Assembly: GCF_008085915.1 (NCBI RefSeq)
Contig: NZ_VSJK01000008.1
Location: forward strand, 186,001 to 250,000
Length of the DNA stretch: 64,000 nucleotides
DNA from: Oceaniovalibus sp. ACAM 378
GTDB lineage: Bacteria; Pseudomonadota; Alphaproteobacteria; Rhodobacterales; Rhodobacteraceae
Direction: 5' to 3'
Shown here: positions 1 through 64,000 of the stretch, piece after piece
Layout: each line of letters begins with the position of its first letter
How positions within the stretch are numbered: the stretch's first letter is position 1
Position numbers and translations under genes: made by a program
The notes under the pieces: model-generated
Databases searched by the model: none
What the model saw: only the letters and a program-made list of their open reading frames with translations
Told to the model about the DNA's origin: nothing

Positions 1-181
1 GGCGGAAAGCGAAGTGTCACCCCAGACCCTGCGGCAATACGGGCTGGGTGCACAGATCCTGTCGTCGCTTGGACTTTCGAAACTGATACTGCTGACCAAT
101 TCGCCCCAGCCGCGGGTGGTCGGGCTTGAGGCCTATGGCCTTGAAATCATGGGCACCCGCAAAATCTCGGAGATCGGATGA
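1..181 (+). CDS. ribB: C-terminal fragment of RibB/RibBA (3,4-dihydroxy-2-butanone 4-phosphate synthase)
   Basis: The reading frame enters at the left edge (first full codon at base 2) and stops with TGA at 179-181. The visible residues include [24 protein letters not shown] and [10 protein letters not shown]. These are typical of the GTP-cyclohydrolase-II-like C-terminal domain of alphaproteobacterial RibBA proteins. The enzyme makes the four-carbon precursor of lumazine from ribulose 5-phosphate in the cytoplasm. The stop codon overlaps the ribH start (ATGA), so the two are probably translationally coupled. Only about 59 residues are present, so whether the GCH-II active site is intact cannot be judged. 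Confidence 0.85.
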
Positions 182-711
182 TGGCCGGACAATCGCACTA
201 TACCCCACCTATGCCCCAATTTGACACGCCAGTGAAATTGCTGATCGTCGTTGCGCCTTATTACAAGGACATCGCCGATGATCTGGTCGCGGGTGCCAAG
301 GCGGTGGCTGAAAGCGCCGGTGCGGCATGGGATCTGATCGAGGTGCCCGGCGCGCTGGAAATTCCCACCGCGATCCGCATTGCGCAACGCACCAGCAATT
401 TTGACGGGTTTGTCGCGCTGGGCTGTGTGATCCGTGGCGAAACGACCCACTATGATACGGTATGTAACGACTCTTCGCGCGCGCTGACCCTGCTTGGGCT
501 GGACGGCTGCTGTGTCGGCAACGGTATCCTGACGGTCGAAAACCACGGACAGGCGGTGGTGCGCGCCGGTGAACAGGACAAAGGGGGCGGGGCTGCGGCA
601 GCGGCCCTGCATCTGGTGGCCCTGTCGCGCAAATGGTCCCGCACACCCAAAGGCATCGGGTTTCAACCCGGCAGTTACCGGGTTGCAGGCGAGGGGCCGG
701 TGACCGCATGA
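178..711 (+). CDS. ribH: 6,7-dimethyl-8-ribityllumazine synthase
   Basis: The 177-residue product is the lumazine synthase that condenses 5-amino-6-ribitylaminouracil with 3,4-dihydroxy-2-butanone 4-phosphate, the penultimate step of riboflavin synthesis. Diagnostic stretches are PGALEIP (residues 58-64), the [12 protein letters not shown] active-site block near 82-93 and GNGILTVEN near 115-123. The length is slightly above the usual 150-160 because of a short polar N-terminus. ATGATG offers two adjacent starts; the first overlaps the upstream stop. The 3' end overlaps nusB by ATGA, giving a ribB-ribH-nusB coupled operon, a common arrangement in alphaproteobacteria. Confidence 0.95.
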
Positions 712-1172
712 CACCCCCGACAAAAAGACAGATGAAATCGGCCTCCCGGCTTTATGCGGTACAGGCATTGTTCCAGATGGAACATTCATCCGAGACTGCC
801 GACAAGGTGCGCGCCGAGTTCGAAAACCACCGTTTCGGTGCGATCTATGACGAAGACGAGATGATGGAAGGCGATGTCGACCATTTTCGCGCCTTGCTGG
901 ACGGAGCGGTGAACAATCAGGCAAAGATCGACCAGATGACGGACCGTGCGCTTGTGGCCAAATGGCCCATCGCGCGGATCGATCCCACCCTGCGCGCGCT
1001 GTTTCGTGCGGCAGGGGCCGAATTCGTGGCCGCAGATACGCCGCCCAAGGTGGTGATCAACGAATACGTCGACGTGGCCAAGGCGTTCTTTCCCGACGGG
1101 CGCGAACCCAAATTCGTCAACGGTGTTCTTGACCACATGGCCCGCGAGGCAAATCCAGGCGCTTTCACCTGA
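708..1172 (+). CDS. nusB: Transcription antitermination factor NusB
   Basis: This encodes a 154-residue all-helical NusB, which binds boxA RNA with NusE (S10) in antitermination complexes on rRNA operons. The N-terminal ASRLYAVQALFQ matches the family signature (aR..avqaLyq). The C-terminal block PKVVINEYVDVAKAFF followed by FVNGVLD is the conserved NusB end. The ATG at 708 overlaps the ribH stop (ATGA) and aligns with the family N-terminus, so the longer upstream in-frame start was rejected. It ends only 7 bases before the convergent gene on the minus strand. Confidence 0.95.
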   Translation: MTPPTKRQMKSASRLYAVQALFQMEHSSETADKVRAEFENHRFGAIYDEDEMMEGDVDHFRALLDGAVNNQAKIDQMTDRALVAKWPIARIDPTLRALFRAAGAEFVAADTPPKVVINEYVDVAKAFFPDGREPKFVNGVLDHMAREANPGAFT

Positions 1173-1179
1173 GTGCCGG

Positions 1180-1941
1180 TCAGACCGGATCGGACGTGGT
1201 GATCCGGTAGCGTGCCAATTCGTCGGGTAAAAGAATATATATCTCTTCGGGCGGGGTCAGCAGCGCGTGGCGCATGACCATCGGGTCGATGCCCATCTCA
1301 TCGAGGTATCCCATCACCGCGCCTTGACCGCGCTGGATATCCTTGACCGCCAAAAAGGCGGGCAGCACCGTATTTTCGCCGAAATAATGCTGATGAACGC
1401 CCACCCAGGCATCCTCGGGCACGTCGCGGACCATCCCGGCGGCGAGGATATAGGGGCAGGCCGACAGGCAGACATCGCCAGACGTCAGTTCGGTGTTCAT
1501 ACCTGACGCGCGAACCGCGCGCCCGATGTCCAGTGCATCCATCACCGATCCTCCGGGGCTGTTCAGCAGCAGCGCGTCAAACGGGCGATCCTCGGCGGTA
1601 ATATAATCGGTGAACCGTTTACCATCGCCCGGTGCAATGGTGCCGATCAGCCGCAACGCGCGCGTGTCTCCCCGCTCGACCGGTTCAAAGGTCAGCCGAT
1701 CAGGCATGTTGGCAGGAGAGGGGAACGGACGGTCGGCCGGGCCTGTTGGCAGGTCGGATGGCCGATATCGCCGGGTCTGGTCGCCCGGTCGCACCGGGGT
1801 GTCGAGCCGTGGCGCCTTGGGGCTAAAGGAAAACCCGCGCCATCCGTCGGCCATGTCGGTGCCGAACATCAGCAGCGCCATGGCCAGTTGCAGGCCCAAT
1901 ATGCCCTTGATCAACCCCGAGGACGATACCCCGAACCTCAC
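1180..1941 (-). CDS. ClpP/SppA-like (COG3904-type) membrane-anchored putative protease
   Basis: The 253-residue protein has one N-terminal membrane segment (about residues 10-28), a proline-rich linker, and a crotonase/ClpP-fold domain. The domain shows LLLNSPGGSV (residues 125-133), the candidate nucleophile Ser160 in CLSACPYILAAG, and His183/His185 in VHQHY. These match the predicted periplasmic ClpP-like proteins of COG3904. No substrate is known. The start overlaps the upstream gene's stop by 4 bases, so the two form a coupled pair, and a partnership with that membrane protein is plausible. Function beyond a serine-peptidase-like fold is not established. Confidence 0.7.
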   Translation of the reverse strand: MRFGVSSSGLIKGILGLQLAMALLMFGTDMADGWRGFSFSPKAPRLDTPVRPGDQTRRYRPSDLPTGPADRPFPSPANMPDRLTFEPVERGDTRALRLIGTIAPGDGKRFTDYITAEDRPFDALLLNSPGGSVMDALDIGRAVRASGMNTELTSGDVCLSACPYILAAGMVRDVPEDAWVGVHQHYFGENTVLPAFLAVKDIQRGQGAVMGYLDEMGIDPMVMRHALLTPPEEIYILLPDELARYRITTSDPV

Positions 1942-3227
1942 TCTGCCGCCTCGCTTACGGGGTGGGGTCTGGGCGGTTGGTCACGGGCAGTGGGGGTGTC
2001 ACGGGCCAGCGCCTGTTCCACGTCCCGCACAGCCGCCAGAGCGGCGCGCAGTTCGGCCAGAGTCATCGTCTGTTCCATCCCGACGTTGTCTCGCCCGGAT
2101 CGAATCGCCGCCTGGGTGATCATCAGGATAAACACCAGCACGGCGGGCAGCAGATCAATCGCGATGGCCCCGGCCCATGAGGGAATGAAATTCCCGGCAT
2201 AGCGGATCACCGCGTCGGCGGTCGAAATCGGCGTATAGGTGGTTTCGGGTGCCGGTTGCATCGCAATCACCGCCTCGGCGGCGGCGCGCAGGGTATCGGC
2301 GCGCTGGCCCAGCAGGGTCAGCACCGAATCGATGGTCGCCTGCTGCCCGGCGCGGGTGTCGGGGGTTGATCCGTCAAGGCGCGGCAGGACAACCGAGGCC
2401 GACAGATCCTGTGCTGCCCGCGCCACCAGCGGTGCGACCGAAAGTTGGCGGAGCCGTGTGATGATGCCCGCCAGACGCACGGCCTCTTCCGAAAATTCGA
2501 CCGAACGCGCCTCGACCGGGCCGGGTTCCACCGTCAGGGCCCGCATCCGCGACAGAATCTCGTTGCCTTCGGTAAAGGCGCCGGAAACCAGCGCATCCTG
2601 CGTGGCGATCTGTGTCTCGAGCCCCGCCAGTTCTTCGGACTTCTGCCGCAGGATACGAAACACCGCGCCGCGCCCTGCGATGCCCGAAAGATCACCGGTG
2701 GCCTCTTGCTCGCTGAGATCCTCGAAGCTCTGGCGCACCCGCGCCACGTCACGCTCAAGCCCCTGAGCCGATACGGCGATCGTGTTCGCCCGCTCCAACG
2801 CGCCCTGATACTCTTGCACCGTGCGCGCCAGATGCTGCTCGACCGCCGCCGCCCCGGCCAGTGCCGCCGCGTTCAGCCAGGATGACATGGCAATGATCGC
2901 CAGCGACCCTAGAACCATCGAGCCAAGCAGCCCCAACCGGGACCCTGCGGAGCGCACAGCGGGCAAAAGCCGCATCAGATAGGACCAGAAGACGAAAATC
3001 CCCACAGACACCGCGATCGAATAGGCCAGCGCGGCAAATACCGACAGCGCGCCGTCATCATCCAGCAGCGATGAAACCCCAAGATAGGTGTAAATCCCCG
3101 AGGCAACGGCAAGCACGCCCAGTGCCGCGCCGGAAAACGTATCGAGCCATTGCAGGTGCCCCTCAAGCTCGCGCGCGTATCGTACACCCTGCGCCTCTGC
3201 GCGGCTCAGGTTTGTGTCGTCGTCCAT
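1938..3227 (-). CDS. Hypothetical inner-membrane protein with periplasmic coiled coil
   Basis: The 429-residue protein is not recognised at family level. It has hydrophobic segments near residues 28-50, 60-85, 95-120 and again near 370-395. Between the last two lies a long, charged, alanine-rich region (about 125-350) with coiled-coil character (for example EGLERDVARVRQSFEDL). The chosen ATG gives the sequence MDDDTNL; a start four codons earlier and a longer upstream frame are also open. It is translationally coupled to the ClpP-like protein, so the pair may act together at the inner membrane. That partnership is inference. Confidence 0.65.
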   Translation of the reverse strand: MDDDTNLSRAEAQGVRYARELEGHLQWLDTFSGAALGVLAVASGIYTYLGVSSLLDDDGALSVFAALAYSIAVSVGIFVFWSYLMRLLPAVRSAGSRLGLLGSMVLGSLAIIAMSSWLNAAALAGAAAVEQHLARTVQEYQGALERANTIAVSAQGLERDVARVRQSFEDLSEQEATGDLSGIAGRGAVFRILRQKSEELAGLETQIATQDALVSGAFTEGNEILSRMRALTVEPGPVEARSVEFSEEAVRLAGIITRLRQLSVAPLVARAAQDLSASVVLPRLDGSTPDTRAGQQATIDSVLTLLGQRADTLRAAAEAVIAMQPAPETTYTPISTADAVIRYAGNFIPSWAGAIAIDLLPAVLVFILMITQAAIRSGRDNVGMEQTMTLAELRAALAAVRDVEQALARDTPTARDQPPRPHPVSEAAE

Positions 3228-3573
3228 TGCGGCCCCCATTGTCCCACTTGGGTCATATGGGGCCGCTTGGGCATTGTCGCAAAGAAAAAAGGTGCGGCGG
3301 AACCGGAGCAACCGTCAGAGTGTGAAATCCCGAGAACCTGTATGTACAGGTGGGCGCCAGGTAAACGGACCAGGATCCGCACAGAGCCAGCTCCCTCGGA
3401 AGAGATTAAGGCCACTGGATTTTAACCCCGGCACGGGAAGACCAGAAACCGCCGCACAGCAGAGATAAGCGAGCGGTGGCCCGGGAACAAGAGGGTAGGG
3501 CAAACCAGACTGGCGCAGTTGCGACCATGGGGTCATATTTCTGTATATGTCGGACAAAACCGGAGACCAACCC
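3228..3573. other. Divergent intergenic region
   Basis: This stretch lies between divergently transcribed genes and has no convincing coding potential on either strand. It contains the palindrome at 3336-3351, listed separately. For the plus-strand gene a possible sigma-70 promoter is TTGCGA (3519-3524), a 17-base spacer, then TGTATA (3542-3547). A GGAGA ribosome-binding sequence just upstream of ATG 3574 decides that start. Confidence 0.4.
3336..3351. promoter_or_regulatory. Perfect inverted repeat, candidate operator
   Basis: ACCTGTA-TG-TACAGGT has two perfect 7-base arms with a 2-base centre. It sits about 110 bases upstream of the minus-strand membrane-protein gene and about 240 bases upstream of the plus-strand gene. 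The form suits a dimeric repressor site. It is not the alphaproteobacterial LexA site (GAAC-N7-GAAC), and the CTGT/ACAG spacing is also wrong for the enterobacterial one. Confidence 0.4.
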
Positions 3574-4005
3574 ATGAGCGACAGCAATCTTCAGGCCGGG
3601 CGGGCGCGGCTGGTGCGGCTCTTGCATCTTCGGCGGCTGTCTTGGGATCCAGACATCGGAAAATTCCGCAGTAACGAAGGCACGACCGCCGACGCCATCG
3701 AAAAATGCTTTAACGATCCGCTGGAGCGTGTCGAGGGCGGTGGCGATTGGCGCGGCACCCGGACCGGGCGTATCTATGACGATTGCAGCCCGCCGCCGAC
3801 TCAGTTCTTCGACGTCCAATTCGACAAATGGCGGGCGAGCCTGATTTCCCACGCTACGGCCAAGGTGGGGGTGAATATCGTCACGGTCGATCTGCGCTTT
3901 CGCAACCTGAACCCGGAGCAGATTGATCGGATTGCCGCCGCTGCTGCCGCATTGCCTCGCGATGCACGCAAAAAGGTGTGGCTGTTGCTGAACGACGAAG
4001 GTTAG
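3574..4005 (+). CDS. Hypothetical protein, 143 residues
   Basis: This soluble, charged protein is not recognised. Landmarks are a basic N-terminal stretch (RARLVRLLHLRRLSWD), a central acidic/aromatic part (GRIYDDCSPPPTQFFD) and an alanine-rich C-terminal helix (QIDRIAAAAAALPRDA). ATG 3574 is preferred because GGAGA lies 8 bases upstream. An ATG at 3547 in frame would add nine residues but overlaps the candidate -10 element. It precedes mmcB by 46 bases on the same strand, but mmcB appears to have its own LexA-type promoter. There are no transmembrane segments or catalytic motifs that I can name. Confidence 0.6.
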   Translation: MSDSNLQAGRARLVRLLHLRRLSWDPDIGKFRSNEGTTADAIEKCFNDPLERVEGGGDWRGTRTGRIYDDCSPPPTQFFDVQFDKWRASLISHATAKVGVNIVTVDLRFRNLNPEQIDRIAAAAAALPRDARKKVWLLLNDEG

Positions 4006-4025
4006 CACGGCCCCCCTTGATTTTC

Positions 4026-4040
4026 GTTTACGCTTTGTTC
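4026..4040 (+). promoter_or_regulatory. Candidate LexA (SOS) box upstream of mmcB
   Basis: GTTT-ACGCTTT-GTTC matches the alphaproteobacterial SOS consensus GTTC-N7-GTTC at seven of eight fixed bases with exact spacing. It ends 11 bases before the mmcB start codon, where LexA would block initiation. mmcB is a known SOS-regulated gene in Caulobacter, which supports the reading. Confidence 0.6.
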
Positions 4041-4051
4041 ACATATTGCCC

Positions 4052-4510
4052 ATGCCTGATGACCTGACACTCACCACACCGCTGCCGCGCCCGGGTCAGA
4101 TGCTGGCACGGGGGGTATGCCGCCATCTTCTGGGACATAATTTCGTGACTGTCGAAGAACTTATCCCTGTTTCGGGATTGCGAGTCGATGTGATGGCTTT
4201 GGGGCCGAAGGGCGAAATCTGGGTGATCGAGTGCAAATCATCGCGTGCGGATTTCATGACCGATCAGAAATGGCAGGGCTATCTGGAGTGGTGCGACAGG
4301 TATTTCTGGGCCGTGGATGACGGTTTTCCGACCGATCTGCTGCCTGACGGAACCGGGCTGATCATTGCCGATTCCTATGACGCCGAAATCCTGCGCATGG
4401 GCCCCGAATCAAAATTGGCGCCGGCGCGGCGCAAGGTGATGGTGCAGAAATTCGCCCGTCATGCCGCACTGCGCCTGCATGGGCTGCGCGACCCGGGGAT
4501 GTCGCTTTAG
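4052..4510 (+). CDS. mmcB: MmcB family DNA repair protein
   Basis: The 152-residue protein has a PD-(D/E)XK nuclease-like core: Asp46 in LRVDVMAL, then Glu60 and Lys62 in WVIECKSSRADF. The conserved DQKWQGYLEWCDRYFWAV stretch follows. This pattern is the MmcB-like family (PF06319), linked to mitomycin C resistance in Caulobacter crescentus. The biochemical activity is not established; a DNA-repair nuclease role is inferred from the fold. ATG 4052 is chosen over an upstream in-frame TTG (4046). A candidate SOS box sits immediately upstream, so induction by DNA damage is expected. It converges with the small DUF6324-like gene. Confidence 0.85.
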   Translation: MPDDLTLTTPLPRPGQMLARGVCRHLLGHNFVTVEELIPVSGLRVDVMALGPKGEIWVIECKSSRADFMTDQKWQGYLEWCDRYFWAVDDGFPTDLLPDGTGLIIADSYDAEILRMGPESKLAPARRKVMVQKFARHAALRLHGLRDPGMSL

Positions 4511-4515
4511 GACAT

Positions 4516-4719
4516 TCAGCGTTTTTTGCCGCCGGTACTCATGGCGCGGGCCAGTGCGGCGGCGGCACGAATTTCTTCGGCAATTTCCTCGGCTTCTTCG
4601 GGTTCGAAATCCAGAGGCACTTCGATTCCGCTGCCTTCGATATAAAGCCGTACCATGCCCTGATCGGTTGGCCCGATCTGCAGATTCGCCTCGACTTCGC
4701 TTTCTTTGTTGATCCCCAT
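4516..4719 (-). CDS. DUF6324-like small acidic protein
   Basis: This 67-residue protein begins MGINKESEVEANLQIGP, with an AAGGAG ribosome-binding sequence 6 bases upstream. It contains a short beta-rich part (QGMVRLYIEGSGIEVPLDF) and an acidic helix (EPEEAEEIAEEIRAAAALA), ending in GGKKR. It resembles small conserved Rhodobacterales proteins annotated DUF6324, an assignment from memory of the family. Function is unknown. The open frame extends upstream, but the extra residues look non-coding. Confidence 0.65.
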   Translation of the reverse strand: MGINKESEVEANLQIGPTDQGMVRLYIEGSGIEVPLDFEPEEAEEIAEEIRAAAALARAMSTGGKKR

Positions 4720-4908
4720 GACACGCTCCTTGTTCGCCTTGTTGCCTAGCCCGGAGCGGCGGGGTTTGGCAATGCAGTTTATACCCGACCCCTGCGGGCG
4801 CAGACATCTGGCACGCACATTCGCGTCGTGCGGCATGGCTTTGATTCGCCCAAGCGCCCTGTCGTCACTTCGATTCAAGGAAGTGTCAGGGTTTTTAACC
4901 GGGCCCCC

Positions 4909-4937
4909 TTGCCAACCGGCGGGTGGGTCGGTACATG
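4909..4937 (+). promoter_or_regulatory. Candidate promoter for tRNA-His
   Basis: TTGCCA (4909-4914), a 17-base spacer, and TACATG (4932-4937) form a reasonable sigma-70-type promoter. It would start transcription only a few bases before the mature tRNA 5' end. The match is by eye and is moderate at both hexamers. Confidence 0.35.
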
Positions 4938-4946
4938 CAGCGTCGT

Positions 4947-5023
4947 GCCGCCTTAGCTCAGTTGGTTAGAGCGCTTGATTGTGGATCAAGAGGTCCCTGG
5001 TTCGAGACCAGGAGGTGGTACCA
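4947..5023 (+). tRNA. tRNA-His (anticodon GTG)
   Basis: The 77-base cloverleaf folds fully. The acceptor GCCGCCT pairs with AGGTGGT (two G-U pairs) and the D-arm contains GCTCAGTTGGTTAGAGC. The anticodon stem CTTGA/TCAAG encloses loop TTGTGGA with anticodon GTG, and the T-stem CCTGG/CCAGG encloses TTCGAGA. The discriminator is A73 and CCA is encoded. The base before position 1 is T, so the otherwise near-universal G-1:C73 pair of tRNA-His is absent, as known for a group of alphaproteobacteria with an unusual HisRS. Confidence 0.95.
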
Positions 5024-5118
5024 TTACATCCCTCTGATATCAGACGCAGATTCGTTACTCTGCTTCAGTCGCGATCGGTTCGGCGGGTGTCGCGAATCTG
5101 TCTGCGCGATACGCCCGT

Positions 5119-5427
5119 CTAGCGCGGTGCGATGTCGATCGTCTGTCGCAAGGTGGTGCCGGTTGGGTCAAAAATCAGTATCTTGTCATCGGTGGTCACC
5201 ACCGCGACCCAGTTCTGCCCGCGGGTAAAAGCGCTGGCGCTTGTGCCGTCGGGCAGGGCGATATGATCGGGCATCACGGGCACCGCCTTCGGGAAACGGG
5301 TGACAAGCAGGCCAATCACGATTATCAGCCCGGCAATCATGACCACCGTCAGGGTGGTGACCAGTCGGCGCAGGAATGTGATCAGGCGCTCCTGGTCCGG
5401 GGTCAGTTTATCTGGAGTGTTGTTCAT
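5119..5427 (-). CDS. DUF6476 family membrane protein
   Basis: This 102-residue protein has one membrane helix (about residues 24-44, TLTVVMIAGLIIVIGLLVTRF) after a short acidic N-terminus. A small extracytoplasmic beta-rich domain follows, with ALPDGTSASAFTRG, WVAVVTTDDKILIFD and a LRQTIDI end. The pattern matches DUF6476 proteins of Rhodobacterales, usually found divergent from rluD as here. Its start codon shares two bases with the rluD start on the opposite strand (CATG at 5425-5428). Function is unknown. Confidence 0.75.
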   Translation of the reverse strand: MNNTPDKLTPDQERLITFLRRLVTTLTVVMIAGLIIVIGLLVTRFPKAVPVMPDHIALPDGTSASAFTRGQNWVAVVTTDDKILIFDPTGTTLRQTIDIAPR

Positions 5428-6451
5428 GTCTGTTCGGTCCTTGCGGGTGGTGCTGCCCGATGACACGCCCTCGCGCCTTGATAAGGCGCTGGCGCTGGCA
5501 GTGCCAGAGGATGCACATCTTTCACGCTCGCGTCTTGCTCGGCTGATCGCTGACGGGGCTGTGCGTCTGAACGGCACTGTGGTGACCAATCAAAAGGCGC
5601 GGGCGTCGGGTGGCGATCTCGCTGAAATCGATGTGCCCGAACCGGAAGAAACGGAGACCCGCCCCGAGCCGATCCCACTGTCGGTGCTGTACGAGGACGA
5701 CGAGCTGATCGTGATCAACAAACCGGCGGGCATGGTGGTTCATCCCGCGCCCGGTTCGCCGGGTGGGACGCTGGTCAATGCTCTGCTGCACCATTTTGGC
5801 GGCAACCTGTCGGGAATCGGCGGTGAAAAGCGGCCCGGAATTGTGCATCGCATCGACAAGGACACCAGCGGCGTTCTGGTTGTGGCCAAAAGCGATGGCG
5901 CGCATCACGGGCTGGCTGCACAATTCGAAGCCCACACCGCCGAACGTGAATATCTGGCCGTTTGCCATGGTGTGCCAGACGCCGCCGACCCGCGTTTGCG
6001 CGGCAGCCGTGGGGTCAGTTTTGAACGCGGGAATGTTCTGAAAATCACCACACAACTGGCCCGGCACCGGACCGATCGCCAAAAACAGGCGGTTCTGTTT
6101 CAGGGCGGGCGTCATGCGATCACCCGCGCCGAAGTGCAGGAGCCTTTTGGCACCCCTCCGGTTGCGGCTCTGATCACCTGTTGGCTGGAAACCGGGCGTA
6201 CCCATCAGATCCGGGTACACATGGCCCATGCCGGTCACGGGCTGATCGGCGATCAGACCTATGGCGGGCGGCGTAAAGTTGCGCGCGGCGCGTTGGGCGA
6301 GGCAGGGCTGGCGGCGGTCGAAAGCTTTCCGCGTCAGGCGCTGCACGCGGCGCGGCTGGGCTTTGTGCACCCGACCACCGGTTCGCGGATGACGTTTGAA
6401 GCCCCCTTGCCCGAGGATATGGCGCAGTTGCTCGAGGGGCTGCGCGGCTGA
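5426..6451 (+). CDS. rluD: RluA/RluD family pseudouridine synthase
   Basis: The 341-residue enzyme isomerises uridines in 23S rRNA. An S4-like RNA-binding domain spans about residues 15-70 (SRLARLIADGAVRLNG). The catalytic domain has ELIVINKPAGMVVHP near 93-107 and the signature HRIDKDTSG (141-149) with catalytic Asp144. The RTHQIRVHMAHAGH motif marks the uridine-binding region. The length and tandem S4 plus synthase layout fit RluD, but RluC cannot be excluded. The ATG at 5426 aligns with the family N-terminus; a longer frame upstream would run through the divergent gene. rpoH follows on the same strand. Confidence 0.88.
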   Translation: MSVRSLRVVLPDDTPSRLDKALALAVPEDAHLSRSRLARLIADGAVRLNGTVVTNQKARASGGDLAEIDVPEPEETETRPEPIPLSVLYEDDELIVINKPAGMVVHPAPGSPGGTLVNALLHHFGGNLSGIGGEKRPGIVHRIDKDTSGVLVVAKSDGAHHGLAAQFEAHTAEREYLAVCHGVPDAADPRLRGSRGVSFERGNVLKITTQLARHRTDRQKQAVLFQGGRHAITRAEVQEPFGTPPVAALITCWLETGRTHQIRVHMAHAGHGLIGDQTYGGRRKVARGALGEAGLAAVESFPRQALHAARLGFVHPTTGSRMTFEAPLPEDMAQLLEGLRG

Positions 6452-6588
6452 ATCCGCAACAAAGGGGCGCAAAACCACACGAAAATGCACATGCCTGTGA
6501 CAAATGATGTCACCCATGGACCCAAACACCGGCCCCGTTCATTCTATGGTAAGATGAAAGCGTTAAGGACGGCTGAACTGGATTGGTC

Positions 6589-6617
6589 TTGAACTAAACC
6601 GATCCGTTCACTATCTT
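6589..6617 (+). promoter_or_regulatory. rpoH promoter with sigma-70/sigma-32-like elements
   Basis: TTGAAC (6589-6594), a 17-base spacer and TATCTT (6612-6617) form a good promoter about 50 bases before rpoH. The -35 reads CTTGAA from 6588, and ACTATCT at the -10 matches the alphaproteobacterial heat-shock form CYTATNT at six of seven positions. Autoregulated heat-shock transcription is therefore plausible. Confidence 0.5.
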
Positions 6618-6666
6618 GATGTTAATCCTCGCAACATGGCGAAGAGCAACAGGGGCAATAACCGAT

Positions 6667-7563
6667 ATGGCAAGCTATGCAAATCTTCCCGCACCGTCCC
6701 CAGAACAGGGGCTGAACCGGTATCTTCAGGAAATCCGCAAGTTTCCTATGCTGGAACCCGAACAGGAATACATGCTGGCCAAGCGTTGGGCCGAGGATGG
6801 TGATACCGAAGCAGCGCACATGATGGTCACGTCGCACCTGCGGTTGGCCGCGAAAATCGCCATGGGATACCGCGGTTACGGGCTGCCCCAAGCCGAAGTG
6901 ATCTCTGAAGCGAACGTCGGCCTGATGCAGGCGGTAAAGAAATTCGACCCTGAACGGGGTTTCCGCCTTGCCACCTATGCGATGTGGTGGATCCGCGCGT
7001 CGATTCAGGAATATGTCCTGCGGTCGTGGTCGATGGTGAAACTGGGCACGACAAGCGCGCAGAAAAAGCTGTTCTTCAATCTGCGCAAGGCCAAGGCCCG
7101 CATCGGCGCACTGGAAGACGGCGACCTGCGCCCCGAACACGTCGCGCGGATCGCCAAGGACCTGAGCGTCTCGGAAACCGAGGTGATCAACATGAACCGC
7201 CGTCTTTCCGGTGGTGATGCATCCCTGAATGCGACGATTTCCGCCGATGGCGAGGGTGCGGCGCAGTGGCAGGACTGGCTTGAGGATGAAGACGCCGATC
7301 AAGCCGGAGACTATGAGGAGCGCGACGAGTTGGAATCGCGTCGCGCGCTGCTGCTTGAGGCGATGGATGTGCTGAACGACCGCGAAAAGGACATTCTGAT
7401 GCAACGGCGGCTGAAAGATCAGCCGATCACATTGGAAGGTCTGTCCGAGCAATACGATGTGAGCCGCGAACGGATCCGCCAAATCGAAGTGCGTGCCTTT
7501 GAAAAGCTGCAAAAGCGGATGAAGGATCTGGCGCGCGAAAAGGGCATGATGGAAACCGCCTAA
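6667..7563 (+). CDS. rpoH: RNA polymerase sigma-32 factor
   Basis: This 298-residue heat-shock sigma factor carries region 2 (about residues 50-120, with VISEANVGLMQAVKKFDP and YAMWWIRASIQEYVLRSW) for core and -10 recognition. The RpoH box AQKKLFFNLR (131-140) is diagnostic. Region 4 has DNREKDIL-like and SRERIRQIEVRAFEKL blocks for -35 binding. The ATG at 6667 gives the family N-terminus (MASYANLPAPSPEQ). A longer upstream frame would begin inside the -10 element and was rejected. Alphaproteobacteria often have two RpoH paralogues; which one this is cannot be decided here. Confidence 0.93.
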   Translation: MASYANLPAPSPEQGLNRYLQEIRKFPMLEPEQEYMLAKRWAEDGDTEAAHMMVTSHLRLAAKIAMGYRGYGLPQAEVISEANVGLMQAVKKFDPERGFRLATYAMWWIRASIQEYVLRSWSMVKLGTTSAQKKLFFNLRKAKARIGALEDGDLRPEHVARIAKDLSVSETEVINMNRRLSGGDASLNATISADGEGAAQWQDWLEDEDADQAGDYEERDELESRRALLLEAMDVLNDREKDILMQRRLKDQPITLEGLSEQYDVSRERIRQIEVRAFEKLQKRMKDLAREKGMMETA

Positions 7564-7607
7564 CGGCACTGGCGCAGATTTCAGGCGCCAATCATCGACC
7601 GACCAAT

Positions 7608-7637
7608 CGGCCACCTGTACGATGCGGGTGGCCGTTC
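7608..7637 (+). terminator. Hairpin after rpoH
   Basis: CGGCCACC (7608-7615) pairs with GGTGGCCG (7627-7634) across an 11-base loop, followed by TTC. It lies 45 bases after the rpoH stop. A second short inverted repeat, TGGCGC/GCGCCA, precedes it just after the stop. The T-run is weak. Confidence 0.45.
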
Positions 7638-7732
7638 TCATGTCAATCTCCCGGCGATCCCAAGCGGCTTTCGTCTTTCCCTGCGCGGTAAGGGCGGTAT
7701 GCTGACCCGGCAGATCATGGAAAGGCCGACAG

Positions 7733-8704
7733 ATGAGCGATCCGATAAGATGGGGCATTCTGGGTGCCGCAAACTTTGCGCGCCAGCACATGGCCCCGGC
7801 GATCCACAGCGCGCGGGGCGCGGTGTTGGCCGGGTTGGCCACGTCAAGCGCGGAAAAGGCTGCCGGGTTCACCGCTTTCGCGCCGGGCCTGCGCGTGTTT
7901 GAAAGCTATGACGCTTTGCTGGCCAGTCCAGACATTGATGCGGTCTACGTGCCGCTGCCCAATCATCTGCATGTGGAATGGACAAAAAAAGCACTGGCGG
8001 CGGGCAAGCACGTGTTGTGCGAAAAGCCAATAACCATGGCCGAAGCGGAATTCGACGATCTGATCGCCGCGCGGGATGCGGCGGGGCTTCTGGTGGCCGA
8101 GGCCTATATGATCGTGCATCACCCACAGTGGCAAAAAACCCGCGATCTGATTTCCGATGGAGCGATCGGTACACTGCGCCATGTGGATGGGATGTTTTGC
8201 TATAACAATGCGGCAGCGCCCAACAACATCCGCAACCGACCGGAAACCGGGGGCGGCGGGCTGCGCGACATTGGTGTTTACACCTTCGGGTCGACGCGAT
8301 TCGTCACTGGGCAAGAGCCCGAGAGTGTGTCGGCGGCCATCGAGTATCAGAACGACGTCGATGTTTTCGCCCATGTCACCGCTGACTTCCCCGGATTCCG
8401 GTACAATTGCGTGCTGTCGATGCGGATGTTCCCGAATCAGCGGATGACGTTTCATGGCGACAAGGGGCGGCTGACGGTGACAAATCCGTTCAACGCAAAC
8501 GTCTTTGGCCAAGCGGAGATCGAGCTGGAGAACAGCGATATGAGCACGGTGGTTCACCGCTTTCCTGGCGTCGATCACTATGTGCTTCAGGTCGAGGCAT
8601 TCGGAGAATCGGTGCGCACCGGGGTGCCCTATGCCTGCCCGCTGGAGTTCTCCCGGGGGACGCAACGGATGATTGATATGGCGTTTGCGGCAGCAGGGCG
8701 ATGA
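7733..8704 (+). CDS. Gfo/Idh/MocA family NAD(P)-dependent oxidoreductase
   Basis: The 323-residue protein has an N-terminal Rossmann fold (IRWGILGAANFA, residues 5-16) and the family's EKP motif (residues 97-99 in VLCEKPIT). The C-terminal dehydrogenase/dimerisation domain includes GGGGLRDIGVYTFGSTRF. Such enzymes oxidise or reduce sugars and polyols with NAD(P). The substrate cannot be deduced, and no sugar transporter or pathway gene is adjacent. The next gene starts one base after the stop, so they are probably co-transcribed. Confidence 0.85.
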   Translation: MSDPIRWGILGAANFARQHMAPAIHSARGAVLAGLATSSAEKAAGFTAFAPGLRVFESYDALLASPDIDAVYVPLPNHLHVEWTKKALAAGKHVLCEKPITMAEAEFDDLIAARDAAGLLVAEAYMIVHHPQWQKTRDLISDGAIGTLRHVDGMFCYNNAAAPNNIRNRPETGGGGLRDIGVYTFGSTRFVTGQEPESVSAAIEYQNDVDVFAHVTADFPGFRYNCVLSMRMFPNQRMTFHGDKGRLTVTNPFNANVFGQAEIELENSDMSTVVHRFPGVDHYVLQVEAFGESVRTGVPYACPLEFSRGTQRMIDMAFAAAGR

Positions 8705-8705
8705 A

Positions 8706-9008
8706 ATGAACGACGAAGACCGAGCCATGGGGCGGATCATGGGTGAACAACCGGACCCCGGAAAACCGGACAACCTATTGATCCGCCTGCTATACATGAT
8801 CCTGATCGCGGTCATGATCTCGGTCGCGCAGACGGTTCTGGGGGTGCTGACGCTTGTCCAGTTCGTCATCCTGTTGATCCACAACCGCCAGCCGAACGAA
8901 CGGCTGGCCGATTTGGGAACGTCATTGGGGATCTGGGTTGCCAAGGCGGCGCGATATCAGACCGCGGCATCTGAGGTGAAGCCCTGGCCCTGGACCGATC
9001 TGGACTGA
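8706..9008 (+). CDS. DUF4389 domain-containing membrane protein
   Basis: The 100-residue protein has an acidic N-terminus and two closely spaced hydrophobic segments (about residues 25-58: LLYMILIAVMISVAQTVLG, then VLTLVQFVILLIH). A short cytoplasmic tail ends in EVKPWPWTDLD. The layout and the KPWPW end match DUF4389 proteins, whose function is unknown. It begins one base after the oxidoreductase stop; the ATG at 8706 is favoured over an upstream in-frame start lying inside that gene. Confidence 0.7.
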   Translation: MNDEDRAMGRIMGEQPDPGKPDNLLIRLLYMILIAVMISVAQTVLGVLTLVQFVILLIHNRQPNERLADLGTSLGIWVAKAARYQTAASEVKPWPWTDLD

Positions 9009-9144
9009 CCAAGCCTGACGTCTGACCCGGCTGTGAGCCGGTCCGATCGCAATAAGACGGATCACATCCACGCTCAGACCCTGTGCGCCGGTGACAGATG
9101 CAACAGTCGTACCGCCAAACCGTTTATCTGCACCGGATTCATCG

Positions 9145-9312
9145 TCAAAATAACGCACTTCGATTTCCTCCGGTGCCGATATACCCGGTGTCGTCGGTTG
9201 CACGATCGTCGTCATCATTGGAATCGAATATTTTCAGATCCCATTCGGCCAGGCTGGCCATCAGGATCGTTAGGAAAATCAACACGTTTGCCCAGAATTC
9301 GGGATCGTACAT
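9145..9312 (-). CDS. Possible small membrane protein, 55 residues
   Basis: A minus-strand frame encodes MYDPEFWANVLIFLTILMAS, a single hydrophobic helix, then an Asp-rich tail (FDSNDDDDRATDDTGY). No good Shine-Dalgarno is seen. A second minus-strand frame starting at 9218 overlaps it and reads plausibly (ISAPEEIEVRYFDDES) before running into the DUF4389 gene. The two could be remnants of one gene separated by a frameshift. Apart from this and the pepF terminator, the 450 bases between DUF4389 and pepF hold nothing I recognise. Confidence 0.3.
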   Translation of the reverse strand: MYDPEFWANVLIFLTILMASLAEWDLKIFDSNDDDDRATDDTGYIGTGGNRSALF

Positions 9313-9417
9313 CGGCATTATCGCGCCCCGGCCATCAGATTGCGGCTCTCACGGAGCAGGATGGGGCGGTTCAGTTACGATTTGATGAATGAAAGGCGAA
9401 CTTTTGGGCTTTGTCCC

Positions 9418-9452
9418 GCCAAGCCGCAGCCAAAGACAGGTTGCGGCTTGGC
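9418..9452 (-). terminator. Strong hairpin downstream of pepF
   Basis: GCCAAGCCGCA (9418-9428) and TGCGGCTTGGC (9442-9452) form a perfect 11-base stem with a 13-base loop. It begins 9 bases past the pepF stop. No long T-run follows on the minus strand, so it may act as an mRNA-stabilising end rather than a classical terminator. Confidence 0.5.
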
Positions 9453-9461
9453 AGCAGGTCG

Positions 9462-11273
9462 TCAGTCTTCCATTGCCTCAAGCTGATCGATGAGATCTTC
9501 GATCATTGACAGGCCCTTGTCCCAGAACGCGGGATCGCTGGCGTTGAGGCCGAAAGGTGCCAGCAGTTCGGTGTGATGTTTCGAGCCGCCAGCGCGCAGC
9601 ATGTCGAAATATTTCTCCTGAAAACCCGGTGTTCCCTCTTCGTAAACCGCGTAGAGCGCGTTCACCAACCCGTCGCCGAAGGCATAGGCATAGACGTAGA
9701 ATGGCGAATGTACGAAATGCGGCACATAGGCCCAGAAGGTTTCATAGCCCTCCATGAAATCGAATGCCGGGCCCAAGGATTCGGCCTGCACCGACATCCA
9801 TAGCGCGTTGATCGCGTCGGGGGTCAGTTCGCCGTTTGCGCGGGCGTCGTGCAGCTTGCATTCAAAATCATAGAACGCGATCTGCCGCACAACCGTATTG
9901 ATCATGTCTTCGACTTTGCCAGCCAGCAGCACCTTTTTCTCGGCGTCGGTCTTTGCCGCCGCCAGCAGTTTGCGGAAGGTCAGCATTTCACCGAAAACGC
10001 TGGCGGTTTCCGCCAGAGTAAGCGGGGTTGAGGCCAGTAATTCACCCTGATCCGCCGCCAGCACCTGATGCACCCCATGGCCCAGCTCATGGGCCAGCGT
10101 CATGACGTCGCGCGGCTTTCCCAGATAGTTGAGCATCACATAGGGGTGCACATCGACCACCGTCGGGTGCGCAAAGGCCCCCGGCGCCTTGCCCGGTTTG
10201 ACCCCGGCGTCGATCCAGCCGCTGTTGAAAAACGGCTTTGCCAGATCGGCCATCTCCGGCGCGAAATCACCATAGGCGTCCAGCACCAGCTTTTGCGCCT
10301 CGTCCCATTTGACCGTGCGGGTTTCTTCCATCGGCAGGGGCGCGTTACGATCCCAGACCTGCATCCGCTCAAGGCCCAGCCACTTGCGCTTCAACTCGTA
10401 ATAACGGTGCGACAGGCGGGGATAGGCGGCGACGACGGCATTGCGCAGGGCCTCGACCACCTCGGGCTCCACATGGTTGGCAAGGTGGCGTCCGGTTTGG
10501 GGCGTCGGCATCTTGCGCCAACGGTCCTCGATCTCTTTTTCCTTGGCCAGAGTGTTATGAACCCGGGCGAACAGCGCGATGTTATCCTCCAACACTGTCG
10601 CGACGGCGCGGGCACCCTTTTCGCGCTGGTCCCTGTCTTGTTCGGACAGAAGGTTCAGCGTCGCCTCGATTCCCATCTCTTCGCCATCTATGTCAAAGGT
10701 CAAACCGGCGATGGTTTCATCGAACAGCCGGTTCCATGCGGCGGCGCCAACGGTGGATTGGTCGTGCAGAAACTTCTCCAACTCATCCGAGAGCTGGTGC
10801 GGGCGCATGGCACGCAGCCGGTCGAAAATCGGACGGAACCGCGCCAGATCGGCGTTCGTGTCGAACAGCGCATCCAGCGTGGCATCGGTGATGCGGTTGA
10901 TCTCAAGGGAAAAGAACACCAGCGGCGTGGTATATGTCGTGATCCTGTCCTGCATGTCGGACATGAATTTCGCCCGGTGGGCATCGGTGGTCTGCTGGTA
11001 ATACCGCAGCCCGGCAAAGGACATGATGCGACCCGCCACGGTATCGATTTTCTCATAGCTCAAGACGCAGTCCAGCATCCCCTGCGCATCCAGACCGGCC
11101 AGTTTCCCCTCATAGGACGCCGCGAACCCGGAGCAGGCTTTTTCCAGCCAATCCAGATCCCGGCTCAACTCGGGGGCATCCTCGGAGGCATAGAGATCCG
11201 TCAGATCCCATTCGGGAAGATTGCCGAAATCTTTGCCGCCACCGGAACGGGCGTCGAAAACTGGAGTCTGCAT
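9462..11273 (-). CDS. pepF: M3 family oligoendopeptidase F
   Basis: The 603-residue cytoplasmic zinc metallopeptidase cleaves short peptides. The HExxH zinc site is HELGH (residues 395-399, in LAHELGHGVHQ). The third ligand region is LTLAETASVFGEM downstream. The N-terminal GNLPEWDLTDLYAS motif and the C-terminal YAFGDGLVNALY are typical of PepF/M3B enzymes. Length is normal (about 600). AGAGGT lies 5 bases before the start codon. It stands alone on the minus strand; the upstream ligase gene is about 100 bases away. Confidence 0.93.
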   Translation of the reverse strand: MQTPVFDARSGGGKDFGNLPEWDLTDLYASEDAPELSRDLDWLEKACSGFAASYEGKLAGLDAQGMLDCVLSYEKIDTVAGRIMSFAGLRYYQQTTDAHRAKFMSDMQDRITTYTTPLVFFSLEINRITDATLDALFDTNADLARFRPIFDRLRAMRPHQLSDELEKFLHDQSTVGAAAWNRLFDETIAGLTFDIDGEEMGIEATLNLLSEQDRDQREKGARAVATVLEDNIALFARVHNTLAKEKEIEDRWRKMPTPQTGRHLANHVEPEVVEALRNAVVAAYPRLSHRYYELKRKWLGLERMQVWDRNAPLPMEETRTVKWDEAQKLVLDAYGDFAPEMADLAKPFFNSGWIDAGVKPGKAPGAFAHPTVVDVHPYVMLNYLGKPRDVMTLAHELGHGVHQVLAADQGELLASTPLTLAETASVFGEMLTFRKLLAAAKTDAEKKVLLAGKVEDMINTVVRQIAFYDFECKLHDARANGELTPDAINALWMSVQAESLGPAFDFMEGYETFWAYVPHFVHSPFYVYAYAFGDGLVNALYAVYEEGTPGFQEKYFDMLRAGGSKHHTELLAPFGLNASDPAFWDKGLSMIEDLIDQLEAMED

Positions 11274-11375
11274 ATATACCTCTTTGGATTTTGTCGGTCC
11301 TTACATATGGCGCGATGGGCTGGGTTGCCAGTGGAAGGGGGTGCAGGTTCCCGTCGTGGCGTGGTTCAGGGAATC

Positions 11376-12968
11376 TTAACCCCAAGCCTCCAGCATCGCC
11401 TTGAGGTCGTCCAGCGTGTTGGCCTGATCCACGCTCTTGTCGTGACGCCAGCGTGACATGCGGGGAAAGCGCAGGGCGACACCGGATTTGTGGCGCGGGC
11501 TTTTCTGGATGCCCTCAAAGGCGATTTCAAAGACATGCTCAGGCCTCACCTGACGCACCGGTCCATAACGTTCCAGCGTATTCTTGCGCACCCATGCCGT
11601 AATCCGGTTGAATTCGGCATCGGTCAGCCCGCTGTAGGCTTTGGTAAAGGGAACCAGAGCTTCGCCATCGCGCACCGCAAAAGTAAAATCGGTGAACAGG
11701 TTGGCGCGCCGTCCGTGGCCCTGTTGCGCATAGATCATCACCGCATCAATGGTCAGCGGATCCACCTTCCATTTCCACCAATCACCCTTTTTCCGTCCGT
11801 CGCGATAGGGTGAATCGCGCCGCTTCAGCATCACGCCTTCGGCCTGCCTTTCGCGTGACGTTTCACGCAGGGCGCGCAACCCCTCCCATGTGTCAAAGTC
11901 GATTTCGGGCGACAGACGCAGCGGTGCTTCGGGTGGCACCTGAGCCAGGATCGCTTGCAGTGCGGCGCGGCGGCTCGCGAAAGGCTGCGCGCGAATGTCT
12001 TCGCCGCCGTGCTCCAGCAGGTCATAGGCACGCAGGATCACCGGCGCGTCGGCCAGCAGTTTCTTTGGCACCGTCTTGCGCCCGATCCGTTTCTGCAAAT
12101 CGCTGAAGGGCAGGGGGCGTTCGTCCCGCCAGCCAAGGATTTCACCGTCCAGAACCGTCCCGTCAGGCAGATGATCTGCGGCGCGGGCAAATTCGGGAAA
12201 CCTGTCGGTGATCAACTCTTCTCCGCGGCTCCAGAGATGGAACTGGCCTTGGCGCACGATCAACTGCCCACGGATGCCGTCCCATTTCCACTCGGCAGAC
12301 CACTCGGCAGGATCGCCCAGCCCATCTGGCCCATCGTCAAGTTGATAGGCCAGATAATAGGGATAGGGGCGCGACAGATCCGCCGTTGGATCGGGCGCAA
12401 GGACCAGCGCCTGAAACGTGGTTGTGTCGGGCGCCCAGTCGCCCATCAGCCGGTGCGCCAGATCGGATTCGTCGATTCCGGTCGACTGTGACAACGCGCG
12501 GGTCATCAGTTTCCGGCTGACCCCCATGCGGAATCCACCGGTGATCAGTTTATTGAAAACAAAGCGTTGCGTGGTTCCAAGCTGATCCCAGGCCAACAGA
12601 ATCGCCTGATTTCGGGCGGGTTCGCCAAGCGCCGACAATCCGCGGATGACAGTGATCCAATGGGTCAGGGGTAGGTCGCTGGCCTGCGATGGGGGCGGCA
12701 GGATCAGCGCGATTGTTTCGGCCAGATCGCCGACGATGGAGTAGGATTCCTCGAACAGCCACAGGGGGATACCGGCGCGTTCGGCGGCCCATTTGCGCAG
12801 CAGCGTGGTTGTGACGGTGCGTTTCGGGCGTCGCCCTGACAACAAGGCGATCGTCCACAGCCGGTCTGGTTCAGGCGCGGCGGACAGGTAATCGGCCAGT
12901 GCTGCGACCTTCAGGGTGGTGCGCGTGGTCTGGTCCAGAGCGGTGAACAGGGCGGCAAAGCGGTTCAT
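11376..12968 (-). CDS. ATP-dependent DNA ligase (exonuclease-associated type)
   Basis: The 530-residue ligase joins DNA nicks using ATP. The N-terminal DNA-binding domain covers roughly residues 1-190. The adenylation domain has the nucleotidyltransferase motif KWDGIR with the AMP-accepting Lys228, then DGEILGW (motif III), EGVMLKRRDSPY (motif IV) and WWKWKV (motif V). An OB-fold domain with FTDFTFAVRDG completes it. It follows the MBL-fold exonuclease gene by 52 bases. This is the two-gene core of the Lhr-ligase-exonuclease repair cluster, but the Lhr-like helicase and phosphoesterase are not in this window. Confidence 0.92.
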   Translation of the reverse strand: MNRFAALFTALDQTTRTTLKVAALADYLSAAPEPDRLWTIALLSGRRPKRTVTTTLLRKWAAERAGIPLWLFEESYSIVGDLAETIALILPPPSQASDLPLTHWITVIRGLSALGEPARNQAILLAWDQLGTTQRFVFNKLITGGFRMGVSRKLMTRALSQSTGIDESDLAHRLMGDWAPDTTTFQALVLAPDPTADLSRPYPYYLAYQLDDGPDGLGDPAEWSAEWKWDGIRGQLIVRQGQFHLWSRGEELITDRFPEFARAADHLPDGTVLDGEILGWRDERPLPFSDLQKRIGRKTVPKKLLADAPVILRAYDLLEHGGEDIRAQPFASRRAALQAILAQVPPEAPLRLSPEIDFDTWEGLRALRETSRERQAEGVMLKRRDSPYRDGRKKGDWWKWKVDPLTIDAVMIYAQQGHGRRANLFTDFTFAVRDGEALVPFTKAYSGLTDAEFNRITAWVRKNTLERYGPVRQVRPEHVFEIAFEGIQKSPRHKSGVALRFPRMSRWRHDKSVDQANTLDDLKAMLEAWG

Positions 12969-13020
12969 GCGCTCCGCTCCGTTATGTCACGCGAGTATCC
13001 GAAATCTGCAGCGGCGCGCA

Positions 13021-14031
13021 TCATTCCGGATCCTCCTCATCCAGAGATTCGCCGGTAAAATCGGTCTGGACGATCTGCGCATTATAGCCCTGATCCTCCA
13101 GCCAACGACGAAAGACTGTGGTGTAACCGTGCGTTACCAATACCCGTTCCGCCCCGGTGGCGCGGATCGCGGTGTTCAGGCCGGGCCAGTCGGCGTGATC
13201 GGACATCACGAACCCGCGGTCCGCCGCCCGTCGCCTGCGCACGCCGCGCAGAGCCATCCACCCCGAGGCAAATCCGTCCGACGCCGCGCCGAACCGCCGT
13301 GCCCATGGGGTGCCAAGCGCGGATGGCGTGGCCAGAACCAAAGCGCCGGGGTGATCCTTGGGGTTCGTCTCGGGGGTCACCCGGATCGTATCGGGCAGGA
13401 TCAGACCTTGGGCGCGCAGGATCTCGTTGGTGTTTTCGACTGCGCCGTGGGTCAGAATCGGTCCGATTTCAGGGTCAAGCACGGACAAAAGCCGTTGCGC
13501 CTTGCCCAGGGCATAGGCGCCAAGGATGCTCGCCCGCCCTTCGGCGGCATTTGCGGCCCACCATTGGTTGACCTGCTCGGCCACCACCGCCTGCGGCTGC
13601 CAGGTGAAGATCGGCAGGCCAAAGGTGCATTCGGTGATGAAGGCGTGGCAGGGCACGGGTTCGAAGGGCTCGCAGAACCCGTCAGGTTCGATCTTGTAAT
13701 CGCCCGAAACAACCCAGACCTGTCCCGCCTGTTCCACCCGGATCTGCGCCGATCCGGGCACATGGCCGGCGGGGTGAAAAGACACACTGACATCGCCGAT
13801 CCGCCGCACTTCGCCGTAAGCGATCGTTGCCAGCGTGATATCGCCCAGCCGGTGTCGCATGACCGGTGCAGCGGCGGGTGTGGCAAGATAGCTGCCATGC
13901 CCCGGGCGGGCGTGATCCGCGTGACCGTGGGTGATCAGGGCACGGTCGACCGGGCGCCATGGATCGATGAAAAAATCGCCCCCCGGGCAATACAATCCGC
14001 GATCAGTACATATCAGAACATCATCGGTCAT
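13021..14031 (-). CDS. Ligase-associated DNA exonuclease (MBL fold, beta-CASP)
   Basis: The 336-residue metallo-beta-lactamase-fold nuclease has the HxHxDH zinc motif at 35-40 (THGHADHARPGHG). Further metal-ligand regions are FHPAGHVPGSA, VSGDYK and VTHGYT near the C-terminus, and it is rich in conserved tryptophans. It matches the ligase-associated exonuclease family (SNM1/Artemis-like). It is expected to trim DNA ends before sealing by the downstream ligase. The two genes are on one strand with a 52-base gap, consistent with an operon. Confidence 0.9.
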   Translation of the reverse strand: MTDDVLICTDRGLYCPGGDFFIDPWRPVDRALITHGHADHARPGHGSYLATPAAAPVMRHRLGDITLATIAYGEVRRIGDVSVSFHPAGHVPGSAQIRVEQAGQVWVVSGDYKIEPDGFCEPFEPVPCHAFITECTFGLPIFTWQPQAVVAEQVNQWWAANAAEGRASILGAYALGKAQRLLSVLDPEIGPILTHGAVENTNEILRAQGLILPDTIRVTPETNPKDHPGALVLATPSALGTPWARRFGAASDGFASGWMALRGVRRRRAADRGFVMSDHADWPGLNTAIRATGAERVLVTHGYTTVFRRWLEDQGYNAQIVQTDFTGESLDEEDPE

Positions 14032-14082
14032 GCCGCAAGAATAGGGCGCGCGCCGGGTTTGACGAGATCACTCGCCCCTGAA

Positions 14083-14268
14083 TCAGGTGCGTTTTTCGGT
14101 TCGGCTGCGCCACAGCAGCAGTGATCCAAGCACGACGAAAAATGTCAGATGGCCCGATGCGAAGTAATGGAATGCGAGCGTGAGCGGCCGAGCCTCACCG
14201 GACAGCACCTGAATCAGCGTAAATACCAGCGCGGAAATCGATGCAACAAAGATGGCCGCAAATGACAT
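14083..14268 (-). CDS. Small two-helix membrane protein, 61 residues
   Basis: The sequence has two hydrophobic segments (about residues 3-23 and 33-53) and a basic C-terminus (WRSRTEKRT), so the tail is probably cytoplasmic. AGGAG lies 8 bases before the ATG, which supports translation. It precedes the ligase-associated exonuclease gene by 51 bases on the same strand. I do not recognise the family. Confidence 0.55.
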   Translation of the reverse strand: MSFAAIFVASISALVFTLIQVLSGEARPLTLAFHYFASGHLTFFVVLGSLLLWRSRTEKRT

Positions 14269-14657
14269 GAACAGGCTCCTGGGGTTCGGATCACAACAAT
14301 CAAGGGTCGCGATGCCGATAAGTAGGAATCGGGAATCATATTATCGTGTAGGTTGTACCCACAGGGGTCAAGATATCATTAACGGTGACATGGGCAGCGG
14401 CGGCAGGATGCCGATACGCCCCCAGCGCGTTGGCGATGGTTGGCCGGGCGGCGATTACTGGCAGATTTCGCGATACGACAGGCGGGCTGTGCAGAAGCGG
14501 CATCGATCCGGCGACGTGGCTCATACCTTTTGAGAGCCGATTTTGCGCCGATAAATCGCCGGACCACACTGACCATGTTTCCTTTTTTGCGCCTGTCCCG
14601 CTAGAATAGGCGCAACGAGAAAAAAGGGGCCGTGTCATCACCACGTATTTTAATGAA
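14269..14657. other. Intergenic region upstream of the Anbu operon
   Basis: No convincing gene is seen in these 389 bases between divergent genes. Near the plus-strand operon is an inverted repeat, GCGCCT (14589-14594) and AGGCGC (14608-14613), flanking a TAGAAT that could be a -10 element without an obvious -35. The in-frame coding potential of the downstream ATP-grasp protein extends back to about 14610, discussed under that gene. Confidence 0.4.
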
Positions 14658-16049
14658 ATGTACGAAGGCGACGGCGTGCGCTCGCCCTATGGTGGGCTGT
14701 TGGAGTGGAGCCGCGACATGCCGGCCGAATTGCGCAGTCTCAAGCAATCCGAGGCCGAGGCGCTGTTTCGCCGCATCGGCATCACCTTCGCCGTCTATGG
14801 CGAGGGCGGCAGCCCCGACCGCCTGATCCCTTTCGATATGTTTCCGCGCGTCTTTGCCGCCGATGAATGGGCCCGGCTGGAACGTGGCGTGAAACAGCGG
14901 GCGCGGGCGCTGAATGCGTTTCTGTGCGATGTCTATGGCCGGGGCGAAATCGTGCGCGCGGGCCGGATCCCGGCGCGGCTGGTCTATCGCAACGAGGCGT
15001 ATGAAACTGCTGTCTGCGGATTTGTGCCACCCAAGGGCGTGTACAGCCATATCGTTGGCGTCGATCTGGTGCGCACGGCCGCCGATGAATTCTTCGTGCT
15101 GGAAGACAACTGCCGCACGCCCTCTGGGGTCAGCTATATGTTGGAAAACCGGGAGATCATGATGCGGATGTTTCCGGCGCTGTTTCAGGAGAACCGGATC
15201 GCGCCGGTGGAAAATTATCCCTCGCTGCTGCGCCGCACTCTGGCGAGCGTTGCGCCTGCCAAATGCGAGGGGGAGCCGCGGGTGGTGATCCTGACGCCGG
15301 GCCATTTCAACAGCGCCTATTACGAGCATTCGTTTCTGGCGGACATGATGGGTGTCGAACTGGTGGAAGGTGCCGATCTGTTCGTCGAGGGTGATTTTTG
15401 CTGGATGCGCACCACCGAGGGCCCGAAGAGGGTCGATGTGATATACCGGCGGATCGATGATGCATTTATCGATCCGCTGTGCTTTCGGCAGGATTCGATG
15501 CTGGGGGTGCCGGGGCTGATGAATGTCTATCGGTCGGGCGGAGTCAGTATCTGTTCGGCGCCGGGTGCAGGTGTTGCCGATGACAAGGCGATCTATACCT
15601 ATGTGCCGGAAATGATCCGGTTCTATCTGGGCGAGGCGCCAATCCTCAAGAACGTACCGACCTGGCAATGCGCCAAGGATGACGACTGCCGTTATGTGCT
15701 GGAGAATCTGGCCGAACTGGTGGTCAAAGAAGTTCATGGATCGGGCGGTTACGGTATGCTGATCGGACCGCAGGCCGATGCCGCAACGCTTGCACTTTTC
15801 GCCGCCAAGATCCGCGAAAAACCGTGGAATTATATTGCCCAGCCGACGCTGGCGCTGTCGACCTGCCCGACCTTCGTCGAGTCCGGTGTTGCTCCGCGGC
15901 ATGTGGATCTGCGACCCTATTGTCTGGTGGGCGAGACGATCGAACTGGTTCCCGGAGGGCTGACCCGGGTCGCGTTGACGGAAGGATCGCTGGTGGTGAA
16001 TTCGTCACAGGGCGGGGGCGTCAAAGACACCTGGGTGATGGCGGAATGA
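14658..16049 (+). CDS. Circularly permuted ATP-grasp protein (type 2)
   Basis: The 463-residue protein belongs to the circularly permuted ATP-grasp family (formerly DUF404/DUF407) found with Anbu. Conserved blocks are RLIPFDMFPRVF, VYSHIVGVDLVRT, FVLEDNCRTPSGVSYMLENRE, VVILTPGHFNSAYYEHSFLA, VDVIYRRIDD and KEVHGSGGYGMLIG. Such proteins are predicted to form amide or peptide bonds. The start is uncertain: ATG 14658 is the first standard start, yet codons just upstream (TTYFNE) resemble the family N-terminus, and the frame opens at 14610 with no ATG/GTG/TTG. It heads a co-directional run with alpha-E, transglutaminase and Anbu genes. Confidence 0.88.
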   Translation: MYEGDGVRSPYGGLLEWSRDMPAELRSLKQSEAEALFRRIGITFAVYGEGGSPDRLIPFDMFPRVFAADEWARLERGVKQRARALNAFLCDVYGRGEIVRAGRIPARLVYRNEAYETAVCGFVPPKGVYSHIVGVDLVRTAADEFFVLEDNCRTPSGVSYMLENREIMMRMFPALFQENRIAPVENYPSLLRRTLASVAPAKCEGEPRVVILTPGHFNSAYYEHSFLADMMGVELVEGADLFVEGDFCWMRTTEGPKRVDVIYRRIDDAFIDPLCFRQDSMLGVPGLMNVYRSGGVSICSAPGAGVADDKAIYTYVPEMIRFYLGEAPILKNVPTWQCAKDDDCRYVLENLAELVVKEVHGSGGYGMLIGPQADAATLALFAAKIREKPWNYIAQPTLALSTCPTFVESGVAPRHVDLRPYCLVGETIELVPGGLTRVALTEGSLVVNSSQGGGVKDTWVMAE

Positions 16050-16113
16050 GCGGTGATCTGAACATCCGGGCGCGCGCCATATCACCCGTTCGCGGTCGGC
16101 TGGGGGTTGCGCC

Positions 16114-17067
16114 ATGCTGAGCCGGACTGCGGGCCACCTGTTCTGGATCGCGCGCTACATCGAGCGGGCCGAGACAAATGCGCGGCTGCTTGAGGTCGGG
16201 GCGCGCAACGCGCTGATCCCGAACATCGGCGGCGGATTCCGCAATGACTGGGAATCGGTGTTGCAGACCAGCGGTGGCGCTCAGGGCTTTGCCGAGAAAT
16301 ACGGCGATGTGGTGCAGCGCAACGTCGAAACCTGGCTGTTCTTTGATCGCGACAACCCGTCGTCTGTCGCCTCCTGTATTCACTCTGCGCGGGAGGGCGG
16401 GAGAGTGGTGCGCACCGCGCTGACCACACAGGTTTGGGACGCCGTGAATTCGGCCTTCCAGGACATGCAGGAATTCGCACGCACAGAACGTTCAAGCCTG
16501 TCGGTGAGCGATCTGACCGACTGGACCCTGCGCACCACTGCGTTGATCCGTGGCTCGGCGTTGAATACGCAGTTGCGCAACGACGGATATGATTTCACCA
16601 ACATCGGTCATTATATTGAACGGGCCGACAGCACGGCGCGGCTGCTCGATGTGAAATACTATGTGTTGCTGCCGAATGTTGCCTATGTCGGGTCGGGGCT
16701 GGACAATTACCAGTGGCGCACACTGCTGCGCGCGATGTCAAGCAACCGGGCCTTCAACTGGGCCTATGGCGGCGAAATAAGCCCGGCCAAGATCGTCGAT
16801 TTTCTGGTGCTGAACCGGGCCTGCCCCCGGTCCCTGATGTCGGCGGCTGAAGGCGCGGCCGAGCATCTGGACCGGCTGGCGCGCAGCTATGGCCGGTCAA
16901 CCGAGGCGCAGACCCGGGTGCGGGACATGGTCGGCAACCTGAGCGAAGTGCAGGTGCAAGATATCTTCGACGAGGGTCTGCACGAATTTCTGGGCCGTTT
17001 TATGGGCGATCTGGCGGCGCTGGGCGGCGACGTGCAGCGGATTTATCTGAGCGGAGAAACGCGATGA
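16114..17067 (+). CDS. Alpha-E domain protein (DUF403)
   Basis: This 317-residue helical protein begins MLSRTAGHLFWIARYIERAE, the family hallmark. A second copy-like block, YDFTNIGHYIERADSTARLL (about 154-173), and a conserved FLVLNRACPRSL follow. Alpha-E proteins are almost always linked to circularly permuted ATP-grasp and transglutaminase genes. They are thought to belong to a peptide-tagging or peptide-synthesis system, but no activity has been shown. Its stop overlaps the transglutaminase start by 4 bases, indicating translational coupling. Confidence 0.9.
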   Translation: MLSRTAGHLFWIARYIERAETNARLLEVGARNALIPNIGGGFRNDWESVLQTSGGAQGFAEKYGDVVQRNVETWLFFDRDNPSSVASCIHSAREGGRVVRTALTTQVWDAVNSAFQDMQEFARTERSSLSVSDLTDWTLRTTALIRGSALNTQLRNDGYDFTNIGHYIERADSTARLLDVKYYVLLPNVAYVGSGLDNYQWRTLLRAMSSNRAFNWAYGGEISPAKIVDFLVLNRACPRSLMSAAEGAAEHLDRLARSYGRSTEAQTRVRDMVGNLSEVQVQDIFDEGLHEFLGRFMGDLAALGGDVQRIYLSGETR

Positions 17068-17912
17068 GGCTGCAGATTTCACATGAGACGGTCTATCGGT
17101 TCGACCCGCCGATGCGCGGCGTGGTGCAAAGCCACCGGATGACCCCGTCGCAGTTCGAGGGGCAGCAGGTGATCCACTGGTCCATCGATGTGGCGGGTGC
17201 CGAACGTGGCGCGTCGTTCCGTGATGGGGCGGGGGATTGGATTAAAACCGTTTCGCTGCTGGGTCCGGTCAGCGAGGTGCGGGTGATGGTGCAGGGGGTT
17301 GTTGAAACCCGCGATCTGTCCGGGGTGCTGCGCGGCCACCGCGAAACTGTCCCGCCCGACGCCTATCTGCGTCCAACCGAGGCGACACAGCCCGAAGTGG
17401 TTGTGCGTGCTTTGGCCGAACAGGCATTGGCAGACGCCGAGGAAGGTGCGTTGGCGCGGGCCCACGCGCTGGCTGGGGCAGTTGCCGATGCCATTGATTA
17501 CCGTCCGGGCGAAACTGCTGCGGGCACCACTGCGGCCGAGGCGCTGACGCTGGGCCGAGGGGTCTGTCAGGACCATACCCATGCCCTGCTCGCTGTGGCG
17601 CGGGTGTCGGACATTCCCGCGCGCTATGTCACCGGATACCTTGAATCCGGGGCGGACGGCGGCGCACATGAGGCCAGCCACGCCTGGGCCGAGCTGTTTG
17701 TGGATGGTATCGGCTGGATCGGCTTTGACGCCGCAAACCGCTGTTGCCCCGACGAACGCTATGTCCGGCTGGGGTCGGGGCATGACGCGCAGGGTGCCGC
17801 GCCGATCCGGGGCGTCGCAGACGGGTTGGGCGTAGAAGCGATGACCATTGATGTCTCCGTCACGCCGGAAACCCAAAGCCAGTCGCAAAGCCAGTCGCAA
17901 ACTCAGCAGTGA
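17064..17912 (+). CDS. Transglutaminase-like cysteine peptidase
   Basis: The 282-residue protein has the N-terminal beta domain typical of bacterial transglutaminase-like proteins (LQISHETVYRFDPPMRGVVQ). The papain-like core carries the triad Cys168 (RGVCQDHTH), His206 (ASHAWAE) and Asp222 (GFDAAN). Members of this group probably act as peptidases or amidases rather than protein cross-linkers. It ends in a short Gln/Ser repeat (SQSQSQTQQ) encoded by two direct copies of CAAAGCCAGTCG, likely slippage-prone. It is coupled to the alpha-E gene and lies 225 bases before Anbu. Confidence 0.9.
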   Translation: MRLQISHETVYRFDPPMRGVVQSHRMTPSQFEGQQVIHWSIDVAGAERGASFRDGAGDWIKTVSLLGPVSEVRVMVQGVVETRDLSGVLRGHRETVPPDAYLRPTEATQPEVVVRALAEQALADAEEGALARAHALAGAVADAIDYRPGETAAGTTAAEALTLGRGVCQDHTHALLAVARVSDIPARYVTGYLESGADGGAHEASHAWAELFVDGIGWIGFDAANRCCPDERYVRLGSGHDAQGAAPIRGVADGLGVEAMTIDVSVTPETQSQSQSQSQTQQ

Positions 17913-17935
17913 CGCCCAGTGCGCGATTAGGTGGC

Positions 17936-17995
17936 GGCCGATTTGGGGGCGACCGATTTTCTGACGGCCAATCGGGGGACGACGGACTGTCTGGC
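17936..17995 (+). repeat. Imperfect 30-base tandem duplication
   Basis: Two adjacent 30-base units (17936-17965 and 17966-17995) start with GGCC and share 22 of 30 positions. The second is followed by a related but shorter stretch. They fill part of the gap between the transglutaminase and Anbu genes. The unit length is a multiple of three, but the frame is not attached to either gene. Confidence 0.5.
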
Positions 17996-18136
17996 GACGG
18001 GCGCAGCGGTCGGGTCACCTTAACCGGGCGGTAACCGCTGTCGGGCAGGTTTGCCTCAAAGCTGCCGGTTTCGCCATTGCGCGGCGCGGGTCCGGAGAAT
18101 AGTCAGCCATGTAGTATAGAAACGGGCGGTGTGGCG

Positions 18137-18874
18137 ATGACGTATTGTGTTGGGCTTTTACTGGATGCCGGCATCGTTTTGCTGTCGGACACGCGGACCA
18201 ATGCGGGACTGGACAATATTTCCGTCTATCGCAAGATGTTCACCTTTGAACAGCCGGGCGATCGGGTGATCACGATCATGACCGCCGGCAGCCTTTCTGT
18301 GACGCAAACCACGATTGCCCGACTGAAAGACGCAATCGACCACCCGGAAAGTCACCCGGCTGACGGCACCGGCACCCGGTCGATCATGGCTGCGCAGACC
18401 ATGCTTCAAGTGGCCGAAATCGTCGGTAACACCCTGTCGACAGTGGCACAGGACGTGGCGATGCGGATGGGCGGTATGTCGCAGAACGCCAGCGCCTCGC
18501 TTATCGTGGCCGGACAGCGCAAGGGCGGCGACATGCGGATGTTCCTTGTGTACCCCGAGGGAAATTTTATCGAGGCAACAAATGACACCCCATTTCTGCA
18601 AATCGGTGAACACAAATACGGCAAGCCGATCCTCGACCGGGTGGTGACGATGGAAACATCGCTGGCCGATGCGCAAAAGGCCGTGCTGCTGTCGATGGAT
18701 TCGACGCTGCGTTCCAACCTGTCGGTCGGCATGCCGCTGGATCTGACGGTGATCGCAGCAGGTAGCCTGACAGCGCAAACCCGCCGGATCGAAGCGGACG
18801 ACGAAGTGTTTCACCGCATGTCTGCCGATTGGTCGAACGCCCTGCGCGATGCTTTTACCGAGGTGGAATTGTGA
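18137..18874 (+). CDS. Anbu proteasome-like peptidase (COG3484)
   Basis: The 245-residue protein starts MTYCVGLLLDAGIVLLSDTR. This is the N-terminus of Anbu, the ancestral beta-subunit-like Ntn hydrolase, and Thr2 would be the nucleophile after Met removal. NASASLIVAGQ and LSMDSTLRSNLSVGMPLDL are further conserved blocks. Anbu assembles into helical or ring-like oligomers; its substrate is unknown. It accompanies the circularly permuted ATP-grasp, alpha-E and transglutaminase genes, as in other genomes. The 21-codon-later start was chosen over the longer frame because it exposes the Thr. Confidence 0.92.
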   Translation: MTYCVGLLLDAGIVLLSDTRTNAGLDNISVYRKMFTFEQPGDRVITIMTAGSLSVTQTTIARLKDAIDHPESHPADGTGTRSIMAAQTMLQVAEIVGNTLSTVAQDVAMRMGGMSQNASASLIVAGQRKGGDMRMFLVYPEGNFIEATNDTPFLQIGEHKYGKPILDRVVTMETSLADAQKAVLLSMDSTLRSNLSVGMPLDLTVIAAGSLTAQTRRIEADDEVFHRMSADWSNALRDAFTEVEL

Positions 18875-19003
18875 TCGGCGCAACTGTCTGATCAGATGGC
18901 GAAACTGTCTGATACTCTCTTGCGGCTGACCTGATTTCGCGGGCGACGTTTGACCTTGGGACGTGGCTGCCGTTCAATGCCCGGGATTTGAATGGAGCCT
19001 TGA

Positions 19004-19843
19004 ATGCGATTTGTACGTTTTGGGCCGACCGGGGCCGAGCGCCCCGGCGTGCTGGATCACGAGGGGCGCATCCGCGACTTGTCGGGCGATTTCCGCGATC
19101 TCTCCGGCGCTGATCTGGCGCGGCTGGGTGCCGTCGATCCACATAAACTCCCGCTGGTTGAGGGTTCACAACGCCTTGGCGTGCCGGTGGCGGCGGTGGG
19201 TAAATATATTTGCATCGGCATGAACTATACCGATCACGCCCGCGAGAACGGTATGTTTCCGCCGCGCGAACCGATCTTTTTCCTCAAGGCCACATCGGCA
19301 CTCTGCGGGCCGAATGACCCGGTGATCCTGCCGCGTGGATCGGTCAAGGCAGACTTCGAGGCGGAACTGGGCGTCGTCATCGGCCGCGAAGCGAAATATG
19401 TGACCGAGGACGCGGCCCTGTCCCATGTCGCCGGATATGTCGCAGTGAACGATCTGAGCGACCGGGAATTTCAGATTGAACGCGCGGGCCAGTGGACAAA
19501 AGGCAAAAGCGCCGACACCTTCGGCCCCGTTGGTCCCTGGTTGGTGACCCCGGACGAGGCGGGCGATCCGCAGGACATGGTGCTTCGGCTGCACCTGAAC
19601 GGCGTCGCGATGCAGGATGGGCATACCGCCAATATGATCTTTCCGGTGAAGCGGCTGATTTCCTATGTGTCGCAGTTCATGTCGCTGCAACCGGGTGACA
19701 TCATCGCCACGGGTTCGCCCGCCGGGGTTGGCATGGGGCGGCGCCCGCCAGTCTGGCTGAAACCCGGCGACGAAATGGAGCTTGAAGTGGGGCGGCTGGG
19801 CACACAACGCCAGACTGTGCAAAGATATCAGGGATTTGATTGA
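19004..19843 (+). CDS. Fumarylacetoacetate hydrolase (FAH) family protein
   Basis: The 279-residue enzyme has a small N-terminal domain (about residues 1-68) and the FAH catalytic fold. KYICIGMNYTDHARE is the usual start of the fold, DFEAELGVVIGRE supplies the acidic metal ligands, and GYVAVNDLSDREFQ and ATGSPAGVGMG follow. FAH-family enzymes cleave C-C bonds or decarboxylate 2-oxo acids. Similar proteins are often annotated ureidoglycolate lyase or 2-hydroxyhepta-2,4-diene-1,7-dioate isomerase; the substrate cannot be assigned here. GGAGCC lies 6 bases before the ATG. It has no clear partner in the neighbourhood. Confidence 0.87.
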   Translation: MRFVRFGPTGAERPGVLDHEGRIRDLSGDFRDLSGADLARLGAVDPHKLPLVEGSQRLGVPVAAVGKYICIGMNYTDHARENGMFPPREPIFFLKATSALCGPNDPVILPRGSVKADFEAELGVVIGREAKYVTEDAALSHVAGYVAVNDLSDREFQIERAGQWTKGKSADTFGPVGPWLVTPDEAGDPQDMVLRLHLNGVAMQDGHTANMIFPVKRLISYVSQFMSLQPGDIIATGSPAGVGMGRRPPVWLKPGDEMELEVGRLGTQRQTVQRYQGFD

Positions 19844-19886
19844 TTTGCCGTCTTGCTTGCCCCGTCACTTGCGGTAACTCTGCGGC

Positions 19887-21158
19887 ATGCCATTCCGTTT
19901 TATTCACACCGCCGACATACACCTTGATTCGCCGCTGCGTTCGCTGGCGCTGCGCAACTCCGATCTCGCCGCACTGATCGGCGATGCGACCCGGCGCGCA
20001 TTGGTCGGGATTGTCGATCTCTGTCTGGAAGAAGCCGTCGATGCACTGCTTATTGCAGGCGATCTGTATGACGGCGATCAGACCTCGATGAAGACGGCGC
20101 GGTTTCTGGGTGATCAACTGGCGCGGCTGGATCAGGCGGATATCGCGGTGTTCATCATCCGGGGCAATCACGATGCCCTGTCGCGGATCACGCAGGAATT
20201 GATCCTGCCGCCCTCGGTCAGGGTGTTCGGCGGGCGGGCGGATGTCCTCGGTCTGACCGCTGGCGCGCTTGAGGTTGCGGTGCACGGGCTGAGTTTTGCG
20301 CGTCCGCAAGCGCCCGACAGCCTGCTGCCGAAGTATCGCGCGCCGGTGCCGGGGGCGGTCAACATCGGGTTGATGCACACCAGCCTTGCCGGGGCGGCGG
20401 GGCACGATGTCTATGCCCCCTGCGCGCTGGGCGATCTGCATGGATCGGGCTTTGATTATTGGGCGCTGGGGCACATCCACAAGCGAACCGATCACTCGTC
20501 CAGCGTTGGGGGGACGTCAACGGTCATCATGCCCGGCATGCCCCAGGGGCGCGATATCGGCGAGGCGGGGGAAAAGACCGTGACGCTGGTCACTGTCGGT
20601 GACGACCGGTCGGTGACAGTCGAACAGCGGCCCACGGCGATTGCCGAATTCGCCCGGGTGGCGGTCGATCTGACCAATGTCGACAACTGGGGCGATGCGG
20701 TCGGGCGAGCCGAGACGGCGCTGGCCGAGGCCCGCGACTCCTGCGGCGCGCAGCATTTGGTGGCGCGCGTCGGTCTGAGTGGCGCGACACCGCTGTCATG
20801 GCGGCTGCGGCGCGACGCTGATCTGTTCGCGACCGAACTTGAACAGCGGGGCGAACGGCTGGGCCAACTCTGGATCGACAAGGTTGAAATGGCGGTGGGA
20901 CAACCCGCCCATGACGCCCCCGATGATGGTGATCCGCTGGCCGAACTGGCCGGGCTTATGGGTGACGGCACGCCCGACGATCTGCGCGCGGCGGTCCGCG
21001 CCTTGGTCGAAGGTGTGCGCGACGATCTGCCGCCAGACGCGCGGGGATTCGCGGGCAACGATGCCGAGGAATTCGAGGCCTATCTCGACCAACTTCTGGC
21101 CGAGGGGGGCGCGGATGTTCTGGCCCGTCTCGCCACACCTGACGGTGGAGCACTATAA
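19887..21158 (+). CDS. DNA repair exonuclease, YhaO/SbcD-like metallophosphoesterase
   Basis: The 423-residue protein has an N-terminal calcineurin-like phosphoesterase domain: Asp10/His12 in HTADIHLDSPL, then GDLYDGD, IRGNHDALS, MHTS and GHIHKR, which together form the two-metal site. The C-terminal 170 residues are the family's regulatory or partner-binding part. It overlaps the following large ATPase gene by one base (TAATG). The pair therefore resembles SbcD/SbcC and Bacillus YhaO/YhaN, which process DNA ends. A nuclease role is inferred from the family. Confidence 0.88.
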   Translation: MPFRFIHTADIHLDSPLRSLALRNSDLAALIGDATRRALVGIVDLCLEEAVDALLIAGDLYDGDQTSMKTARFLGDQLARLDQADIAVFIIRGNHDALSRITQELILPPSVRVFGGRADVLGLTAGALEVAVHGLSFARPQAPDSLLPKYRAPVPGAVNIGLMHTSLAGAAGHDVYAPCALGDLHGSGFDYWALGHIHKRTDHSSSVGGTSTVIMPGMPQGRDIGEAGEKTVTLVTVGDDRSVTVEQRPTAIAEFARVAVDLTNVDNWGDAVGRAETALAEARDSCGAQHLVARVGLSGATPLSWRLRRDADLFATELEQRGERLGQLWIDKVEMAVGQPAHDAPDDGDPLAELAGLMGDGTPDDLRAAVRALVEGVRDDLPPDARGFAGNDAEEFEAYLDQLLAEGGADVLARLATPDGGAL

Positions 21159-24100
21159 TGCGTCTGCGCCGACTGGACCTTACGCGTTATGGCAAATTCA
21201 CCGGACAGGGCATCGATTTCGGGCCAGCTCCGGCGGATGGCCCGGATATGCACATCGTCTTTGGCCTGAACGAGGCGGGGAAATCGACCGCGCTCTCGGC
21301 TTGGCTCGACCTGCTGTTCGGGATCGAAGAGCGGTCGCGCTATAACTTCCTGCACCCCTATCCGACGATGGAAATTGGCGGCACGCTGGAATTCGACGGC
21401 GCGCTGCACGAAATTTCGCGGGTCAAGCAACGGGCGCCATCCCTGCGCGACAGCGCCGGGCGGGCGGTGAGTGATGCGCTGCTGTCCACACCGCTGGCAG
21501 GGCTGACGCGCGACACCTATCGCACGATGTTCTCGCTGGATGATCAGACAATCGAAGACGGCGGCGAGGCGATCCTGCACAGCCGGGGCGATCTGGGGGC
21601 GCTGCTGTTTTCGGCGAGCGCGGGACTGGGTGATCTGTCGCAGCGGCTGGATGATATCGGCAAAGCGGCTGACGCAATCTATCGCAAACGCGCGCAAAAA
21701 ACCGAGATTGCCGAGTTGAAACGAGAAATCACCTCGCTGAAGGCGCAGCGGGATGAGATCGATATTCAGGCATCGGCCCACGCCGCATTACAGGCAGCGC
21801 GAACGGCGGCACAGACGGCACACCGCCAAGCCTCTGATGATCGGGCGGCGGCCAAGGTGCGGGCAGAGCGGTTGCGCGCCTTAGAACGGGCACGTCCCTG
21901 TGCTGCGGCAATCCGGCGGATCGATGGGGCGTTGGCAGAGCTTGGTGATCTGGCCCGCCCGCCCCTGCATTGGGCCGGGGATCTGGATGGTCTGGCGGCT
22001 GACGAGGGGCGGTTGACGGCGGCGCTTGCGGGTCTGGACAGCCATGTGGCGCGGATTGCGCAAGAGATTGTCGAAATTCCACAGGACGCGATGGCCTTGG
22101 GTCTGGGTGACCGGCTGACCGGATTGGCCGACGGGGCGGCGCGGTTTCGCACTGCCGAGGCCGATCTGCCAAAACGCCGTGCCGAACGTCTGGCCGCCGA
22201 TGCGCGGATCACGGCGCTTTTGCCGCTGCTCGGGTGTGACGCAGGGACCGATCCGCAGCAGTTGCTTGTGGCGGCACCGGTGGCGGGAATGTTGCGGGAT
22301 CTGATCGAACAACGCTCGGGGATCGCGGCAAGGTTTGAGGCAACGCAAGAGGAACTGACCGCAGCGCAGGCGGCCGTGCAGGCGGCGGCTGAAATGCCGG
22401 GCGCCGCACCGGTGGACGCGACCGGCGTGGCGGCACTGCGGCTTGCGTTGAAACAGACACGCGACGGCGATCTGACGGCGCGGCTTGGAATTGCCGAAAA
22501 TGCATTGCCCGCCAAGCGCAATCTGGCGGCCCGCGCCATGGCCGGATTGGCGCCGTGGAACGGAACGCCTGATGAGCTGGCGCAGGTAGCGGTGCCAGAT
22601 GCCGCCCAGTTGATCCAATGGCGCGAGGCGTCGGCAAAGCTGGACCAGCGCGAGGAAACCCTGCGCGCGCGATTGGAAGACCTTGAAACACAGCGCGTCG
22701 GCGACGCGGCACGGCAGGCGGCAGGGGCAGACGCTGTGGCCGACGATTCAGCGGCTGCGGCGTTGCGCGGCGAACGGGATGCGGCTTGGCAGACCCATCT
22801 GGCGGCGCTGGATGCGGCAACGGCTGCGGAATTCGAACGGCTGCTGGCGCGCCACGATTCAGTCAGCGAACAACGGCTTTCCCGCGCCGGTGAGCTGGCC
22901 GATCTGCGGGCGCAGACAGCCGCCATGGCTGTGGCCAAGGCTCAGGCGGATGAGTCGCGCAGCCGTCTGACGCAGCTGGAAACCGATCGTGAGCGGTTGC
23001 GTAAGACCGTTGCCCAGGCCGCACCGCATGTTCCGGCACCCGCTGACGCGCCGCTTGGCGTGGTGCTGGCAGGGATCGATACTTGGGTTGCAGCGCGATC
23101 CCATGCACTCGAATCCACTCTGGCGGTGCGTGATGCCGAGGATGAACTGACGCGTCTGACCGCGCAGGCCGAGGCGATGCGTCGGGCTTTGGCCACGGGG
23201 TTGAGCGATCTTGGATACCCGGCGGGGGACAGTCCGCAGGCGGTTTTGGCAGAAATGGCCGACACGGTCTTGAGTGATCTGGCGGTGCGGCAGACCGCAA
23301 AGGTCACGGCCCAGCGGGCATTGGAGGTGCGGCAGCGTGCCGCCGAACAGGCACAGACTGCCGAGACGAGATGGCAGGCGGAGTGGACACAGACGCTGGG
23401 CGAAACCTGGTTTTCGGGGCGGACGAACCCCGGGGCGGTGCGCGAATTGCTGGACCGGCTGGCCGGACTGCCCGGCGAACTTGAGGCGCGGCGAGAGTTG
23501 GATCACCGGATCGACACGATGGAGGCAAACCGCGCGGGTTTCGCCGCTGAAGTGAGCGGTCTTGCGGCCGCGCTGGGCGTTGCGGATGGCGATACCCTGA
23601 GCCTTGCGCAGACGCTGAGCACACGCCATGGCGGGGCTTTGGCGGCAGATCAACGGCTGACGGACCGCCGGGCCGATCTGGCCAAACTCACCGCGGATCG
23701 AGATGCACAATCAGACAGGCTGACCGAACTTTCTGCACGGCTGAAACCGATGCTGGCGTTCTTCGGCCTCGACGATCTGCCGGCACTTCAGGCGGCCATG
23801 GGCCAATGCGCCGCCCGAGACGATCTTGAGCGCGAGCGCGAAGGGCTGGCCAGCCGGATATTGGGTGAACTTGGCGACGATGATTTGCCGACGGCACTGG
23901 CGCGGATCGACAGTCTTGATGCCGACACGGCGGCCCAGGATCTGGCGGGGCTGGAGCAACGTCTGGGTGAATTGGACGATCTGGTGTCGGAGTCCTTTGC
24001 GGATTTGCGGGCCGCCGAACAGCGTCTGAACGCCGTGGGCGGAGACGATTCCGTCGCCCGGATTGATGCGGCACGGCGCACGGCGCTTTTGTCGATCGAG

Positions 24101-24589
24101 GATGCCGCACAGCGGTTCCTGCGGTTGCGGGCCGGGGGTATGGTGGCCGCGCAGGCCTTGCGCGCCTATCGTGACCGGCACCGCAGTTCGATGATGACCC
24201 GGGCGTCCGATGCCTTTGCACAGATCACCGGGGGTGCCTATTGCGGCCTGACCACCCGGGCCGACGGCGACAGTGAAATCCTGATCGGACAGGGGCGGGA
24301 TGGCGGATCGAAACTGGCCGAGGACATGTCCAAAGGCACGCGGTTTCAGCTCTATCTGGCGCTCCGGCTGGCGGGCTATGCCGAATTCGCTGCCGTCCGC
24401 CCCACGGTGCCGTTCATCGCCGATGACATCATGGAGACATTTGACGAGCCGCGCAGCCATGAGGTGTTTCGCCTGTTCGGCGATATGGCGGAACTTGGAC
24501 AGGTGATTTATCTGACCCACCACCGGCATCTGTGTGACATTGCCCGGGCCGTCGTGCCCGGGGTGCGGGTGCATGAACTGCCTTCGTGA
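21158..24589 (+). CDS. YhaN-like (SbcC/SMC-type) AAA ATPase
   Basis: The 1143-residue ABC-type ATPase begins MRLRRLDLTRYGKFTGQGI. Its Walker A is GLNEAGKST (residues 36-44) and LDDQTIEDGG lies in the N-terminal lobe. About 750 central residues are alanine- and charge-rich coiled coil. The C-terminal lobe has the ABC signature-like DMSKGTRFQLYLALRLA, the Walker B-like PFIADDIMETFD and the switch THHRHL. It is translationally coupled to the exonuclease. Together they form a candidate Mre11-Rad50-like complex acting on DNA ends or hairpins. It converges closely with the hydrolase gene. Confidence 0.88.
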   Translation: MRLRRLDLTRYGKFTGQGIDFGPAPADGPDMHIVFGLNEAGKSTALSAWLDLLFGIEERSRYNFLHPYPTMEIGGTLEFDGALHEISRVKQRAPSLRDSAGRAVSDALLSTPLAGLTRDTYRTMFSLDDQTIEDGGEAILHSRGDLGALLFSASAGLGDLSQRLDDIGKAADAIYRKRAQKTEIAELKREITSLKAQRDEIDIQASAHAALQAARTAAQTAHRQASDDRAAAKVRAERLRALERARPCAAAIRRIDGALAELGDLARPPLHWAGDLDGLAADEGRLTAALAGLDSHVARIAQEIVEIPQDAMALGLGDRLTGLADGAARFRTAEADLPKRRAERLAADARITALLPLLGCDAGTDPQQLLVAAPVAGMLRDLIEQRSGIAARFEATQEELTAAQAAVQAAAEMPGAAPVDATGVAALRLALKQTRDGDLTARLGIAENALPAKRNLAARAMAGLAPWNGTPDELAQVAVPDAAQLIQWREASAKLDQREETLRARLEDLETQRVGDAARQAAGADAVADDSAAAALRGERDAAWQTHLAALDAATAAEFERLLARHDSVSEQRLSRAGELADLRAQTAAMAVAKAQADESRSRLTQLETDRERLRKTVAQAAPHVPAPADAPLGVVLAGIDTWVAARSHALESTLAVRDAEDELTRLTAQAEAMRRALATGLSDLGYPAGDSPQAVLAEMADTVLSDLAVRQTAKVTAQRALEVRQRAAEQAQTAETRWQAEWTQTLGETWFSGRTNPGAVRELLDRLAGLPGELEARRELDHRIDTMEANRAGFAAEVSGLAAALGVADGDTLSLAQTLSTRHGGALAADQRLTDRRADLAKLTADRDAQSDRLTELSARLKPMLAFFGLDDLPALQAAMGQCAARDDLEREREGLASRILGELGDDDLPTALARIDSLDADTAAQDLAGLEQRLGELDDLVSESFADLRAAEQRLNAVGGDDSVARIDAARRTALLSIEDAAQRFLRLRAGGMVAAQALRAYRDRHRSSMMTRASDAFAQITGGAYCGLTTRADGDSEILIGQGRDGGSKLAEDMSKGTRFQLYLALRLAGYAEFAAVRPTVPFIADDIMETFDEPRSHEVFRLFGDMAELGQVIYLTHHRHLCDIARAVVPGVRVHELPS

Positions 24590-24595
24590 TACGGT

Positions 24596-25543
24596 TCAGG
24601 GATGCGCGGTGAAAAGCGCGGTCGCGCTGTCATAAAACCGCGCCCGGATCGCGGGGGTTTCCATCATGACTTCGTGGCGCGCGCCCGAGATCAGATCGAG
24701 AGTGCCGCCCGGCCACTCGGCCATGCGCATATAGATACGCCCTTTGTCGACGATCTGTTCACTGCTGCCGAGCACGGTGTGGACAGGCAGGGCGGGCGAG
24801 GGGCGGCGTGACAGCTTGAGCATGTCGCGCAACGCCTCGTACAGCCATCGCAGGGACGGCCCGCCCAGACCCAGCGTCGGATAGGTGGCCACCTGAGCCT
24901 GCATGAACGCCCACATCTCGCGATCGGACGTCAGCAGATTATCGTCGAACGGCGCGTCCACGACATAGGATTTGCCCGAAGTGCCCGGCGCAAAGTTCTG
25001 ATCGAACCCCAGACCCCGGCTCGCCCATGACAGTGACCACGCCAGCGGGCGCAGCGCCGGCGCCATCACGATGCCCCACATCGGCGCAGAAAAGGCGACG
25101 GCATTGACCGGCAGCCCGTCGTACAGGGCGCGCAACCCGATGGCACCGCCCATGGAGTGCGCGACAAGATAGAACGGCCGGGGCAGGTCCAGACGCCGGG
25201 CTGCGGCAAGCATCGCCGCGACATCCTTCTGGTAATCGCTGAAATGCTGCACATGGCCGCTTTGTGGATCGTCGATCATCCGGTCGGTCAGCCCTTGACC
25301 GCGCCAGTCCACTGCGATCATCGCAAAGCCCCGCCGCGCGAATTCACCCGCGGCGGGACCGTATTTCTCGACATATTCGGTGCGACCGGGAAACATCAGA
25401 ACGGTGCCGCGGTCCCCTTTGCTCCAATGGGCGACCCGGAGCCGCATCCCGTCCGCCGTGTGCACCCAATGGCACTGTCCGCCTTCGGGAGCACGGGCGA
25501 CATCGTGGTAAAACGGCGCCTTGTCGAGTTCGAGAACGTTCAT
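24596..25543 (-). CDS. Alpha/beta hydrolase, lysophospholipase-like
   Basis: The 315-residue serine hydrolase has the nucleophile elbow AHSMGG with Ser130, an oxyanion/strand block VLMFPGRTEYVEKYG (about 48-62) and DWRGQGLTDR (79-88). The catalytic His lies in the C-terminal SGARHEVMME. It matches PldB-type monoacylglycerol lipase/lysophospholipase proteins. The SCP2 gene lies upstream on the same strand with only 3 bases between them, so the two are probably one transcript with a lipid theme. Confidence 0.85.
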   Translation of the reverse strand: MNVLELDKAPFYHDVARAPEGGQCHWVHTADGMRLRVAHWSKGDRGTVLMFPGRTEYVEKYGPAAGEFARRGFAMIAVDWRGQGLTDRMIDDPQSGHVQHFSDYQKDVAAMLAAARRLDLPRPFYLVAHSMGGAIGLRALYDGLPVNAVAFSAPMWGIVMAPALRPLAWSLSWASRGLGFDQNFAPGTSGKSYVVDAPFDDNLLTSDREMWAFMQAQVATYPTLGLGGPSLRWLYEALRDMLKLSRRPSPALPVHTVLGSSEQIVDKGRIYMRMAEWPGGTLDLISGARHEVMMETPAIRARFYDSATALFTAHP

Positions 25544-25546
25544 GGC

Positions 25547-25834
25547 TCAGGAGAGGGCGGAAGCCAGTTTCATTGCCGTACCCATATCGCCATCGATGGT
25601 CAGGCGGCCCGACATGAACGCATTGGTCGGATTCAGCTCGCCCTCGATGATTTCGCGGAAGGTGTCGGCATCGGCGGTCAGCGTCACATCGGAGTCTTCG
25701 TCCCCCGCCCGCGCACCCGCGCCGTCCAGCATGATCGCGCCTTCGTCAGTGATGACGAATTTGGCCGACCCGTCGAAATCACCGCCCAGTTTTTCGTTCA
25801 GGGTGGCCACGGCTGCAGTGATCAGGTCGGACAT
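25547..25834 (-). CDS. SCP2 sterol-binding domain protein
   Basis: The 95-residue single-domain protein matches SCP2 lipid-carrier folds: LNEKLGGDFDGSAKFVITDEG, the acidic/turn segment GAGARAGDEDSDVTLTADADTF and the C-terminal FMSGRLTIDGDMGTAMKLAS motif. Such proteins bind acyl chains or other hydrophobic ligands. The start (MSDLITA) is chosen from the domain boundary and lies 84 bases from the divergent TPR gene. It sits immediately upstream of a lysophospholipase-like gene. Confidence 0.9.
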   Translation of the reverse strand: MSDLITAAVATLNEKLGGDFDGSAKFVITDEGAIMLDGAGARAGDEDSDVTLTADADTFREIIEGELNPTNAFMSGRLTIDGDMGTAMKLASALS

Positions 25835-25918
25835 TTGAAAATTCCTTTTATTGTGATGACACGGCGGGATGCTTTCCGCGCGTCTTGCGCTAGAGTTAAA
25901 AACGTTATGGGGGTCGTC

Positions 25919-26467
25919 ATGCATTTTCTCAAACCTGCCGTTGCGGCACTTGGCTTTGCAATATGTGGGGCATTCCCCGCAGTGTCGCAACAGGCCGATC
26001 TTGACGATTTGTTTGATGCGCTTCGGGTCGCACCCGCCGAAAGCGCGGAATCGATCGCGGAAAAGATCTGGGCCGAGTGGTCGAAATCTGGCTCGCCTGC
26101 GATGGATCTGTTGCTGGACCGGGGCCGCAAGATGATGGAGGCGGGCGATATTGTGCTGGCGGTCGAACATTTTTCGGCCCTGATCGATCATGCGCCGGAT
26201 TTCGCCGAAGGATACAATGCCCGAGCGACCGCGCTGTTCCAGCTGAACCGATATGGCGAATCGCTCGATGATATCCGCAGCACGCTGGCGCTGAACCCGC
26301 GTCATTTCGGCGCGCTGTCGGGTCTGGGCACCTTGCTTGAAGAGTTGGGATACGAGGCCGAGGCGCTGAAGGCATGGCGCGCGGTGCGCGATCTGTATCC
26401 CGCACAGCCCAGTGCCAAGGCCGCGATCGATCGGCTGCGGGTGCTTGTCGAAGGCGTCGAGATCTGA
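25919..26467 (+). CDS. Secreted tetratricopeptide-repeat protein
   Basis: The 182-residue protein has an N-terminal signal peptide (HFLKPAVAALGFAICGAFPA, cleavage expected near VSQQA). About three TPR-like helical repeats span residues 70-170, including GDIVLAVEHFSALIDHAPDF, GYNARATALFQLNRYGES and HFGALSGLGTLLEELGYEAE. It is probably periplasmic. ATG 25919 is preferred because GGGGG lies upstream at suitable spacing; an ATG four codons earlier is also in frame. It is divergent from the SCP2 gene. Function is unknown. Confidence 0.8.
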   Translation: MHFLKPAVAALGFAICGAFPAVSQQADLDDLFDALRVAPAESAESIAEKIWAEWSKSGSPAMDLLLDRGRKMMEAGDIVLAVEHFSALIDHAPDFAEGYNARATALFQLNRYGESLDDIRSTLALNPRHFGALSGLGTLLEELGYEAEALKAWRAVRDLYPAQPSAKAAIDRLRVLVEGVEI

Positions 26468-26639
26468 TTGGGAATCCGCTGGGTAAAATCAGGGTATTTC
26501 AGGGGGTTGTGACGTTACTGCAACAAGTGCGTGGCAGGGTGCATTTGCGATATACCTTGTCAGTCGAATGGCACAGAGTTGCCCAAGGCGGCGGACGAAC
26601 CGCCCCGATCCACATAAAAATTCTCTGAGGACGAGCACC

Positions 26640-27350
26640 ATGAAACTTACAAGAACCGCGCTTGCGGCAGCATTGCTGTGCGCGCCCGCAATTTCACAAG
26701 CCGCCGAAGTCACCGGCGGTGAAATCTCGCTCGGTTACTCGGCCATGACCGAGGATTCGGATTTCAACGCGACATCTCTTGAGGGAGCGTTGGAATTGGG
26801 GTTCACGCAGACCATCGCGGCGCAGCTTGACCTTGGCTATCACAAGTACGGTTTGGTCGATGACCATGCGACCAACGTGACGCTGCACGGTATCTATCAT
26901 TTCAGCGATACGACGTCGACCGGCCTGTTCTATGGCCGCGAATCAGTCGACGGTTCCGATGCCGACTTCTACGGGATTGAGGCCGGACACGAATATGAAG
27001 ATTTCGATGTCGAGGGCTATGTTGGATACGGCAAGGAGAGCGGCATTTCCGCCACCGTCGTCGGGCTGAGCGGCGCCTATGCGTTCAACGACAGCGTTTC
27101 GCTGGGTATGTCGTTTGACAATGTCGACTTCAACGGTGGCCTGAGCGCGCGCCGCTTTGGGGTCAAGGGCAGCTATGACTTCGGGACTGGCGCAGCGGCC
27201 TATGCCGAGGTCGGCGAGGCGCGCCTCGATATCGGTGGCCTTTCGATATCCGACACCTTTGTCGGCATCGGCGCGACCTTCGCCTTTGGCGCCGACCGTG
27301 GCGCGACCTTTGGAAAGCGCGGTCTGGCGCATCTCGTTCCGGGGCTCTGA
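26640..27350 (+). CDS. Outer-membrane beta-barrel (porin-like) protein
   Basis: The 236-residue protein has a signal peptide (MKLTRTALAAALLCAPAISQ, cleavage near AQA-like SQAAE). Alternating beta strands rich in Gly, Tyr and Asp follow, such as ISLGYSAMTEDSDF, AQLDLGYHKYGLV and TVVGLSGAYAFNDSVSLGMS. It is too short for a trimeric porin and lacks a typical terminal Phe, so a small 8-12-strand barrel is more likely. The start follows a GAGGACGAGC stretch. Tandem hairpins follow the stop. I do not recognise a specific family. Confidence 0.7.
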   Translation: MKLTRTALAAALLCAPAISQAAEVTGGEISLGYSAMTEDSDFNATSLEGALELGFTQTIAAQLDLGYHKYGLVDDHATNVTLHGIYHFSDTTSTGLFYGRESVDGSDADFYGIEAGHEYEDFDVEGYVGYGKESGISATVVGLSGAYAFNDSVSLGMSFDNVDFNGGLSARRFGVKGSYDFGTGAAAYAEVGEARLDIGGLSISDTFVGIGATFAFGADRGATFGKRGLAHLVPGL

Positions 27351-27360
27351 TCTTCGCATT

Positions 27361-27407
27361 GCCGGTTTGAAACCGGCGGGCGCGGCGTGCTTTGTGCGCC
27401 GCGCCCG
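27361..27407 (+). terminator. Tandem hairpins after the beta-barrel gene
   Basis: The first hairpin is GCCGGTT/AACCGGC with a 3-base loop (27361-27377). The second pairs CGGGCGCGGCG (27377-27387) with CGCCGCGCCCG (27397-27407). Neither has a T-run, so they may be rho-assisted or stabilising. They separate the barrel gene from the helicase. Confidence 0.5.
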
Positions 27408-27485
27408 TGTCCGGATTCGGGGCAGGGTTGTGTCCCGACGCCGGACAGGTCATCTAGGTGGTGACGAACAGGCGAGGCGCAGGGC

Positions 27486-30400
27486 ATGACCGTTTCTACG
27501 GGCCAAATTACCGCAATTCTTGGCCCCACGAACACCGGCAAGACCCATTACGCCATCGAGCGGATGCTGGGTTATCGCAGCGGGATCATTGGCCTGCCGC
27601 TCCGGCTTCTTGCGCGTGAGGTTTACGACAAGATCGTTGCCGCCCGCGGCCCCTCGGTCGTGGCCCTGATCACCGGCGAAGAGCGGATTGTGCCCGAGCG
27701 CGCACAATACTGGGTCTGCACGGTCGAGGCGATGCCCGAAGGCATGGGTGCCGATTTTCTGGCCGTCGATGAAATCCAGCTTTGCGCCGATCCGGAGCGG
27801 GGGCATGTTTTCACCGACCGCCTGTTGCGCGCGCGCGGCACCCACGAAACCCTGTTCATGGGTGCCGAAACCATGCGGGGCGCCATCGCCGCCCTTGTTC
27901 CCAAGGTGAATTTCGTACGCCGCGAGCGGTTTTCGCAACTGCTTTACACCGGTTCGAAAAAGGTTTCTCGGCTGCAGCCGCGCAGCGCAATCGTGGGATT
28001 TTCGGTTGATAACGTCTATGCCATCGCCGAACTGATCCGTCGGCAAAAGGGCGGTGCGGCAGTGGTCATGGGCGCGCTTTCACCGCGGACGCGCAACGCT
28101 CAGGTCGAAATGTACCAGAACGGCGATGTGGAATTTCTGGTCGCCACCGATGCCATCGGCATGGGGCTGAACCTGGATATCAACCATGTGGCGTTTTCCG
28201 GTCTGTCGAAATTCGACGGGCGGCGAATGCGCACATTGGCGCCCAATGAACTGGCGCAGATCGCCGGGCGGGCGGGGCGTTATCTGAACGACGGCACGTT
28301 TGGCGTGACCGGCGAGGCACCGCCGCTTGACGATGGCGTGGTCGATGCGATCACCGAAAACCGGTTTCCTCCGATCAAGAAACTCCAATGGCGCAACGCG
28401 CGTCTGGAGTTCGGGACGGCAGGCGCGCTGATCCGCAGTCTTGAAGCACCGACAGATGGCAAGGAGGGCGAGGAATGGCTGGCCCGTGCCCGCGAAGCCG
28501 ATGATCTTGCGGCGCTGAAAACGCTGTCGGATATGCCCGAAGTCGCCATGCGATGTAGCGATGCGCGCGGTGTCAAACTGCTTTGGGACGTTTGCCGCAT
28601 TCCCGACTTTCGCAGCATCAGTGCGGGCGAACATGCCAACCTGCTGCAACGTATATTCGGGTTCCTGTCCGAGTGGGGCCGGGTGCCCGACGACTGGATG
28701 GCGGGACAAATTAAGCGGATCGACCGAACCGATGGCGACATTGACGCGTTAAGTAAAAGACTGGCCTATATCCGCACGTGGACTTATGTCGCACAGCGCA
28801 AAGGCTGGCTGGATGACGAAACCCATTGGCGCGAAGCAACCCGTGCCGTAGAAGACCGACTGTCGGATGCGCTGCATGGCGCACTGACCCAACGATTTGT
28901 GGACCGGCGCACATCTGTGCTGTTGCGCCGGCTCAAGCAGAAGGAGAGCCTTGTGGCCGAGGTGAATGACAAGGGCGAAGTAAGCGTCGAGGGGCAGGTT
29001 CTGGGCCGCCTTCAGGGGTTTCGGTTTCAACATGATGCCTCGGCATCCCCGGACGAGGCCAAGACATTGCGTCAGGCCGCCGAGACGGCGTTGAAGCCCG
29101 AATTCCATCTGCGGGCTGACCGGTTTTATAACGCGCCGGATACCGAACTGGATTTCACCGAACAGGGGGGCCTGATGTGGGGTTCCTCGGCGGTGGGCAA
29201 ACTGGTTGCCGGTGCCGAGCCGATGAAACCCATGGTCGAAGCCTTCGTTGACGACGAGGCTGGCCATGACGTGGCGCAGAAAGTGCAGCGTCGGTTGCAG
29301 CATTTCATCGATCGCAAAGTGGCAACTCTGTTCGAGCCGCTGCTGGCGATGCAGCGCGACGAGGGTCTGACCGGGCTGGCGCGTGGATTTGCGTTCCGGA
29401 TGATCGAAAACCTTGGCATATTGCCCCGGGATCAGATCGCTGGCGAGGTGAAAGAGCTGGATCAGGATGCCCGCGGCGCGTTGCGCAAGCATGGTATCCG
29501 TTTCGGTCAGTTCACCGTTTTCCTGCCACTGCTCCTGAAACCTGCGGCGACGCGGTTGCGGCTGGTGTTGTGGGGCCTGTCCAAGGAGTTGAGTGAATTC
29601 CCTGAAAGCCCGCCCCCAGGGCTGGTGACGATTGCGGCTGGCAAGGGCATGCCCGACGGCGCCCATACGATGATGGGCTACCGTACCGCTGGTGAGCGGG
29701 CGATCCGCATCGACATGCTGGAACGTCTGGCCGATATGCTGCGTGGCCAGAACAGCCGCGCGGGATTCGAGGCAACACCCGATATGCTTTCGATCACGGG
29801 CATGACGCTGGAGCATTTTTCCGAGCTGATGAACGGTCTTGGGTATCAGGCCGAACGTGGCGAGCGTGTGAAGGTCAAGGCGGCGAAACCATCCGCCGCA
29901 CCCGAAACGCCATCCGAAAGCCCGCCGGATACGCCGCCGGAAACCCCGGTGGAAACACCGACCGAGGCACCCGAGCCGCCGGTGGAAACACCTGCGGAAA
30001 CGCCAGCCGAGAGCCCGGGCGAATCTCCGCCTGAACCACCGGTCGAAGCGCCCGACCAGACTCCTGCGGAAACACCCGTGAACCCGCCCGCGGAACTGCC
30101 CGGTCAGTCGCCCGACGAATCGCCTTCGGACATTCCAGTCGAAGTGCCGGATGGGACGCCCGACGAGACGCCGCTACTCTCCTCAGAAGGCGATGATGCG
30201 CTTTTGCCGGTCGATGTGGCGATGCAGTCACCCGGCGATCCGGCATTGGTCGATGCACTGGACATGGACAATCCGGCAAATCTGCCCGGCACCGATCCAT
30301 CCGAGGTGCCCGGGACCGGCGATGCCGACCCGGTGATAGACGCGATCGCGCTGGACGCAGGCGGGACGCCGGATGTTGTAGCTGAAACACCAACGGGCGA

Positions 30401-30716
30401 GACCGAGGTGTTCTTTACCTTCACATGGCGCGGAAACCGTCCGGCGCGTGATTCCAATCGTGGGCCACGTCGTGACGGGCAAAACTCGCGTGGTGAGGGT
30501 GAAGCACGCGAAGCCAAGCCAAAGGGTCGCAGACCGAACAAGGGCAAACCCGAGGGGGCCGCCGACCGCAAGGACCGTGGACCCGACCGGAGCAAAGATG
30601 CTGGCAAGGGACGCGGCGCCAAGACATTCGAGGCCCGTCCGCCCAAGCGCGAAAAACCGATTGATCCCGATAATCCGTTTGCCGCCGCGCTGATGGCTTT
30701 GCGTGACAAAAGCTGA
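27486..30716 (+). CDS. SUV3-like RNA/DNA helicase with long proline-rich tail
   Basis: The 1076-residue superfamily 2 helicase is related to mitochondrial SUV3. Walker A is GPTNTGKT (13-20), the DExH-type box is VDEIQ (94-98), and motifs VGFSVDNVYAIAELI, ATDAIGMGLNLDINHV and QIAGRAGR follow. Residues up to about 790 are helicase and SUV3-type C-terminal domains. From about 801 to 900 there is a repetitive P-x-E-T/S tract, then an acidic linker and a basic Arg/Lys/Gly tail (about 985-1055) that could bind RNA. It overlaps the S4-protein gene by 14 bases, suggesting a shared role in RNA metabolism or decay. Confidence 0.88.
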   Translation: MTVSTGQITAILGPTNTGKTHYAIERMLGYRSGIIGLPLRLLAREVYDKIVAARGPSVVALITGEERIVPERAQYWVCTVEAMPEGMGADFLAVDEIQLCADPERGHVFTDRLLRARGTHETLFMGAETMRGAIAALVPKVNFVRRERFSQLLYTGSKKVSRLQPRSAIVGFSVDNVYAIAELIRRQKGGAAVVMGALSPRTRNAQVEMYQNGDVEFLVATDAIGMGLNLDINHVAFSGLSKFDGRRMRTLAPNELAQIAGRAGRYLNDGTFGVTGEAPPLDDGVVDAITENRFPPIKKLQWRNARLEFGTAGALIRSLEAPTDGKEGEEWLARAREADDLAALKTLSDMPEVAMRCSDARGVKLLWDVCRIPDFRSISAGEHANLLQRIFGFLSEWGRVPDDWMAGQIKRIDRTDGDIDALSKRLAYIRTWTYVAQRKGWLDDETHWREATRAVEDRLSDALHGALTQRFVDRRTSVLLRRLKQKESLVAEVNDKGEVSVEGQVLGRLQGFRFQHDASASPDEAKTLRQAAETALKPEFHLRADRFYNAPDTELDFTEQGGLMWGSSAVGKLVAGAEPMKPMVEAFVDDEAGHDVAQKVQRRLQHFIDRKVATLFEPLLAMQRDEGLTGLARGFAFRMIENLGILPRDQIAGEVKELDQDARGALRKHGIRFGQFTVFLPLLLKPAATRLRLVLWGLSKELSEFPESPPPGLVTIAAGKGMPDGAHTMMGYRTAGERAIRIDMLERLADMLRGQNSRAGFEATPDMLSITGMTLEHFSELMNGLGYQAERGERVKVKAAKPSAAPETPSESPPDTPPETPVETPTEAPEPPVETPAETPAESPGESPPEPPVEAPDQTPAETPVNPPAELPGQSPDESPSDIPVEVPDGTPDETPLLSSEGDDALLPVDVAMQSPGDPALVDALDMDNPANLPGTDPSEVPGTGDADPVIDAIALDAGGTPDVVAETPTGETEVFFTFTWRGNRPARDSNRGPRRDGQNSRGEGEAREAKPKGRRPNKGKPEGAADRKDRGPDRSKDAGKGRGAKTFEARPPKREKPIDPDNPFAAALMALRDKS
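29890..30180 (+). repeat. Coding low-complexity repeat (x-E-T/S-P units) in the helicase tail
   Basis: About 97 codons encode near-periodic four-residue units such as PETP, VETP, AETP, AESP and ESPP, interrupted by EPPVE and DQTP variants. At DNA level the 12-base period shows imperfect copies around GAAACACC and GAGAGCCC. Such tracts change length easily by slippage and are probably disordered and acidic. Confidence 0.8.
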
Positions 30717-31116
30717 CGCCACGGCCGGCCCGCGCCAGACGGTGCGGGCCGACAAGTGGCTGTTCTTTGCCCGGTTTTTCAAAACCCGGACACTGGCCGC
30801 TCAGGTGATCTCGGGTCGCCACCTGCGGATCAACGGCACCCATGCGCGCAAGCCGGCACAGGCGGTGGGGCCGGGCGATGTTCTGACTTTTCCGCAGGGC
30901 GAGACTATACGCGTCATTGAGGTCGTGACCTGCGGCGCTCGGCGCGGTCCGGCAACCGAGGCGGCAACACTGTTCCTAGATCGCACGCCAGTGACGGAAT
31001 CCGTTCCCCGATCGCCCCGCTTTGAAGGAAAGGGCCGCCCCTCAAAGAAGGACCGCCGCGACATCGATCTTTTGTTGCGCGGTAACGATTTCGGCAATTC
31101 GGGTCCGCTTGAATGA
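30703..31116 (+). CDS. S4-domain RNA-binding protein (HslR-like)
   Basis: The 137-residue protein has an S4 domain at about residues 15-75: VRADKWLFFARFFKTRTLA, VISGRHLRINGTHARKPAQA and VGPGDVLTF. A basic C-terminus follows (RFEGKGRPSKKDRRDIDLL). It resembles Hsp15/HslR, which rescues stalled 50S subunits carrying peptidyl-tRNA. The GTG start at 30703 overlaps the helicase 3' end by 14 bases, so translation is probably coupled. This helicase-S4-ferredoxin-CarD order is common in Rhodobacterales. Confidence 0.85.
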   Translation: MTKADATAGPRQTVRADKWLFFARFFKTRTLAAQVISGRHLRINGTHARKPAQAVGPGDVLTFPQGETIRVIEVVTCGARRGPATEAATLFLDRTPVTESVPRSPRFEGKGRPSKKDRRDIDLLLRGNDFGNSGPLE

Positions 31117-31165
31117 TCCTGGCAACAAGGCTAGGTCAGGGGTGATTTAGAGTGGAACCGCACCA

Positions 31166-31504
31166 ATGACCTATGTCGTCACCGACAATTGCATCGCCTG
31201 TAAATACACCGACTGCGTCGAAGTCTGCCCGGTGGATTGCTTCTATGAGGGCGAGAACATGTTGGTCATCCACCCCGATGAATGTATCGACTGTGGTGTG
31301 TGCGAACCCGAATGCCCCGCAGATGCGATCCGCCCCGACACAGAGCCCGGGATGGAGCCATGGGTGGAGTTCAACCGCCAGTACTCCGAGGCCTGGCCGG
31401 TGATCATCACCAAGAAAGATCCTTTGCCGGAAGCAGAAGAACGCGACGGTGAAGCCGGAAAAATGGAAAAATACTTCTCGACTGAGCCGGGCGAGGGTGG
31501 CTGA
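31166..31504 (+). CDS. fdxA: 7Fe ferredoxin FdxA
   Basis: The 112-residue ferredoxin is of the [3Fe-4S][4Fe-4S] Azotobacter FdI type. Cysteines 9, 12, 17, 21 and 25 ([18 protein letters not shown]) and the second set 40, 43, 46 and 50 ([12 protein letters not shown]) bind the clusters. The C-terminal half is the usual acidic tail with [15 protein letters not shown]. It carries low-potential electrons in the cytoplasm; the partner is unknown. A hairpin with a T-run follows the stop. Confidence 0.95.
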
Positions 31505-31554
31505 AAGCATCCAATAGTGGGTTTCGGGTGTAATTCGCCATCTGGTTGCGCAAG

Positions 31555-31588
31555 AGTAGCGAAACAATATTACGTCGTCGCTACTTTT
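31555..31588 (+). terminator. Terminator after fdxA
   Basis: AGTAGCGA (31555-31562) and TCGCTACT (31578-31585) form a perfect 8-base stem with a 15-base loop and are followed by TTT. It lies 50 bases beyond the fdxA stop, in an otherwise A+T-rich spacer. Confidence 0.55.
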
Positions 31589-31844
31589 CGCTGGGATTAT
31601 CGTAAGTGACGCAGCGACATCTTTCGGATGGCGCTATTTTGTGCTATATATGGCATACGATAATTGGCGAACGACAATATTCTGCAAGTTTTGCAACTGA
31701 GAAATACCCGGGGGTGCCTGCCGCGATGCGGCCAAAGCGACTTGGGTGGAAATTCCGGTAACGACGGGAATATACGTGTTCCCGCCGTCGTCTTGTTGTC
31801 TGTCTATCGCCTGAAACGGGGTTCCTAAGGGAAAGTGTGTCTGT
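31589..31844 (+). promoter_or_regulatory. Long leader region of carD
   Basis: The spacer is visibly A+T-richer than the surrounding DNA between about 31620 and 31700. It includes TATATA and GATAAT, either of which could be a -10 element, though no strong -35 is seen. Closer to the gene, ACGACGGGAA (from about 31759) can pair with TTCCCGCCGTCGT (to about 31796) with a small bulge, giving a stable leader hairpin. AAGGGA precedes the start. No gene is seen here. Confidence 0.4.
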
Positions 31845-32360
31845 ATGAGCAAGTCGAAGAAACTGGATTTCCGGCCGAACGAATTTGTCGTCTATCCGGC
31901 CCATGGTGTGGGTCAGATTGTGTCGATCGAACATCAAGAGATAGCCGGTATCTCTTTGGAATTGTTCGTGATCTCCTTTGAAAAGGACAAAATGACGCTG
32001 CGGGTTCCCACCCATAAGGCGACTGATGTCGGCATGCGCTCGCTTTCGTCACCCGATATCGTGACCAAGGCGATGACGACGCTCAAGGGTAAGGCCAAGG
32101 TTAAAAAGGCCATGTGGTCGCGTCGGGCGCAGGAATACGAGCAAAAGATCAACTCGGGCGATCTGATCGCGATTGCCGAGGTGGTGCGCGACCTGCACCG
32201 CACCGACGACCAACGCGAGCAAAGCTACTCGGAACGTCAGCTGTACGAGGCCGCATTGGAGCGTTTGACGCGCGAAGTGGCCGCCGTTTCAGGTGGTGAC
32301 GAATCACTCGCCCAACGTCAGGTTGGTGATGTGCTGACCAGCCGCGCCGCTGCAGCCTGA
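31845..32360 (+). CDS. carD: CarD family transcriptional regulator
   Basis: The 171-residue protein has an N-terminal RNA-polymerase-interacting Tudor-like domain (FRPNEFVVYPAHGVGQIVSIE, then LELFVISFEKDKMTLRVPTHK). A helical C-terminal DNA-binding domain contains the conserved WSRRAQEYEQKINSGDLIAI and ERQLYEAALERLTREVA. CarD/CdnL binds the RNAP beta subunit and stabilises open complexes, particularly at rRNA and other housekeeping promoters. Length is typical. A strong terminator follows. Confidence 0.93.
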   Translation: MSKSKKLDFRPNEFVVYPAHGVGQIVSIEHQEIAGISLELFVISFEKDKMTLRVPTHKATDVGMRSLSSPDIVTKAMTTLKGKAKVKKAMWSRRAQEYEQKINSGDLIAIAEVVRDLHRTDDQREQSYSERQLYEAALERLTREVAAVSGGDESLAQRQVGDVLTSRAAAA

Positions 32361-32378
32361 TTTCAGACTGAAACGATC

Positions 32379-32416
32379 AAACCGCCATCCGGGGTAACCC
32401 GGGCGGCGGTTTTTTA
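32379..32416 (+). terminator. Intrinsic terminator after carD
   Basis: AAACCGCC pairs with the GGCGGTTT end, with an inner CCGGG/CCCGG stem and GTAA loop, followed by TTTTTT. It is one of the clearest rho-independent terminators in the window. The cobS stop codon on the opposite strand lies within the T-run. Confidence 0.85.
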
Positions 32417-33172
32417 TTGGCCGAGCACAGCAACAAGGGTCACCAGCGCGCCCATTTCGCAGATCTGCTGAGTGGCGCCCAGAATATCGCCGGTCTGACC
32501 ACCGATCTTTCGCAGCGCAATGACCGCGCACAGGGCGGCGCCAAGCACGACGGCGGCAAGTGCTGCCAGACTGGCGGTGCCAAGACAGGTCGCGCCGATC
32601 CCCATCCCAAGCGCCAGCGCCAGCCAAGGCGCGGATTGTGGCGCGCGGCCCACCTGCGCCGACAGCCCGCCGGCCCGCGCATTGGGCAACCAGCGAGACA
32701 GCGCCACCATCGGCATCCGCGACAAGGTCGCCACAGCGATCAGCGCTAGCCAACCGATGCCCGCATCGAACAACGCTGCCATCGCCATCCAGCGCAGGCC
32801 CAGCGACAGCACCAGCGCGACCACGCCATAGGTGCCGATATGGCTGTCCTTCATGATCTCCAACCGTCGCTCCGGCGTCCATCCACCCCACAGCCCATCA
32901 GCGGAATCCGCCAGCCCGTCTTCGTGCAGCGCGCCTGTGAGGACTGCCAAACTGGCCAGCGCAAGCCCGGCAGAAATCCCCGGGCCGGTGCCCAGAAGCA
33001 TCGCCAATGCGCCAATTCCCCCGGCCAGCCCGCCGATGACCGCCCCCACCAGCGGCCAGGCCCATGCGGCCTGCGCCCCGCGCGTTTGCCCCTGCATCGG
33101 AAGCGGCAGCCGGGTCAGCAGACCCAGCGCCGAAACCACATCTGCGGCGCGCGGTCTTGCGCTGTTGGTCAT
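32414..33172 (-). CDS. cobS: Adenosylcobinamide-GDP ribazoletransferase
   Basis: The 252-residue polytopic membrane enzyme joins alpha-ribazole (or its phosphate) to adenosylcobinamide-GDP, the last assembly step of cobalamin. The conserved acidic motif HEDGLADSADGLWGGWTPE (about residues 83-101) and RLPLPMQ near the N-terminus identify it. Several hydrophobic helices follow. It is divergent from cobT, which supplies the lower-ligand nucleotide. The 81-base gap between them is too short for a cobalamin riboswitch, and none is visible. Confidence 0.92.
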   Translation of the reverse strand: MTNSARPRAADVVSALGLLTRLPLPMQGQTRGAQAAWAWPLVGAVIGGLAGGIGALAMLLGTGPGISAGLALASLAVLTGALHEDGLADSADGLWGGWTPERRLEIMKDSHIGTYGVVALVLSLGLRWMAMAALFDAGIGWLALIAVATLSRMPMVALSRWLPNARAGGLSAQVGRAPQSAPWLALALGMGIGATCLGTASLAALAAVVLGAALCAVIALRKIGGQTGDILGATQQICEMGALVTLVAVLGQ

Positions 33173-33253
33173 CGGATCACCTCAATCGCCGCTTTCAGTC
33201 GTGGCAGCAATCCTTAAACAGGGCACAGAGGCAGAGCAACGGAACAGGCCAAT

Positions 33254-34267
33254 ATGACCCAGAAATTTCAAACCCTTGCCGATTTTCGTGCGCTGTTGCG
33301 CGATCTTCCCGCGCCCGACAGCGCTGCGATAGACGGCGCGGTGGCGCGCAACGCACAGTTGACCAAGCCACCCGGCGCATTGGGTCGGATCGAGGATCTG
33401 GCAATCTGGTATGCGGGCTGGCGTGGCGATCCGCGCCCTTCTGTGACGGCGTCGCAGGTCATCGTCTTTGCCGGGAATCACGGTGTCGCTGCGCGCGGTG
33501 TGTCGGCTTTCCCGCCCGAGGTAACGGCGCAGATGGTGGAAAATTTCCGCAACGGTGGCGCGGCGGTCAACCAATTGGCCAAGGTGTTCCACGCGCGGAT
33601 CGATGTGCACGCCTTGTCGCTGGACACGCCGACGGGCGATTTCACCGAGATCCGCGCGATGGACGACGCGGCTCTGGTCGCGGCGCTGCGGGCGGGGTGG
33701 GAAGCGGTCGACCCTGCCACCGACCTGTTGGTGGTGGGCGAAATGGGCATCGGCAACACCACTGCGGCAGCGGTACTAGCCGCCGCTTTATTCGGCGGGA
33801 CGGGTGCGGACTGGACCGGGCGTGGCACCGGCGTGACCGGTCCCGCGCTGACCGCGAAACAAGCGGTGGTCGATGCGGGGCTGGCACGCCACGCGGGCGA
33901 AACAGACCCTTTGGCGCGGCTGGGCTGTTTCGGTGGGCGAGAAATGGCGGCCATGGCCGGTGCGGTGATCCGGGCAAGGCTGCTGCGGATCCCGGTTATC
34001 CTTGATGGATTCATCTGCTGCGCCGCGGTTGCGCCTTTGTCTGTGGCTCAGCCCGGCGCGCTGGATCACTGCGTCGCCGGGCATCTTTCGTCTGAGTGTG
34101 CACATGACCGTTTGCTGACACATCTGGGCAAGGCGCCGCTGCTGTCACTGGGCCTGCGGTTGGGCGAAGGATCGGGGGCGGCGCTTGCCATCGGACTCCT
34201 ACAGAGTGCGGTCGCCTGCCATTCGGGCATGGCCACCTTTGCCGAAGCGGGCGTGGCAGGGGGGTGA
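33254..34267 (+). CDS. cobT: Nicotinate-nucleotide--dimethylbenzimidazole phosphoribosyltransferase
   Basis: The 337-residue enzyme activates the lower ligand of cobalamin by transferring phosphoribose from nicotinate mononucleotide to dimethylbenzimidazole. Conserved blocks are [15 protein letters not shown] (about 36-50), [17 protein letters not shown] (about 74-90), [14 protein letters not shown] (about 163-176) and the C-terminal [12 protein letters not shown] with the catalytic Glu. The start codon is ATG 33254. It pairs functionally with divergent cobS. Confidence 0.95.
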
Positions 34268-34316
34268 GCAGCGCCACGGTTCGGGTCTTAAACGGTTGCC
34301 GCCCGGGCAGTGGCCT

Positions 34317-36371
34317 TCAGGCCACGCTGTTAACCCGCTGCGCTGCGGCCCCGCCGCTCGGCTCCTCGCCATCATCGTCGCTTTCGGTTTCGTTCGCTTC
34401 ATCGTCGGCGCTTTTCAACACCAGCTCGGTTTCCAGCTTTTGGTTCAATTCGCGCGCCCGTTCGATATAGGCGGCGTTCTGGTCCAGTGGCACGCCGGGT
34501 TTCCACAATTCAGCCAGTTCCAGCATGGCATGGCGGTCAAGCCGGAAGAATTCATACTCGAGTTGTTTGGCGTCGAAATCGGAAAACCCCATGCTTTCCA
34601 GAACATATCGTCCGGCCCGGAGCGAGCTGTCGAACATCTCGCGGACGATATAATCGGCCCCGGCGGCATACAGCTCATAGGTATGGACCCGGTCATAGGC
34701 GCGGGCGACGATGGTGATGTCGGAGCGTTCTTGCTTGGCGTATTTGACCAGCCTGATCGCCGCCTCGCGGTCATCGAGCGCCACAACTAACACTTTGGCC
34801 GTGGAAAAACCGGCGGCATGCAGCAGTTCGGGGCGGGTCGGATCGCCGAAATACCCCTTGTAGCCGAATTTGCGCATCAGTTGCACGGTCTCCAGATCGG
34901 TGTCCAGAATGTTGGCCCGCAGTCCTGCCATCTGAATCATTCGCTGGATCACCTGCCCAAACCGGCCAACCCCTGCGATGATGATCGGTTGATGTCCGTC
35001 GATCCGGTCTTCGGGTGTCGTTACGGTCGCTTCGGTCATCCGGTGGCTGACCTGTTCGTAGACGATGAAAAACAGCGGCGTCAGCAGCATCGACAGCGCC
35101 ACAATCAGCAGCAGCGTCTCTGCCAATGCCACCGGCAGAACATCGGTGCTGAGCGCGAAGGACACCAGAACAAAGCCGAATTCGCCCGCCTGCGCCAACC
35201 CCAGCGTAAACAGCCAGCGGTCGCGCCCCTTGATGCGGAACACGATGGACAACAAGAACAGGATCGCCCCCTTGGCAAGCATCACTGCCAGCGTCAGCCC
35301 CAACAGGGTGAACGGCGCAGCAAGAAACGCCGGAAAGCTGATGCCAGCGCCGACCGTGATAAAGAACAGTCCGAGCAGCAGCCCCTTGAACGGTTCGATG
35401 TCTGCCTCAAGCTGATGACGAAACTCCGAGTTGGCCAGAACCACCCCAGCAAGGAACGTGCCCAGAGCGGGGGACAGCCCGATCAGCGTCATCATGAAGG
35501 CAATCGAGATCACGATCAGCAGCGCAAGAGCCACGTAAAGCTCGCGCAGGTGGGCGCGGTGGATGAACCGAAAGATCGGACCGGTGCCATAGGCGCCCGC
35601 CAGTATGATCAGGCCGATCACCGCCACCGTCAGCAGGGTGATGCCCCAGGCAGGCAAGCTTTGGACCAGCGACATCGCCGCCTCGGCCGCCTTGTCAGGA
35701 TTGCCGGCGGTGATGCTTTGCCCGGCTTCGACCGCCTGTTCGGCTACGTCCTCGGTGACTGCGGGGGCGGTGGCCGTTCCGGTAACACTCACCCCTACCT
35801 CGCCCATCAGGGCGGGAAGCGCGCCATGCCCGGCTTCGGTATTGCCATTGCTGATCCCGCCCACCGCCAGCAAAGGCAGCAGCGCCAGCATCGGGATCAC
35901 GGCGATATCCTGGGTCAGCAGCACCGAGAACGAAGACCGTCCCCCAGACGTCTGCATCAGCTTCTTTTCCGACAGCGTTTGCAATACGATGGCTGTCGAT
36001 GACAGGGCAAAGACCATCCCGACCGCGATACTCTGGCTCCATGGCAAACCAAGCAAGGTTGCGCCCCATGCGATCAGACCCATGGTGGCCAGCACCTGCA
36101 ACCCGCCAAGCCCCAGCAACCGGTGTCGCATCGCCCAAAGCGCCTTGGGCTCAAGCTCCAGTCCGATCACGAACAACATCATCACCACGCCGAATTCGGC
36201 GAAATGCTGCAGGCTTTCTGCCTCGGACCCAACCAGACCGGCAACCGGACCGATGAAAATGCCCGCCGCCAGATATCCCAGAACCGAGCCGAGACCAAGC
36301 CGCGCGGCGATCGGCACGGCGATCACTGCGGCAGCAAGATAAATCGTTGCTTGGTAAAGGAAAGATTCCAT
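34317..36371 (-). CDS. CPA2-family K+/H+ antiporter with RCK (TrkA-N) domain
   Basis: The 684-residue protein resembles KefB/KefC and YbaL. The N-terminal transporter domain has about 12 helices (YLAAGIFIGPVAGL, FALSSTAIVLQTLSEK, LLTQDIAVIPML). The cytoplasmic RCK domain starts at the nucleotide-binding IIAGVGRFGQV. An unusual polar Ala/Glu/Thr-rich stretch of roughly 65 residues (about 172-238) interrupts the transporter helices. The C-terminus is strongly acidic (SADDEANETESDDDGEE). It probably exports potassium or sodium in exchange for protons. No KefF/KefG-type ancillary gene is adjacent. Confidence 0.88.
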   Translation of the reverse strand: MESFLYQATIYLAAAVIAVPIAARLGLGSVLGYLAAGIFIGPVAGLVGSEAESLQHFAEFGVVMMLFVIGLELEPKALWAMRHRLLGLGGLQVLATMGLIAWGATLLGLPWSQSIAVGMVFALSSTAIVLQTLSEKKLMQTSGGRSSFSVLLTQDIAVIPMLALLPLLAVGGISNGNTEAGHGALPALMGEVGVSVTGTATAPAVTEDVAEQAVEAGQSITAGNPDKAAEAAMSLVQSLPAWGITLLTVAVIGLIILAGAYGTGPIFRFIHRAHLRELYVALALLIVISIAFMMTLIGLSPALGTFLAGVVLANSEFRHQLEADIEPFKGLLLGLFFITVGAGISFPAFLAAPFTLLGLTLAVMLAKGAILFLLSIVFRIKGRDRWLFTLGLAQAGEFGFVLVSFALSTDVLPVALAETLLLIVALSMLLTPLFFIVYEQVSHRMTEATVTTPEDRIDGHQPIIIAGVGRFGQVIQRMIQMAGLRANILDTDLETVQLMRKFGYKGYFGDPTRPELLHAAGFSTAKVLVVALDDREAAIRLVKYAKQERSDITIVARAYDRVHTYELYAAGADYIVREMFDSSLRAGRYVLESMGFSDFDAKQLEYEFFRLDRHAMLELAELWKPGVPLDQNAAYIERARELNQKLETELVLKSADDEANETESDDDGEEPSGGAAAQRVNSVA

Positions 36372-36420
36372 TCAAATGTCCCTAGGTCGTGAATAATTCT
36401 GCAATATTAACGAAATACGC

Positions 36421-36897
36421 TCATGTCGGTAAAGGCGCGTCTGACTTCAACTGATCCATCACAATCTGGCTGCGCACCCGGGCGACGGCGGCATGGGGCA
36501 GCAGCACGTCATGCAGCAGCCGGTTCAGCGCCGAAAGATCCGGGCAAAAGACACGCAGCAGATAATCCGCCTCGCCGGTCAGCGTCCAGGCGCTGATCAC
36601 CTCGGGGCGGGTAGAGAGAAGGCTGGCAAAACTGCGCGCCATCTCGGGTTGATGGCTGGCCATTTCAACCTGCACAAAGGCCTGCACCGCCAGACCCAGC
36701 CGCGCCGCCGACAGACGTGCGGTATAGCTTTCGATATATCCGTCGGCCTCAAGTCGTTGACGTCTGCGCCCGGCCTGAGATGTGGACAGGCTCAGCATTT
36801 CACCGAGTTCCTGCGCAGTCAGATGCGCGTTCTTCTGCAAGGCGGCCAGCAGTCGCGAGTCTGTCGTGTCCAAAAGGGTCGTGCGCAAATCTTTCAT
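36421..36897 (-). CDS. Lrp/AsnC family transcriptional regulator
   Basis: The 158-residue regulator has an N-terminal winged helix (LDTTDSRLLAALQKNAHLTA, then LSTSQAGRRRQRLEADGYIE). The C-terminal RAM ligand-binding domain includes VISAWTLTGEADYLLRVF and RVRSQIVMDQLK. ATG 36897 fits the family start; the open frame upstream is non-conserved. It is divergent from hppD with a palindrome between them, so it probably controls hppD (and itself) in response to tyrosine, phenylalanine or a related metabolite, as in known Lrp-type regulators next to this gene. Confidence 0.88.
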   Translation of the reverse strand: MKDLRTTLLDTTDSRLLAALQKNAHLTAQELGEMLSLSTSQAGRRRQRLEADGYIESYTARLSAARLGLAVQAFVQVEMASHQPEMARSFASLLSTRPEVISAWTLTGEADYLLRVFCPDLSALNRLLHDVLLPHAAVARVRSQIVMDQLKSDAPLPT

Positions 36898-36914
36898 GGT
36901 CAGCCGATCATAGC

Positions 36915-36927
36915 GCGCAATTTGCGC
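36915..36927. promoter_or_regulatory. Palindromic operator between the Lrp regulator and hppD
   Basis: GCGCAATTTGCGC is a palindrome with only its central base unpaired, located 18 bases upstream of the regulator start and about 95 bases upstream of hppD. Its length and A+T centre are typical for Lrp/AsnC sites. It is the only such element noticed in the spacer. Confidence 0.5.
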
Positions 36928-37022
36928 ATTTAATACCCAGAAGCCCATCAAGAACGCGCAACTATCCGTCATAGACTGCGCTAGACTGACACAAATCGTA
37001 ACATCATCAAGAGGATCCAGAC

Positions 37023-38132
37023 ATGGGCCCCTTTCCGCACGATGCCCCCAAGGCGACGATCACGACAGACAACCCGGCAGGCACCGACGGGTTCGAATTT
37101 GTCGAATTTGCGCACCGCGAACCGGATAAACTGCGCGAGGCCTTTTCGCGCATGGGTTATGTTCACACGGCGAACCACAAATCCCGCCGGATCGAGTTGT
37201 GGCAGCAGGGCGATATCACCTATGTCCTGAACGACGAACCGGGCAGTCATGCCATGGAATTCGTCGACAAACACGGACCCTGTGCGCCGTCGATGGCTTG
37301 GCGGGTGGTGGATGCCGCATACGCGCTGAAACATGCAGTAGGGCAGGGCGCGACCGAATTCACCGGCCCGGGCAAGACGATGGATGTGCCGGCGATTATC
37401 GGCATTGGCGGATCGGTGATTTACTTCATTGACCGATATTATGAAGCAAACCCCTATAACGACGAATTCGACTGGATCGACAAGGCGCATCCCGAAGGTG
37501 TCGGATTTCACTATCTCGATCATCTGACGCACAACGTTTACCGCGGAAACATGGATAAATGGTTCGGCTTTTACCGTTCGCTCTTCAATTTTCACGAGAT
37601 CCGGTTCTTCGATATTCAGGGCAAGCACACCGGGCTCTTCTCACGTGCGCTGACGTCGCCCTGCGGACGGATCCGTATTCCGATCAACGAAGACCGCGGC
37701 GAGACCGGGCAGATCGTCGAATACCTGAAGCGTTACAATGGCGAAGGAATTCAGCATATCGCCGTGGGTGCACATGATCTTTACGCGGCAGTGGACGAGA
37801 TTGCAAAACGGGGCGTCACATTCATGCCGAAGCCACCCGAAACCTATTACGACCTGTCCTATGATCGGGTGACGGGCCATGATGAACCCAAGGACCTGAT
37901 GATGAAGCACGGTATCCTGATCGACGGCGAAGGCGTGGTCGAGGTCGATGGAAAAAAAGGGCGCGAAACCCGCATTCTGCTTCAGATATTCTCAAAAACC
38001 GTGATCGGACCAATCTTTTTCGAGTTCATCCAGAGAAAGGGTGATGACGGATTCGGCGAGGGCAATTTCAAGGCGCTGTTCGAATCGATCGAACAGGACC
38101 AAATCGAACGGGGCGTATTGCAAACCAGTTGA
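37023..38132 (+). CDS. hppD: 4-hydroxyphenylpyruvate dioxygenase
   Basis: The 369-residue Fe(II) enzyme converts 4-hydroxyphenylpyruvate to homogentisate in tyrosine catabolism. The two vicinal-oxygen-chelate domains supply the iron ligands His167 (YLDHLTHNV), His245 (IQHIAVG) and Glu334 (FFEFIQRKG). The substrate pocket shows LTSPCGRIRIPINE (about 210-223) and a C-terminal GFGEGNFKALFESIE motif. Homogentisate dioxygenase is not adjacent; the FAH-family gene at 19 kb is distant and not evidently linked. A divergent Lrp-type regulator and palindrome suggest inducible expression. Confidence 0.96.
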   Translation: MGPFPHDAPKATITTDNPAGTDGFEFVEFAHREPDKLREAFSRMGYVHTANHKSRRIELWQQGDITYVLNDEPGSHAMEFVDKHGPCAPSMAWRVVDAAYALKHAVGQGATEFTGPGKTMDVPAIIGIGGSVIYFIDRYYEANPYNDEFDWIDKAHPEGVGFHYLDHLTHNVYRGNMDKWFGFYRSLFNFHEIRFFDIQGKHTGLFSRALTSPCGRIRIPINEDRGETGQIVEYLKRYNGEGIQHIAVGAHDLYAAVDEIAKRGVTFMPKPPETYYDLSYDRVTGHDEPKDLMMKHGILIDGEGVVEVDGKKGRETRILLQIFSKTVIGPIFFEFIQRKGDDGFGEGNFKALFESIEQDQIERGVLQTS

Positions 38133-38194
38133 TCCGCGGCGCACAGGATCAGAGATTGGTGGCACCGGACCGCTTTGCAGACCGGCCCGGCGCG

Positions 38195-41100
38195 TCAGCC
38201 TTGCGGCATCGCCAGCGTCACGCGCCGCCCGCCTTTGTGATAGCTCAGATCGCTTTGGCCAATGCTTGCCACCTGACCGCCATCGATCCGGTCGCCGACC
38301 TTGACCTTGACGAACTTGCCCGAGGGCAGCCGGATCAAAGCGCGCCGGTTCGACGTGCCGCCATAGACGCCGATCAGGTTCATCTTACCCAGATTTATCG
38401 CATTCTTGACAGTGGCCTGTTGCGCAACCGAGGCGCGCGACGGGATACGCGGCGTGGTGACGGCGGAGGCAGCGGCCACACGGGTGACCGTTGGCTCGGC
38501 GGCGGCCTGCTGGCTGGCGGCCTCTGCGGCTTTGTTGCGCGCCGAGGCAACGCGATCGTCAAAATTTCCCGGCCTATGTTGCGGAACGCGGGAACGGGCA
38601 ACTGCAAATGGGCTGACCGGACCGGTGACGACAGCCGCGACCAAAGTTTCAGGTGCTTCTTCTGCGGGCGCGGGGGCTGCGGCTGTGGGGTCGTTCGGTC
38701 GTGGCTGCGGTGTGGCAAGCGAGGTCGCAGCGACAGCGGCGGCGGCCGCTGCGGCTCTGGCGTTCATGCTCTCGCGGATGCTGGCGGCACGGCTGGCAAT
38801 TTCCTCGGGCCGTTCCTTTGGCTTCAGGTTGGCCAGTTCGGTGCGCAGTCGCCCGCCCAACTGGGTGCGTTCGCTTTCCTCGACCAGATTTCCGGGGCGG
38901 GTGCGTGGCCGTGTGCGGGGCAGATCAGGCTGATTTTCCAGAATAGGTGCCAGGCTATCCGGGCGCGAAGGAATCGCCGGCGGGGTCTTTGACGGGCGGC
39001 CAGCGGTGATCAGGATGCCGTCAGGGGAAATCGCGCCTCCGGGCGTGGCACGGACCAACCCGTTGTCATCCATATCGAAAACAGTGCCCGAGGGCGCAGG
39101 GGGCAACTCGGATTGCGGAGCCGCGGGGGCGGTGGCTTCTGACAGTTCAGGCAGGGCAACCGCATCTTCTGCTTCGATTTTTGGGTCAATGGATGCGACA
39201 TAAAGATCGTCGATCCTGTCGATCGTGGGCGCATCAGGCGCTTCGGGGGGAGCCTCCCAGATCCCGGTGGTGGCATAGCGGGTCGCGATGGCGCCCGGCC
39301 CTTCTTCGGTCGGGGGGCGTTGCAGCGGATCTTCCGAAATCGGTTCGGGCGGCGCCGAGGTCAGCGGCTGGGGTTCCGGTGCGGGTGCCTCGGGTGCGGT
39401 TGGATTCACCGTCGCGACGGTGCTGTCGGTCACATTGGCGCGTCCGCCCGCGTCATCGGGCGCCAGAGTTTCGGGAAGTGCGGCAATCTCGGTCCCTGCG
39501 TCAGGGACCGAGATCGGCTCTGAAACCGGGTCTGAAATCGGGTCAGTTTCCGGACCGGGATCTGGATCGGCGTCCGTCAGGATATTGCCCGGCGGTTCCT
39601 GTGGCGGAATGGCGTCCGGCTGTTCGATGGCCGTTTCAGGCTGAACTGCGGCGGGTGCGCCTGCGGTTTCCAGTGCGGGGTCCGACAGGCTGGCGTCGGT
39701 TTCGGCCAGATCGTCATTGCCCAGAAACAGCACCGCCGCCCATACCCCGATGGCCAGCAAAAGCGCCACGATCAACCCGATGGCAACGGGTGCCATCGAC
39801 CGTTGCTTGGCGGCTCCGGCCCGTGCGCCAAACACGGTCATCGCTTCGGCCTCGGCCTTTCTTGGCGACGTCGCAGACCGGCCCGGTGCCTGACCTGAGG
39901 TCTGGCCCGGATCGGCGGCAGGAGTCAGGCTGGCGGCGGTTGCGGCCGTGTCGGGAAGGGTGCGCACGGGGCTGAGCCGGGGCGCAGTCACCTTGACTCC
40001 CGAGGGAATGACCGTGCCGTTGTTCAGATCTGACTGTGTCTTGTCCGCACCGCCCGAACCCGAGCCACGCAGAATCTTTGGCCCGGCGGATGTTGGAAGC
40101 GGTGGTACAGGGCCGGCAGGTGGCGTGCCGTTGCGCCGGGGCGGCGGCGGTGGCACGAGAGCCCCGGCAGCGGTCATGCTGTCAGAATCCGGTGCGCCGC
40201 CAAAACGCGCCGCAAGACGCCCCAACCGGCTGTCCCGGCTGGCAGAGTCGCCCGGTGTAAAGGGCCTGGCCGACGGGATCTGCGGTGCCAGGGCGGGTGC
40301 ACCTGCGGTGGTTCGACGGCGTGTCGCAAAGGACGGCGGAACGGGCGGAATATCGTCCAGCGGCGGCAGCGGATCGTTCACTCTGGGTTGCGAAAAACCG
40401 GTGCGCGGCACGGGGATGTCCGACGATGCGGTCGACGGGCGTTGGAATGTCGCGGGCGGCGTATCCTCGGCATTCCCGGTGTCACTGTCTTGCGGGCCGT
40501 CGACGGGCGCGATGTTCATGCGGCGTTGCGGCGGTGTGACCCGGAAATCACCCGGCACTTCCCCGGCATCGCCCTTGGCCCCGCCCGAAGCGAAAGGATC
40601 TGTGGCGGGCGTTCTCAAAGCGGGCTGTTGGGCGTCAGGCCCGACCGGCGCGGATTTCTTTGCGTCAGCGCCCTTTACCGGGTCGGTTTCGATGTCGGAT
40701 TTGGGATCTTCCGGCTTTGATTCGAGTTTGAAATCTCCCTGAAGCGATGCACTGTCCGATTTGTGGGTTCGGGGTGGCGTCTTTTCGGGCGTCGATGGCG
40801 CGGTGGACCCCTCTGGCTCCGCCGTCACCGCCTCACTCTGTTGGCCTTTGGCTGCGCCCGTCGCCGCCGCTTTGCCCGCCGCCGGTTCCACTGCGGGTTT
40901 CGGCTCCGAATCAGGCGTGTGCCCGGGTTTGGTGCTATCAGATCGCGCGGCGGCCTTGGCCGCCAGAAGTTCGGCTTCGGAGGCTGCTGCCTTGGCGGCC
41001 TCACTGCGCGCCGTCACAATTGCGGTCGGGCCAAAATTGACCATCCCGCGGAACTTGTCCTTGCCCGGGCGCGACACGAACCGCACCGGATTGAACCCCC

Positions 41101-41515
41101 GGCTGGCGGCAAATCCTTCGGCCTCGGCAAGGGTTTCGCGGGCCACTGCCGCGACCATCAACTCTTTGGAGTTGTTGGGTTTCCAAGTGTATGACAGATC
41201 ATCCAGCGCATAGGGAGTCATCCCCTCCAACCCATCGCGCACTGCCTGATCGCGCAGGTCACGGCGGGTGCCGGAGTTGCCCTCGAATTCAGGATCATCG
41301 ATCGTGGTGTACAGGATCTCGGAGTCCGGAATCTGCAATTCGCAGGCAATCGGAACGTCGAGTTTTTCGGCAAGGTTGTTGCGCAATTCAGAGATCTTGG
41401 CGTCAAAGTCGGGGTCGGTCAGGGACACCTCACCGACCAGCGTACCACTCTTGCCCGACAGGTCCATCAAGCGGACGTCGGTTTGCGACAAATCGAGTGT
41501 GAAGTTCGGCTTCAT
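38195..41515 (-). CDS. 1106-residue membrane protein with GspL-like N-terminus and GspC/PilP-like C-terminus
   Basis: Residues 1-165 resemble the cytoplasmic GspL/PilM-type domain (LQIPDSEILYTTIDDPEF, then GLEGMTPYALDDLSYTW). A long disordered Pro/Ala/Ser/Asp-rich stretch follows. One membrane helix lies near 575-597 (APVAIGLIVALLLAIGVWAA), then another disordered, probably periplasmic stretch. The last 70 residues (LGKMNLIGVYGGTSNRRALI, FVKVKVGDRIDGG) look like the HR/PilP domain of GspC and pilus proteins. Low complexity often leads to false 'translation initiation factor IF-2' labels. No secretion or pilus genes are adjacent, so the role is unknown. Confidence 0.7.
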   Translation of the reverse strand: MKPNFTLDLSQTDVRLMDLSGKSGTLVGEVSLTDPDFDAKISELRNNLAEKLDVPIACELQIPDSEILYTTIDDPEFEGNSGTRRDLRDQAVRDGLEGMTPYALDDLSYTWKPNNSKELMVAAVARETLAEAEGFAASRGFNPVRFVSRPGKDKFRGMVNFGPTAIVTARSEAAKAAASEAELLAAKAAARSDSTKPGHTPDSEPKPAVEPAAGKAAATGAAKGQQSEAVTAEPEGSTAPSTPEKTPPRTHKSDSASLQGDFKLESKPEDPKSDIETDPVKGADAKKSAPVGPDAQQPALRTPATDPFASGGAKGDAGEVPGDFRVTPPQRRMNIAPVDGPQDSDTGNAEDTPPATFQRPSTASSDIPVPRTGFSQPRVNDPLPPLDDIPPVPPSFATRRRTTAGAPALAPQIPSARPFTPGDSASRDSRLGRLAARFGGAPDSDSMTAAGALVPPPPPRRNGTPPAGPVPPLPTSAGPKILRGSGSGGADKTQSDLNNGTVIPSGVKVTAPRLSPVRTLPDTAATAASLTPAADPGQTSGQAPGRSATSPRKAEAEAMTVFGARAGAAKQRSMAPVAIGLIVALLLAIGVWAAVLFLGNDDLAETDASLSDPALETAGAPAAVQPETAIEQPDAIPPQEPPGNILTDADPDPGPETDPISDPVSEPISVPDAGTEIAALPETLAPDDAGGRANVTDSTVATVNPTAPEAPAPEPQPLTSAPPEPISEDPLQRPPTEEGPGAIATRYATTGIWEAPPEAPDAPTIDRIDDLYVASIDPKIEAEDAVALPELSEATAPAAPQSELPPAPSGTVFDMDDNGLVRATPGGAISPDGILITAGRPSKTPPAIPSRPDSLAPILENQPDLPRTRPRTRPGNLVEESERTQLGGRLRTELANLKPKERPEEIASRAASIRESMNARAAAAAAAVAATSLATPQPRPNDPTAAAPAPAEEAPETLVAAVVTGPVSPFAVARSRVPQHRPGNFDDRVASARNKAAEAASQQAAAEPTVTRVAAASAVTTPRIPSRASVAQQATVKNAINLGKMNLIGVYGGTSNRRALIRLPSGKFVKVKVGDRIDGGQVASIGQSDLSYHKGGRRVTLAMPQG

Positions 41516-41669
41516 ATCAATGCTCTACCATTTGGCGGCTCATGCAGGAGTCCCCATCGGGAATTTGGCCGTTCTATAGCAGCTTTCCGCCGAGGAAAAC
41601 AAAAACAGCTTTCCGAATGCTTAACTCCCATGGATTGTCGATCTTTCAACTGACTACGGAGAGTACGTG

Positions 41670-42371
41670 ATGCAACCTCTATTAACCACCGGTCGGCGGA
41701 TTTCGGCCCTTGCGCTCGCGCTCTGTGCGCTGCTCGGGGCCGGGGCGATCCAGGCCGGTGAACTGCGCGTATCAGGTGAAGGCGTGATCAGCGCAGTGCC
41801 TGACATGGCACAGCTTTCGCTGGGCGTCGAGGCACAGGATAGCACCGCCGCCGCTGCTTTGTCGCAAGTGAGCGAGCGGATCGGCGCGGTTATCGACGCG
41901 TTGAAGGCGCAGGGGATCGCAGCCACGGATATGCAGACCGGGCAGTTGTCCGTGCGGCCCGAATATCAGGAGCGCAGCAAGGCCGAGGATATGCTCAATG
42001 TTCTGGGCTATGTCGCCAACTCGGATCTGTCGGTGCGGGTGCGCGATCTGGATGCCGTGGGCGAATTGATCGATGCGGTGGCCAAGGCAGGCGGAAACAC
42101 GTTCTCAGGCATATCCTTTGACGTGCAGGACCGGGCGCCCTTGCTGATTCTCGCGCGCAAAGCGGCGGTTGCCGATGCGATGGCCAAGGCGGCGCTGTTC
42201 GCCGGGGCGGCGGGTGTGACCCTTGGATCGGTAGAAACGATAGATGAAACGGGTATGGGAGGCGGGCCGAGCCCGATGATGGACAGCGCCGCACTGCGTT
42301 CAATGCCTATTGCGGCGGGCGAGATCGATGTGACAGCGACGGTGCATATGGTGTTCGACATCGACGACTAG
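41670..42371 (+). CDS. SIMPL domain periplasmic protein
   Basis: The 233-residue protein has a signal peptide (about residues 1-29, ending AGAIQA-G). The SIMPL (DUF541) domain follows: LRVSGEGVISAVPDMAQLSL, IAATDMQTGQLSVRPEY and GYVANSDLSVRVRDLDAVG, ending with IDVTATVHMVFDI. Related proteins (BP26, YggE) form ring-like periplasmic oligomers and are linked to oxidative-stress resistance. ATG 41670 follows GGAGAG at good spacing. It is divergent from the large GspL/GspC-like gene. Confidence 0.85.
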   Translation: MQPLLTTGRRISALALALCALLGAGAIQAGELRVSGEGVISAVPDMAQLSLGVEAQDSTAAAALSQVSERIGAVIDALKAQGIAATDMQTGQLSVRPEYQERSKAEDMLNVLGYVANSDLSVRVRDLDAVGELIDAVAKAGGNTFSGISFDVQDRAPLLILARKAAVADAMAKAALFAGAAGVTLGSVETIDETGMGGGPSPMMDSAALRSMPIAAGEIDVTATVHMVFDIDD

Positions 42372-42389
42372 ACTGTCTTGCCGATCAAA

Positions 42390-42418
42390 ACGGGCCGGTG
42401 CGCATTGCACCGGCCCGT
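42390..42418 (-). terminator. Terminator of metY (minus strand), usable from both sides
   Basis: ACGGGCCGGTGC (42390-42401) and GCACCGGCCCGT (42407-42418) form a perfect 12-base stem with loop GCATT. On the minus strand it is followed by TTTT, a classical terminator for metY. On the plus strand it follows the SIMPL gene but lacks a T-run. Confidence 0.8.
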
Positions 42419-42431
42419 GATCGTAATTCGC

Positions 42432-43721
42432 TCAGGCGGTCGCTTTTGCCAGCGCCTGATCCAGATCGGCGATCAGATCGGCCGCGTCCTCGATCCCGAT
42501 GGAAACGCGCACCAGTTCGGGTGCGGCGCCGGCGGCGCGCTGTTGGTCTTCGTTCAGCTGGCGGTGTGTCGTGCTGGCGGTGTGGATGACCAGCGACCGT
42601 GTGTCGCCGAGATTTGCGACATGGCTGAAAATCTCAAGCGAATCGATCAGCTTGACGCAGGCGTCGTATCCGCCTTTGACGGCAAAGGTGAACAGCCCAC
42701 CGGCACCGCGCGGGCAGATCTTTTCGACCCGTCCGAAATATGGCGAGCTTTCCAACCCGGCATAGGTGACATAGTCGATCCGCGGATCGGCCTCGAGCCA
42801 CTTGGCCACCGTCACGGCGTTTTCCACATGGCGTTGCATGCGCAGCGACAGGGTTTCGATCCCCATCAGGGTGTAATGCGCCGCTTGCGGGTTCATCGTC
42901 ATCCCCAGATCACGCAGCCCGATGGCAATACTGTGAAAGGTGAAGGCGAGCGGGCCGAAAGTCTCGTGAAACTTCAGCCCGTGATAGGCGGTTTCGGGCT
43001 GTGACAGCGACGGAAACTTGTCCGACGCCGACCAGTCGAAGGTGCCCGAATCCACCACGCAGCCGCCCATGACCGTGCCGTTGCCCGTCAGGTATTTCGT
43101 CGTGGAGTGCACCACCAGATCGGCGCCGTGCTCGAACGGACGGCACAGGTATGGCGTGGCCGAGGTGTTGTCGACGATCAGCGGGATGCCCGCCGCTTTC
43201 GTGATGGCCGAAATGGCATCGAGATCGGTGATATAGCCGCCGGGGTTGGCGATCGATTCGCAGAACACAGCGCGGGTGTCGTCGTCGATCGCGGCCTTGA
43301 CCGCCTCTGTATCGTCAAAGTCGACAAATGTGGCCGACCAGCCGAACCGCTTGATCGTCTGGGAAAACTGCGTGACCGTACCGCCATAAAGCCGGGTGGA
43401 CGCGATGATGTTCTTGCCCGGCGACATCAGCGGAAACAGCGACATGATCTGTGCTGCATGGCCGGACGAACAGCACACTGCGCCGACGCCACCCTCAAGC
43501 GTTGCGATACGTTCCTGCAAGACGGAGACCGTGGGGTTGGTCAGGCGGGAATAGATGTATCCGACCTCTTGCAGGTTGAACAATGCGGCGGCGTGGTCGG
43601 CGTCGCGGAACACATAGGCGGTCGTCTGATAGATCGGCGTGTTGCGTGCGCCGGTTGTCGGGTCGGGCCGTGCGCCGGCGTGGACCTGCAACGTGTCAAA
43701 GCCATAATTCTTGTCGGACAT
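42432..43721 (-). CDS. metY: O-acetylhomoserine aminocarboxypropyltransferase (sulfhydrylase)
   Basis: The 429-residue PLP enzyme forms homocysteine or methionine from O-acetylhomoserine and sulfide or methanethiol. Conserved features are [20 protein letters not shown] at the N-terminus, YSRLTNPTV, the PLP-binding DNTSATP region and Lys209 in [11 protein letters not shown]. The C-terminal [20 protein letters not shown] is typical of MetY rather than cystathionine enzymes. The start MSDKNYGF has GGGAG 6 bases upstream. It is flanked by a strong terminator. Confidence 0.93.
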
Positions 43722-43802
43722 GGGGATCTCCCTTGGATCTGGTCTGATAGCGCGTTTACGGCATAGCGCAGGCGCGATCAACGCTGTGCGGCGGTGCAGA
43801 GG

Positions 43803-44837
43803 TCAACGCAGCCACAGACCGTCACGGCGCAGCGCGTTGCGGATCGCTCGTTCCTTGCGCGGCAGATCGGTCTGGTCGAACAGGGCGCGGGCCATGGCCC
43901 CCTTGTTCTGATAGACCATGCGCAGGATCGGATCATACCCTTTCAGCACTTTCTTGACCGGGTTCGGCGCGGTGATGGCGTGCAGCAGATCGACCACCCG
44001 ATCATCTTCGCGCGCATAAAGCAGGGGCAGGGCGCGGTAATGGCAGGAATGGCTGCCGTCCAGCATCCCCGGCGGCAGCGTGTCGCGCCCGCCGCCAAAT
44101 CCGTGGATCACCAGCGGCAGCGCCACCTGATCCAGCCATGGGTTCAGCGTCTGACCAAGCAGTTCCTCGGGCGGATCGTCGCGGATCGACAGGGCCGTTG
44201 CCAAAAACCGCGCGCCGAATTCTCTGGGGCAGCGGTGGAAAAAATATCCGGCGTTGAAGTAGAGATAGCGCCGCCAGTATTCATCCGGTTGGCTCAGGTC
44301 CAGCGAACTGTCGAAATCCAGCTCGAAACGGTCATAGAGCGATTTCCAGATGCCGCCATATCCGGGGCCGTAAAGACTGGGTTCTGGCCAGGTGCCGGTC
44401 ACGCGCAACGACGCGCTGGGGCTGTCGAAATCGAACGGGACTTCGGACAGCGGCGCAGTGATCAATGTGTCCGTGTCGAAGAACACAAAGGGTTCGCCGG
44501 GGGGCAGGGCCGCCAAGCCTTCGATCTTGTTGCCATAGGGATAGGCGGCGCCGAAATGCGCGGACTCAAAAGGTGTGATGGTTCCGCCAAGGTCTTCGAG
44601 CATGTCGCGCAGGGGGCCGATGGGCACACGCGGGTCGCGCGGCCACAGGGGGCCGGGCTGCGGTTCGCCCAGTATCACACGCCCCGCGAACCCCGGGTTT
44701 GTGTGGCGCAACGACAAAAGAAACAGCGCCGCCTCATAGGCCAGCCGCCCGGATTGCACGACGACGAAAATGTTGAAGACCGGCGCGATCTCTGGCTGGC
44801 TGAGGGCGGGGGCTGCCGCGTTTGGTCTTTCTGCCAT
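43803..44837 (-). CDS. Putative GT-A glycosyltransferase-like protein
   Basis: The 344-residue cytoplasmic protein contains FVFFDTDTLI (about residues 116-125), resembling the DxD motif of GT-A glycosyltransferases. YFNAGYFFHRCP and LNPWLDQVALPLVIHG resemble acceptor-site and second-motif regions. There is no membrane anchor. The donor and acceptor are unknown and no polysaccharide genes are adjacent. A call as a hypothetical protein would be equally defensible. The 250 bases upstream, before the regulator gene, hold nothing convincing beyond a possible 22-codon hydrophobic frame near 44944. Confidence 0.6.
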   Translation of the reverse strand: MAERPNAAAPALSQPEIAPVFNIFVVVQSGRLAYEAALFLLSLRHTNPGFAGRVILGEPQPGPLWPRDPRVPIGPLRDMLEDLGGTITPFESAHFGAAYPYGNKIEGLAALPPGEPFVFFDTDTLITAPLSEVPFDFDSPSASLRVTGTWPEPSLYGPGYGGIWKSLYDRFELDFDSSLDLSQPDEYWRRYLYFNAGYFFHRCPREFGARFLATALSIRDDPPEELLGQTLNPWLDQVALPLVIHGFGGGRDTLPPGMLDGSHSCHYRALPLLYAREDDRVVDLLHAITAPNPVKKVLKGYDPILRMVYQNKGAMARALFDQTDLPRKERAIRNALRRDGLWLR

Positions 44838-45084
44838 GCGTTTCGTGGTCCTTCGGGTGTCATCTGGCGCGACTATAGCCCATTCGCCGCAGCCCGACAG
44901 CTGTGTTCCGGCCCGTACAGGGGGCCTTTATCGGAGAATGTATTGGATTTGGTTCTGATCCTCATCGCCATGATGGCCGCCTTTGAAATCGGTCGGTTCG
45001 GTGACGGTTGAACTGCTGTATGACGATATGCGCACGCCGCGAGACGGGTTTGAGCGCGGCGTGATACAAATGCCCTGATGTGCT

Positions 45085-45633
45085 TCAGAACGTGGGGGGC
45101 GTGCAGGCGCTGATGATCTCGCAAACCATATCGCCAGCGTTGCGAAACCTGTGCGGCAGGCGGCTGTCGAACAGATATCCATCGCCCGGACCCAGTGATC
45201 CGATGTGACCGTTCACGGTGATTTCGATCGTACCGCGCACGACAATCCCGGCCTCTTCCGATTCATGACTGAGCAGGCGTTCCCCTGTATCCGCGCCGGG
45301 GGGATAGGTTTCGTGCAGCATCTGCAGGCTGTGGCGCGAGGCATGGCCAAGCTGGCGCAGCGACAGGGTGTTCGCGCCACCGGGCGACAGTTCGGTGAAT
45401 TCATCCGCCCGCCAGAACATCTTTTCCGGCTCTTCCTCGATGGATGCAAAGAAATCCGACATGCTCATCGGGATCGCGTCGAGCAGCGATTTCAGCGATG
45501 CCACCGATGGCGACGTGCGGTTCTTCTCGATCAGTGATATGGTGCCGTTGGTCAACCCGGCGCGCGCAGCAAGTTCGCGTTGCGATAGGCCCTTTTGCTT
45601 GCGCACCGCCTGAAGTTTCCTGCCGATGTCCAT
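45085..45633 (-). CDS. PuuR-like XRE-cupin transcriptional regulator
   Basis: The 182-residue regulator has an N-terminal helix-turn-helix (MDIGRKLQAVRKQKGLSQRE, TNGTISLIEKNRTSPSVASL) and a C-terminal cupin (residues about 105-175, with HESEEAGIVVRGTIEITVNG and LGPGDGYLFDSRLPHRFRN). This layout is that of PuuR, the putrescine-responsive repressor, and relatives. It is divergent from the GABA aminotransferase gene with a perfect palindrome in the spacer. It probably controls gabT and perhaps the downstream amine gene run; ligand inference rests on family resemblance. Confidence 0.85.
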   Translation of the reverse strand: MDIGRKLQAVRKQKGLSQRELAARAGLTNGTISLIEKNRTSPSVASLKSLLDAIPMSMSDFFASIEEEPEKMFWRADEFTELSPGGANTLSLRQLGHASRHSLQMLHETYPPGADTGERLLSHESEEAGIVVRGTIEITVNGHIGSLGPGDGYLFDSRLPHRFRNAGDMVCEIISACTPPTF

Positions 45634-45728
45634 CATCCGTCCCGGGGCTGAGGCTGTGGCGCAGTGATGCAGAAGACGCGTTGAAAGATCAAGCCTCGCA
45701 GGTTTTCGCCACCGATCCCACAATCACG

Positions 45729-45765
45729 TTGACAGATATATTCAACGCAGTACTGAGAATTCTCA
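45729..45765 (+). promoter_or_regulatory. gabT promoter with overlapping palindromic operator
   Basis: A consensus -35 TTGACA (45729-45734) is followed after 16 bases by TACTGA (45751-45756). TGAGAATTCTCA (45754-45765) is a perfect 12-base palindrome overlapping the presumed -10. That position suits repression by the divergent PuuR-like regulator, whose start is about 120 bases away. Confidence 0.55.
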
Positions 45766-45829
45766 ACACCCCCGCAACGCCGCTACCCGTCGACTCACCC
45801 CCTGTCTCTGCTGCAAAAGGAACAGAAGA

Positions 45830-47251
45830 ATGGCCACCCAGACCCCCAAAAAACCCCGCAAGACGGCCGCCCAAACCGCAGAGAAATCGCGCGGCAAGAC
45901 CATGGCAGCAGCAAAGCCCGGACCCCGGATCGCGCTGGTTCCCGATAATACGCCGGTGACCAATGCCGATCTTCTGGCGCGCCGTCAGGCAGCTGTGCCC
46001 CATGGCGTGGCCAGCGCGACCGGGGTGTTCGCCGCCCATGCGGAAAACGCCGAACTGTGGGATGTCGAAGGCAACCGTTACATCGATTTTGCCGGCGGTA
46101 TCGCCGTGCTGAACACCGGCCATCGTCACCCCAAGGTGATTGCGGCGGCGATGGAACAGGAAGCCCATTTCACCCACACATCTTTTCAGGTGGTGCCCTA
46201 TGAGGGCTATGTCGCGCTGGCCGAACGGCTGAACGCGCTGGCGCCGGGGGATCACGCGAAAAAGACGCTGCTGGTATCCACCGGGGCCGAGGCGGTTGAG
46301 AATGCGGTGAAAATCGCCCGTGTCGCCACGGGTCGCCGGGGTGTCATCGCGTTTCACGGCGCCTATCACGGGCGCACTCTGTTGACGCTGGGAATGACCG
46401 GCAAGGTCAGCCCCTATAAGTTGAACGTCGGTCCGTTCCCGGGCGATATTTTCCGCGCACCTTTCCCTTCGGCGCGGGACGGCATCACCGTGGCTGATGC
46501 GTTGAAAGGTCTGGAGAACCTGTTTCTGACCGACGCACAGCCCGAAACCGTTGCCGCGATCATCATCGAGCCGGTTCTGGGCGAAGGCGGGTATACGCCC
46601 GTGCCGTTCGAGATGATGCAGGCACTGCGCGCGATCTGCGACAAACACGGTATCTTGTTGATTGCCGATGAAATCCAATCGGGGTTTGCACGCACCGGAA
46701 CATGGTTCGCCGTCGAACATTCCGGCGTCATTCCCGATCTGATCACTGTGGCGAAATCCATGGCGGGGGGGTATCCCATCGCCGGTGTGATTGGCCGCGC
46801 CGAGATCATGGACGCCGTGCCTCCGGGCGGGCTGGGCGGCACCTATGCCGGCAATCCGGTGGCCTGCGCCGCCGCGCTGGCGGCCATTGACGCGATCGAG
46901 GATGAAGGGCTGTTGGAGCGTTCAACCGCTCTGGGCGAGCGTTTGCGCGCCCGCTTTGCCGAGATGGGCGCGCGCGTCGCACCGTTCCGGATGTGGGATA
47001 TCCGTGGGCTGGGGGCGATGCTCGCCGTCGAGTTCGTGAGCGATTTTGATACCGCCACGCCGGATGCCGCGCTGGTCAAATCGATCTGCGCCCATGCGCT
47101 CAAGCGTGGGTTGATTCTGCTGAGTTGCGGAATGCACGGCAATGCTGTGAGGATCATGGTGCCGCTGACCGCTTCGGATGCGATCATCGACGAAGGCATG
47201 ACGATTTTCGAGGCAGCGCTGGCTGACGCTGTCACTGGGGCCGCCGTCTGA
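45830..47251 (+). CDS. gabT: 4-aminobutyrate (class III) aminotransferase
   Basis: The 473-residue PLP enzyme transfers the amino group of GABA (or a related omega-amino acid) to 2-oxoglutarate. Key features are STGAEAVENAVKIAR, FHGAYHGRTLLTLGMTGK, IIEPVLGEGGY, the DE pair in LIADEIQSGFARTG and Lys309 in VAKSMAGGYP. About 30 N-terminal residues form a Lys/Ala-rich extension not typical of GabT; AAGGAACAGAAG before ATG 45830 supports that start, though a start near 45902 is possible. No succinate-semialdehyde dehydrogenase is adjacent. A strong terminator separates it from the transporter operon. Confidence 0.9.
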   Translation: MATQTPKKPRKTAAQTAEKSRGKTMAAAKPGPRIALVPDNTPVTNADLLARRQAAVPHGVASATGVFAAHAENAELWDVEGNRYIDFAGGIAVLNTGHRHPKVIAAAMEQEAHFTHTSFQVVPYEGYVALAERLNALAPGDHAKKTLLVSTGAEAVENAVKIARVATGRRGVIAFHGAYHGRTLLTLGMTGKVSPYKLNVGPFPGDIFRAPFPSARDGITVADALKGLENLFLTDAQPETVAAIIIEPVLGEGGYTPVPFEMMQALRAICDKHGILLIADEIQSGFARTGTWFAVEHSGVIPDLITVAKSMAGGYPIAGVIGRAEIMDAVPPGGLGGTYAGNPVACAAALAAIDAIEDEGLLERSTALGERLRARFAEMGARVAPFRMWDIRGLGAMLAVEFVSDFDTATPDAALVKSICAHALKRGLILLSCGMHGNAVRIMVPLTASDAIIDEGMTIFEAALADAVTGAAV

Positions 47252-47274
47252 CAACCCGCTGACTTTGTTTTAAT

Positions 47275-47310
47275 AAATAGGGCGTCCAATCCGTTGGGCG
47301 CCCTATTTTT
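47275..47310 (+). terminator. Intrinsic terminator after gabT
   Basis: AAATAGGGCG (47275-47284) pairs with CGCCCTATTT (47299-47308). The stem continues inwards through a T-G pair and CCAA/TTGG to a TCCG loop and is followed by TT. The whole is about 15 paired bases and very likely functional. Confidence 0.88.
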
Positions 47311-47608
47311 GGGCCTTCCACATACGAGACGCCAGCACAGGATTGCGCAACTTGCAGCAGAATGACTTGTTCGAAAAAATAAACACCGATACGGTGAAGG
47401 CAGGGCGCGACCTGATATTGTCAAGCCGTGAATGCAGTTGACCTTGATGGAAAACCTGCTTGTGTGGGCTTGATGTCACGCAGATCGAACCGTCCGGGCA
47501 AAATACCCTCCGCACCCTGCGGCGGGACAGAATTCGGGGCGGATCGTTGCCCTTGGCATACAGACTGAAAAGGCCCGATCAACCGGCCACCTGTAGTGGG
47601 AGTAATAA
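47311..47608 (+). promoter_or_regulatory. Leader region of the TAXI-TRAP/amine gene run
   Basis: No gene is seen. The spacer is moderately A+T-rich near 47345-47460 and includes TTGACC near 47439 as a possible -35, without a convincing -10 at the right distance. GGGAG precedes the solute-binding-protein start. The promoter for the following run of genes is expected here. Confidence 0.35.
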
Positions 47609-48565
47609 ATGAAAACGTTGAAAACACTGACCCTGATGGGCGCAATGCTTGCGGGCACCGCAGCATTCGCACAAGAACGGTTCATCACAATCGGTACCGG
47701 CGGTCAGACAGGCGTGTATTTCGTCGTCGGTCAGTCGATCTGCCGTCTGGTCAACCGCGACAGCGCGACCAACGGATTGAAATGCACCGCGCCGTCCACC
47801 GGCGGCTCGATCGCAAACATCAACGCGATCAAGGCTGGCGATATGGACATGGGCGTCGCCCAGTCCGACTGGCAGTACCACGCCTATAACGGCACCTCGC
47901 AGTTCGAGGGTGACAAGTTCGACAAGGAACGCGCGGTGTTCTCCGTACACGGTGAACCCTTCACCGTGATTGCGCGCAAAGACGCCAACATCGGCGATTT
48001 CGACGATCTCAAGGGCAAGCGGGTGAATGTCGGCAACCCCGGGTCAGGTCAGTTGGCGACGATGGAAGTCGTGCTGGATGCCAAAGGCTGGACGATGGAC
48101 GATTTCGCCCTCGCATCCGAGCTGAAGCCCGCTGAACAGGCTGCCGCTCTGGGTGACAACAAGGTGGACGCGATCATCTATACCGTCGGCCACCCGAACG
48201 GATCGATCCAGGAGGCGGTGTCGACTGTCGACGCCAGCATCGTACCCGTAACCGGCGAGGCGATTGACAAGCTGATCGCCGACAACCCGTTCTATGCCAC
48301 CGCCACCATCCCCGGCGGCATGTACAAGGGCACCGATGACGACGTGACGACCTTTGGCGTCAAGGCAACTTTTGTCACCTCGTCCGATGTGCCGGATGAT
48401 GTGATTTATGCTGTGGTCAAGGCGGTGTTCGACAACTTTGACCGCTTCAAGAAACTGCACCCGGCCTTTGAAAACCTCAAGGAAGAGGAAATGATCAAGG
48501 ACGGTCTGTCGGCTCCGCTGCACCCGGGCGCCGAAAAGTACTATAAGGAGCGTGGCTGGATGTAA
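47609..48565 (+). CDS. TAXI family TRAP transporter solute-binding protein
   Basis: The 318-residue periplasmic protein has a signal peptide (KTLKTLTLMGAMLAGTAAFA). The TAXI signature region is TIGTGGQTGVYFVVGQSICR. LKCTAPSTGGSIANINAIKA and VGNPGSGQLATMEVVLDAKG form the ligand cleft. TAXI proteins capture small organic acids or amino acids such as glutamate for a fused DctQM permease. It heads a co-directional run ending at 59616, followed by a strong hairpin that may set its expression above the permease. Confidence 0.92.
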   Translation: MKTLKTLTLMGAMLAGTAAFAQERFITIGTGGQTGVYFVVGQSICRLVNRDSATNGLKCTAPSTGGSIANINAIKAGDMDMGVAQSDWQYHAYNGTSQFEGDKFDKERAVFSVHGEPFTVIARKDANIGDFDDLKGKRVNVGNPGSGQLATMEVVLDAKGWTMDDFALASELKPAEQAAALGDNKVDAIIYTVGHPNGSIQEAVSTVDASIVPVTGEAIDKLIADNPFYATATIPGGMYKGTDDDVTTFGVKATFVTSSDVPDDVIYAVVKAVFDNFDRFKKLHPAFENLKEEEMIKDGLSAPLHPGAEKYYKERGWM

Positions 48566-48574
48566 TCCGGTCTT

Positions 48575-48599
48575 CGGGGGCGGCGCAAAGCCGCCCCCG
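48575..48599 (+). other. Intercistronic hairpin between binding protein and permease
   Basis: CGGGGGCGGC (48575-48584) and GCCGCCCCCG (48590-48599) form a perfect 10-base stem with loop GCAAA, 10 bases after the binding-protein stop. There is no T-run. Such hairpins commonly protect the upstream cistron's mRNA or partly terminate, giving excess binding protein. Confidence 0.65.
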
Positions 48600-48697
48600 A
48601 TCCGTCTGAAATGGGGCCAGGATCCGGCCGAAAATGGTTCACAAAATCAGACGCCACCGGCAAAAATGACCGGGGCGCAGCATCAGGGAAAAGCATA

Positions 48698-51466
48698 ATG
48701 TCTGACAAGGATCAGCAGCAGGCCGCCGCGGTCGAAGCAGCCGCCGCCGGACGGGGAGGGCTGTCGCAGGCCGAACTGGACGAACTGGTCGCGTCTTCCG
48801 ATACCGGTGGACGCGCGGCAAGCGGGGCCGTCGGCACCTTTCTGATGCTGATTGCGCTGGCGTGGTCGCTGTTCCAACTCTGGATCGCCTCCCCGATTCC
48901 GTTCATCGTCGGCTGGGGCGTGTTCAACGACACCGAAGCGCGTTCGATCCACCTGGCCTTTGCAATTTTTCTGGCGTTCGCGGCCTTTCCCGCCACACGC
49001 ACGCCATTCCAGCTTGGTCTGGGGATCGCGATTCCGCTGATCCTGGCCGTGCTGTTCATGATTTCCGCCAAGGATGGCGCGGCGACCTGGTATATTCCGG
49101 TCATCGCGCTGGCCGTGGTGGGGGCAGTGATCCTTGGATCGCCCAAGGACCGGATTCCATCCTGGGAATGGGCGCTGGCGATCATTTCTGCGGCGACCGC
49201 GCTGTATCTATTCGTCTATTACCGTGACATCTCGGGGCGGGTCGGTGCGCCGATCACGCAGGATTTCGTGGTTGGCGTGGCCGGGATCATCCTGTTGCTT
49301 GAGGCGACACGCCGCGCTTTGGGTCCGGCGCTCATGATCGTCGCATCGGTGTTTCTGATGTATACGGTGCTTGGGCCGCAAATGCCCGGCATCATCGCCC
49401 ACAAGGGCAACAACCTGTCGGAAATCATCAATCACCACTGGATCACAACCGAAGGCGTGTTCGGCATCGCCTTAGGCGTTTCAACATCGTTCGTGTTTCT
49501 GTTCGTGCTGTTCGGATCGCTGCTGGATCGGGCCGGCGCGGGCAATTACTTTATTCAGGTGGCGTTTTCGCTGATGGGCCACATGCGTGGCGGACCGGCC
49601 AAGGCAGCCGTCGTCGCCTCGGCCATGACTGGCCTGATCTCGGGGTCGTCCATCGCCAACGTCGTGACCACGGGCACCTTCACCATTCCGCTGATGAAAA
49701 AGGTCGGATTTTCCGCCGAGAAGGCCGGCGCGGTCGAGGTCGCATCCTCGGTCAACGGGCAGATCATGCCGCCGGTGATGGGTGCTGCGGCCTTCCTGAT
49801 GGTCGAATATGTCGGCATCCCGTATTTCGATGTGGTCAAACACGCCTTCGTGCCCGCGGTCATCAGCTATATCGCGCTGGTCTATATCGTGCATCTTGAA
49901 GCGATGAAGGCGGGTATGGAGGGGCTGCCGCGCGCCTATACTCCGAAACCGCTGGTGCAGCAGTTGATCGGTATCGCCTTTGCTATCGCGGCGATCTGCG
50001 CGATTTCCTTTGCCGTCTATTATGCCATGGGCTGGATCCGCCCGGCGTTTCCGGAAACCGCAGGCTATATCATCTTTGCCTTTGTCACCTCGGTCTATGT
50101 CGCGCTGCTTTGGGTCGCGTCGAAAGAGGCACCGCTGAAGATGGACGATCCGAATGCGCCGGTTTTGTCGCTGCCCTTGCCGGGCCCGACGGCGCGCTCG
50201 GGGCTGCATTTCATCCTGCCGGTCGTTGTGCTGGTCTGGGCACTGATGGTTGACCGGCTGTCGCCGGGGCTCTCGGCCTTCTGGGCGTCGGCATACATGG
50301 TGTTCATTCTGGTGACCCAGCGCCCGCTAATGGCGATGTTCCGCGGTGAAAGCCGTCTGATGACCGACATCAAGCAAGGGTTTCTTGATCTGAACGACGG
50401 GCTGGTCACGGGCGCGCGCAACATGATCGGCATCGGCATCGCCACGGCGACCGCCGGTATCATCGTCGGCGTTGTGTCGCAGACCGGAGTCGGTTCGGCG
50501 CTGGCCAATGTGGTTGAAGTGCTGTCGGGCGGCAATATCATGGCGATCCTGCTTTTGACCGCCGTTCTTTCGCTGATCCTTGGGATGGGGCTGCCGACCA
50601 CGGCGAACTATATCGTGGTGTCGGCGCTGCTGGCTCCGGTCATCGTGACGCTGGGCCAGCAGAACGGGCTGATCGTGCCGCTGATCGCGGTGCACCTGTT
50701 CGTGTTCTATTTCGGGATCATGGCAGACGTCACGCCGCCCGTGGGCCTTGCGTCCTTTGCGGCGGCGGCCGTTTCGGGCGGTGACCCGATCAAGACCGGG
50801 GTGATCGCCTTCTTCTATTCGCTCAGAACTGCCGCACTGCCGTTCCTGTTCATCTTCAACACCGAACTGCTGCTGATCAATGTGACGATGACACAGGGGA
50901 TATTTGTCTTTGTTGTCGCGACGGTTGCCATGCTTTTGTTCGCCGCTGCGACGCAGGGGTGGTTCCTGACAAAAAGCCGGTTCTATGAATCCATCGCGCT
51001 GTTGTTGGTGGCCTTTACCCTGTTCCGGCCGGGATTCTGGATGGATATGGTCGCGCCGCCCTATGCGGAAACCCCGCCCGCCGAACTGGTGCAGACGGCC
51101 GCGGCCACGCCGTCGGGGGAAACGCTGCGTCTGCGGGTATCAGGGGTGAACGATCTGGGTGATCCGGTTGAATTTGTGGCGCTTCTGGGCATCGGAGAAG
51201 GCGCCACCGGCGAAGAGAAGCTTGAGAATTCAGGGGTTGTCCTGCGCGAGGAGGACGGCAAGACGATCATCGATGATGTCGCCTTCGGCAGCTCTGCCGA
51301 GGCCGCAGGGCTTGACTGGGATCAAGAGGTCGTGCGCGTGCTCAAGCCGCTGGATCAGCCGACGAAATACCTGATGTTCATTCCGGCGCTGGCACTGCTC
51401 CTGCTTGTGATCTTTCTGCAACGCGGCCGGGCAATGCGCACCAATGCCACACCGAAACCGGCCTGA
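48698..51466 (+). CDS. TRAP transporter fused permease (4TM/12TM) with DUF3394 domain
   Basis: The 922-residue membrane protein fuses DctQ- and DctM-like parts. There is a charged N-terminus, then many helices with the family blocks SSIANVVTTGTFTIPLMKKV, SSVNGQIMPPVMGAAAFLMV, LGMGLPTTANYIVVSALLAP and MADVTPPVGLASFAAAAVSG. The last 190 residues include a soluble PDZ-like DUF3394 domain (VLREEDGKTIIDDVAFGSSA, then VVRVLKPLDQPTKYL) and a final helix. It imports the ligand of the TAXI protein with sodium or protons. The start MSDKDQQQ is chosen after AGGGAAAAG. Confidence 0.92.
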   Translation: MSDKDQQQAAAVEAAAAGRGGLSQAELDELVASSDTGGRAASGAVGTFLMLIALAWSLFQLWIASPIPFIVGWGVFNDTEARSIHLAFAIFLAFAAFPATRTPFQLGLGIAIPLILAVLFMISAKDGAATWYIPVIALAVVGAVILGSPKDRIPSWEWALAIISAATALYLFVYYRDISGRVGAPITQDFVVGVAGIILLLEATRRALGPALMIVASVFLMYTVLGPQMPGIIAHKGNNLSEIINHHWITTEGVFGIALGVSTSFVFLFVLFGSLLDRAGAGNYFIQVAFSLMGHMRGGPAKAAVVASAMTGLISGSSIANVVTTGTFTIPLMKKVGFSAEKAGAVEVASSVNGQIMPPVMGAAAFLMVEYVGIPYFDVVKHAFVPAVISYIALVYIVHLEAMKAGMEGLPRAYTPKPLVQQLIGIAFAIAAICAISFAVYYAMGWIRPAFPETAGYIIFAFVTSVYVALLWVASKEAPLKMDDPNAPVLSLPLPGPTARSGLHFILPVVVLVWALMVDRLSPGLSAFWASAYMVFILVTQRPLMAMFRGESRLMTDIKQGFLDLNDGLVTGARNMIGIGIATATAGIIVGVVSQTGVGSALANVVEVLSGGNIMAILLLTAVLSLILGMGLPTTANYIVVSALLAPVIVTLGQQNGLIVPLIAVHLFVFYFGIMADVTPPVGLASFAAAAVSGGDPIKTGVIAFFYSLRTAALPFLFIFNTELLLINVTMTQGIFVFVVATVAMLLFAAATQGWFLTKSRFYESIALLLVAFTLFRPGFWMDMVAPPYAETPPAELVQTAAATPSGETLRLRVSGVNDLGDPVEFVALLGIGEGATGEEKLENSGVVLREEDGKTIIDDVAFGSSAEAAGLDWDQEVVRVLKPLDQPTKYLMFIPALALLLLVIFLQRGRAMRTNATPKPA

Positions 51467-51477
51467 GGAGAGACAAG

Positions 51478-51909
51478 ATGTTCAAATCCATTCTTCTCAC
51501 GATTGACCTGACCGACCCGGCCACATGGGTCAAAGCGCTGCCTCAGGCGATCGAGATGGCGCAATGGGGCGGAGGCGTGCTGCATATCGTTTCCGTCGTG
51601 CCGGACATGGGAACGGCGCTTGTTTCCAGCCATTTCCCTGAAGGCTTTGCAAGGGACGCTTTGAACAAGGCGAAACAGGCTTTGGACAATCTGGTGGAAA
51701 ACAACGTCCCGGAAGGTTTGGAAGTGCATGCGCATCTGGCCTATGGCGACATTCACGAAAAAGCGGTCGAGGCGATCACCAGGACCGGGTGCGATCTGGT
51801 GGTGATGGCCTCTCCTGCGCCCGACCGGGTGCGCGAATTCCTTGTGGGGTCGAACGCGGATCGCATCGTGCGTCGATCACCGGTTTCCGTTCTGGTCGTA
51901 AGAAGCTAG
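51478..51909 (+). CDS. Universal stress protein (UspA family)
   Basis: The 143-residue protein matches UspA: SILLTIDLTDPATWVKALPQ at the N-terminus, AYGDIHEKAVEAITRTGCDL and the nucleotide-binding-like GSNADRIVRRSPVSVLVV (G-2x-G-9x-G-S/T-like) at the C-terminus. Small UspA proteins are often co-encoded with TRAP transporters (TeaD of the ectoine system), where they bind ATP and tune uptake. It starts 11 bases after the permease with a GAGGAGAG ribosome-binding sequence, so a transporter role is likely. Confidence 0.9.
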   Translation: MFKSILLTIDLTDPATWVKALPQAIEMAQWGGGVLHIVSVVPDMGTALVSSHFPEGFARDALNKAKQALDNLVENNVPEGLEVHAHLAYGDIHEKAVEAITRTGCDLVVMASPAPDRVREFLVGSNADRIVRRSPVSVLVVRS

Positions 51910-51978
51910 GCCAACGGCGACTTAGCCCCGTCCGATCGCCCGTTTGAACGGGCTGTCGCGACCTACGGAGACAGACAC

Positions 51979-52995
51979 ATGACCCCCTTTGCGATCGCCG
52001 GCGTGCAGATGCACGTGAACGCCCTGCACCCCAATGTTGACGGGATGATCGAGCGGCTTGATATCCTGATGGCCCGCTTTCCCTGGACGCAGATGGTGCT
52101 GTTTTCCGAGCTTGCGCCGTTCGGACCGCTGAACAAATTCGCCCAAGCGCCCGAAAACGAAACCCTGACGCGGTTTTGCGAGGCTGCAGCCCGCCACCGG
52201 GTCTGGCTGATTCCGGGGTCAATGTTTCTCGCCGGGCCAGACGGACGCATCTTCAATACCTCGGTGGTGATCAATCCCGAGGGCGAAATCATCCGGCGTT
52301 ACGCCAAGATGTTTCCGTTTCTGCCCTATGAGGCAGGGATCGCGCCGGGCACCGAATTCTGCGTGTTCGACGTGCCCGAGGTGGGGCGGTTCGGCCTGTC
52401 GATCTGTTATGACATGTGGTTCCCCGAAACCACGCGGATGCTGACAAGCATGGGCGCCGAAGTGCTGTTGCACCCGGTTTTGACCGGCACCACCGACCGC
52501 GACGCCGAACTCGCCATTGCCCGGGCGACCGCGGCGCAATTCCAGTGCTATGTGATCGACGTGAACGGGCTCGGTGCCGGAGGGGTGGGGAAATCCTGTA
52601 TCGTCGATCCCACATCCACCGTGCTGCACCAGTCGGGGGGACAGGAAGACATGTTCCCGATCGAGGTCGATCTGTCGATGGTGCGCCGCCAGCGTGAAAC
52701 CGGCATGAAGGGTCTGGGACAGGTGCTGAAATCCTTCCGTGACCGCCCAACAGATTTTCCGGTCTATGACCGGACCAGCGGGACGGACGCCTATCTGCAC
52801 ACCCTCGGGCGACTGGAAATCCCCCATCAGGGCAGTCGCGCGGGCCTGCATATGGACCTGCCGGCCGATACTTTGCCCGGCGCAGTACAGCATGGCGACC
52901 CGTCGTTTGCCGCACCGGTCAACGCACCTGTCACCGCACCTATTAACGCACCCGTCACCGCAGCCGGCGATCCCGTCAAATTATCCGACAAGTAA
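51979..52995 (+). CDS. Nitrilase-family carbon-nitrogen hydrolase
   Basis: The 338-residue enzyme has the nitrilase-superfamily triad Glu44 (LFSELAPFG), Lys110 (YAKMFPF) and Cys143 (SICYDMWFP). Members hydrolyse amides, N-carbamoyl amines or nitriles; ICYDMWFPE is closest to amidase branches. The C-terminal 40 residues are an extra low-complexity tail with near-repeats such as APVNAPVTAPINAPVT that may be disordered. It lies 39 bases before the decarboxylase gene. In this context an amide of a diamine or basic amino acid is an attractive substrate, which is inference. Confidence 0.87.
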   Translation: MTPFAIAGVQMHVNALHPNVDGMIERLDILMARFPWTQMVLFSELAPFGPLNKFAQAPENETLTRFCEAAARHRVWLIPGSMFLAGPDGRIFNTSVVINPEGEIIRRYAKMFPFLPYEAGIAPGTEFCVFDVPEVGRFGLSICYDMWFPETTRMLTSMGAEVLLHPVLTGTTDRDAELAIARATAAQFQCYVIDVNGLGAGGVGKSCIVDPTSTVLHQSGGQEDMFPIEVDLSMVRRQRETGMKGLGQVLKSFRDRPTDFPVYDRTSGTDAYLHTLGRLEIPHQGSRAGLHMDLPADTLPGAVQHGDPSFAAPVNAPVTAPINAPVTAAGDPVKLSDK

Positions 52996-53034
52996 GGCAA
53001 GACCCCACACCGCTCATATCACTGGAGACCATCT

Positions 53035-55770
53035 ATGCATTCCGTGAACGACTACTATTCGGCGATCCAGCTCAGATCCGACCGGTGGAGCGCGCTGCGG
53101 GATGCCACGGGCAGTCTATCACGGGAACCCGGCGCCAAGGCGGCGAAGAAACTGCAGGCCACCGTGGCCGAGCTGATGGACAGCCTTGCGCGGATCGAAC
53201 CCTATTGGGCGTTTCCGGGGATGGCGGCGTTTGAGCACCTGCGCCGTCAGTTCGACAACGGCGGCTATGCCGATCTGGCCTTTGCGACCCAGCGTGTCAC
53301 CCGTGCGCTGACCACCGGTGCCTATCGCCGTCGGCACATCCCGCTGGATCGCGATTCCGCCGAGATGGATGATGCCGAGGACGAGGCTCTGCTGTCACCC
53401 GAGGCGCGGGCCATGTCCAAGCCCTATTTCGAAGTGCTAATCGTCGACGATGTGACCGACCAACAGGAACGCTGGGTGCGGGCAAACATGCAGCGGATGC
53501 GCCGGCCCGAAGATCCGTTCATCTATGAACCCGTCGTCGTGCCCAGCCTTGAGGACGCGATCATCGCGGTGCTGTTCAACCACAACATTCAGGCCATTGT
53601 CGTGCGCCCCGGTCTGTCGCTGAAATCAAAGCTTGAACAGCAGATGTCAAACCGGTTCATCACCCGGGCAGGGGGCGCGGAATACATCGACTCGCTGCCG
53701 CCCGAAAACTATGGCCCCGAGCTCTGCCGTCTGATCGCTCGGGTTCGCCCGGAACTTGATGCTTATCTAGTCACTGAACGGTCGGTCGAAGACATCGCCG
53801 GGCTGGATCTGGGGATCTGCCGGCGGGTCTTTTATAATCAAGAAGACTTTATGGAGCTGCACCTGAACATCCTGCGCGGTGTGCAGTCGCGGTACAAAAC
53901 CCCGTTTTTCACCGCGCTTGTCGAATATTCCAAACAGCCAACTGGCGTGTTTCACGCCATGCCGATTTCGCGCGGCAAGTCGATCACCCGGTCCCACTGG
54001 ATTCAGGACATGGGAGCGTTTTACGGCCCGAACATCTTTCTGGCCGAAACCAGCGCCACATCGGGCGGTCTGGATTCCCTGCTTGAACCCCATGGACCGA
54101 TCAAAGAGGCGCAGGAATATGCCTCGCGCGCGTTCGGCAGCAAACAGACATTCTTTGCCACCAACGGCACATCGACCTGTAACAAGATTGTCGTGCAGGC
54201 GCTGGTGCGTCCCGGCGATATCGTGCTGGTCGACCGGGATTGTCACAAGTCGCACCATTACGGCATGGTTCTGGCGGGGGCACAGGTCTGTTATCTCGAC
54301 AGTTATCCGCTGAATGAATATTCGATGTATGGTGCCGTGCCGCTGCGCGAGATCAAGAAACAGTTGCTGGAACTCAAGGCGGCCGGCAAGCTCGATCGCG
54401 TGCGAATGCTGCTGCTGACCAACTGCACCTTCGACGGGCTGGTCTATAATGTCGAGCGGGTGATGGAGGAATGTCTGGCGATCAAGCCCGATCTGGTCTT
54501 CCTATGGGATGAGGCGTGGTTCGCCTTTGCCCGGTTCAACCCCACCTATCGCGGACGCACGGCGATGAACGCGGCCAATACACTGCGTATCCGGCTGCGC
54601 AGCGATGCCCACGCCACGGCTTTTGCCAAGCAACAGATTGAGCTGGCAGATGCCAGTGATGAGGTCCTGCTGGCCACTCGACTGATTCCGCCGCCCACTG
54701 CGCGCGTCCGCACCTATGCGACGCAAAGCACGCATAAGACCCTGACCAGTCTGCGGCAGGGATCGATGATTCATGTCAACGATCAGGACTTTAAAGGCGA
54801 GGTCGAACAGGCGTTCCACGAAGCCTATATGACCCACACCTCGACCAGCCCGAACTATCAGATCATTGCATCGCTGGATGTCGGGCGGCGGCAGGTTGAA
54901 CTGGAAGGGTTCGAGTTTGTGCAGCGCCAGATCGAAGCGGCGATGTCGATGCGCCGGGCGATCAGTGACCACCCGCTTTTGCAGAAATACTTCAAGATTC
55001 TGACGGCGGGCGACATGATCCCTGATGAACATCGCGAAAGCGGGGTGACCAGTTATTATGACAGCGAACAGGGCTGGACCGATCTGTGGGACTGCTGGGA
55101 AAAAGATGAATTCGTGCTGGACCCGACGCGCGTCACGCTGGCGGTGGGCGAAACCGGTTGGGATGGCGACACATTCAAAACCCGGATTCTAATGGATAAA
55201 TACGGCATCCAGATCAACAAGACGTCGCGCAACACCGTTCTGTTCATGACCAATATCGGCACAACGCGGTCGTCTGTAGCCTATCTGATCGAGGTGCTGG
55301 TCGAGATCGCGAATTCGCTGGATGATCTGCTTGACGATGCATCAAAAATGGAGCGCAAGGCCTTTGATCGCCGGGTAAAGAACCTGCGCGATGACCTGCC
55401 GCCGCTGCCGGATTTCAGCCGGTTCCACGATGCCTTCCGTCAGGACGACGTCACCCCCGAGGGCGATATCCGCACAGCGTTCTTTCTGGCCTATGATGAC
55501 AACAATTGCGACTATCTTGAACTTGACGGAACGCTGAAAGAGGCGATGGAGGCCGGCGAGGTCGTATCGGCCAGTTTCATCATCCCCTATCCGCCGGGGT
55601 TTCCGATTCTGGTGCCCGGACAGGTGATCAGTCAGGAAATTCTGGCCTTCATGCGCGCGCTGGATGTCAGCGAAATCCACGGATACCGCCCTGATCTGGG
55701 GCTGCGGGTGTTCACATCCGAAGCTTTGGCACAGCTTGTCCAGAAACGACTTTCCATCGCCGCCGAATAA
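53035..55770 (+). CDS. Orn/Lys/Arg-type PLP decarboxylase (group III, 911 residues)
   Basis: The N-terminal 130 residues are unusual. A wing (receiver-like) domain (YFEVLIVDDVTDQQERWVRA) follows, then the PLP fold: FFATNGTSTCNKIVVQAL, DRDCHKSHHYGMVLAGA, FLWDEAWFAFARF and Lys568 in STHKTLTSLRQGSM. These match the biodegradative ornithine/lysine/arginine decarboxylases, usually 710-760 residues, so this one is about 150 longer. Loss of CO2 from arginine, lysine or ornithine would give agmatine, cadaverine or putrescine. The substrate cannot be told from sequence. It is tightly followed (25 bases) by the ATP-grasp gene. Confidence 0.85.
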   Translation: MHSVNDYYSAIQLRSDRWSALRDATGSLSREPGAKAAKKLQATVAELMDSLARIEPYWAFPGMAAFEHLRRQFDNGGYADLAFATQRVTRALTTGAYRRRHIPLDRDSAEMDDAEDEALLSPEARAMSKPYFEVLIVDDVTDQQERWVRANMQRMRRPEDPFIYEPVVVPSLEDAIIAVLFNHNIQAIVVRPGLSLKSKLEQQMSNRFITRAGGAEYIDSLPPENYGPELCRLIARVRPELDAYLVTERSVEDIAGLDLGICRRVFYNQEDFMELHLNILRGVQSRYKTPFFTALVEYSKQPTGVFHAMPISRGKSITRSHWIQDMGAFYGPNIFLAETSATSGGLDSLLEPHGPIKEAQEYASRAFGSKQTFFATNGTSTCNKIVVQALVRPGDIVLVDRDCHKSHHYGMVLAGAQVCYLDSYPLNEYSMYGAVPLREIKKQLLELKAAGKLDRVRMLLLTNCTFDGLVYNVERVMEECLAIKPDLVFLWDEAWFAFARFNPTYRGRTAMNAANTLRIRLRSDAHATAFAKQQIELADASDEVLLATRLIPPPTARVRTYATQSTHKTLTSLRQGSMIHVNDQDFKGEVEQAFHEAYMTHTSTSPNYQIIASLDVGRRQVELEGFEFVQRQIEAAMSMRRAISDHPLLQKYFKILTAGDMIPDEHRESGVTSYYDSEQGWTDLWDCWEKDEFVLDPTRVTLAVGETGWDGDTFKTRILMDKYGIQINKTSRNTVLFMTNIGTTRSSVAYLIEVLVEIANSLDDLLDDASKMERKAFDRRVKNLRDDLPPLPDFSRFHDAFRQDDVTPEGDIRTAFFLAYDDNNCDYLELDGTLKEAMEAGEVVSASFIIPYPPGFPILVPGQVISQEILAFMRALDVSEIHGYRPDLGLRVFTSEALAQLVQKRLSIAAE

Positions 55771-55795
55771 CAAAATTTGCAGGGAGAACAGCACA

Positions 55796-57256
55796 ATGGC
55801 ATCAACTGTCCTGAACAACATTTCTGAAATCCGGCGGTTTTTCCACCGCAACGAAGATCCGGTCTATTTCATCTCGGCGACGAATTTCAACCTGCTGGGG
55901 ATTGATGAGTGGGTCAAGAATTTCAAATATATCTGCTATATCGATTGCTACGACGGCAAACATCCCAACGTGTTTTGCCCCAGTGAACAGCCTCATGCCG
56001 AATTCCAGAGCATCGAGGACATCAACAATTATCTCCTCCAGCACAAAGAGGTGATCGACTTCATCAAGAGGCGCGGCGGCAAGCCGAAATTCGTCTTCCT
56101 GATGTTCGACGAAGAGACTGAGCGGCTGTCAAAAGAACTGGGGGCCGACGTCTGGTTCCCCAAGGCGAAACTGCGCCAGAGCATGGACAACAAGATCGCA
56201 ACCGTCCGCATCGGCAATAAGGCGGGGGTGCCTTCGGTGCCCAACACGCTGTCGGTGGTCGAAAGCTATGACCACCTGCGCGAGATTACCGAACAGGCCG
56301 GCATCGGGCATGATCTGGTGCTGCAAAGCGCATTTGGCGATTCCGGACACACCACGTTCTTTATCAAATCCGAAGCAGATTTCCGCCGCCATGAATCCGA
56401 AATCGTCGGCGAGGGCGAGATCAAGATCATGAAGCGGATCGATTGCCGCGGCTCGGCGATCGAGGCTTGTGCAACGAAGGAAGGCACCATCGTCGGCCCG
56501 CTGATGACAGAACTGGTGGGATTTAAAGAACTTACACCCTATCGCGGCGGCTGGTGCGGTAATGAAATCCTGTCGACCGCCTTTCCACCGAAAGTACGCC
56601 AAAAGGCCCGCGACCTGACTTTCAAGTTTGGCGAGCAGTTGCGCAAGGAAGGCTATCGCGGCTATTTCGAGCTGGATTTCCTGATCGACAAAAAGACCGG
56701 CGATCTGTGGCTGGGCGAATTGAACCCGCGTATCACCGGTGCGTCGTCGATGACCAATCACGCCGCCTTTGCCCATGCGGATGCGCCGCTGTTTCTGTTC
56801 CATCTTCTTGAATTCTCACGCAAGAAGTTCGACCTGGACGTGGACGAGTTGAACAATCGCTGGGCCAATCCCGACATGATCGATTCATGGTCGCAGATGG
56901 TGATCAAGCACACCCAGGACAGCGTGGACATCTGCACCGACAGCCCGGAAACCGGCATTTATCGGATGCTGGAGGATGGGCGCGTGGTGTTCGACCGGTT
57001 CGATTATCACCGCCGCGCGGTAGAGAGCGAGAACGAGGCGTTCTTTCTGCGCATCCTGCAACCGGGCGATTACCGGTACGAGGGCGCGGATATCGGAATC
57101 CTTGTGACCCGGGGTCGGTCGATGACGAAATCCTTTGACCTGAACGAACGTGCGAAACGCTGGATTCACGGCATCAAGCAAAGCGTTTCAGGGCGGCCTC
57201 TGCCCGTGGCACAGGCCGGTCCGGCATTGGCCGATCCTGCGTTCAAGATCATGTAG
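55796..57256 (+). CDS. ATP-grasp ligase of unknown specificity
   Basis: The 486-residue protein has an N-terminal Rossmann-like part (VYFISATNFNLLGIDEWVKN). The ATP-grasp core carries a central lysine region (IGHDLVLQSAFGDSGHTTFF) and the metal-binding LWLGELNPRITGASSMTNHA with Glu and Asn ligands. Such enzymes form amide or thioester bonds through acyl phosphates, for example amino acid-amino acid or amino acid-amine ligation. No biotin-carboxylase tail is present. It lies between decarboxylase and C45-hydrolase genes, so ligation of an amine product is plausible. GGGAG precedes ATG 55796. Confidence 0.82.
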   Translation: MASTVLNNISEIRRFFHRNEDPVYFISATNFNLLGIDEWVKNFKYICYIDCYDGKHPNVFCPSEQPHAEFQSIEDINNYLLQHKEVIDFIKRRGGKPKFVFLMFDEETERLSKELGADVWFPKAKLRQSMDNKIATVRIGNKAGVPSVPNTLSVVESYDHLREITEQAGIGHDLVLQSAFGDSGHTTFFIKSEADFRRHESEIVGEGEIKIMKRIDCRGSAIEACATKEGTIVGPLMTELVGFKELTPYRGGWCGNEILSTAFPPKVRQKARDLTFKFGEQLRKEGYRGYFELDFLIDKKTGDLWLGELNPRITGASSMTNHAAFAHADAPLFLFHLLEFSRKKFDLDVDELNNRWANPDMIDSWSQMVIKHTQDSVDICTDSPETGIYRMLEDGRVVFDRFDYHRRAVESENEAFFLRILQPGDYRYEGADIGILVTRGRSMTKSFDLNERAKRWIHGIKQSVSGRPLPVAQAGPALADPAFKIM

Positions 57257-57260
57257 TCCC

Positions 57261-58232
57261 TTGTTCTGGCGCGCCTATCACGAAACGACGCCCGGCCCGC
57301 GATGGGCCGGGCTGTTTGCCGAATACTGGCCCGTTTATCATCGCTGGTGGTCGCGCGAAGGCGTGTCCGTGCGCCCCAGCTATGCGGTGTGCCGCAGGGC
57401 CTTGATGGCGCATATGCCGGAAATCCTGCCACTGTATGACGATCTATGCGCGCTTGCCGGGGGCGGCGATCAGGCGGCACGGTTTCTCAGTTTCTATTGC
57501 CCGCCGCCCTATCTTTCCGGCTGTTCACAGGCGGTCTGGTCGGGCAAAGAACCGGTCTTGGTCAGAAATTATGACTATGATCCGCGGTCCTTCGATTCCC
57601 TTGTGCTGTCCACCGGCTGGCAGGGGCGGCGGGTGATCGGCACTTCGGACGGGCTGTGGGGGCTGGTCGATGGGATGAACGATGCCGGATTGGCGATATC
57701 GCTGACTTTTGGCGGTCGGCGGATCGTTGGCGACGGGTTCGGGGTGCCGCTGATCCTGCGCTATGTGCTTCAGGTCTGCGAGACGACCCAGCAGGCGGGC
57801 GAAGTGCTTGCCCGGCTGCCGACACATATGAGTTACAATGTCACGGTTCTGGACGCCAAGCGGCAGTATCTGACGGCCTTCATGGCACCGGACCGCAAGG
57901 CGGTGATCAGCCGTACCGCCGTGGCGACCAACCATCAGGAGGTCGTCGAATGGGTCAGCCACGCGCGCTTTACCGCAACGGTTGAGCGTGAGAGATTTCT
58001 TTTGCAACGCATGCAGTTACACCGCGATCCTGAAGAGAAATTCATTGGTGCCTTCCTGAAGCCGCCGCTGTATTCGACCGCTTTCGATGCCGGGTTCGGC
58101 ACGCTTTATACTGCCGTCTATCGGCCGCGTCTCGGACGGATGGAGCTGCGCTGGCCCGGCACGGTCTGGCCTTTCAGCTTTGACAATTTCCCCGAAGAAG
58201 GGCGTCACGTCGCCATTCCCGGCGCGGCCTGA
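57261..58232 (+). CDS. C45-type Ntn hydrolase / acyltransferase-like protein
   Basis: The 323-residue protein resembles acyl-CoA:6-aminopenicillanate acyltransferase (peptidase C45) enzymes. A candidate autoprocessing Gly87-Cys88 bond (YLSGCSQAVW) would expose the nucleophilic Cys. VLVRNYDYDPRSFDS, GLWGLVDGMNDAGLAISLTF and TAVATNHQEVVEW are conserved features. These Ntn enzymes cleave or transfer linear amides. No ATG fits; the TTG at 57261, four bases after the ATP-grasp stop, preserves the N-terminal FWRAYHETTPGPRW and implies coupled translation without a good ribosome-binding site. Confidence 0.8.
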   Translation: MFWRAYHETTPGPRWAGLFAEYWPVYHRWWSREGVSVRPSYAVCRRALMAHMPEILPLYDDLCALAGGGDQAARFLSFYCPPPYLSGCSQAVWSGKEPVLVRNYDYDPRSFDSLVLSTGWQGRRVIGTSDGLWGLVDGMNDAGLAISLTFGGRRIVGDGFGVPLILRYVLQVCETTQQAGEVLARLPTHMSYNVTVLDAKRQYLTAFMAPDRKAVISRTAVATNHQEVVEWVSHARFTATVERERFLLQRMQLHRDPEEKFIGAFLKPPLYSTAFDAGFGTLYTAVYRPRLGRMELRWPGTVWPFSFDNFPEEGRHVAIPGAA

Positions 58233-58281
58233 CACTGTCATAGGTGCTGCAACCTTGCCTCAGCCACCGAAAGGGCGCGAC

Positions 58282-59616
58282 ATGAGCCATATTTTCCCCC
58301 GCAATCCAAAATCACTGCCCCCCGTTGCTATTTCGGGGCAGGGATGCTGGCTGACCGATGACACGGGCAAGCGGTATCTTGATGCGTCGGGCGGCGCGGC
58401 GGTGTCCTGTCTGGGGCATGGGGACAGGGCGGTGATCGATGCGGTAAAGGCACAGCTTGACGTGCTGGCCTATGCCCACACGGGGTTTTTCACCAGCGAA
58501 CCCGCGGAAATGCTGGCCGATTTGCTGATCGAACAGGCCCGCGCAATTCCCGGCAGCGATCTGGATCGGGTCTATCTTGTCTCGGGCGGGTCCGAGGCGG
58601 TGGAAGCGGCGCTGAAACTGGCGCGGCAGTACCATGTCGAGCGCGGCGAACCCGAGCGTGGCCGGATCATCGCCCGCAAGCAAAGCTATCACGGCAACAC
58701 TCTGGGCGCGCTGGCGGCGGGGGGCAATGAGTGGCGGCGGGAACAGTTTGCGCCGCTGCTGCTGGATGTCAGCCATATCGACCCCTGCTATGAATACCGC
58801 CTGAAAAATGACGACGAAACCCCCGAGGCTTATGGCCTGCGCGCCGCGAACCTGCTTGAGGAAGAACTGCTGCGCGTCGGCCCCGAAACCGTGATGGCCT
58901 TCATCGCCGAACCCGTGGTCGGTGCGACGGCGGGTGCGCTGACCCCCGCGCCGGGTTATTTCGCCCGCATCCGCGAGATCTGTGACCAATACGGAATCCT
59001 GCTGATTCTGGACGAGGTGATGTGCGGCATGGGGCGCACCGGCCATCTGTTCGCCTGCGAGGCTGAAGACGTGGCCCCGGATATCCTGTGTATCGCCAAA
59101 GGCTTGGGCGCCGGATATCAGCCGATTGGCGCGATGCTCTGTTCGGCGCATATCTATGACACGATTGTGCAGGGTTCCGGGTTTTTCCAGCACGGTCACA
59201 CCTATATCGGCCATCCGGCGGCGGCTGCGGCGGGGCTGGCGGTGGTAACGGCACTGCTGGACCGCGGATTGGTGGCGCGGGCAGGCACACAGGGCGATAA
59301 GCTGCGCGGGATGTTGGAGCGCACTCTGGGCCAACACCCCCATGTGGGCGACATCCGTGGTCGGGGGAGCTTTATCGGGCTGGAACTGGTCGCCGACCGG
59401 GCCACCAAGGCCCCCTTCGCCGCGTCGCGCGCAATCGCAGCCAAGGTGAAGAAGGCAGCCTTTGCCGAGGGCCTGATTTGCTATCCGATGTCGGGCACCA
59501 TCGACGGACGTTTGGGCGACCACATCCTGCTGGCCCCGCCGTTCATCATTACCGACGAAGAATGCGGCTTTCTGGTCGAATGGCTTGCCAAGGCGATTGC
59601 GGTGGCGCTGGGGTGA
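58282..59616 (+). CDS. Class III aminotransferase
   Basis: The 444-residue PLP enzyme shows YLVSGGSEAVEAALKLARQY, KQSYHGNTLGALAAGGNEWR, FIAEPVVGATAGALTPAPGY, the DE pair of LILDEVMCGMGRTG and Lys273 in CIAKGLGAGYQP. It resembles omega-amino acid, diamine or pyruvate-dependent aminotransferases, often labelled 'aspartate aminotransferase family'. It is the last gene of the amine run; AAAGGG precedes the ATG. An amine or acylated diamine from the upstream enzymes is a likely substrate, which is inference. Confidence 0.9.
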   Translation: MSHIFPRNPKSLPPVAISGQGCWLTDDTGKRYLDASGGAAVSCLGHGDRAVIDAVKAQLDVLAYAHTGFFTSEPAEMLADLLIEQARAIPGSDLDRVYLVSGGSEAVEAALKLARQYHVERGEPERGRIIARKQSYHGNTLGALAAGGNEWRREQFAPLLLDVSHIDPCYEYRLKNDDETPEAYGLRAANLLEEELLRVGPETVMAFIAEPVVGATAGALTPAPGYFARIREICDQYGILLILDEVMCGMGRTGHLFACEAEDVAPDILCIAKGLGAGYQPIGAMLCSAHIYDTIVQGSGFFQHGHTYIGHPAAAAAGLAVVTALLDRGLVARAGTQGDKLRGMLERTLGQHPHVGDIRGRGSFIGLELVADRATKAPFAASRAIAAKVKKAAFAEGLICYPMSGTIDGRLGDHILLAPPFIITDEECGFLVEWLAKAIAVALG

Positions 59617-59808
59617 TCGGGCGAAAGGAGGCGGGGGGAAGGGCTGTGTGGGCGAACCGCACTTTCGCTGCACTTGCACCAATGTCGGCTATGGGTAGCC
59701 CGTAAGTACTGGCATAAGCACCGGTGGCCGGTGTCAGAGGGCACGAGATTGTGCAGGATTCAGGTTCTCTTCATATTATCATCATGGGATAGGGCAGGGG
59801 TTTTGGAA

Positions 59809-60798
59809 GTGAAAATCGAGACAGGCGAACTGTCGGAGTCCTATTGCCTCTTCGAGGCTTTCACAGACGGACAAATACTTCAAATTGACGCAGATCAGTA
59901 TGCGACGCTCAACGACGCGCTCACGACCGTCGTTTCTGCGTTGGAAATCGAGGAGCTATTCCAAATATTCGCACAGTCTTTTCTCAGGTTTGAAAAGGAT
60001 TTGTTAGATGTGGCTTTTGAGTATACCTATACGAACATGTGCGGTTTAGCTGAACTTGAAAAGTTCCTCAGCAATTCTCGAAACCGGTTCAATGTTAATA
60101 TAATCACATTGCTAACATCGTTTAAAAGCTATGTAGATCAAAGCGACAGAATTCTGAAATATGCGAGCCCCTTAACAGAAGCAAGGGAATTAAATAAGAA
60201 ATTAGGAAATGACGCATTTGACACTCACTTTAGTTATAGAGTTTGTGATCAACTTAGAAATTATGCACAACATCATGCTCTTCCACTGGGCGGGTTTTCT
60301 ATTGGCTTCGGTGCAAACTTTGTCCGTGATGATGCTGGGATTGTTAGGAGATTGAATTCTGGTTATGGTGTCTCTCCGTGGCTCGACGTTACGAAGTTCA
60401 AGAGTTCTCCAAAAATGAAACCTGCCCTCCACTGTGAGCTTGGTGATCTCGGCTACAAAAAAATTGACATGAAGTGGCTTGTTCGTTCCTTTGCCGGAGC
60501 TGTGTACAGCCGTCACGCAAAACTTCGAGAGCGTTTGAAGCCCAAAATTCAGGATGCCGGTATAAAAATTGCTGAGGGATATGAATTGGCTGACGTTGCA
60601 AAAGGCAGCGAAGCAAAATTCCTCGAGCTGCATGGGGGCGGCAAAGAACGTTCCATGAGAAAGGATCTGGCCGCTAAGGTTCTAAGTGATTTTGAAACCT
60701 ACGCGTCACTAAAGAACGCGGACCAAATATACGTTACGTCGCAAATAAAGCCAGATGCCGCGTCTTACTCGGGCCCAGATGGTTTGCAGCCACAGTAG
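59809..60798 (+). CDS. A+T-rich orphan protein with HEPN-like R-x4-H motif
   Basis: The 329-residue protein is not recognised. Base composition and codon use are visibly A+T-richer than all neighbours, a sign of recent transfer. It is mostly helical, with DQLRNYAQHHALPL at residues 147-160. Arg150-Asn-Tyr-Ala-Gln-His155 matches the R-N-x3-H motif of HEPN-domain RNases common in toxins and defence systems. A start at GTG 59809 is favoured by AGGGCAGGGG upstream; TTG 59803 is an alternative. No antitoxin, transposase or integrase is adjacent. The HEPN call is inference from the motif alone. Confidence 0.6.
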   Translation: MKIETGELSESYCLFEAFTDGQILQIDADQYATLNDALTTVVSALEIEELFQIFAQSFLRFEKDLLDVAFEYTYTNMCGLAELEKFLSNSRNRFNVNIITLLTSFKSYVDQSDRILKYASPLTEARELNKKLGNDAFDTHFSYRVCDQLRNYAQHHALPLGGFSIGFGANFVRDDAGIVRRLNSGYGVSPWLDVTKFKSSPKMKPALHCELGDLGYKKIDMKWLVRSFAGAVYSRHAKLRERLKPKIQDAGIKIAEGYELADVAKGSEAKFLELHGGGKERSMRKDLAAKVLSDFETYASLKNADQIYVTSQIKPDAASYSGPDGLQPQ

Positions 60799-60988
60799 TT
60801 GCCGAGCGCATCAACCTGAGTGTGTGCAAGACCTTAATGAATTGCGGGTTCTTTGACTTCAGACATTCCTGAGACGCGCAAAATTTGTCAATGTGGGCGC
60901 CAACCAGCCACCCACATGCACCAAACCGCCGGGGGTGGACACCGGGCAGGTTTCCCCTAGCCTTGGGGTGAATATCACGGAGATGCAG

Positions 60989-63355
60989 ATGACCCTGGCC
61001 GATCGTATCACGGTGGATGACGCCACTGCACAGGCCGCTGCGAATGAATGCAGGCGGCTTTACACCCTGTCGGAAAGCGCTTTTGCGGCGGAACAGAGCA
61101 TTGCGCGTCGGCTGGGCGGCCATGTGGAGGGCGATATCGCCTGTTTCGGGTTCTGGACGCCCGAATTGCTGGACAACCGGATCCCCGAGGGCGAGGTGTT
61201 TCTGGAACTGCTGCGGCCCGAAGCGCCGTTGGATCTGACGCTGGGCACACGGGAAGTACGGTTTGACCGGGTGCTGCTGCCGACTGTGCGTGCCGATGCC
61301 CACACCTTTGCCGCCGCAAAGGGCGTCGTTGCCGGAACCCGTGAACAGGTCGGTGACTTTTACGCGCTTGTCTGGCGCGACGCCGATGGCGGCTGGCACC
61401 GCATTCTTGATCCGCTGGCGATGTCGCTGCCGTTTGGCGCATTTGCCCCGGCCGAGCTTTATGACGTGGCGGCGATGCAGGCCGGGCGTGGCGATGCCGG
61501 GTATTGGGCCGCCCTGAAGGGGGACGCGCCGCATAAATTCGGACCCGCGGTGAATATCTTGCAAATCCATGTGCCCACCGCGACCGCGGGCGGTACCTTG
61601 GCCAGCCTGACACGGTATTACGCCCGCCTGTCGGAGCGGGTGGGGCAGGGGCTGCCTCTGGAACCCGGGGATCGGCTGTTTCTCGGCTATGATGCGGTAC
61701 AGCTTTTGCCGGTGGAACCCACGACGGTCTATGAGAAAGGCCCCGGATTCTGGCAGGATATCGTGTCGGATGAGCCGGTCGCAGAAGTCGCCCTTGCACG
61801 ACCCGATACGACCAACTGGGGCTATGATATTGTGATTGCCGGCATGGGCACGGTGAATTCCGTGCTGCTGGAATCCGGCCGCCCCGATGAGCTGGTCGAT
61901 TTCGCCGCCGTCCTGCATAATTTCCCGGGCAAGCCAAAGATGCTGATTTTCGACGTGGTCTTTGGCCATTCCGACAATCAGGGACTGGGCGTGCTGAACG
62001 GGCATTTCTTTGCCGGGCCGAACATGTATGGCCAGAATCTCGATTACCGGAACCCCGCCGTACGCGCGATCCTGCTGGAAATGCAGCGGCGCAAGGTGGA
62101 TTTCGGCGCGGACGGCGTGCGGGTGGACGGGGCGCAGGATTTCAAGCTCTGGAACCCCTCGACCGGCATGATGGAGCATGACGACGCCTATCTGCAATCC
62201 ATGGCCGATCTCGGGCAATGTGTGGCCGGAACCCAATTTCGTCCCTGGTTCATCTTTGAGGATGGCCGCCCCTGGCCGGATGAGGATTGGGAGCTTTCAA
62301 GCACCTATCGCAGCGTTATCGAGGCGCAGAACGACGCCGACGTGTTCCAATGGGGCCCGCTGACCTTTGCCCATAACACGCCGTTTCTTTACACCTACTG
62401 GCTGTCGAAATACTGGCGCATCCGCGAAATGCTTGACGTTGGACAGAACTGGATCTCGGGCACGTCGAACCATGATACCCTGCGCCGGGGCACTCAGGTT
62501 TCGCCGAAAATGAACGTCAACACCCGGCTGGGCAAGACCCGGATGGAGATTCTGGAAAAGGCATATGACAATCCGGTCGTCCATGCGCTGACCTATGGGG
62601 TGCTGCCGGGCGTGCCGATGGATTTCCTGAACGCCACGGCGCGCGCGTCATGGGGGTTCATCCGCAATCAGGATGATACATGGGGCGTCAAGGTGGTGGC
62701 CGAAGAGGCGATATCGCTGAAATGGCAGGTCGATGAATACAGCTATTCCCGCGACAGCAATTTCCGGCGGCTCAAGGCGATGGGATACGAAACCCGCGAA
62801 GATCTGCTGCGATTCTTCGAATTCCTGCCCGCGCTGGTCGATGTGACGGACTATGATCTGGACGAGATCGCCCGCCTGCTCAGTCAGGCCGAGCCGGAAC
62901 TGGCCGGGCCGCATCCGTTCACGGTGCAGGCGCTGAAGGATATCGCGCGGGCCTGGATGGATGACATGCATGATTACTGCAATGTCGCCCATCACCTGAC
63001 GGCGCTGTCACATGTGCAGACGGATTTCGCTTTGGGGTTGCGCACGTTCCGCCGCGCCCGGCCATGGCTGCGCGGTGCCTTCGGGCCGGGGGATCATTTC
63101 GATTACCTGCAACCGATCGCCGGTCGCACCCTGTTTCGTGCCCTGCGCAACGGGCCGGACGAACAGATTTTCGCGCTGCTGCATATGGAGGGCAAACCAA
63201 CCGAGATGATCGAGCCTTTGGCCATGGATGTGCCGGGGCTGGAGGGTGGTGGTTGGGTGCTGCGGCTGAAAACTCCGGGATTCGACGATGGATATGAGGG
63301 TGGCCCGATCGAGTTGCACGATTCCATGGGGCTGATCTTTACCCGTCCGCGATGA
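60989..63355 (+). CDS. GH13-family glycoside hydrolase, candidate glucosylglycerol hydrolase
   Basis: The 788-residue enzyme has GH13 motifs: the nucleophile Asp380 in DGVRVDGAQDF, the acid/base Glu424 in FIFEDGRP and SNHDTLR. The N-terminal 200 residues are a beta-rich domain and the C-terminus is mostly helical, unlike common amylases. Length and layout resemble glucosylglycerol hydrolases (GghA) of cyanobacteria and marine proteobacteria, which recycle an osmolyte. Sucrose-phosphorylase-like or trehalose-related activity cannot be excluded. GGAG lies 6 bases before ATG 60989. No synthesis gene is adjacent. Confidence 0.75.
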   Translation: MTLADRITVDDATAQAAANECRRLYTLSESAFAAEQSIARRLGGHVEGDIACFGFWTPELLDNRIPEGEVFLELLRPEAPLDLTLGTREVRFDRVLLPTVRADAHTFAAAKGVVAGTREQVGDFYALVWRDADGGWHRILDPLAMSLPFGAFAPAELYDVAAMQAGRGDAGYWAALKGDAPHKFGPAVNILQIHVPTATAGGTLASLTRYYARLSERVGQGLPLEPGDRLFLGYDAVQLLPVEPTTVYEKGPGFWQDIVSDEPVAEVALARPDTTNWGYDIVIAGMGTVNSVLLESGRPDELVDFAAVLHNFPGKPKMLIFDVVFGHSDNQGLGVLNGHFFAGPNMYGQNLDYRNPAVRAILLEMQRRKVDFGADGVRVDGAQDFKLWNPSTGMMEHDDAYLQSMADLGQCVAGTQFRPWFIFEDGRPWPDEDWELSSTYRSVIEAQNDADVFQWGPLTFAHNTPFLYTYWLSKYWRIREMLDVGQNWISGTSNHDTLRRGTQVSPKMNVNTRLGKTRMEILEKAYDNPVVHALTYGVLPGVPMDFLNATARASWGFIRNQDDTWGVKVVAEEAISLKWQVDEYSYSRDSNFRRLKAMGYETREDLLRFFEFLPALVDVTDYDLDEIARLLSQAEPELAGPHPFTVQALKDIARAWMDDMHDYCNVAHHLTALSHVQTDFALGLRTFRRARPWLRGAFGPGDHFDYLQPIAGRTLFRALRNGPDEQIFALLHMEGKPTEMIEPLAMDVPGLEGGGWVLRLKTPGFDDGYEGGPIELHDSMGLIFTRPR

Positions 63356-63435
63356 CAGGCTGAGCGTCCTGTTCAACGCCACCTTAGCCCGGCTGTTCGC
63401 GGTTCAGGACGGCGACCGTCCAATGATTTTGGCGG

Positions 63436-63657
63436 GTGCGGTGGCTCTGCCTGCTGGTACTGGCGCTGTTGCCGACGCTGATGGCACTTTTTCTGTGGCC
63501 ATCGGGCGACCCTTCAGTGATCGAACACCGCCACGACGATCTGCCGCAAGAACACCCGCACCTGACCGGCGGCAGGCGTCATTCCCATGCGTTTGTGATC
63601 GACGATCTTCATCGCCAATGGCCGTGCGCCTTTGGCACGGGTCGGAATTTGAGTATT
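63436..63657 (+). pseudogene. Remnant resembling the C-terminus of an MFS transporter
   Basis: A short frame starting at GTG 63436, just after an in-frame stop, encodes one hydrophobic helix (CLLVLALLPTLMALFLWP). Then comes VIEHRHDDLPQEHPHL, and HSHAFVIDDLHRQWP. From memory, this resembles the tail of Rhodobacterales MFS transporters. The preceding helices are missing and the frame runs on into the opposite-strand protease. It is therefore probably a truncated remnant rather than a functional gene. The end is placed where coding character stops. Confidence 0.35.
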
Positions 63658-63658
63658 T

Positions 63659-64000
63659 TTACAAAGGTGAAACAGGGGGGCGCGCCCACCGCGCCTCGTT
63701 CGCCTCAATCGCGGCGATCCGGTCGGTGGTTTTCGGATGGCTCATCATCCAGGCGGGCGCCGCGCCGCCCCGGCCTTCGGTGAGCGCATCGAGTTTGGTG
63801 AACAGGGTTTTTTGCGGCGCGGTGCCGATCCCGGATTTGAACAGCAGCGCCGAGGCATAGGCGTCGGCCTCGTATTCATCGTTGCGCGACAGGCGGGCGA
63901 CCAGAAGCGAAGTGAGCATGCCCGCCGCCCAGACCCCAACCCCCGGAAGAAACCGCGACAGGACCATCGCCAATGCAGTGCGCAGCGCATTCTGGCCGGC
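63659..64000 (-). CDS. C-terminal part of an M48-family metalloprotease
   Basis: The minus-strand frame enters from the right edge and stops at 63659, so only about 113 C-terminal residues are present. SRNDEYEADAYASALLFKSG contains the third zinc-ligand Glu region of M48 peptidases, and WMMSHPKTTDRIAAIE is the conserved C-terminal block. A hydrophobic stretch (FLPGVGVWAAGMLTSLLVA) precedes. HtpX- or BepA/YfgC-type membership cannot be decided without the HExxH half, which lies outside the window. Confidence 0.8.
   Translation of the reverse strand, partial: AGQNALRTALAMVLSRFLPGVGVWAAGMLTSLLVARLSRNDEYEADAYASALLFKSGIGTAPQKTLFTKLDALTEGRGGAAPAWMMSHPKTTDRIAAIEANEARWARPPVSPL

Follow-up and report, generated by a model that had tools for sequence, protein, structure and literature searches.

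Four genes, encoding a carbon-nitrogen hydrolase of the nitrilase superfamily, a PLP-dependent decarboxylase, an ATP-grasp protein and a C45-family Ntn hydrolase, form a module that is spread through many environmental bacteria. On the basis of sequence comparisons, we put at roughly 45% the probability that this module degrades a basic or diamino acid to an omega-amino acid, with an amide-protected amine as intermediate, in a manner that would resemble the Puu pathway with unrelated enzymes. The module was found in a window of 64,000 nucleotides from Oceaniovalibus sp. ACAM 378 (contig NZ_VSJK01000008.1, positions 186,001 to 250,000), within a cluster of ten genes (Table 1). All of the open reading frames named in the original prediction are present at the positions and on the strands it gave, with gaps of 11, 69, 39, 25, 4 and 49 bases from the permease onward; the one gene of the eight on the same strand that its title omitted encodes a universal stress protein.

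Table 1. Genes of the cluster, in coordinates of the window; paired numbers are family score and cut-off.
Gene product	Position	Strand	Family assignment and remarks
PuuR-like HTH + cupin regulator	45085..45633	-	PF01381, PF07883; ORF open from 45723 (TTG), ATG at 45633
gabT, 4-aminobutyrate transaminase	45830..47251	+	TIGR00700 560.9 > 506.65; start codon uncertain
TAXI-type TRAP solute-binding protein	47609..48565	+	TIGR02122 363.9 > 84.35
Fused TRAP permease with DUF3394	48611..51466	+	TIGR02123 641.2 > 320.65; PF11874; start possibly further in
Universal stress protein (UspA type), 143 aa	51478..51909	+	PF00582 78.3 > 24
Core: carbon-nitrogen hydrolase (nitrilase superfamily)	51979..52995	+	PF00795 108.5 > 23.2
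Core: 911-residue PLP (OKR) decarboxylase	53035..55770	+	PF01276 262.7 > 27
Core: ATP-grasp protein, probably amide ligase	55796..57256	+	NF005096 765.2 > 684 (ORF open from 55664), evidence for family membership but not for its name 'biotin carboxylase'
Core: C45-family Ntn hydrolase/acyltransferase	57261..58232	+	NF040521 176 > 85 (ORF open from 57150); TTG start
Class-III aminotransferase, optional partner	58282..59616	+	NF005685 732.8 > 485 (ORF open from 58087)

The extent of the conserved unit was established from the neighbourhoods of the ATP-grasp family, which has 61 matches above the cut-off in 60 of 292 genomes of the window's order; all except the window's own were compared. The nitrilase and the C45 gene are present in each of these 60 neighbourhoods and the decarboxylase in 57, the three divergent loci that lack it retaining ligase, C45 and nitrilase. 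Outside the window's family, decarboxylase, ATP-grasp and C45 genes are linked in 7 of 7 loci. The co-occurrence survey that had been proposed for these three genes thus finds them together widely and well beyond the window, so that one of the grounds named for rejecting the original prediction, a lack of co-occurrence, does not apply. The core also recurs outside the window's class, partly with a different gene order, which argues for a joint function and rules out a chance neighbourhood. The commonest order, nitrilase-decarboxylase-ligase-C45, was counted in 134 of 186 loci, some of which overlap between collections. A second set consists of 80 named loci, the best 80 of 491 relatives; since 15 of them have a centre letter-for-letter identical to one of the 60, the two sets are not independent. 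In this second set the C45 gene is absent once (L104, whose sequence breaks off 35 bases past the ligase match) and the nitrilase four times (L137, L149 and L151, with the upstream side cut off, and L144, with it intact). At L211, which lies near the beginning of a contig, C45 and ligase are the only core genes seen. The decarboxylases that have no ligase nearby are spread over more than one clade. Distances between the core proteins correlate with r of 0.87–0.96 over 26–38 taxa, and none of 999 permutations reached as high a value, a result that is also expected from shared descent and to which we give little weight.

The conserved unit is therefore these four genes, not the run of eight that had been described as one pathway, and the remaining members lie outside it as optional partners. 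A TAXI solute-binding protein is encoded in 31 of the 60 loci, as is a TRAP permease; homologues of the regulator and of the universal stress protein each occur in 20, gabT in 18 and the aminotransferase in 11, the last two counts excluding hits below 50% identity. The regulator itself scores 148.1 bits against NF007408 (PuuR), below the cut-off of 211, and does not qualify as a PuuR equivalog. In Roseobacter ponti, gabT and a cupin protein are annotated beside the core. A gene resembling succinate-semialdehyde dehydrogenase lies within about 10 kb of the core, outside the ectoine cluster, at nine loci of seven genomes (L078 duplicates L114, and L083 duplicates L180); these genes are 44–49% identical to the ectoine-cluster enzyme, and eight of the nine are on the opposite strand.

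The active-site residues of the core enzymes are intact across the aligned homologues. In the nitrilase, the Glu-Lys-Cys triad (E44, K110, C143) is present in 172 of 172 sequences; none of the specific NCBIfam models, including AguB and dGSH amidase, was passed, the best reaching 68 bits against a cut-off of 355. The decarboxylase retains its PLP lysine, K568 in an STHK motif, in 184 of 184 homologues and matches lysine, arginine and ornithine enzymes alike, each in part. An acidic amino acid was also considered as its substrate because homologues without a ligase adjoin aspT antiporters. In the C45 protein, the nucleophile C88 is conserved in 183 of 183 sequences and R102 and D105 in 182 of 182, and a structure model (pLDDT 83.8) matches the fold of isopenicillin N acyltransferase (2x1c). 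The ATP-grasp protein retains E308, N310, R312, K133 and K210 in 186 of 186 homologues; we take E308 and N310 to be the ExN Mg/ATP motif and the lysines presumably to have their usual roles in such proteins. These features suggest that it is probably a carboxylate-amine (amide) ligase; its structure model is poor (pLDDT 60.2), with no readable pocket. The NCBI name would instead make it a biotin carboxylase and the module a carboxylation pathway, which we consider very unlikely, even though the curated NF005096 cut-off is passed and biotin carboxylase domains are the best PDB matches, in sequence as well as in fold (the latter from the same poor model): the QVEH catalytic stretch that follows NxRI as the signature of biotin carboxylases is missing, NPRI being followed by TGAS (NPRITGASS in the window, NPRITGAS in the profile, against NPRIQVEH in pyruvate carboxylase), similarity to biotin carboxylase domain structures does not exceed about 33–38 bits, and the ten cluster genes include no carboxyl-carrier or carboxyltransferase family.

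The surroundings of the core in several lineages bear on its substrate. In family f51, 25 of the 26 loci compared (26 of 40 genomes with a match) carry the core inside the ectoine-degradation cluster, flanked by doeX and a doeC-like gene. In Shinella, the ATP-grasp and C45 genes are embedded in an arginine-to-GABA gene set, with a similar set in XES5; both include a 5-guanidino-2-oxopentanoate decarboxylase (737 > 500, this and the following scores being those for Shinella), an agmatinase-family protein (212.3 > 174.3) and a D-amino acid dehydrogenase (473.5 > 383). The core decarboxylase of XES5 is encoded on the same plasmid, about 550 kb away from the ligase/C45 set, with an arginase gene at a distance of about 7 kb. 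In Marivivens, an agmatinase gene (303.7 > 302) is located directly 3' of C45 (L138 represents this genome again). Agmatinase is rarely close to the core, the other cases being L216 (45% identity), Shinella and XES5. Linkage of the core to GABA, arginine and ectoine genes is thus observed, and the broad prediction of an amine or basic amino acid pathway holds in so far as these neighbours indicate arginine or agmatine, GABA and 2,4-diaminobutyrate; they name no single substrate, the arginine and diaminobutyrate clues diverging. Elsewhere, the window's genome encodes an arginase, two proteins of the agmatinase family and one resembling PuuD (148.2 < 266), so that the module need not be the only route.

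We infer the following reactions, their order and their substrates. The decarboxylase would produce an amine, starting in the ectoine branch from 2,4-diaminobutyrate and otherwise from arginine, ornithine or lysine. The ATP-grasp enzyme could then spend ATP on an amide bond between a carboxylic acid and either this amine or a different amino compound on the route. Oxidation of the free end would fall to an aldehyde dehydrogenase together with a class-III transaminase, encoded locally or elsewhere, after which the C45 hydrolase would cleave the amide. An omega-amino acid, for instance GABA, would be released in this way and could be consumed by gabT and gabD. The nitrilase may cleave a second amide, either the substrate as it is imported or a side product formed by deamination, and importers and downstream genes would be exchangeable around the four enzymes. 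The linkage of the core in 57 of 60 neighbourhoods, with gabT and the PuuR-like regulator alongside in 18 and 20, favours this catabolic reading, as do its recurrence in other gene orders, the nearby genes resembling succinate-semialdehyde dehydrogenase and the links to arginine and diaminobutyrate genes. Against a Puu-like route, the AruI-type route encoded locally in Shinella and XES5 yields no free diamine, so that the order of steps that had been proposed for ligase and hydrolase by analogy with Puu is only possible. Also against the reading speak the loci with an incomplete core (the three without a decarboxylase, and L211), the spread of ligase-less decarboxylases over several clades, the distance of the core decarboxylase in XES5, the rarity of agmatinase nearby and the divergence of the arginine and diaminobutyrate clues. 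The analogy also left no clear role for the nitrilase, which is a conserved member (60 of 60).

A more specific version is put forward tentatively, in which an ATP-grasp/Ntn-hydrolase amide cycle serves diamino-acid catabolism among alphaproteobacteria, betaproteobacteria and probably also gammaproteobacteria. Its ectoine branch would form a second outlet for 2,4-diaminobutyrate beside doeC/doeD: decarboxylation would give 1,3-diaminopropane, which would be protected as an amide and oxidised before beta-alanine is released.

Two other readings have to be weighed. Rather doubtful in our view is a biosynthetic one, according to which the amine released by the decarboxylase is coupled to an amino acid by the ATP-grasp enzyme to make a small amide (an osmolyte, a signal or a nodule compound), with the C45 protein as acyltransferase or product trimmer and the transporters moving the amide. 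ATP-grasp enzyme and decarboxylase are a known amide-making pair, and in Rhizobium a core without the nitrilase adjoins nifHDKE or a Nif11-type RiPP cluster; in another strain, the nif-adjacent site carries a diaminobutyrate transaminase gene and three ATP-grasp-type genes. However, the named partners of the core are mostly importers (TAXI-TRAP and, in Roseobacter ponti and Rhizobium, adjoining peptide-type ABC systems) and degradative genes (gabT, doe, agmatinase, AruI), and two amide hydrolases are among its most constant members. Alternatively, an imported amide could be the starting point, from which the nitrilase or C45 enzyme frees a basic amino acid that the decarboxylase turns into an amine, the ligase acting in a later or salvage step. 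This is consistent with the commonest gene order, with the peptide-type importers and with an unrelated amidase gene downstream of the nitrilase-less core in Rhizobium L181 and L193 (the stretch covered at L184 has no annotated amidase gene); the constancy of a ligase would go unexplained in a hydrolytic route, and the gene order varies in other lineages. We consider this account unlikely.

If the catabolic reading is correct, it would provide a function for three groups of proteins with doubtful or empty annotation, namely the NF005096 'biotin carboxylase', a subgroup of C45 and the Rv2531c-type decarboxylase, and it would imply that unrelated enzymes, too, came to follow the acyl-protection logic known from putrescine breakdown. 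The ectoine branch of halophiles would represent a second, unrecognised 2,4-diaminobutyrate outlet, and the doe-cluster form makes the module testable by growing halophiles. We found no description of the module in the titles and opening lines of abstracts of open-licence papers, which is weak evidence of absence.

The module can be set beside four known systems. The window decarboxylase is a full-length homologue (residues 13–909, E 1.1e-248) of PDB 9n0o, which, according to a 2026 review, is Rv2531c of Mycobacterium tuberculosis (related entries 9n0n and 9n0p), an enzyme whose activity the structural study left unsettled (PMC12910592). The position of the f51 core between doeX and a doeC-like gene recalls Halomonas elongata, where doeX and doeC have consecutive locus numbers; the description of that species places no core genes between them and reports doeABX and doeCD as separate transcripts, so that co-transcription of core and doe genes is not to be assumed (PMC3187862). 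Neither doe genes nor those of the AruI route are among the ten cluster genes of the window. The latter route, with AruI, an aldehyde dehydrogenase and a ureohydrolase, is the one that hosts the ligase and C45 genes in Shinella and XES5; to our knowledge, in its classic form via 5-guanidino-2-oxopentanoate it needs no ligase or Ntn hydrolase. The Puu pathway of putrescine degradation comprises PuuA, B, C, D and R. Family searches of the cluster genes detected no oxidase family and no PuuA or PuuD homologue, and the likeness to Puu lies in a predicted ligase and amide hydrolase, the adjacent PuuR-like regulator and gabT, and GABA as the expected product. The two differ in that the ligase is here of the ATP-grasp type, whereas that of Puu is of the glutamine-synthetase type, the hydrolase is a C45 Ntn enzyme in place of a class-I amidotransferase, and a decarboxylase and a nitrilase are added.

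Open reading frames occupy all ten gene positions of the original prediction, the intergenic gaps it described are present in the sequence, and family searches assigned the products as tabulated.

Genes of the cluster at 45085-59616, and other features for which coordinates are given
Feature	Position	Basis or remark
PuuR-like regulator		family search; score under the PuuR cut-off
gabT		family search
TAXI protein		family search
Fused TRAP permease		family search
Universal stress protein		family search
Carbon-nitrogen hydrolase (nitrilase)		family search
OKR decarboxylase		family search
ATP-grasp protein (NF005096; carries the name 'biotin carboxylase')		family search
C45 proenzyme		family search
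Class-III aminotransferase		family search
820-residue protein, 'hypothetical glycoside hydrolase 5' domain (GHL5)	window 60893-63355	downstream of the cluster
Second C45-family protein of the genome (L002)	G000:C34:280310-280909	not part of the module
Region of the decarboxylase-ligase-C45 genes in family f47	L096:7208-16340	
Region of the decarboxylase-ligase-C45 genes in family f47	L098:3545-12798	
R. leguminosarum UPM791 pRlvC 'ectB' locus (L233)	NZ_CP025505.1 184000-212000	

The ATP-grasp family exceeded its curated cut-off in 60 of 292 searched genomes of the window's order (61 matches in total). Every match except the window's own was taken with a neighbourhood of at most 20 kb, and these 60 stretches were queried with the window's proteins: the nitrilase and the C45 hydrolase were present in all 60 and the decarboxylase in 57, the TAXI protein and the permease in 31 each, the stress protein and the regulator in 20 each, and, at 50% identity or more, gabT in 18 and the aminotransferase in 11. 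The three loci lacking the decarboxylase (L090-L092) have a more distant ligase (43-45% identity) and the order ligase-C45-nitrilase. These counts define the conserved unit as nitrilase-decarboxylase-ligase-C45, four genes rather than the eight originally proposed; which importer, regulator and transaminase accompany it differs between loci. A peptide-type ABC importer adjoins the core instead at some of them, for example in Roseobacter ponti and Rhizobium leguminosarum.

Beyond the order, 11 of 398 genomes in a phylum sample matched with an E value no worse than 1e-60. Four of these, the window's genome among them, belong to the window's family; all of the remaining seven encode decarboxylase, ligase and C45, and five the nitrilase. 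The decarboxylase is present at every one of the best 80 of 491 loci in named genomes, 15 of which are the same stretches as in the set of 60; C45 is present at 79 of the 80, the nitrilase at 76, TAXI at 36, gabT at 32, the regulator at 27 and the aminotransferase at 15. Nine of 337 genomes in a class sample matched, counting the window's own, as did G298 alone among 98 genomes of its family; plasmid records with a match to the ligase numbered 32, those with a match to the decarboxylase 59, and most came from Rhizobium and Sinorhizobium. Across 186 ligase loci from overlapping sets, the window's gene order occurs in 134, nitrilase-ligase-C45-decarboxylase in 26, decarboxylase-ligase-C45 alone in 12 and other arrangements in 14. 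This persistence of the genes together in differing orders is the best evidence for their joint function. All four genes, ordered as in the window, also occur in a betaproteobacterium, Cupriavidus oxalaticus. A core cluster with 67-81% identity to that of the window lies on a contig labelled Oceanobacillus (Bacillota; L165), reflecting contamination, mislabelling or transfer. In two genomes of one genus of family f47 (L096, L098), a gene fusing urea-transporter and M23 peptidase domains precedes decarboxylase-ligase-C45, and the gene that follows encodes a protein with no significant Pfam match that looks like an outer-membrane barrel.

Seventeen of 19 active-site-type residues are invariant across aligned homologues, the exceptions being decarboxylase K405 (179/181) and C45 N193 (176/182). 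The closest structures to the C45 model (pLDDT 83.8) are isopenicillin N acyltransferase and N-acylethanolamine acid amidase. The ATP-grasp protein distantly resembles biotin carboxylases but lacks the QVEH stretch, which argues against that identity; we read it as a putative amide ligase. The decarboxylase matches over its whole length PDB 9n0o, which passages of PMC12910592 describe as M. tuberculosis Rv2531c. Three plasmid-borne Rv2531c-type decarboxylases with no adjacent ATP-grasp gene (L187, L188, L189) adjoin aspT-type antiporters, possibly as acid-resistance pairs, and an HdeA/HdeB chaperone is also near that of L187. In a tree of 37 decarboxylases these three form one starred branch with a long stem; the five lacking a local ligase are not one clade, because three changes are needed. 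Some 2.7 kb upstream of another ligase-less decarboxylase (S. meliloti ml66, CP140943.1; L191) lies ectB (diaminobutyrate transaminase), with an IS element between. The 'ectB' of L233, which its strain and annotation identify as the published diaminobutyrate transaminase gene dat, adjoins nif genes, an aspartate-semialdehyde dehydrogenase, an MFS transporter and three ATP-grasp-type genes, both of the two searched having an L-amino acid ligase C-terminal domain; this set suggests an amide pathway that includes diaminobutyrate.

In Shinella zoogloeoides and 'Roseateles sp. XES5', the ligase and C45 genes are plasmid-borne and are surrounded by genes for agmatinase, 5-guanidino-2-oxopentanoate decarboxylase, aldehyde dehydrogenase, D-amino acid dehydrogenase and a racemase; the nitrilase gene is oriented divergently. 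Family scores back the Shinella arginine-set names, the racemase only nearly (393.3, cut-off 480, ornithine racemase). The XES5 plasmid (NZ_CP084753.1, UNVERIFIED_ORG; L183, L190) has the Shinella order and proteins 91-97% identical, and its organism label may be wrong. In Marivivens, C45 is followed by agmatinase (303.7, cut-off 302), and at L216 an agmatinase homologue (45% identity) lies upstream. Other contigs of the window's genome encode two agmatinase-family proteins, one arginase and one PuuD-like protein.

In family f51, which its ectoine genes suggest to be Halomonadaceae, 40 of 151 genomes match. Loci from 26 of the 40 were compared, and in 25 the core, ordered nitrilase-ligase-C45-decarboxylase, is flanked on a single strand by doeB-doeX and by a doeC-like dehydrogenase and doeD-like transaminase; the exception (L211), close to a contig start, shows only a distant C45-ligase pair. 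At one such locus (L099), DoeA (653.7, cut-off 613), DoeB (491.3, 402.7), EhuR (596, 480) and the transaminase (PRK07482; 801.2, 687) exceed their cut-offs, and the doeC-like protein is nearest to succinate-semialdehyde dehydrogenase (595.3, below 646.35). According to passages of PMC3187862, the H. elongata locus numbers of doeX (Helo_3663) and doeC (Helo_3662) are adjacent, and doeABX is transcribed separately from doeCD. Since only about a quarter of f51 genomes have the core, it is an addition to ectoine breakdown and not part of it.

The contexts link the core to GABA (gabT, SSADH-like genes), arginine (AruI, agmatinase) and diaminobutyrate (doe); they share a theme, degradation of basic or diamino acids that yields omega-amino acids or related compounds. 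In a protect-oxidise-deprotect route of the kind first envisaged, within which the decarboxylase would act, the ligase would protect by forming an amide at the cost of ATP, a class-III transaminase and an SSADH-like dehydrogenase, encoded locally or remotely, would oxidise, and the amide hydrolase would deprotect. Decarboxylase, ligase and hydrolase fit this route, but the nitrilase has no clear place in it and the Shinella set yields no local diamine. On balance, we regard the existence of the four-gene module as a unit as near certain, a catabolic role as likely, and the Puu-like order of steps as the best single guess, with a probability of about 0.45. Titles, abstract openings and passages of the literature yielded no description of the four-gene set. 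The core would resemble Puu in acting like acyl-protected amine catabolism, but its gene families are not those of Puu.
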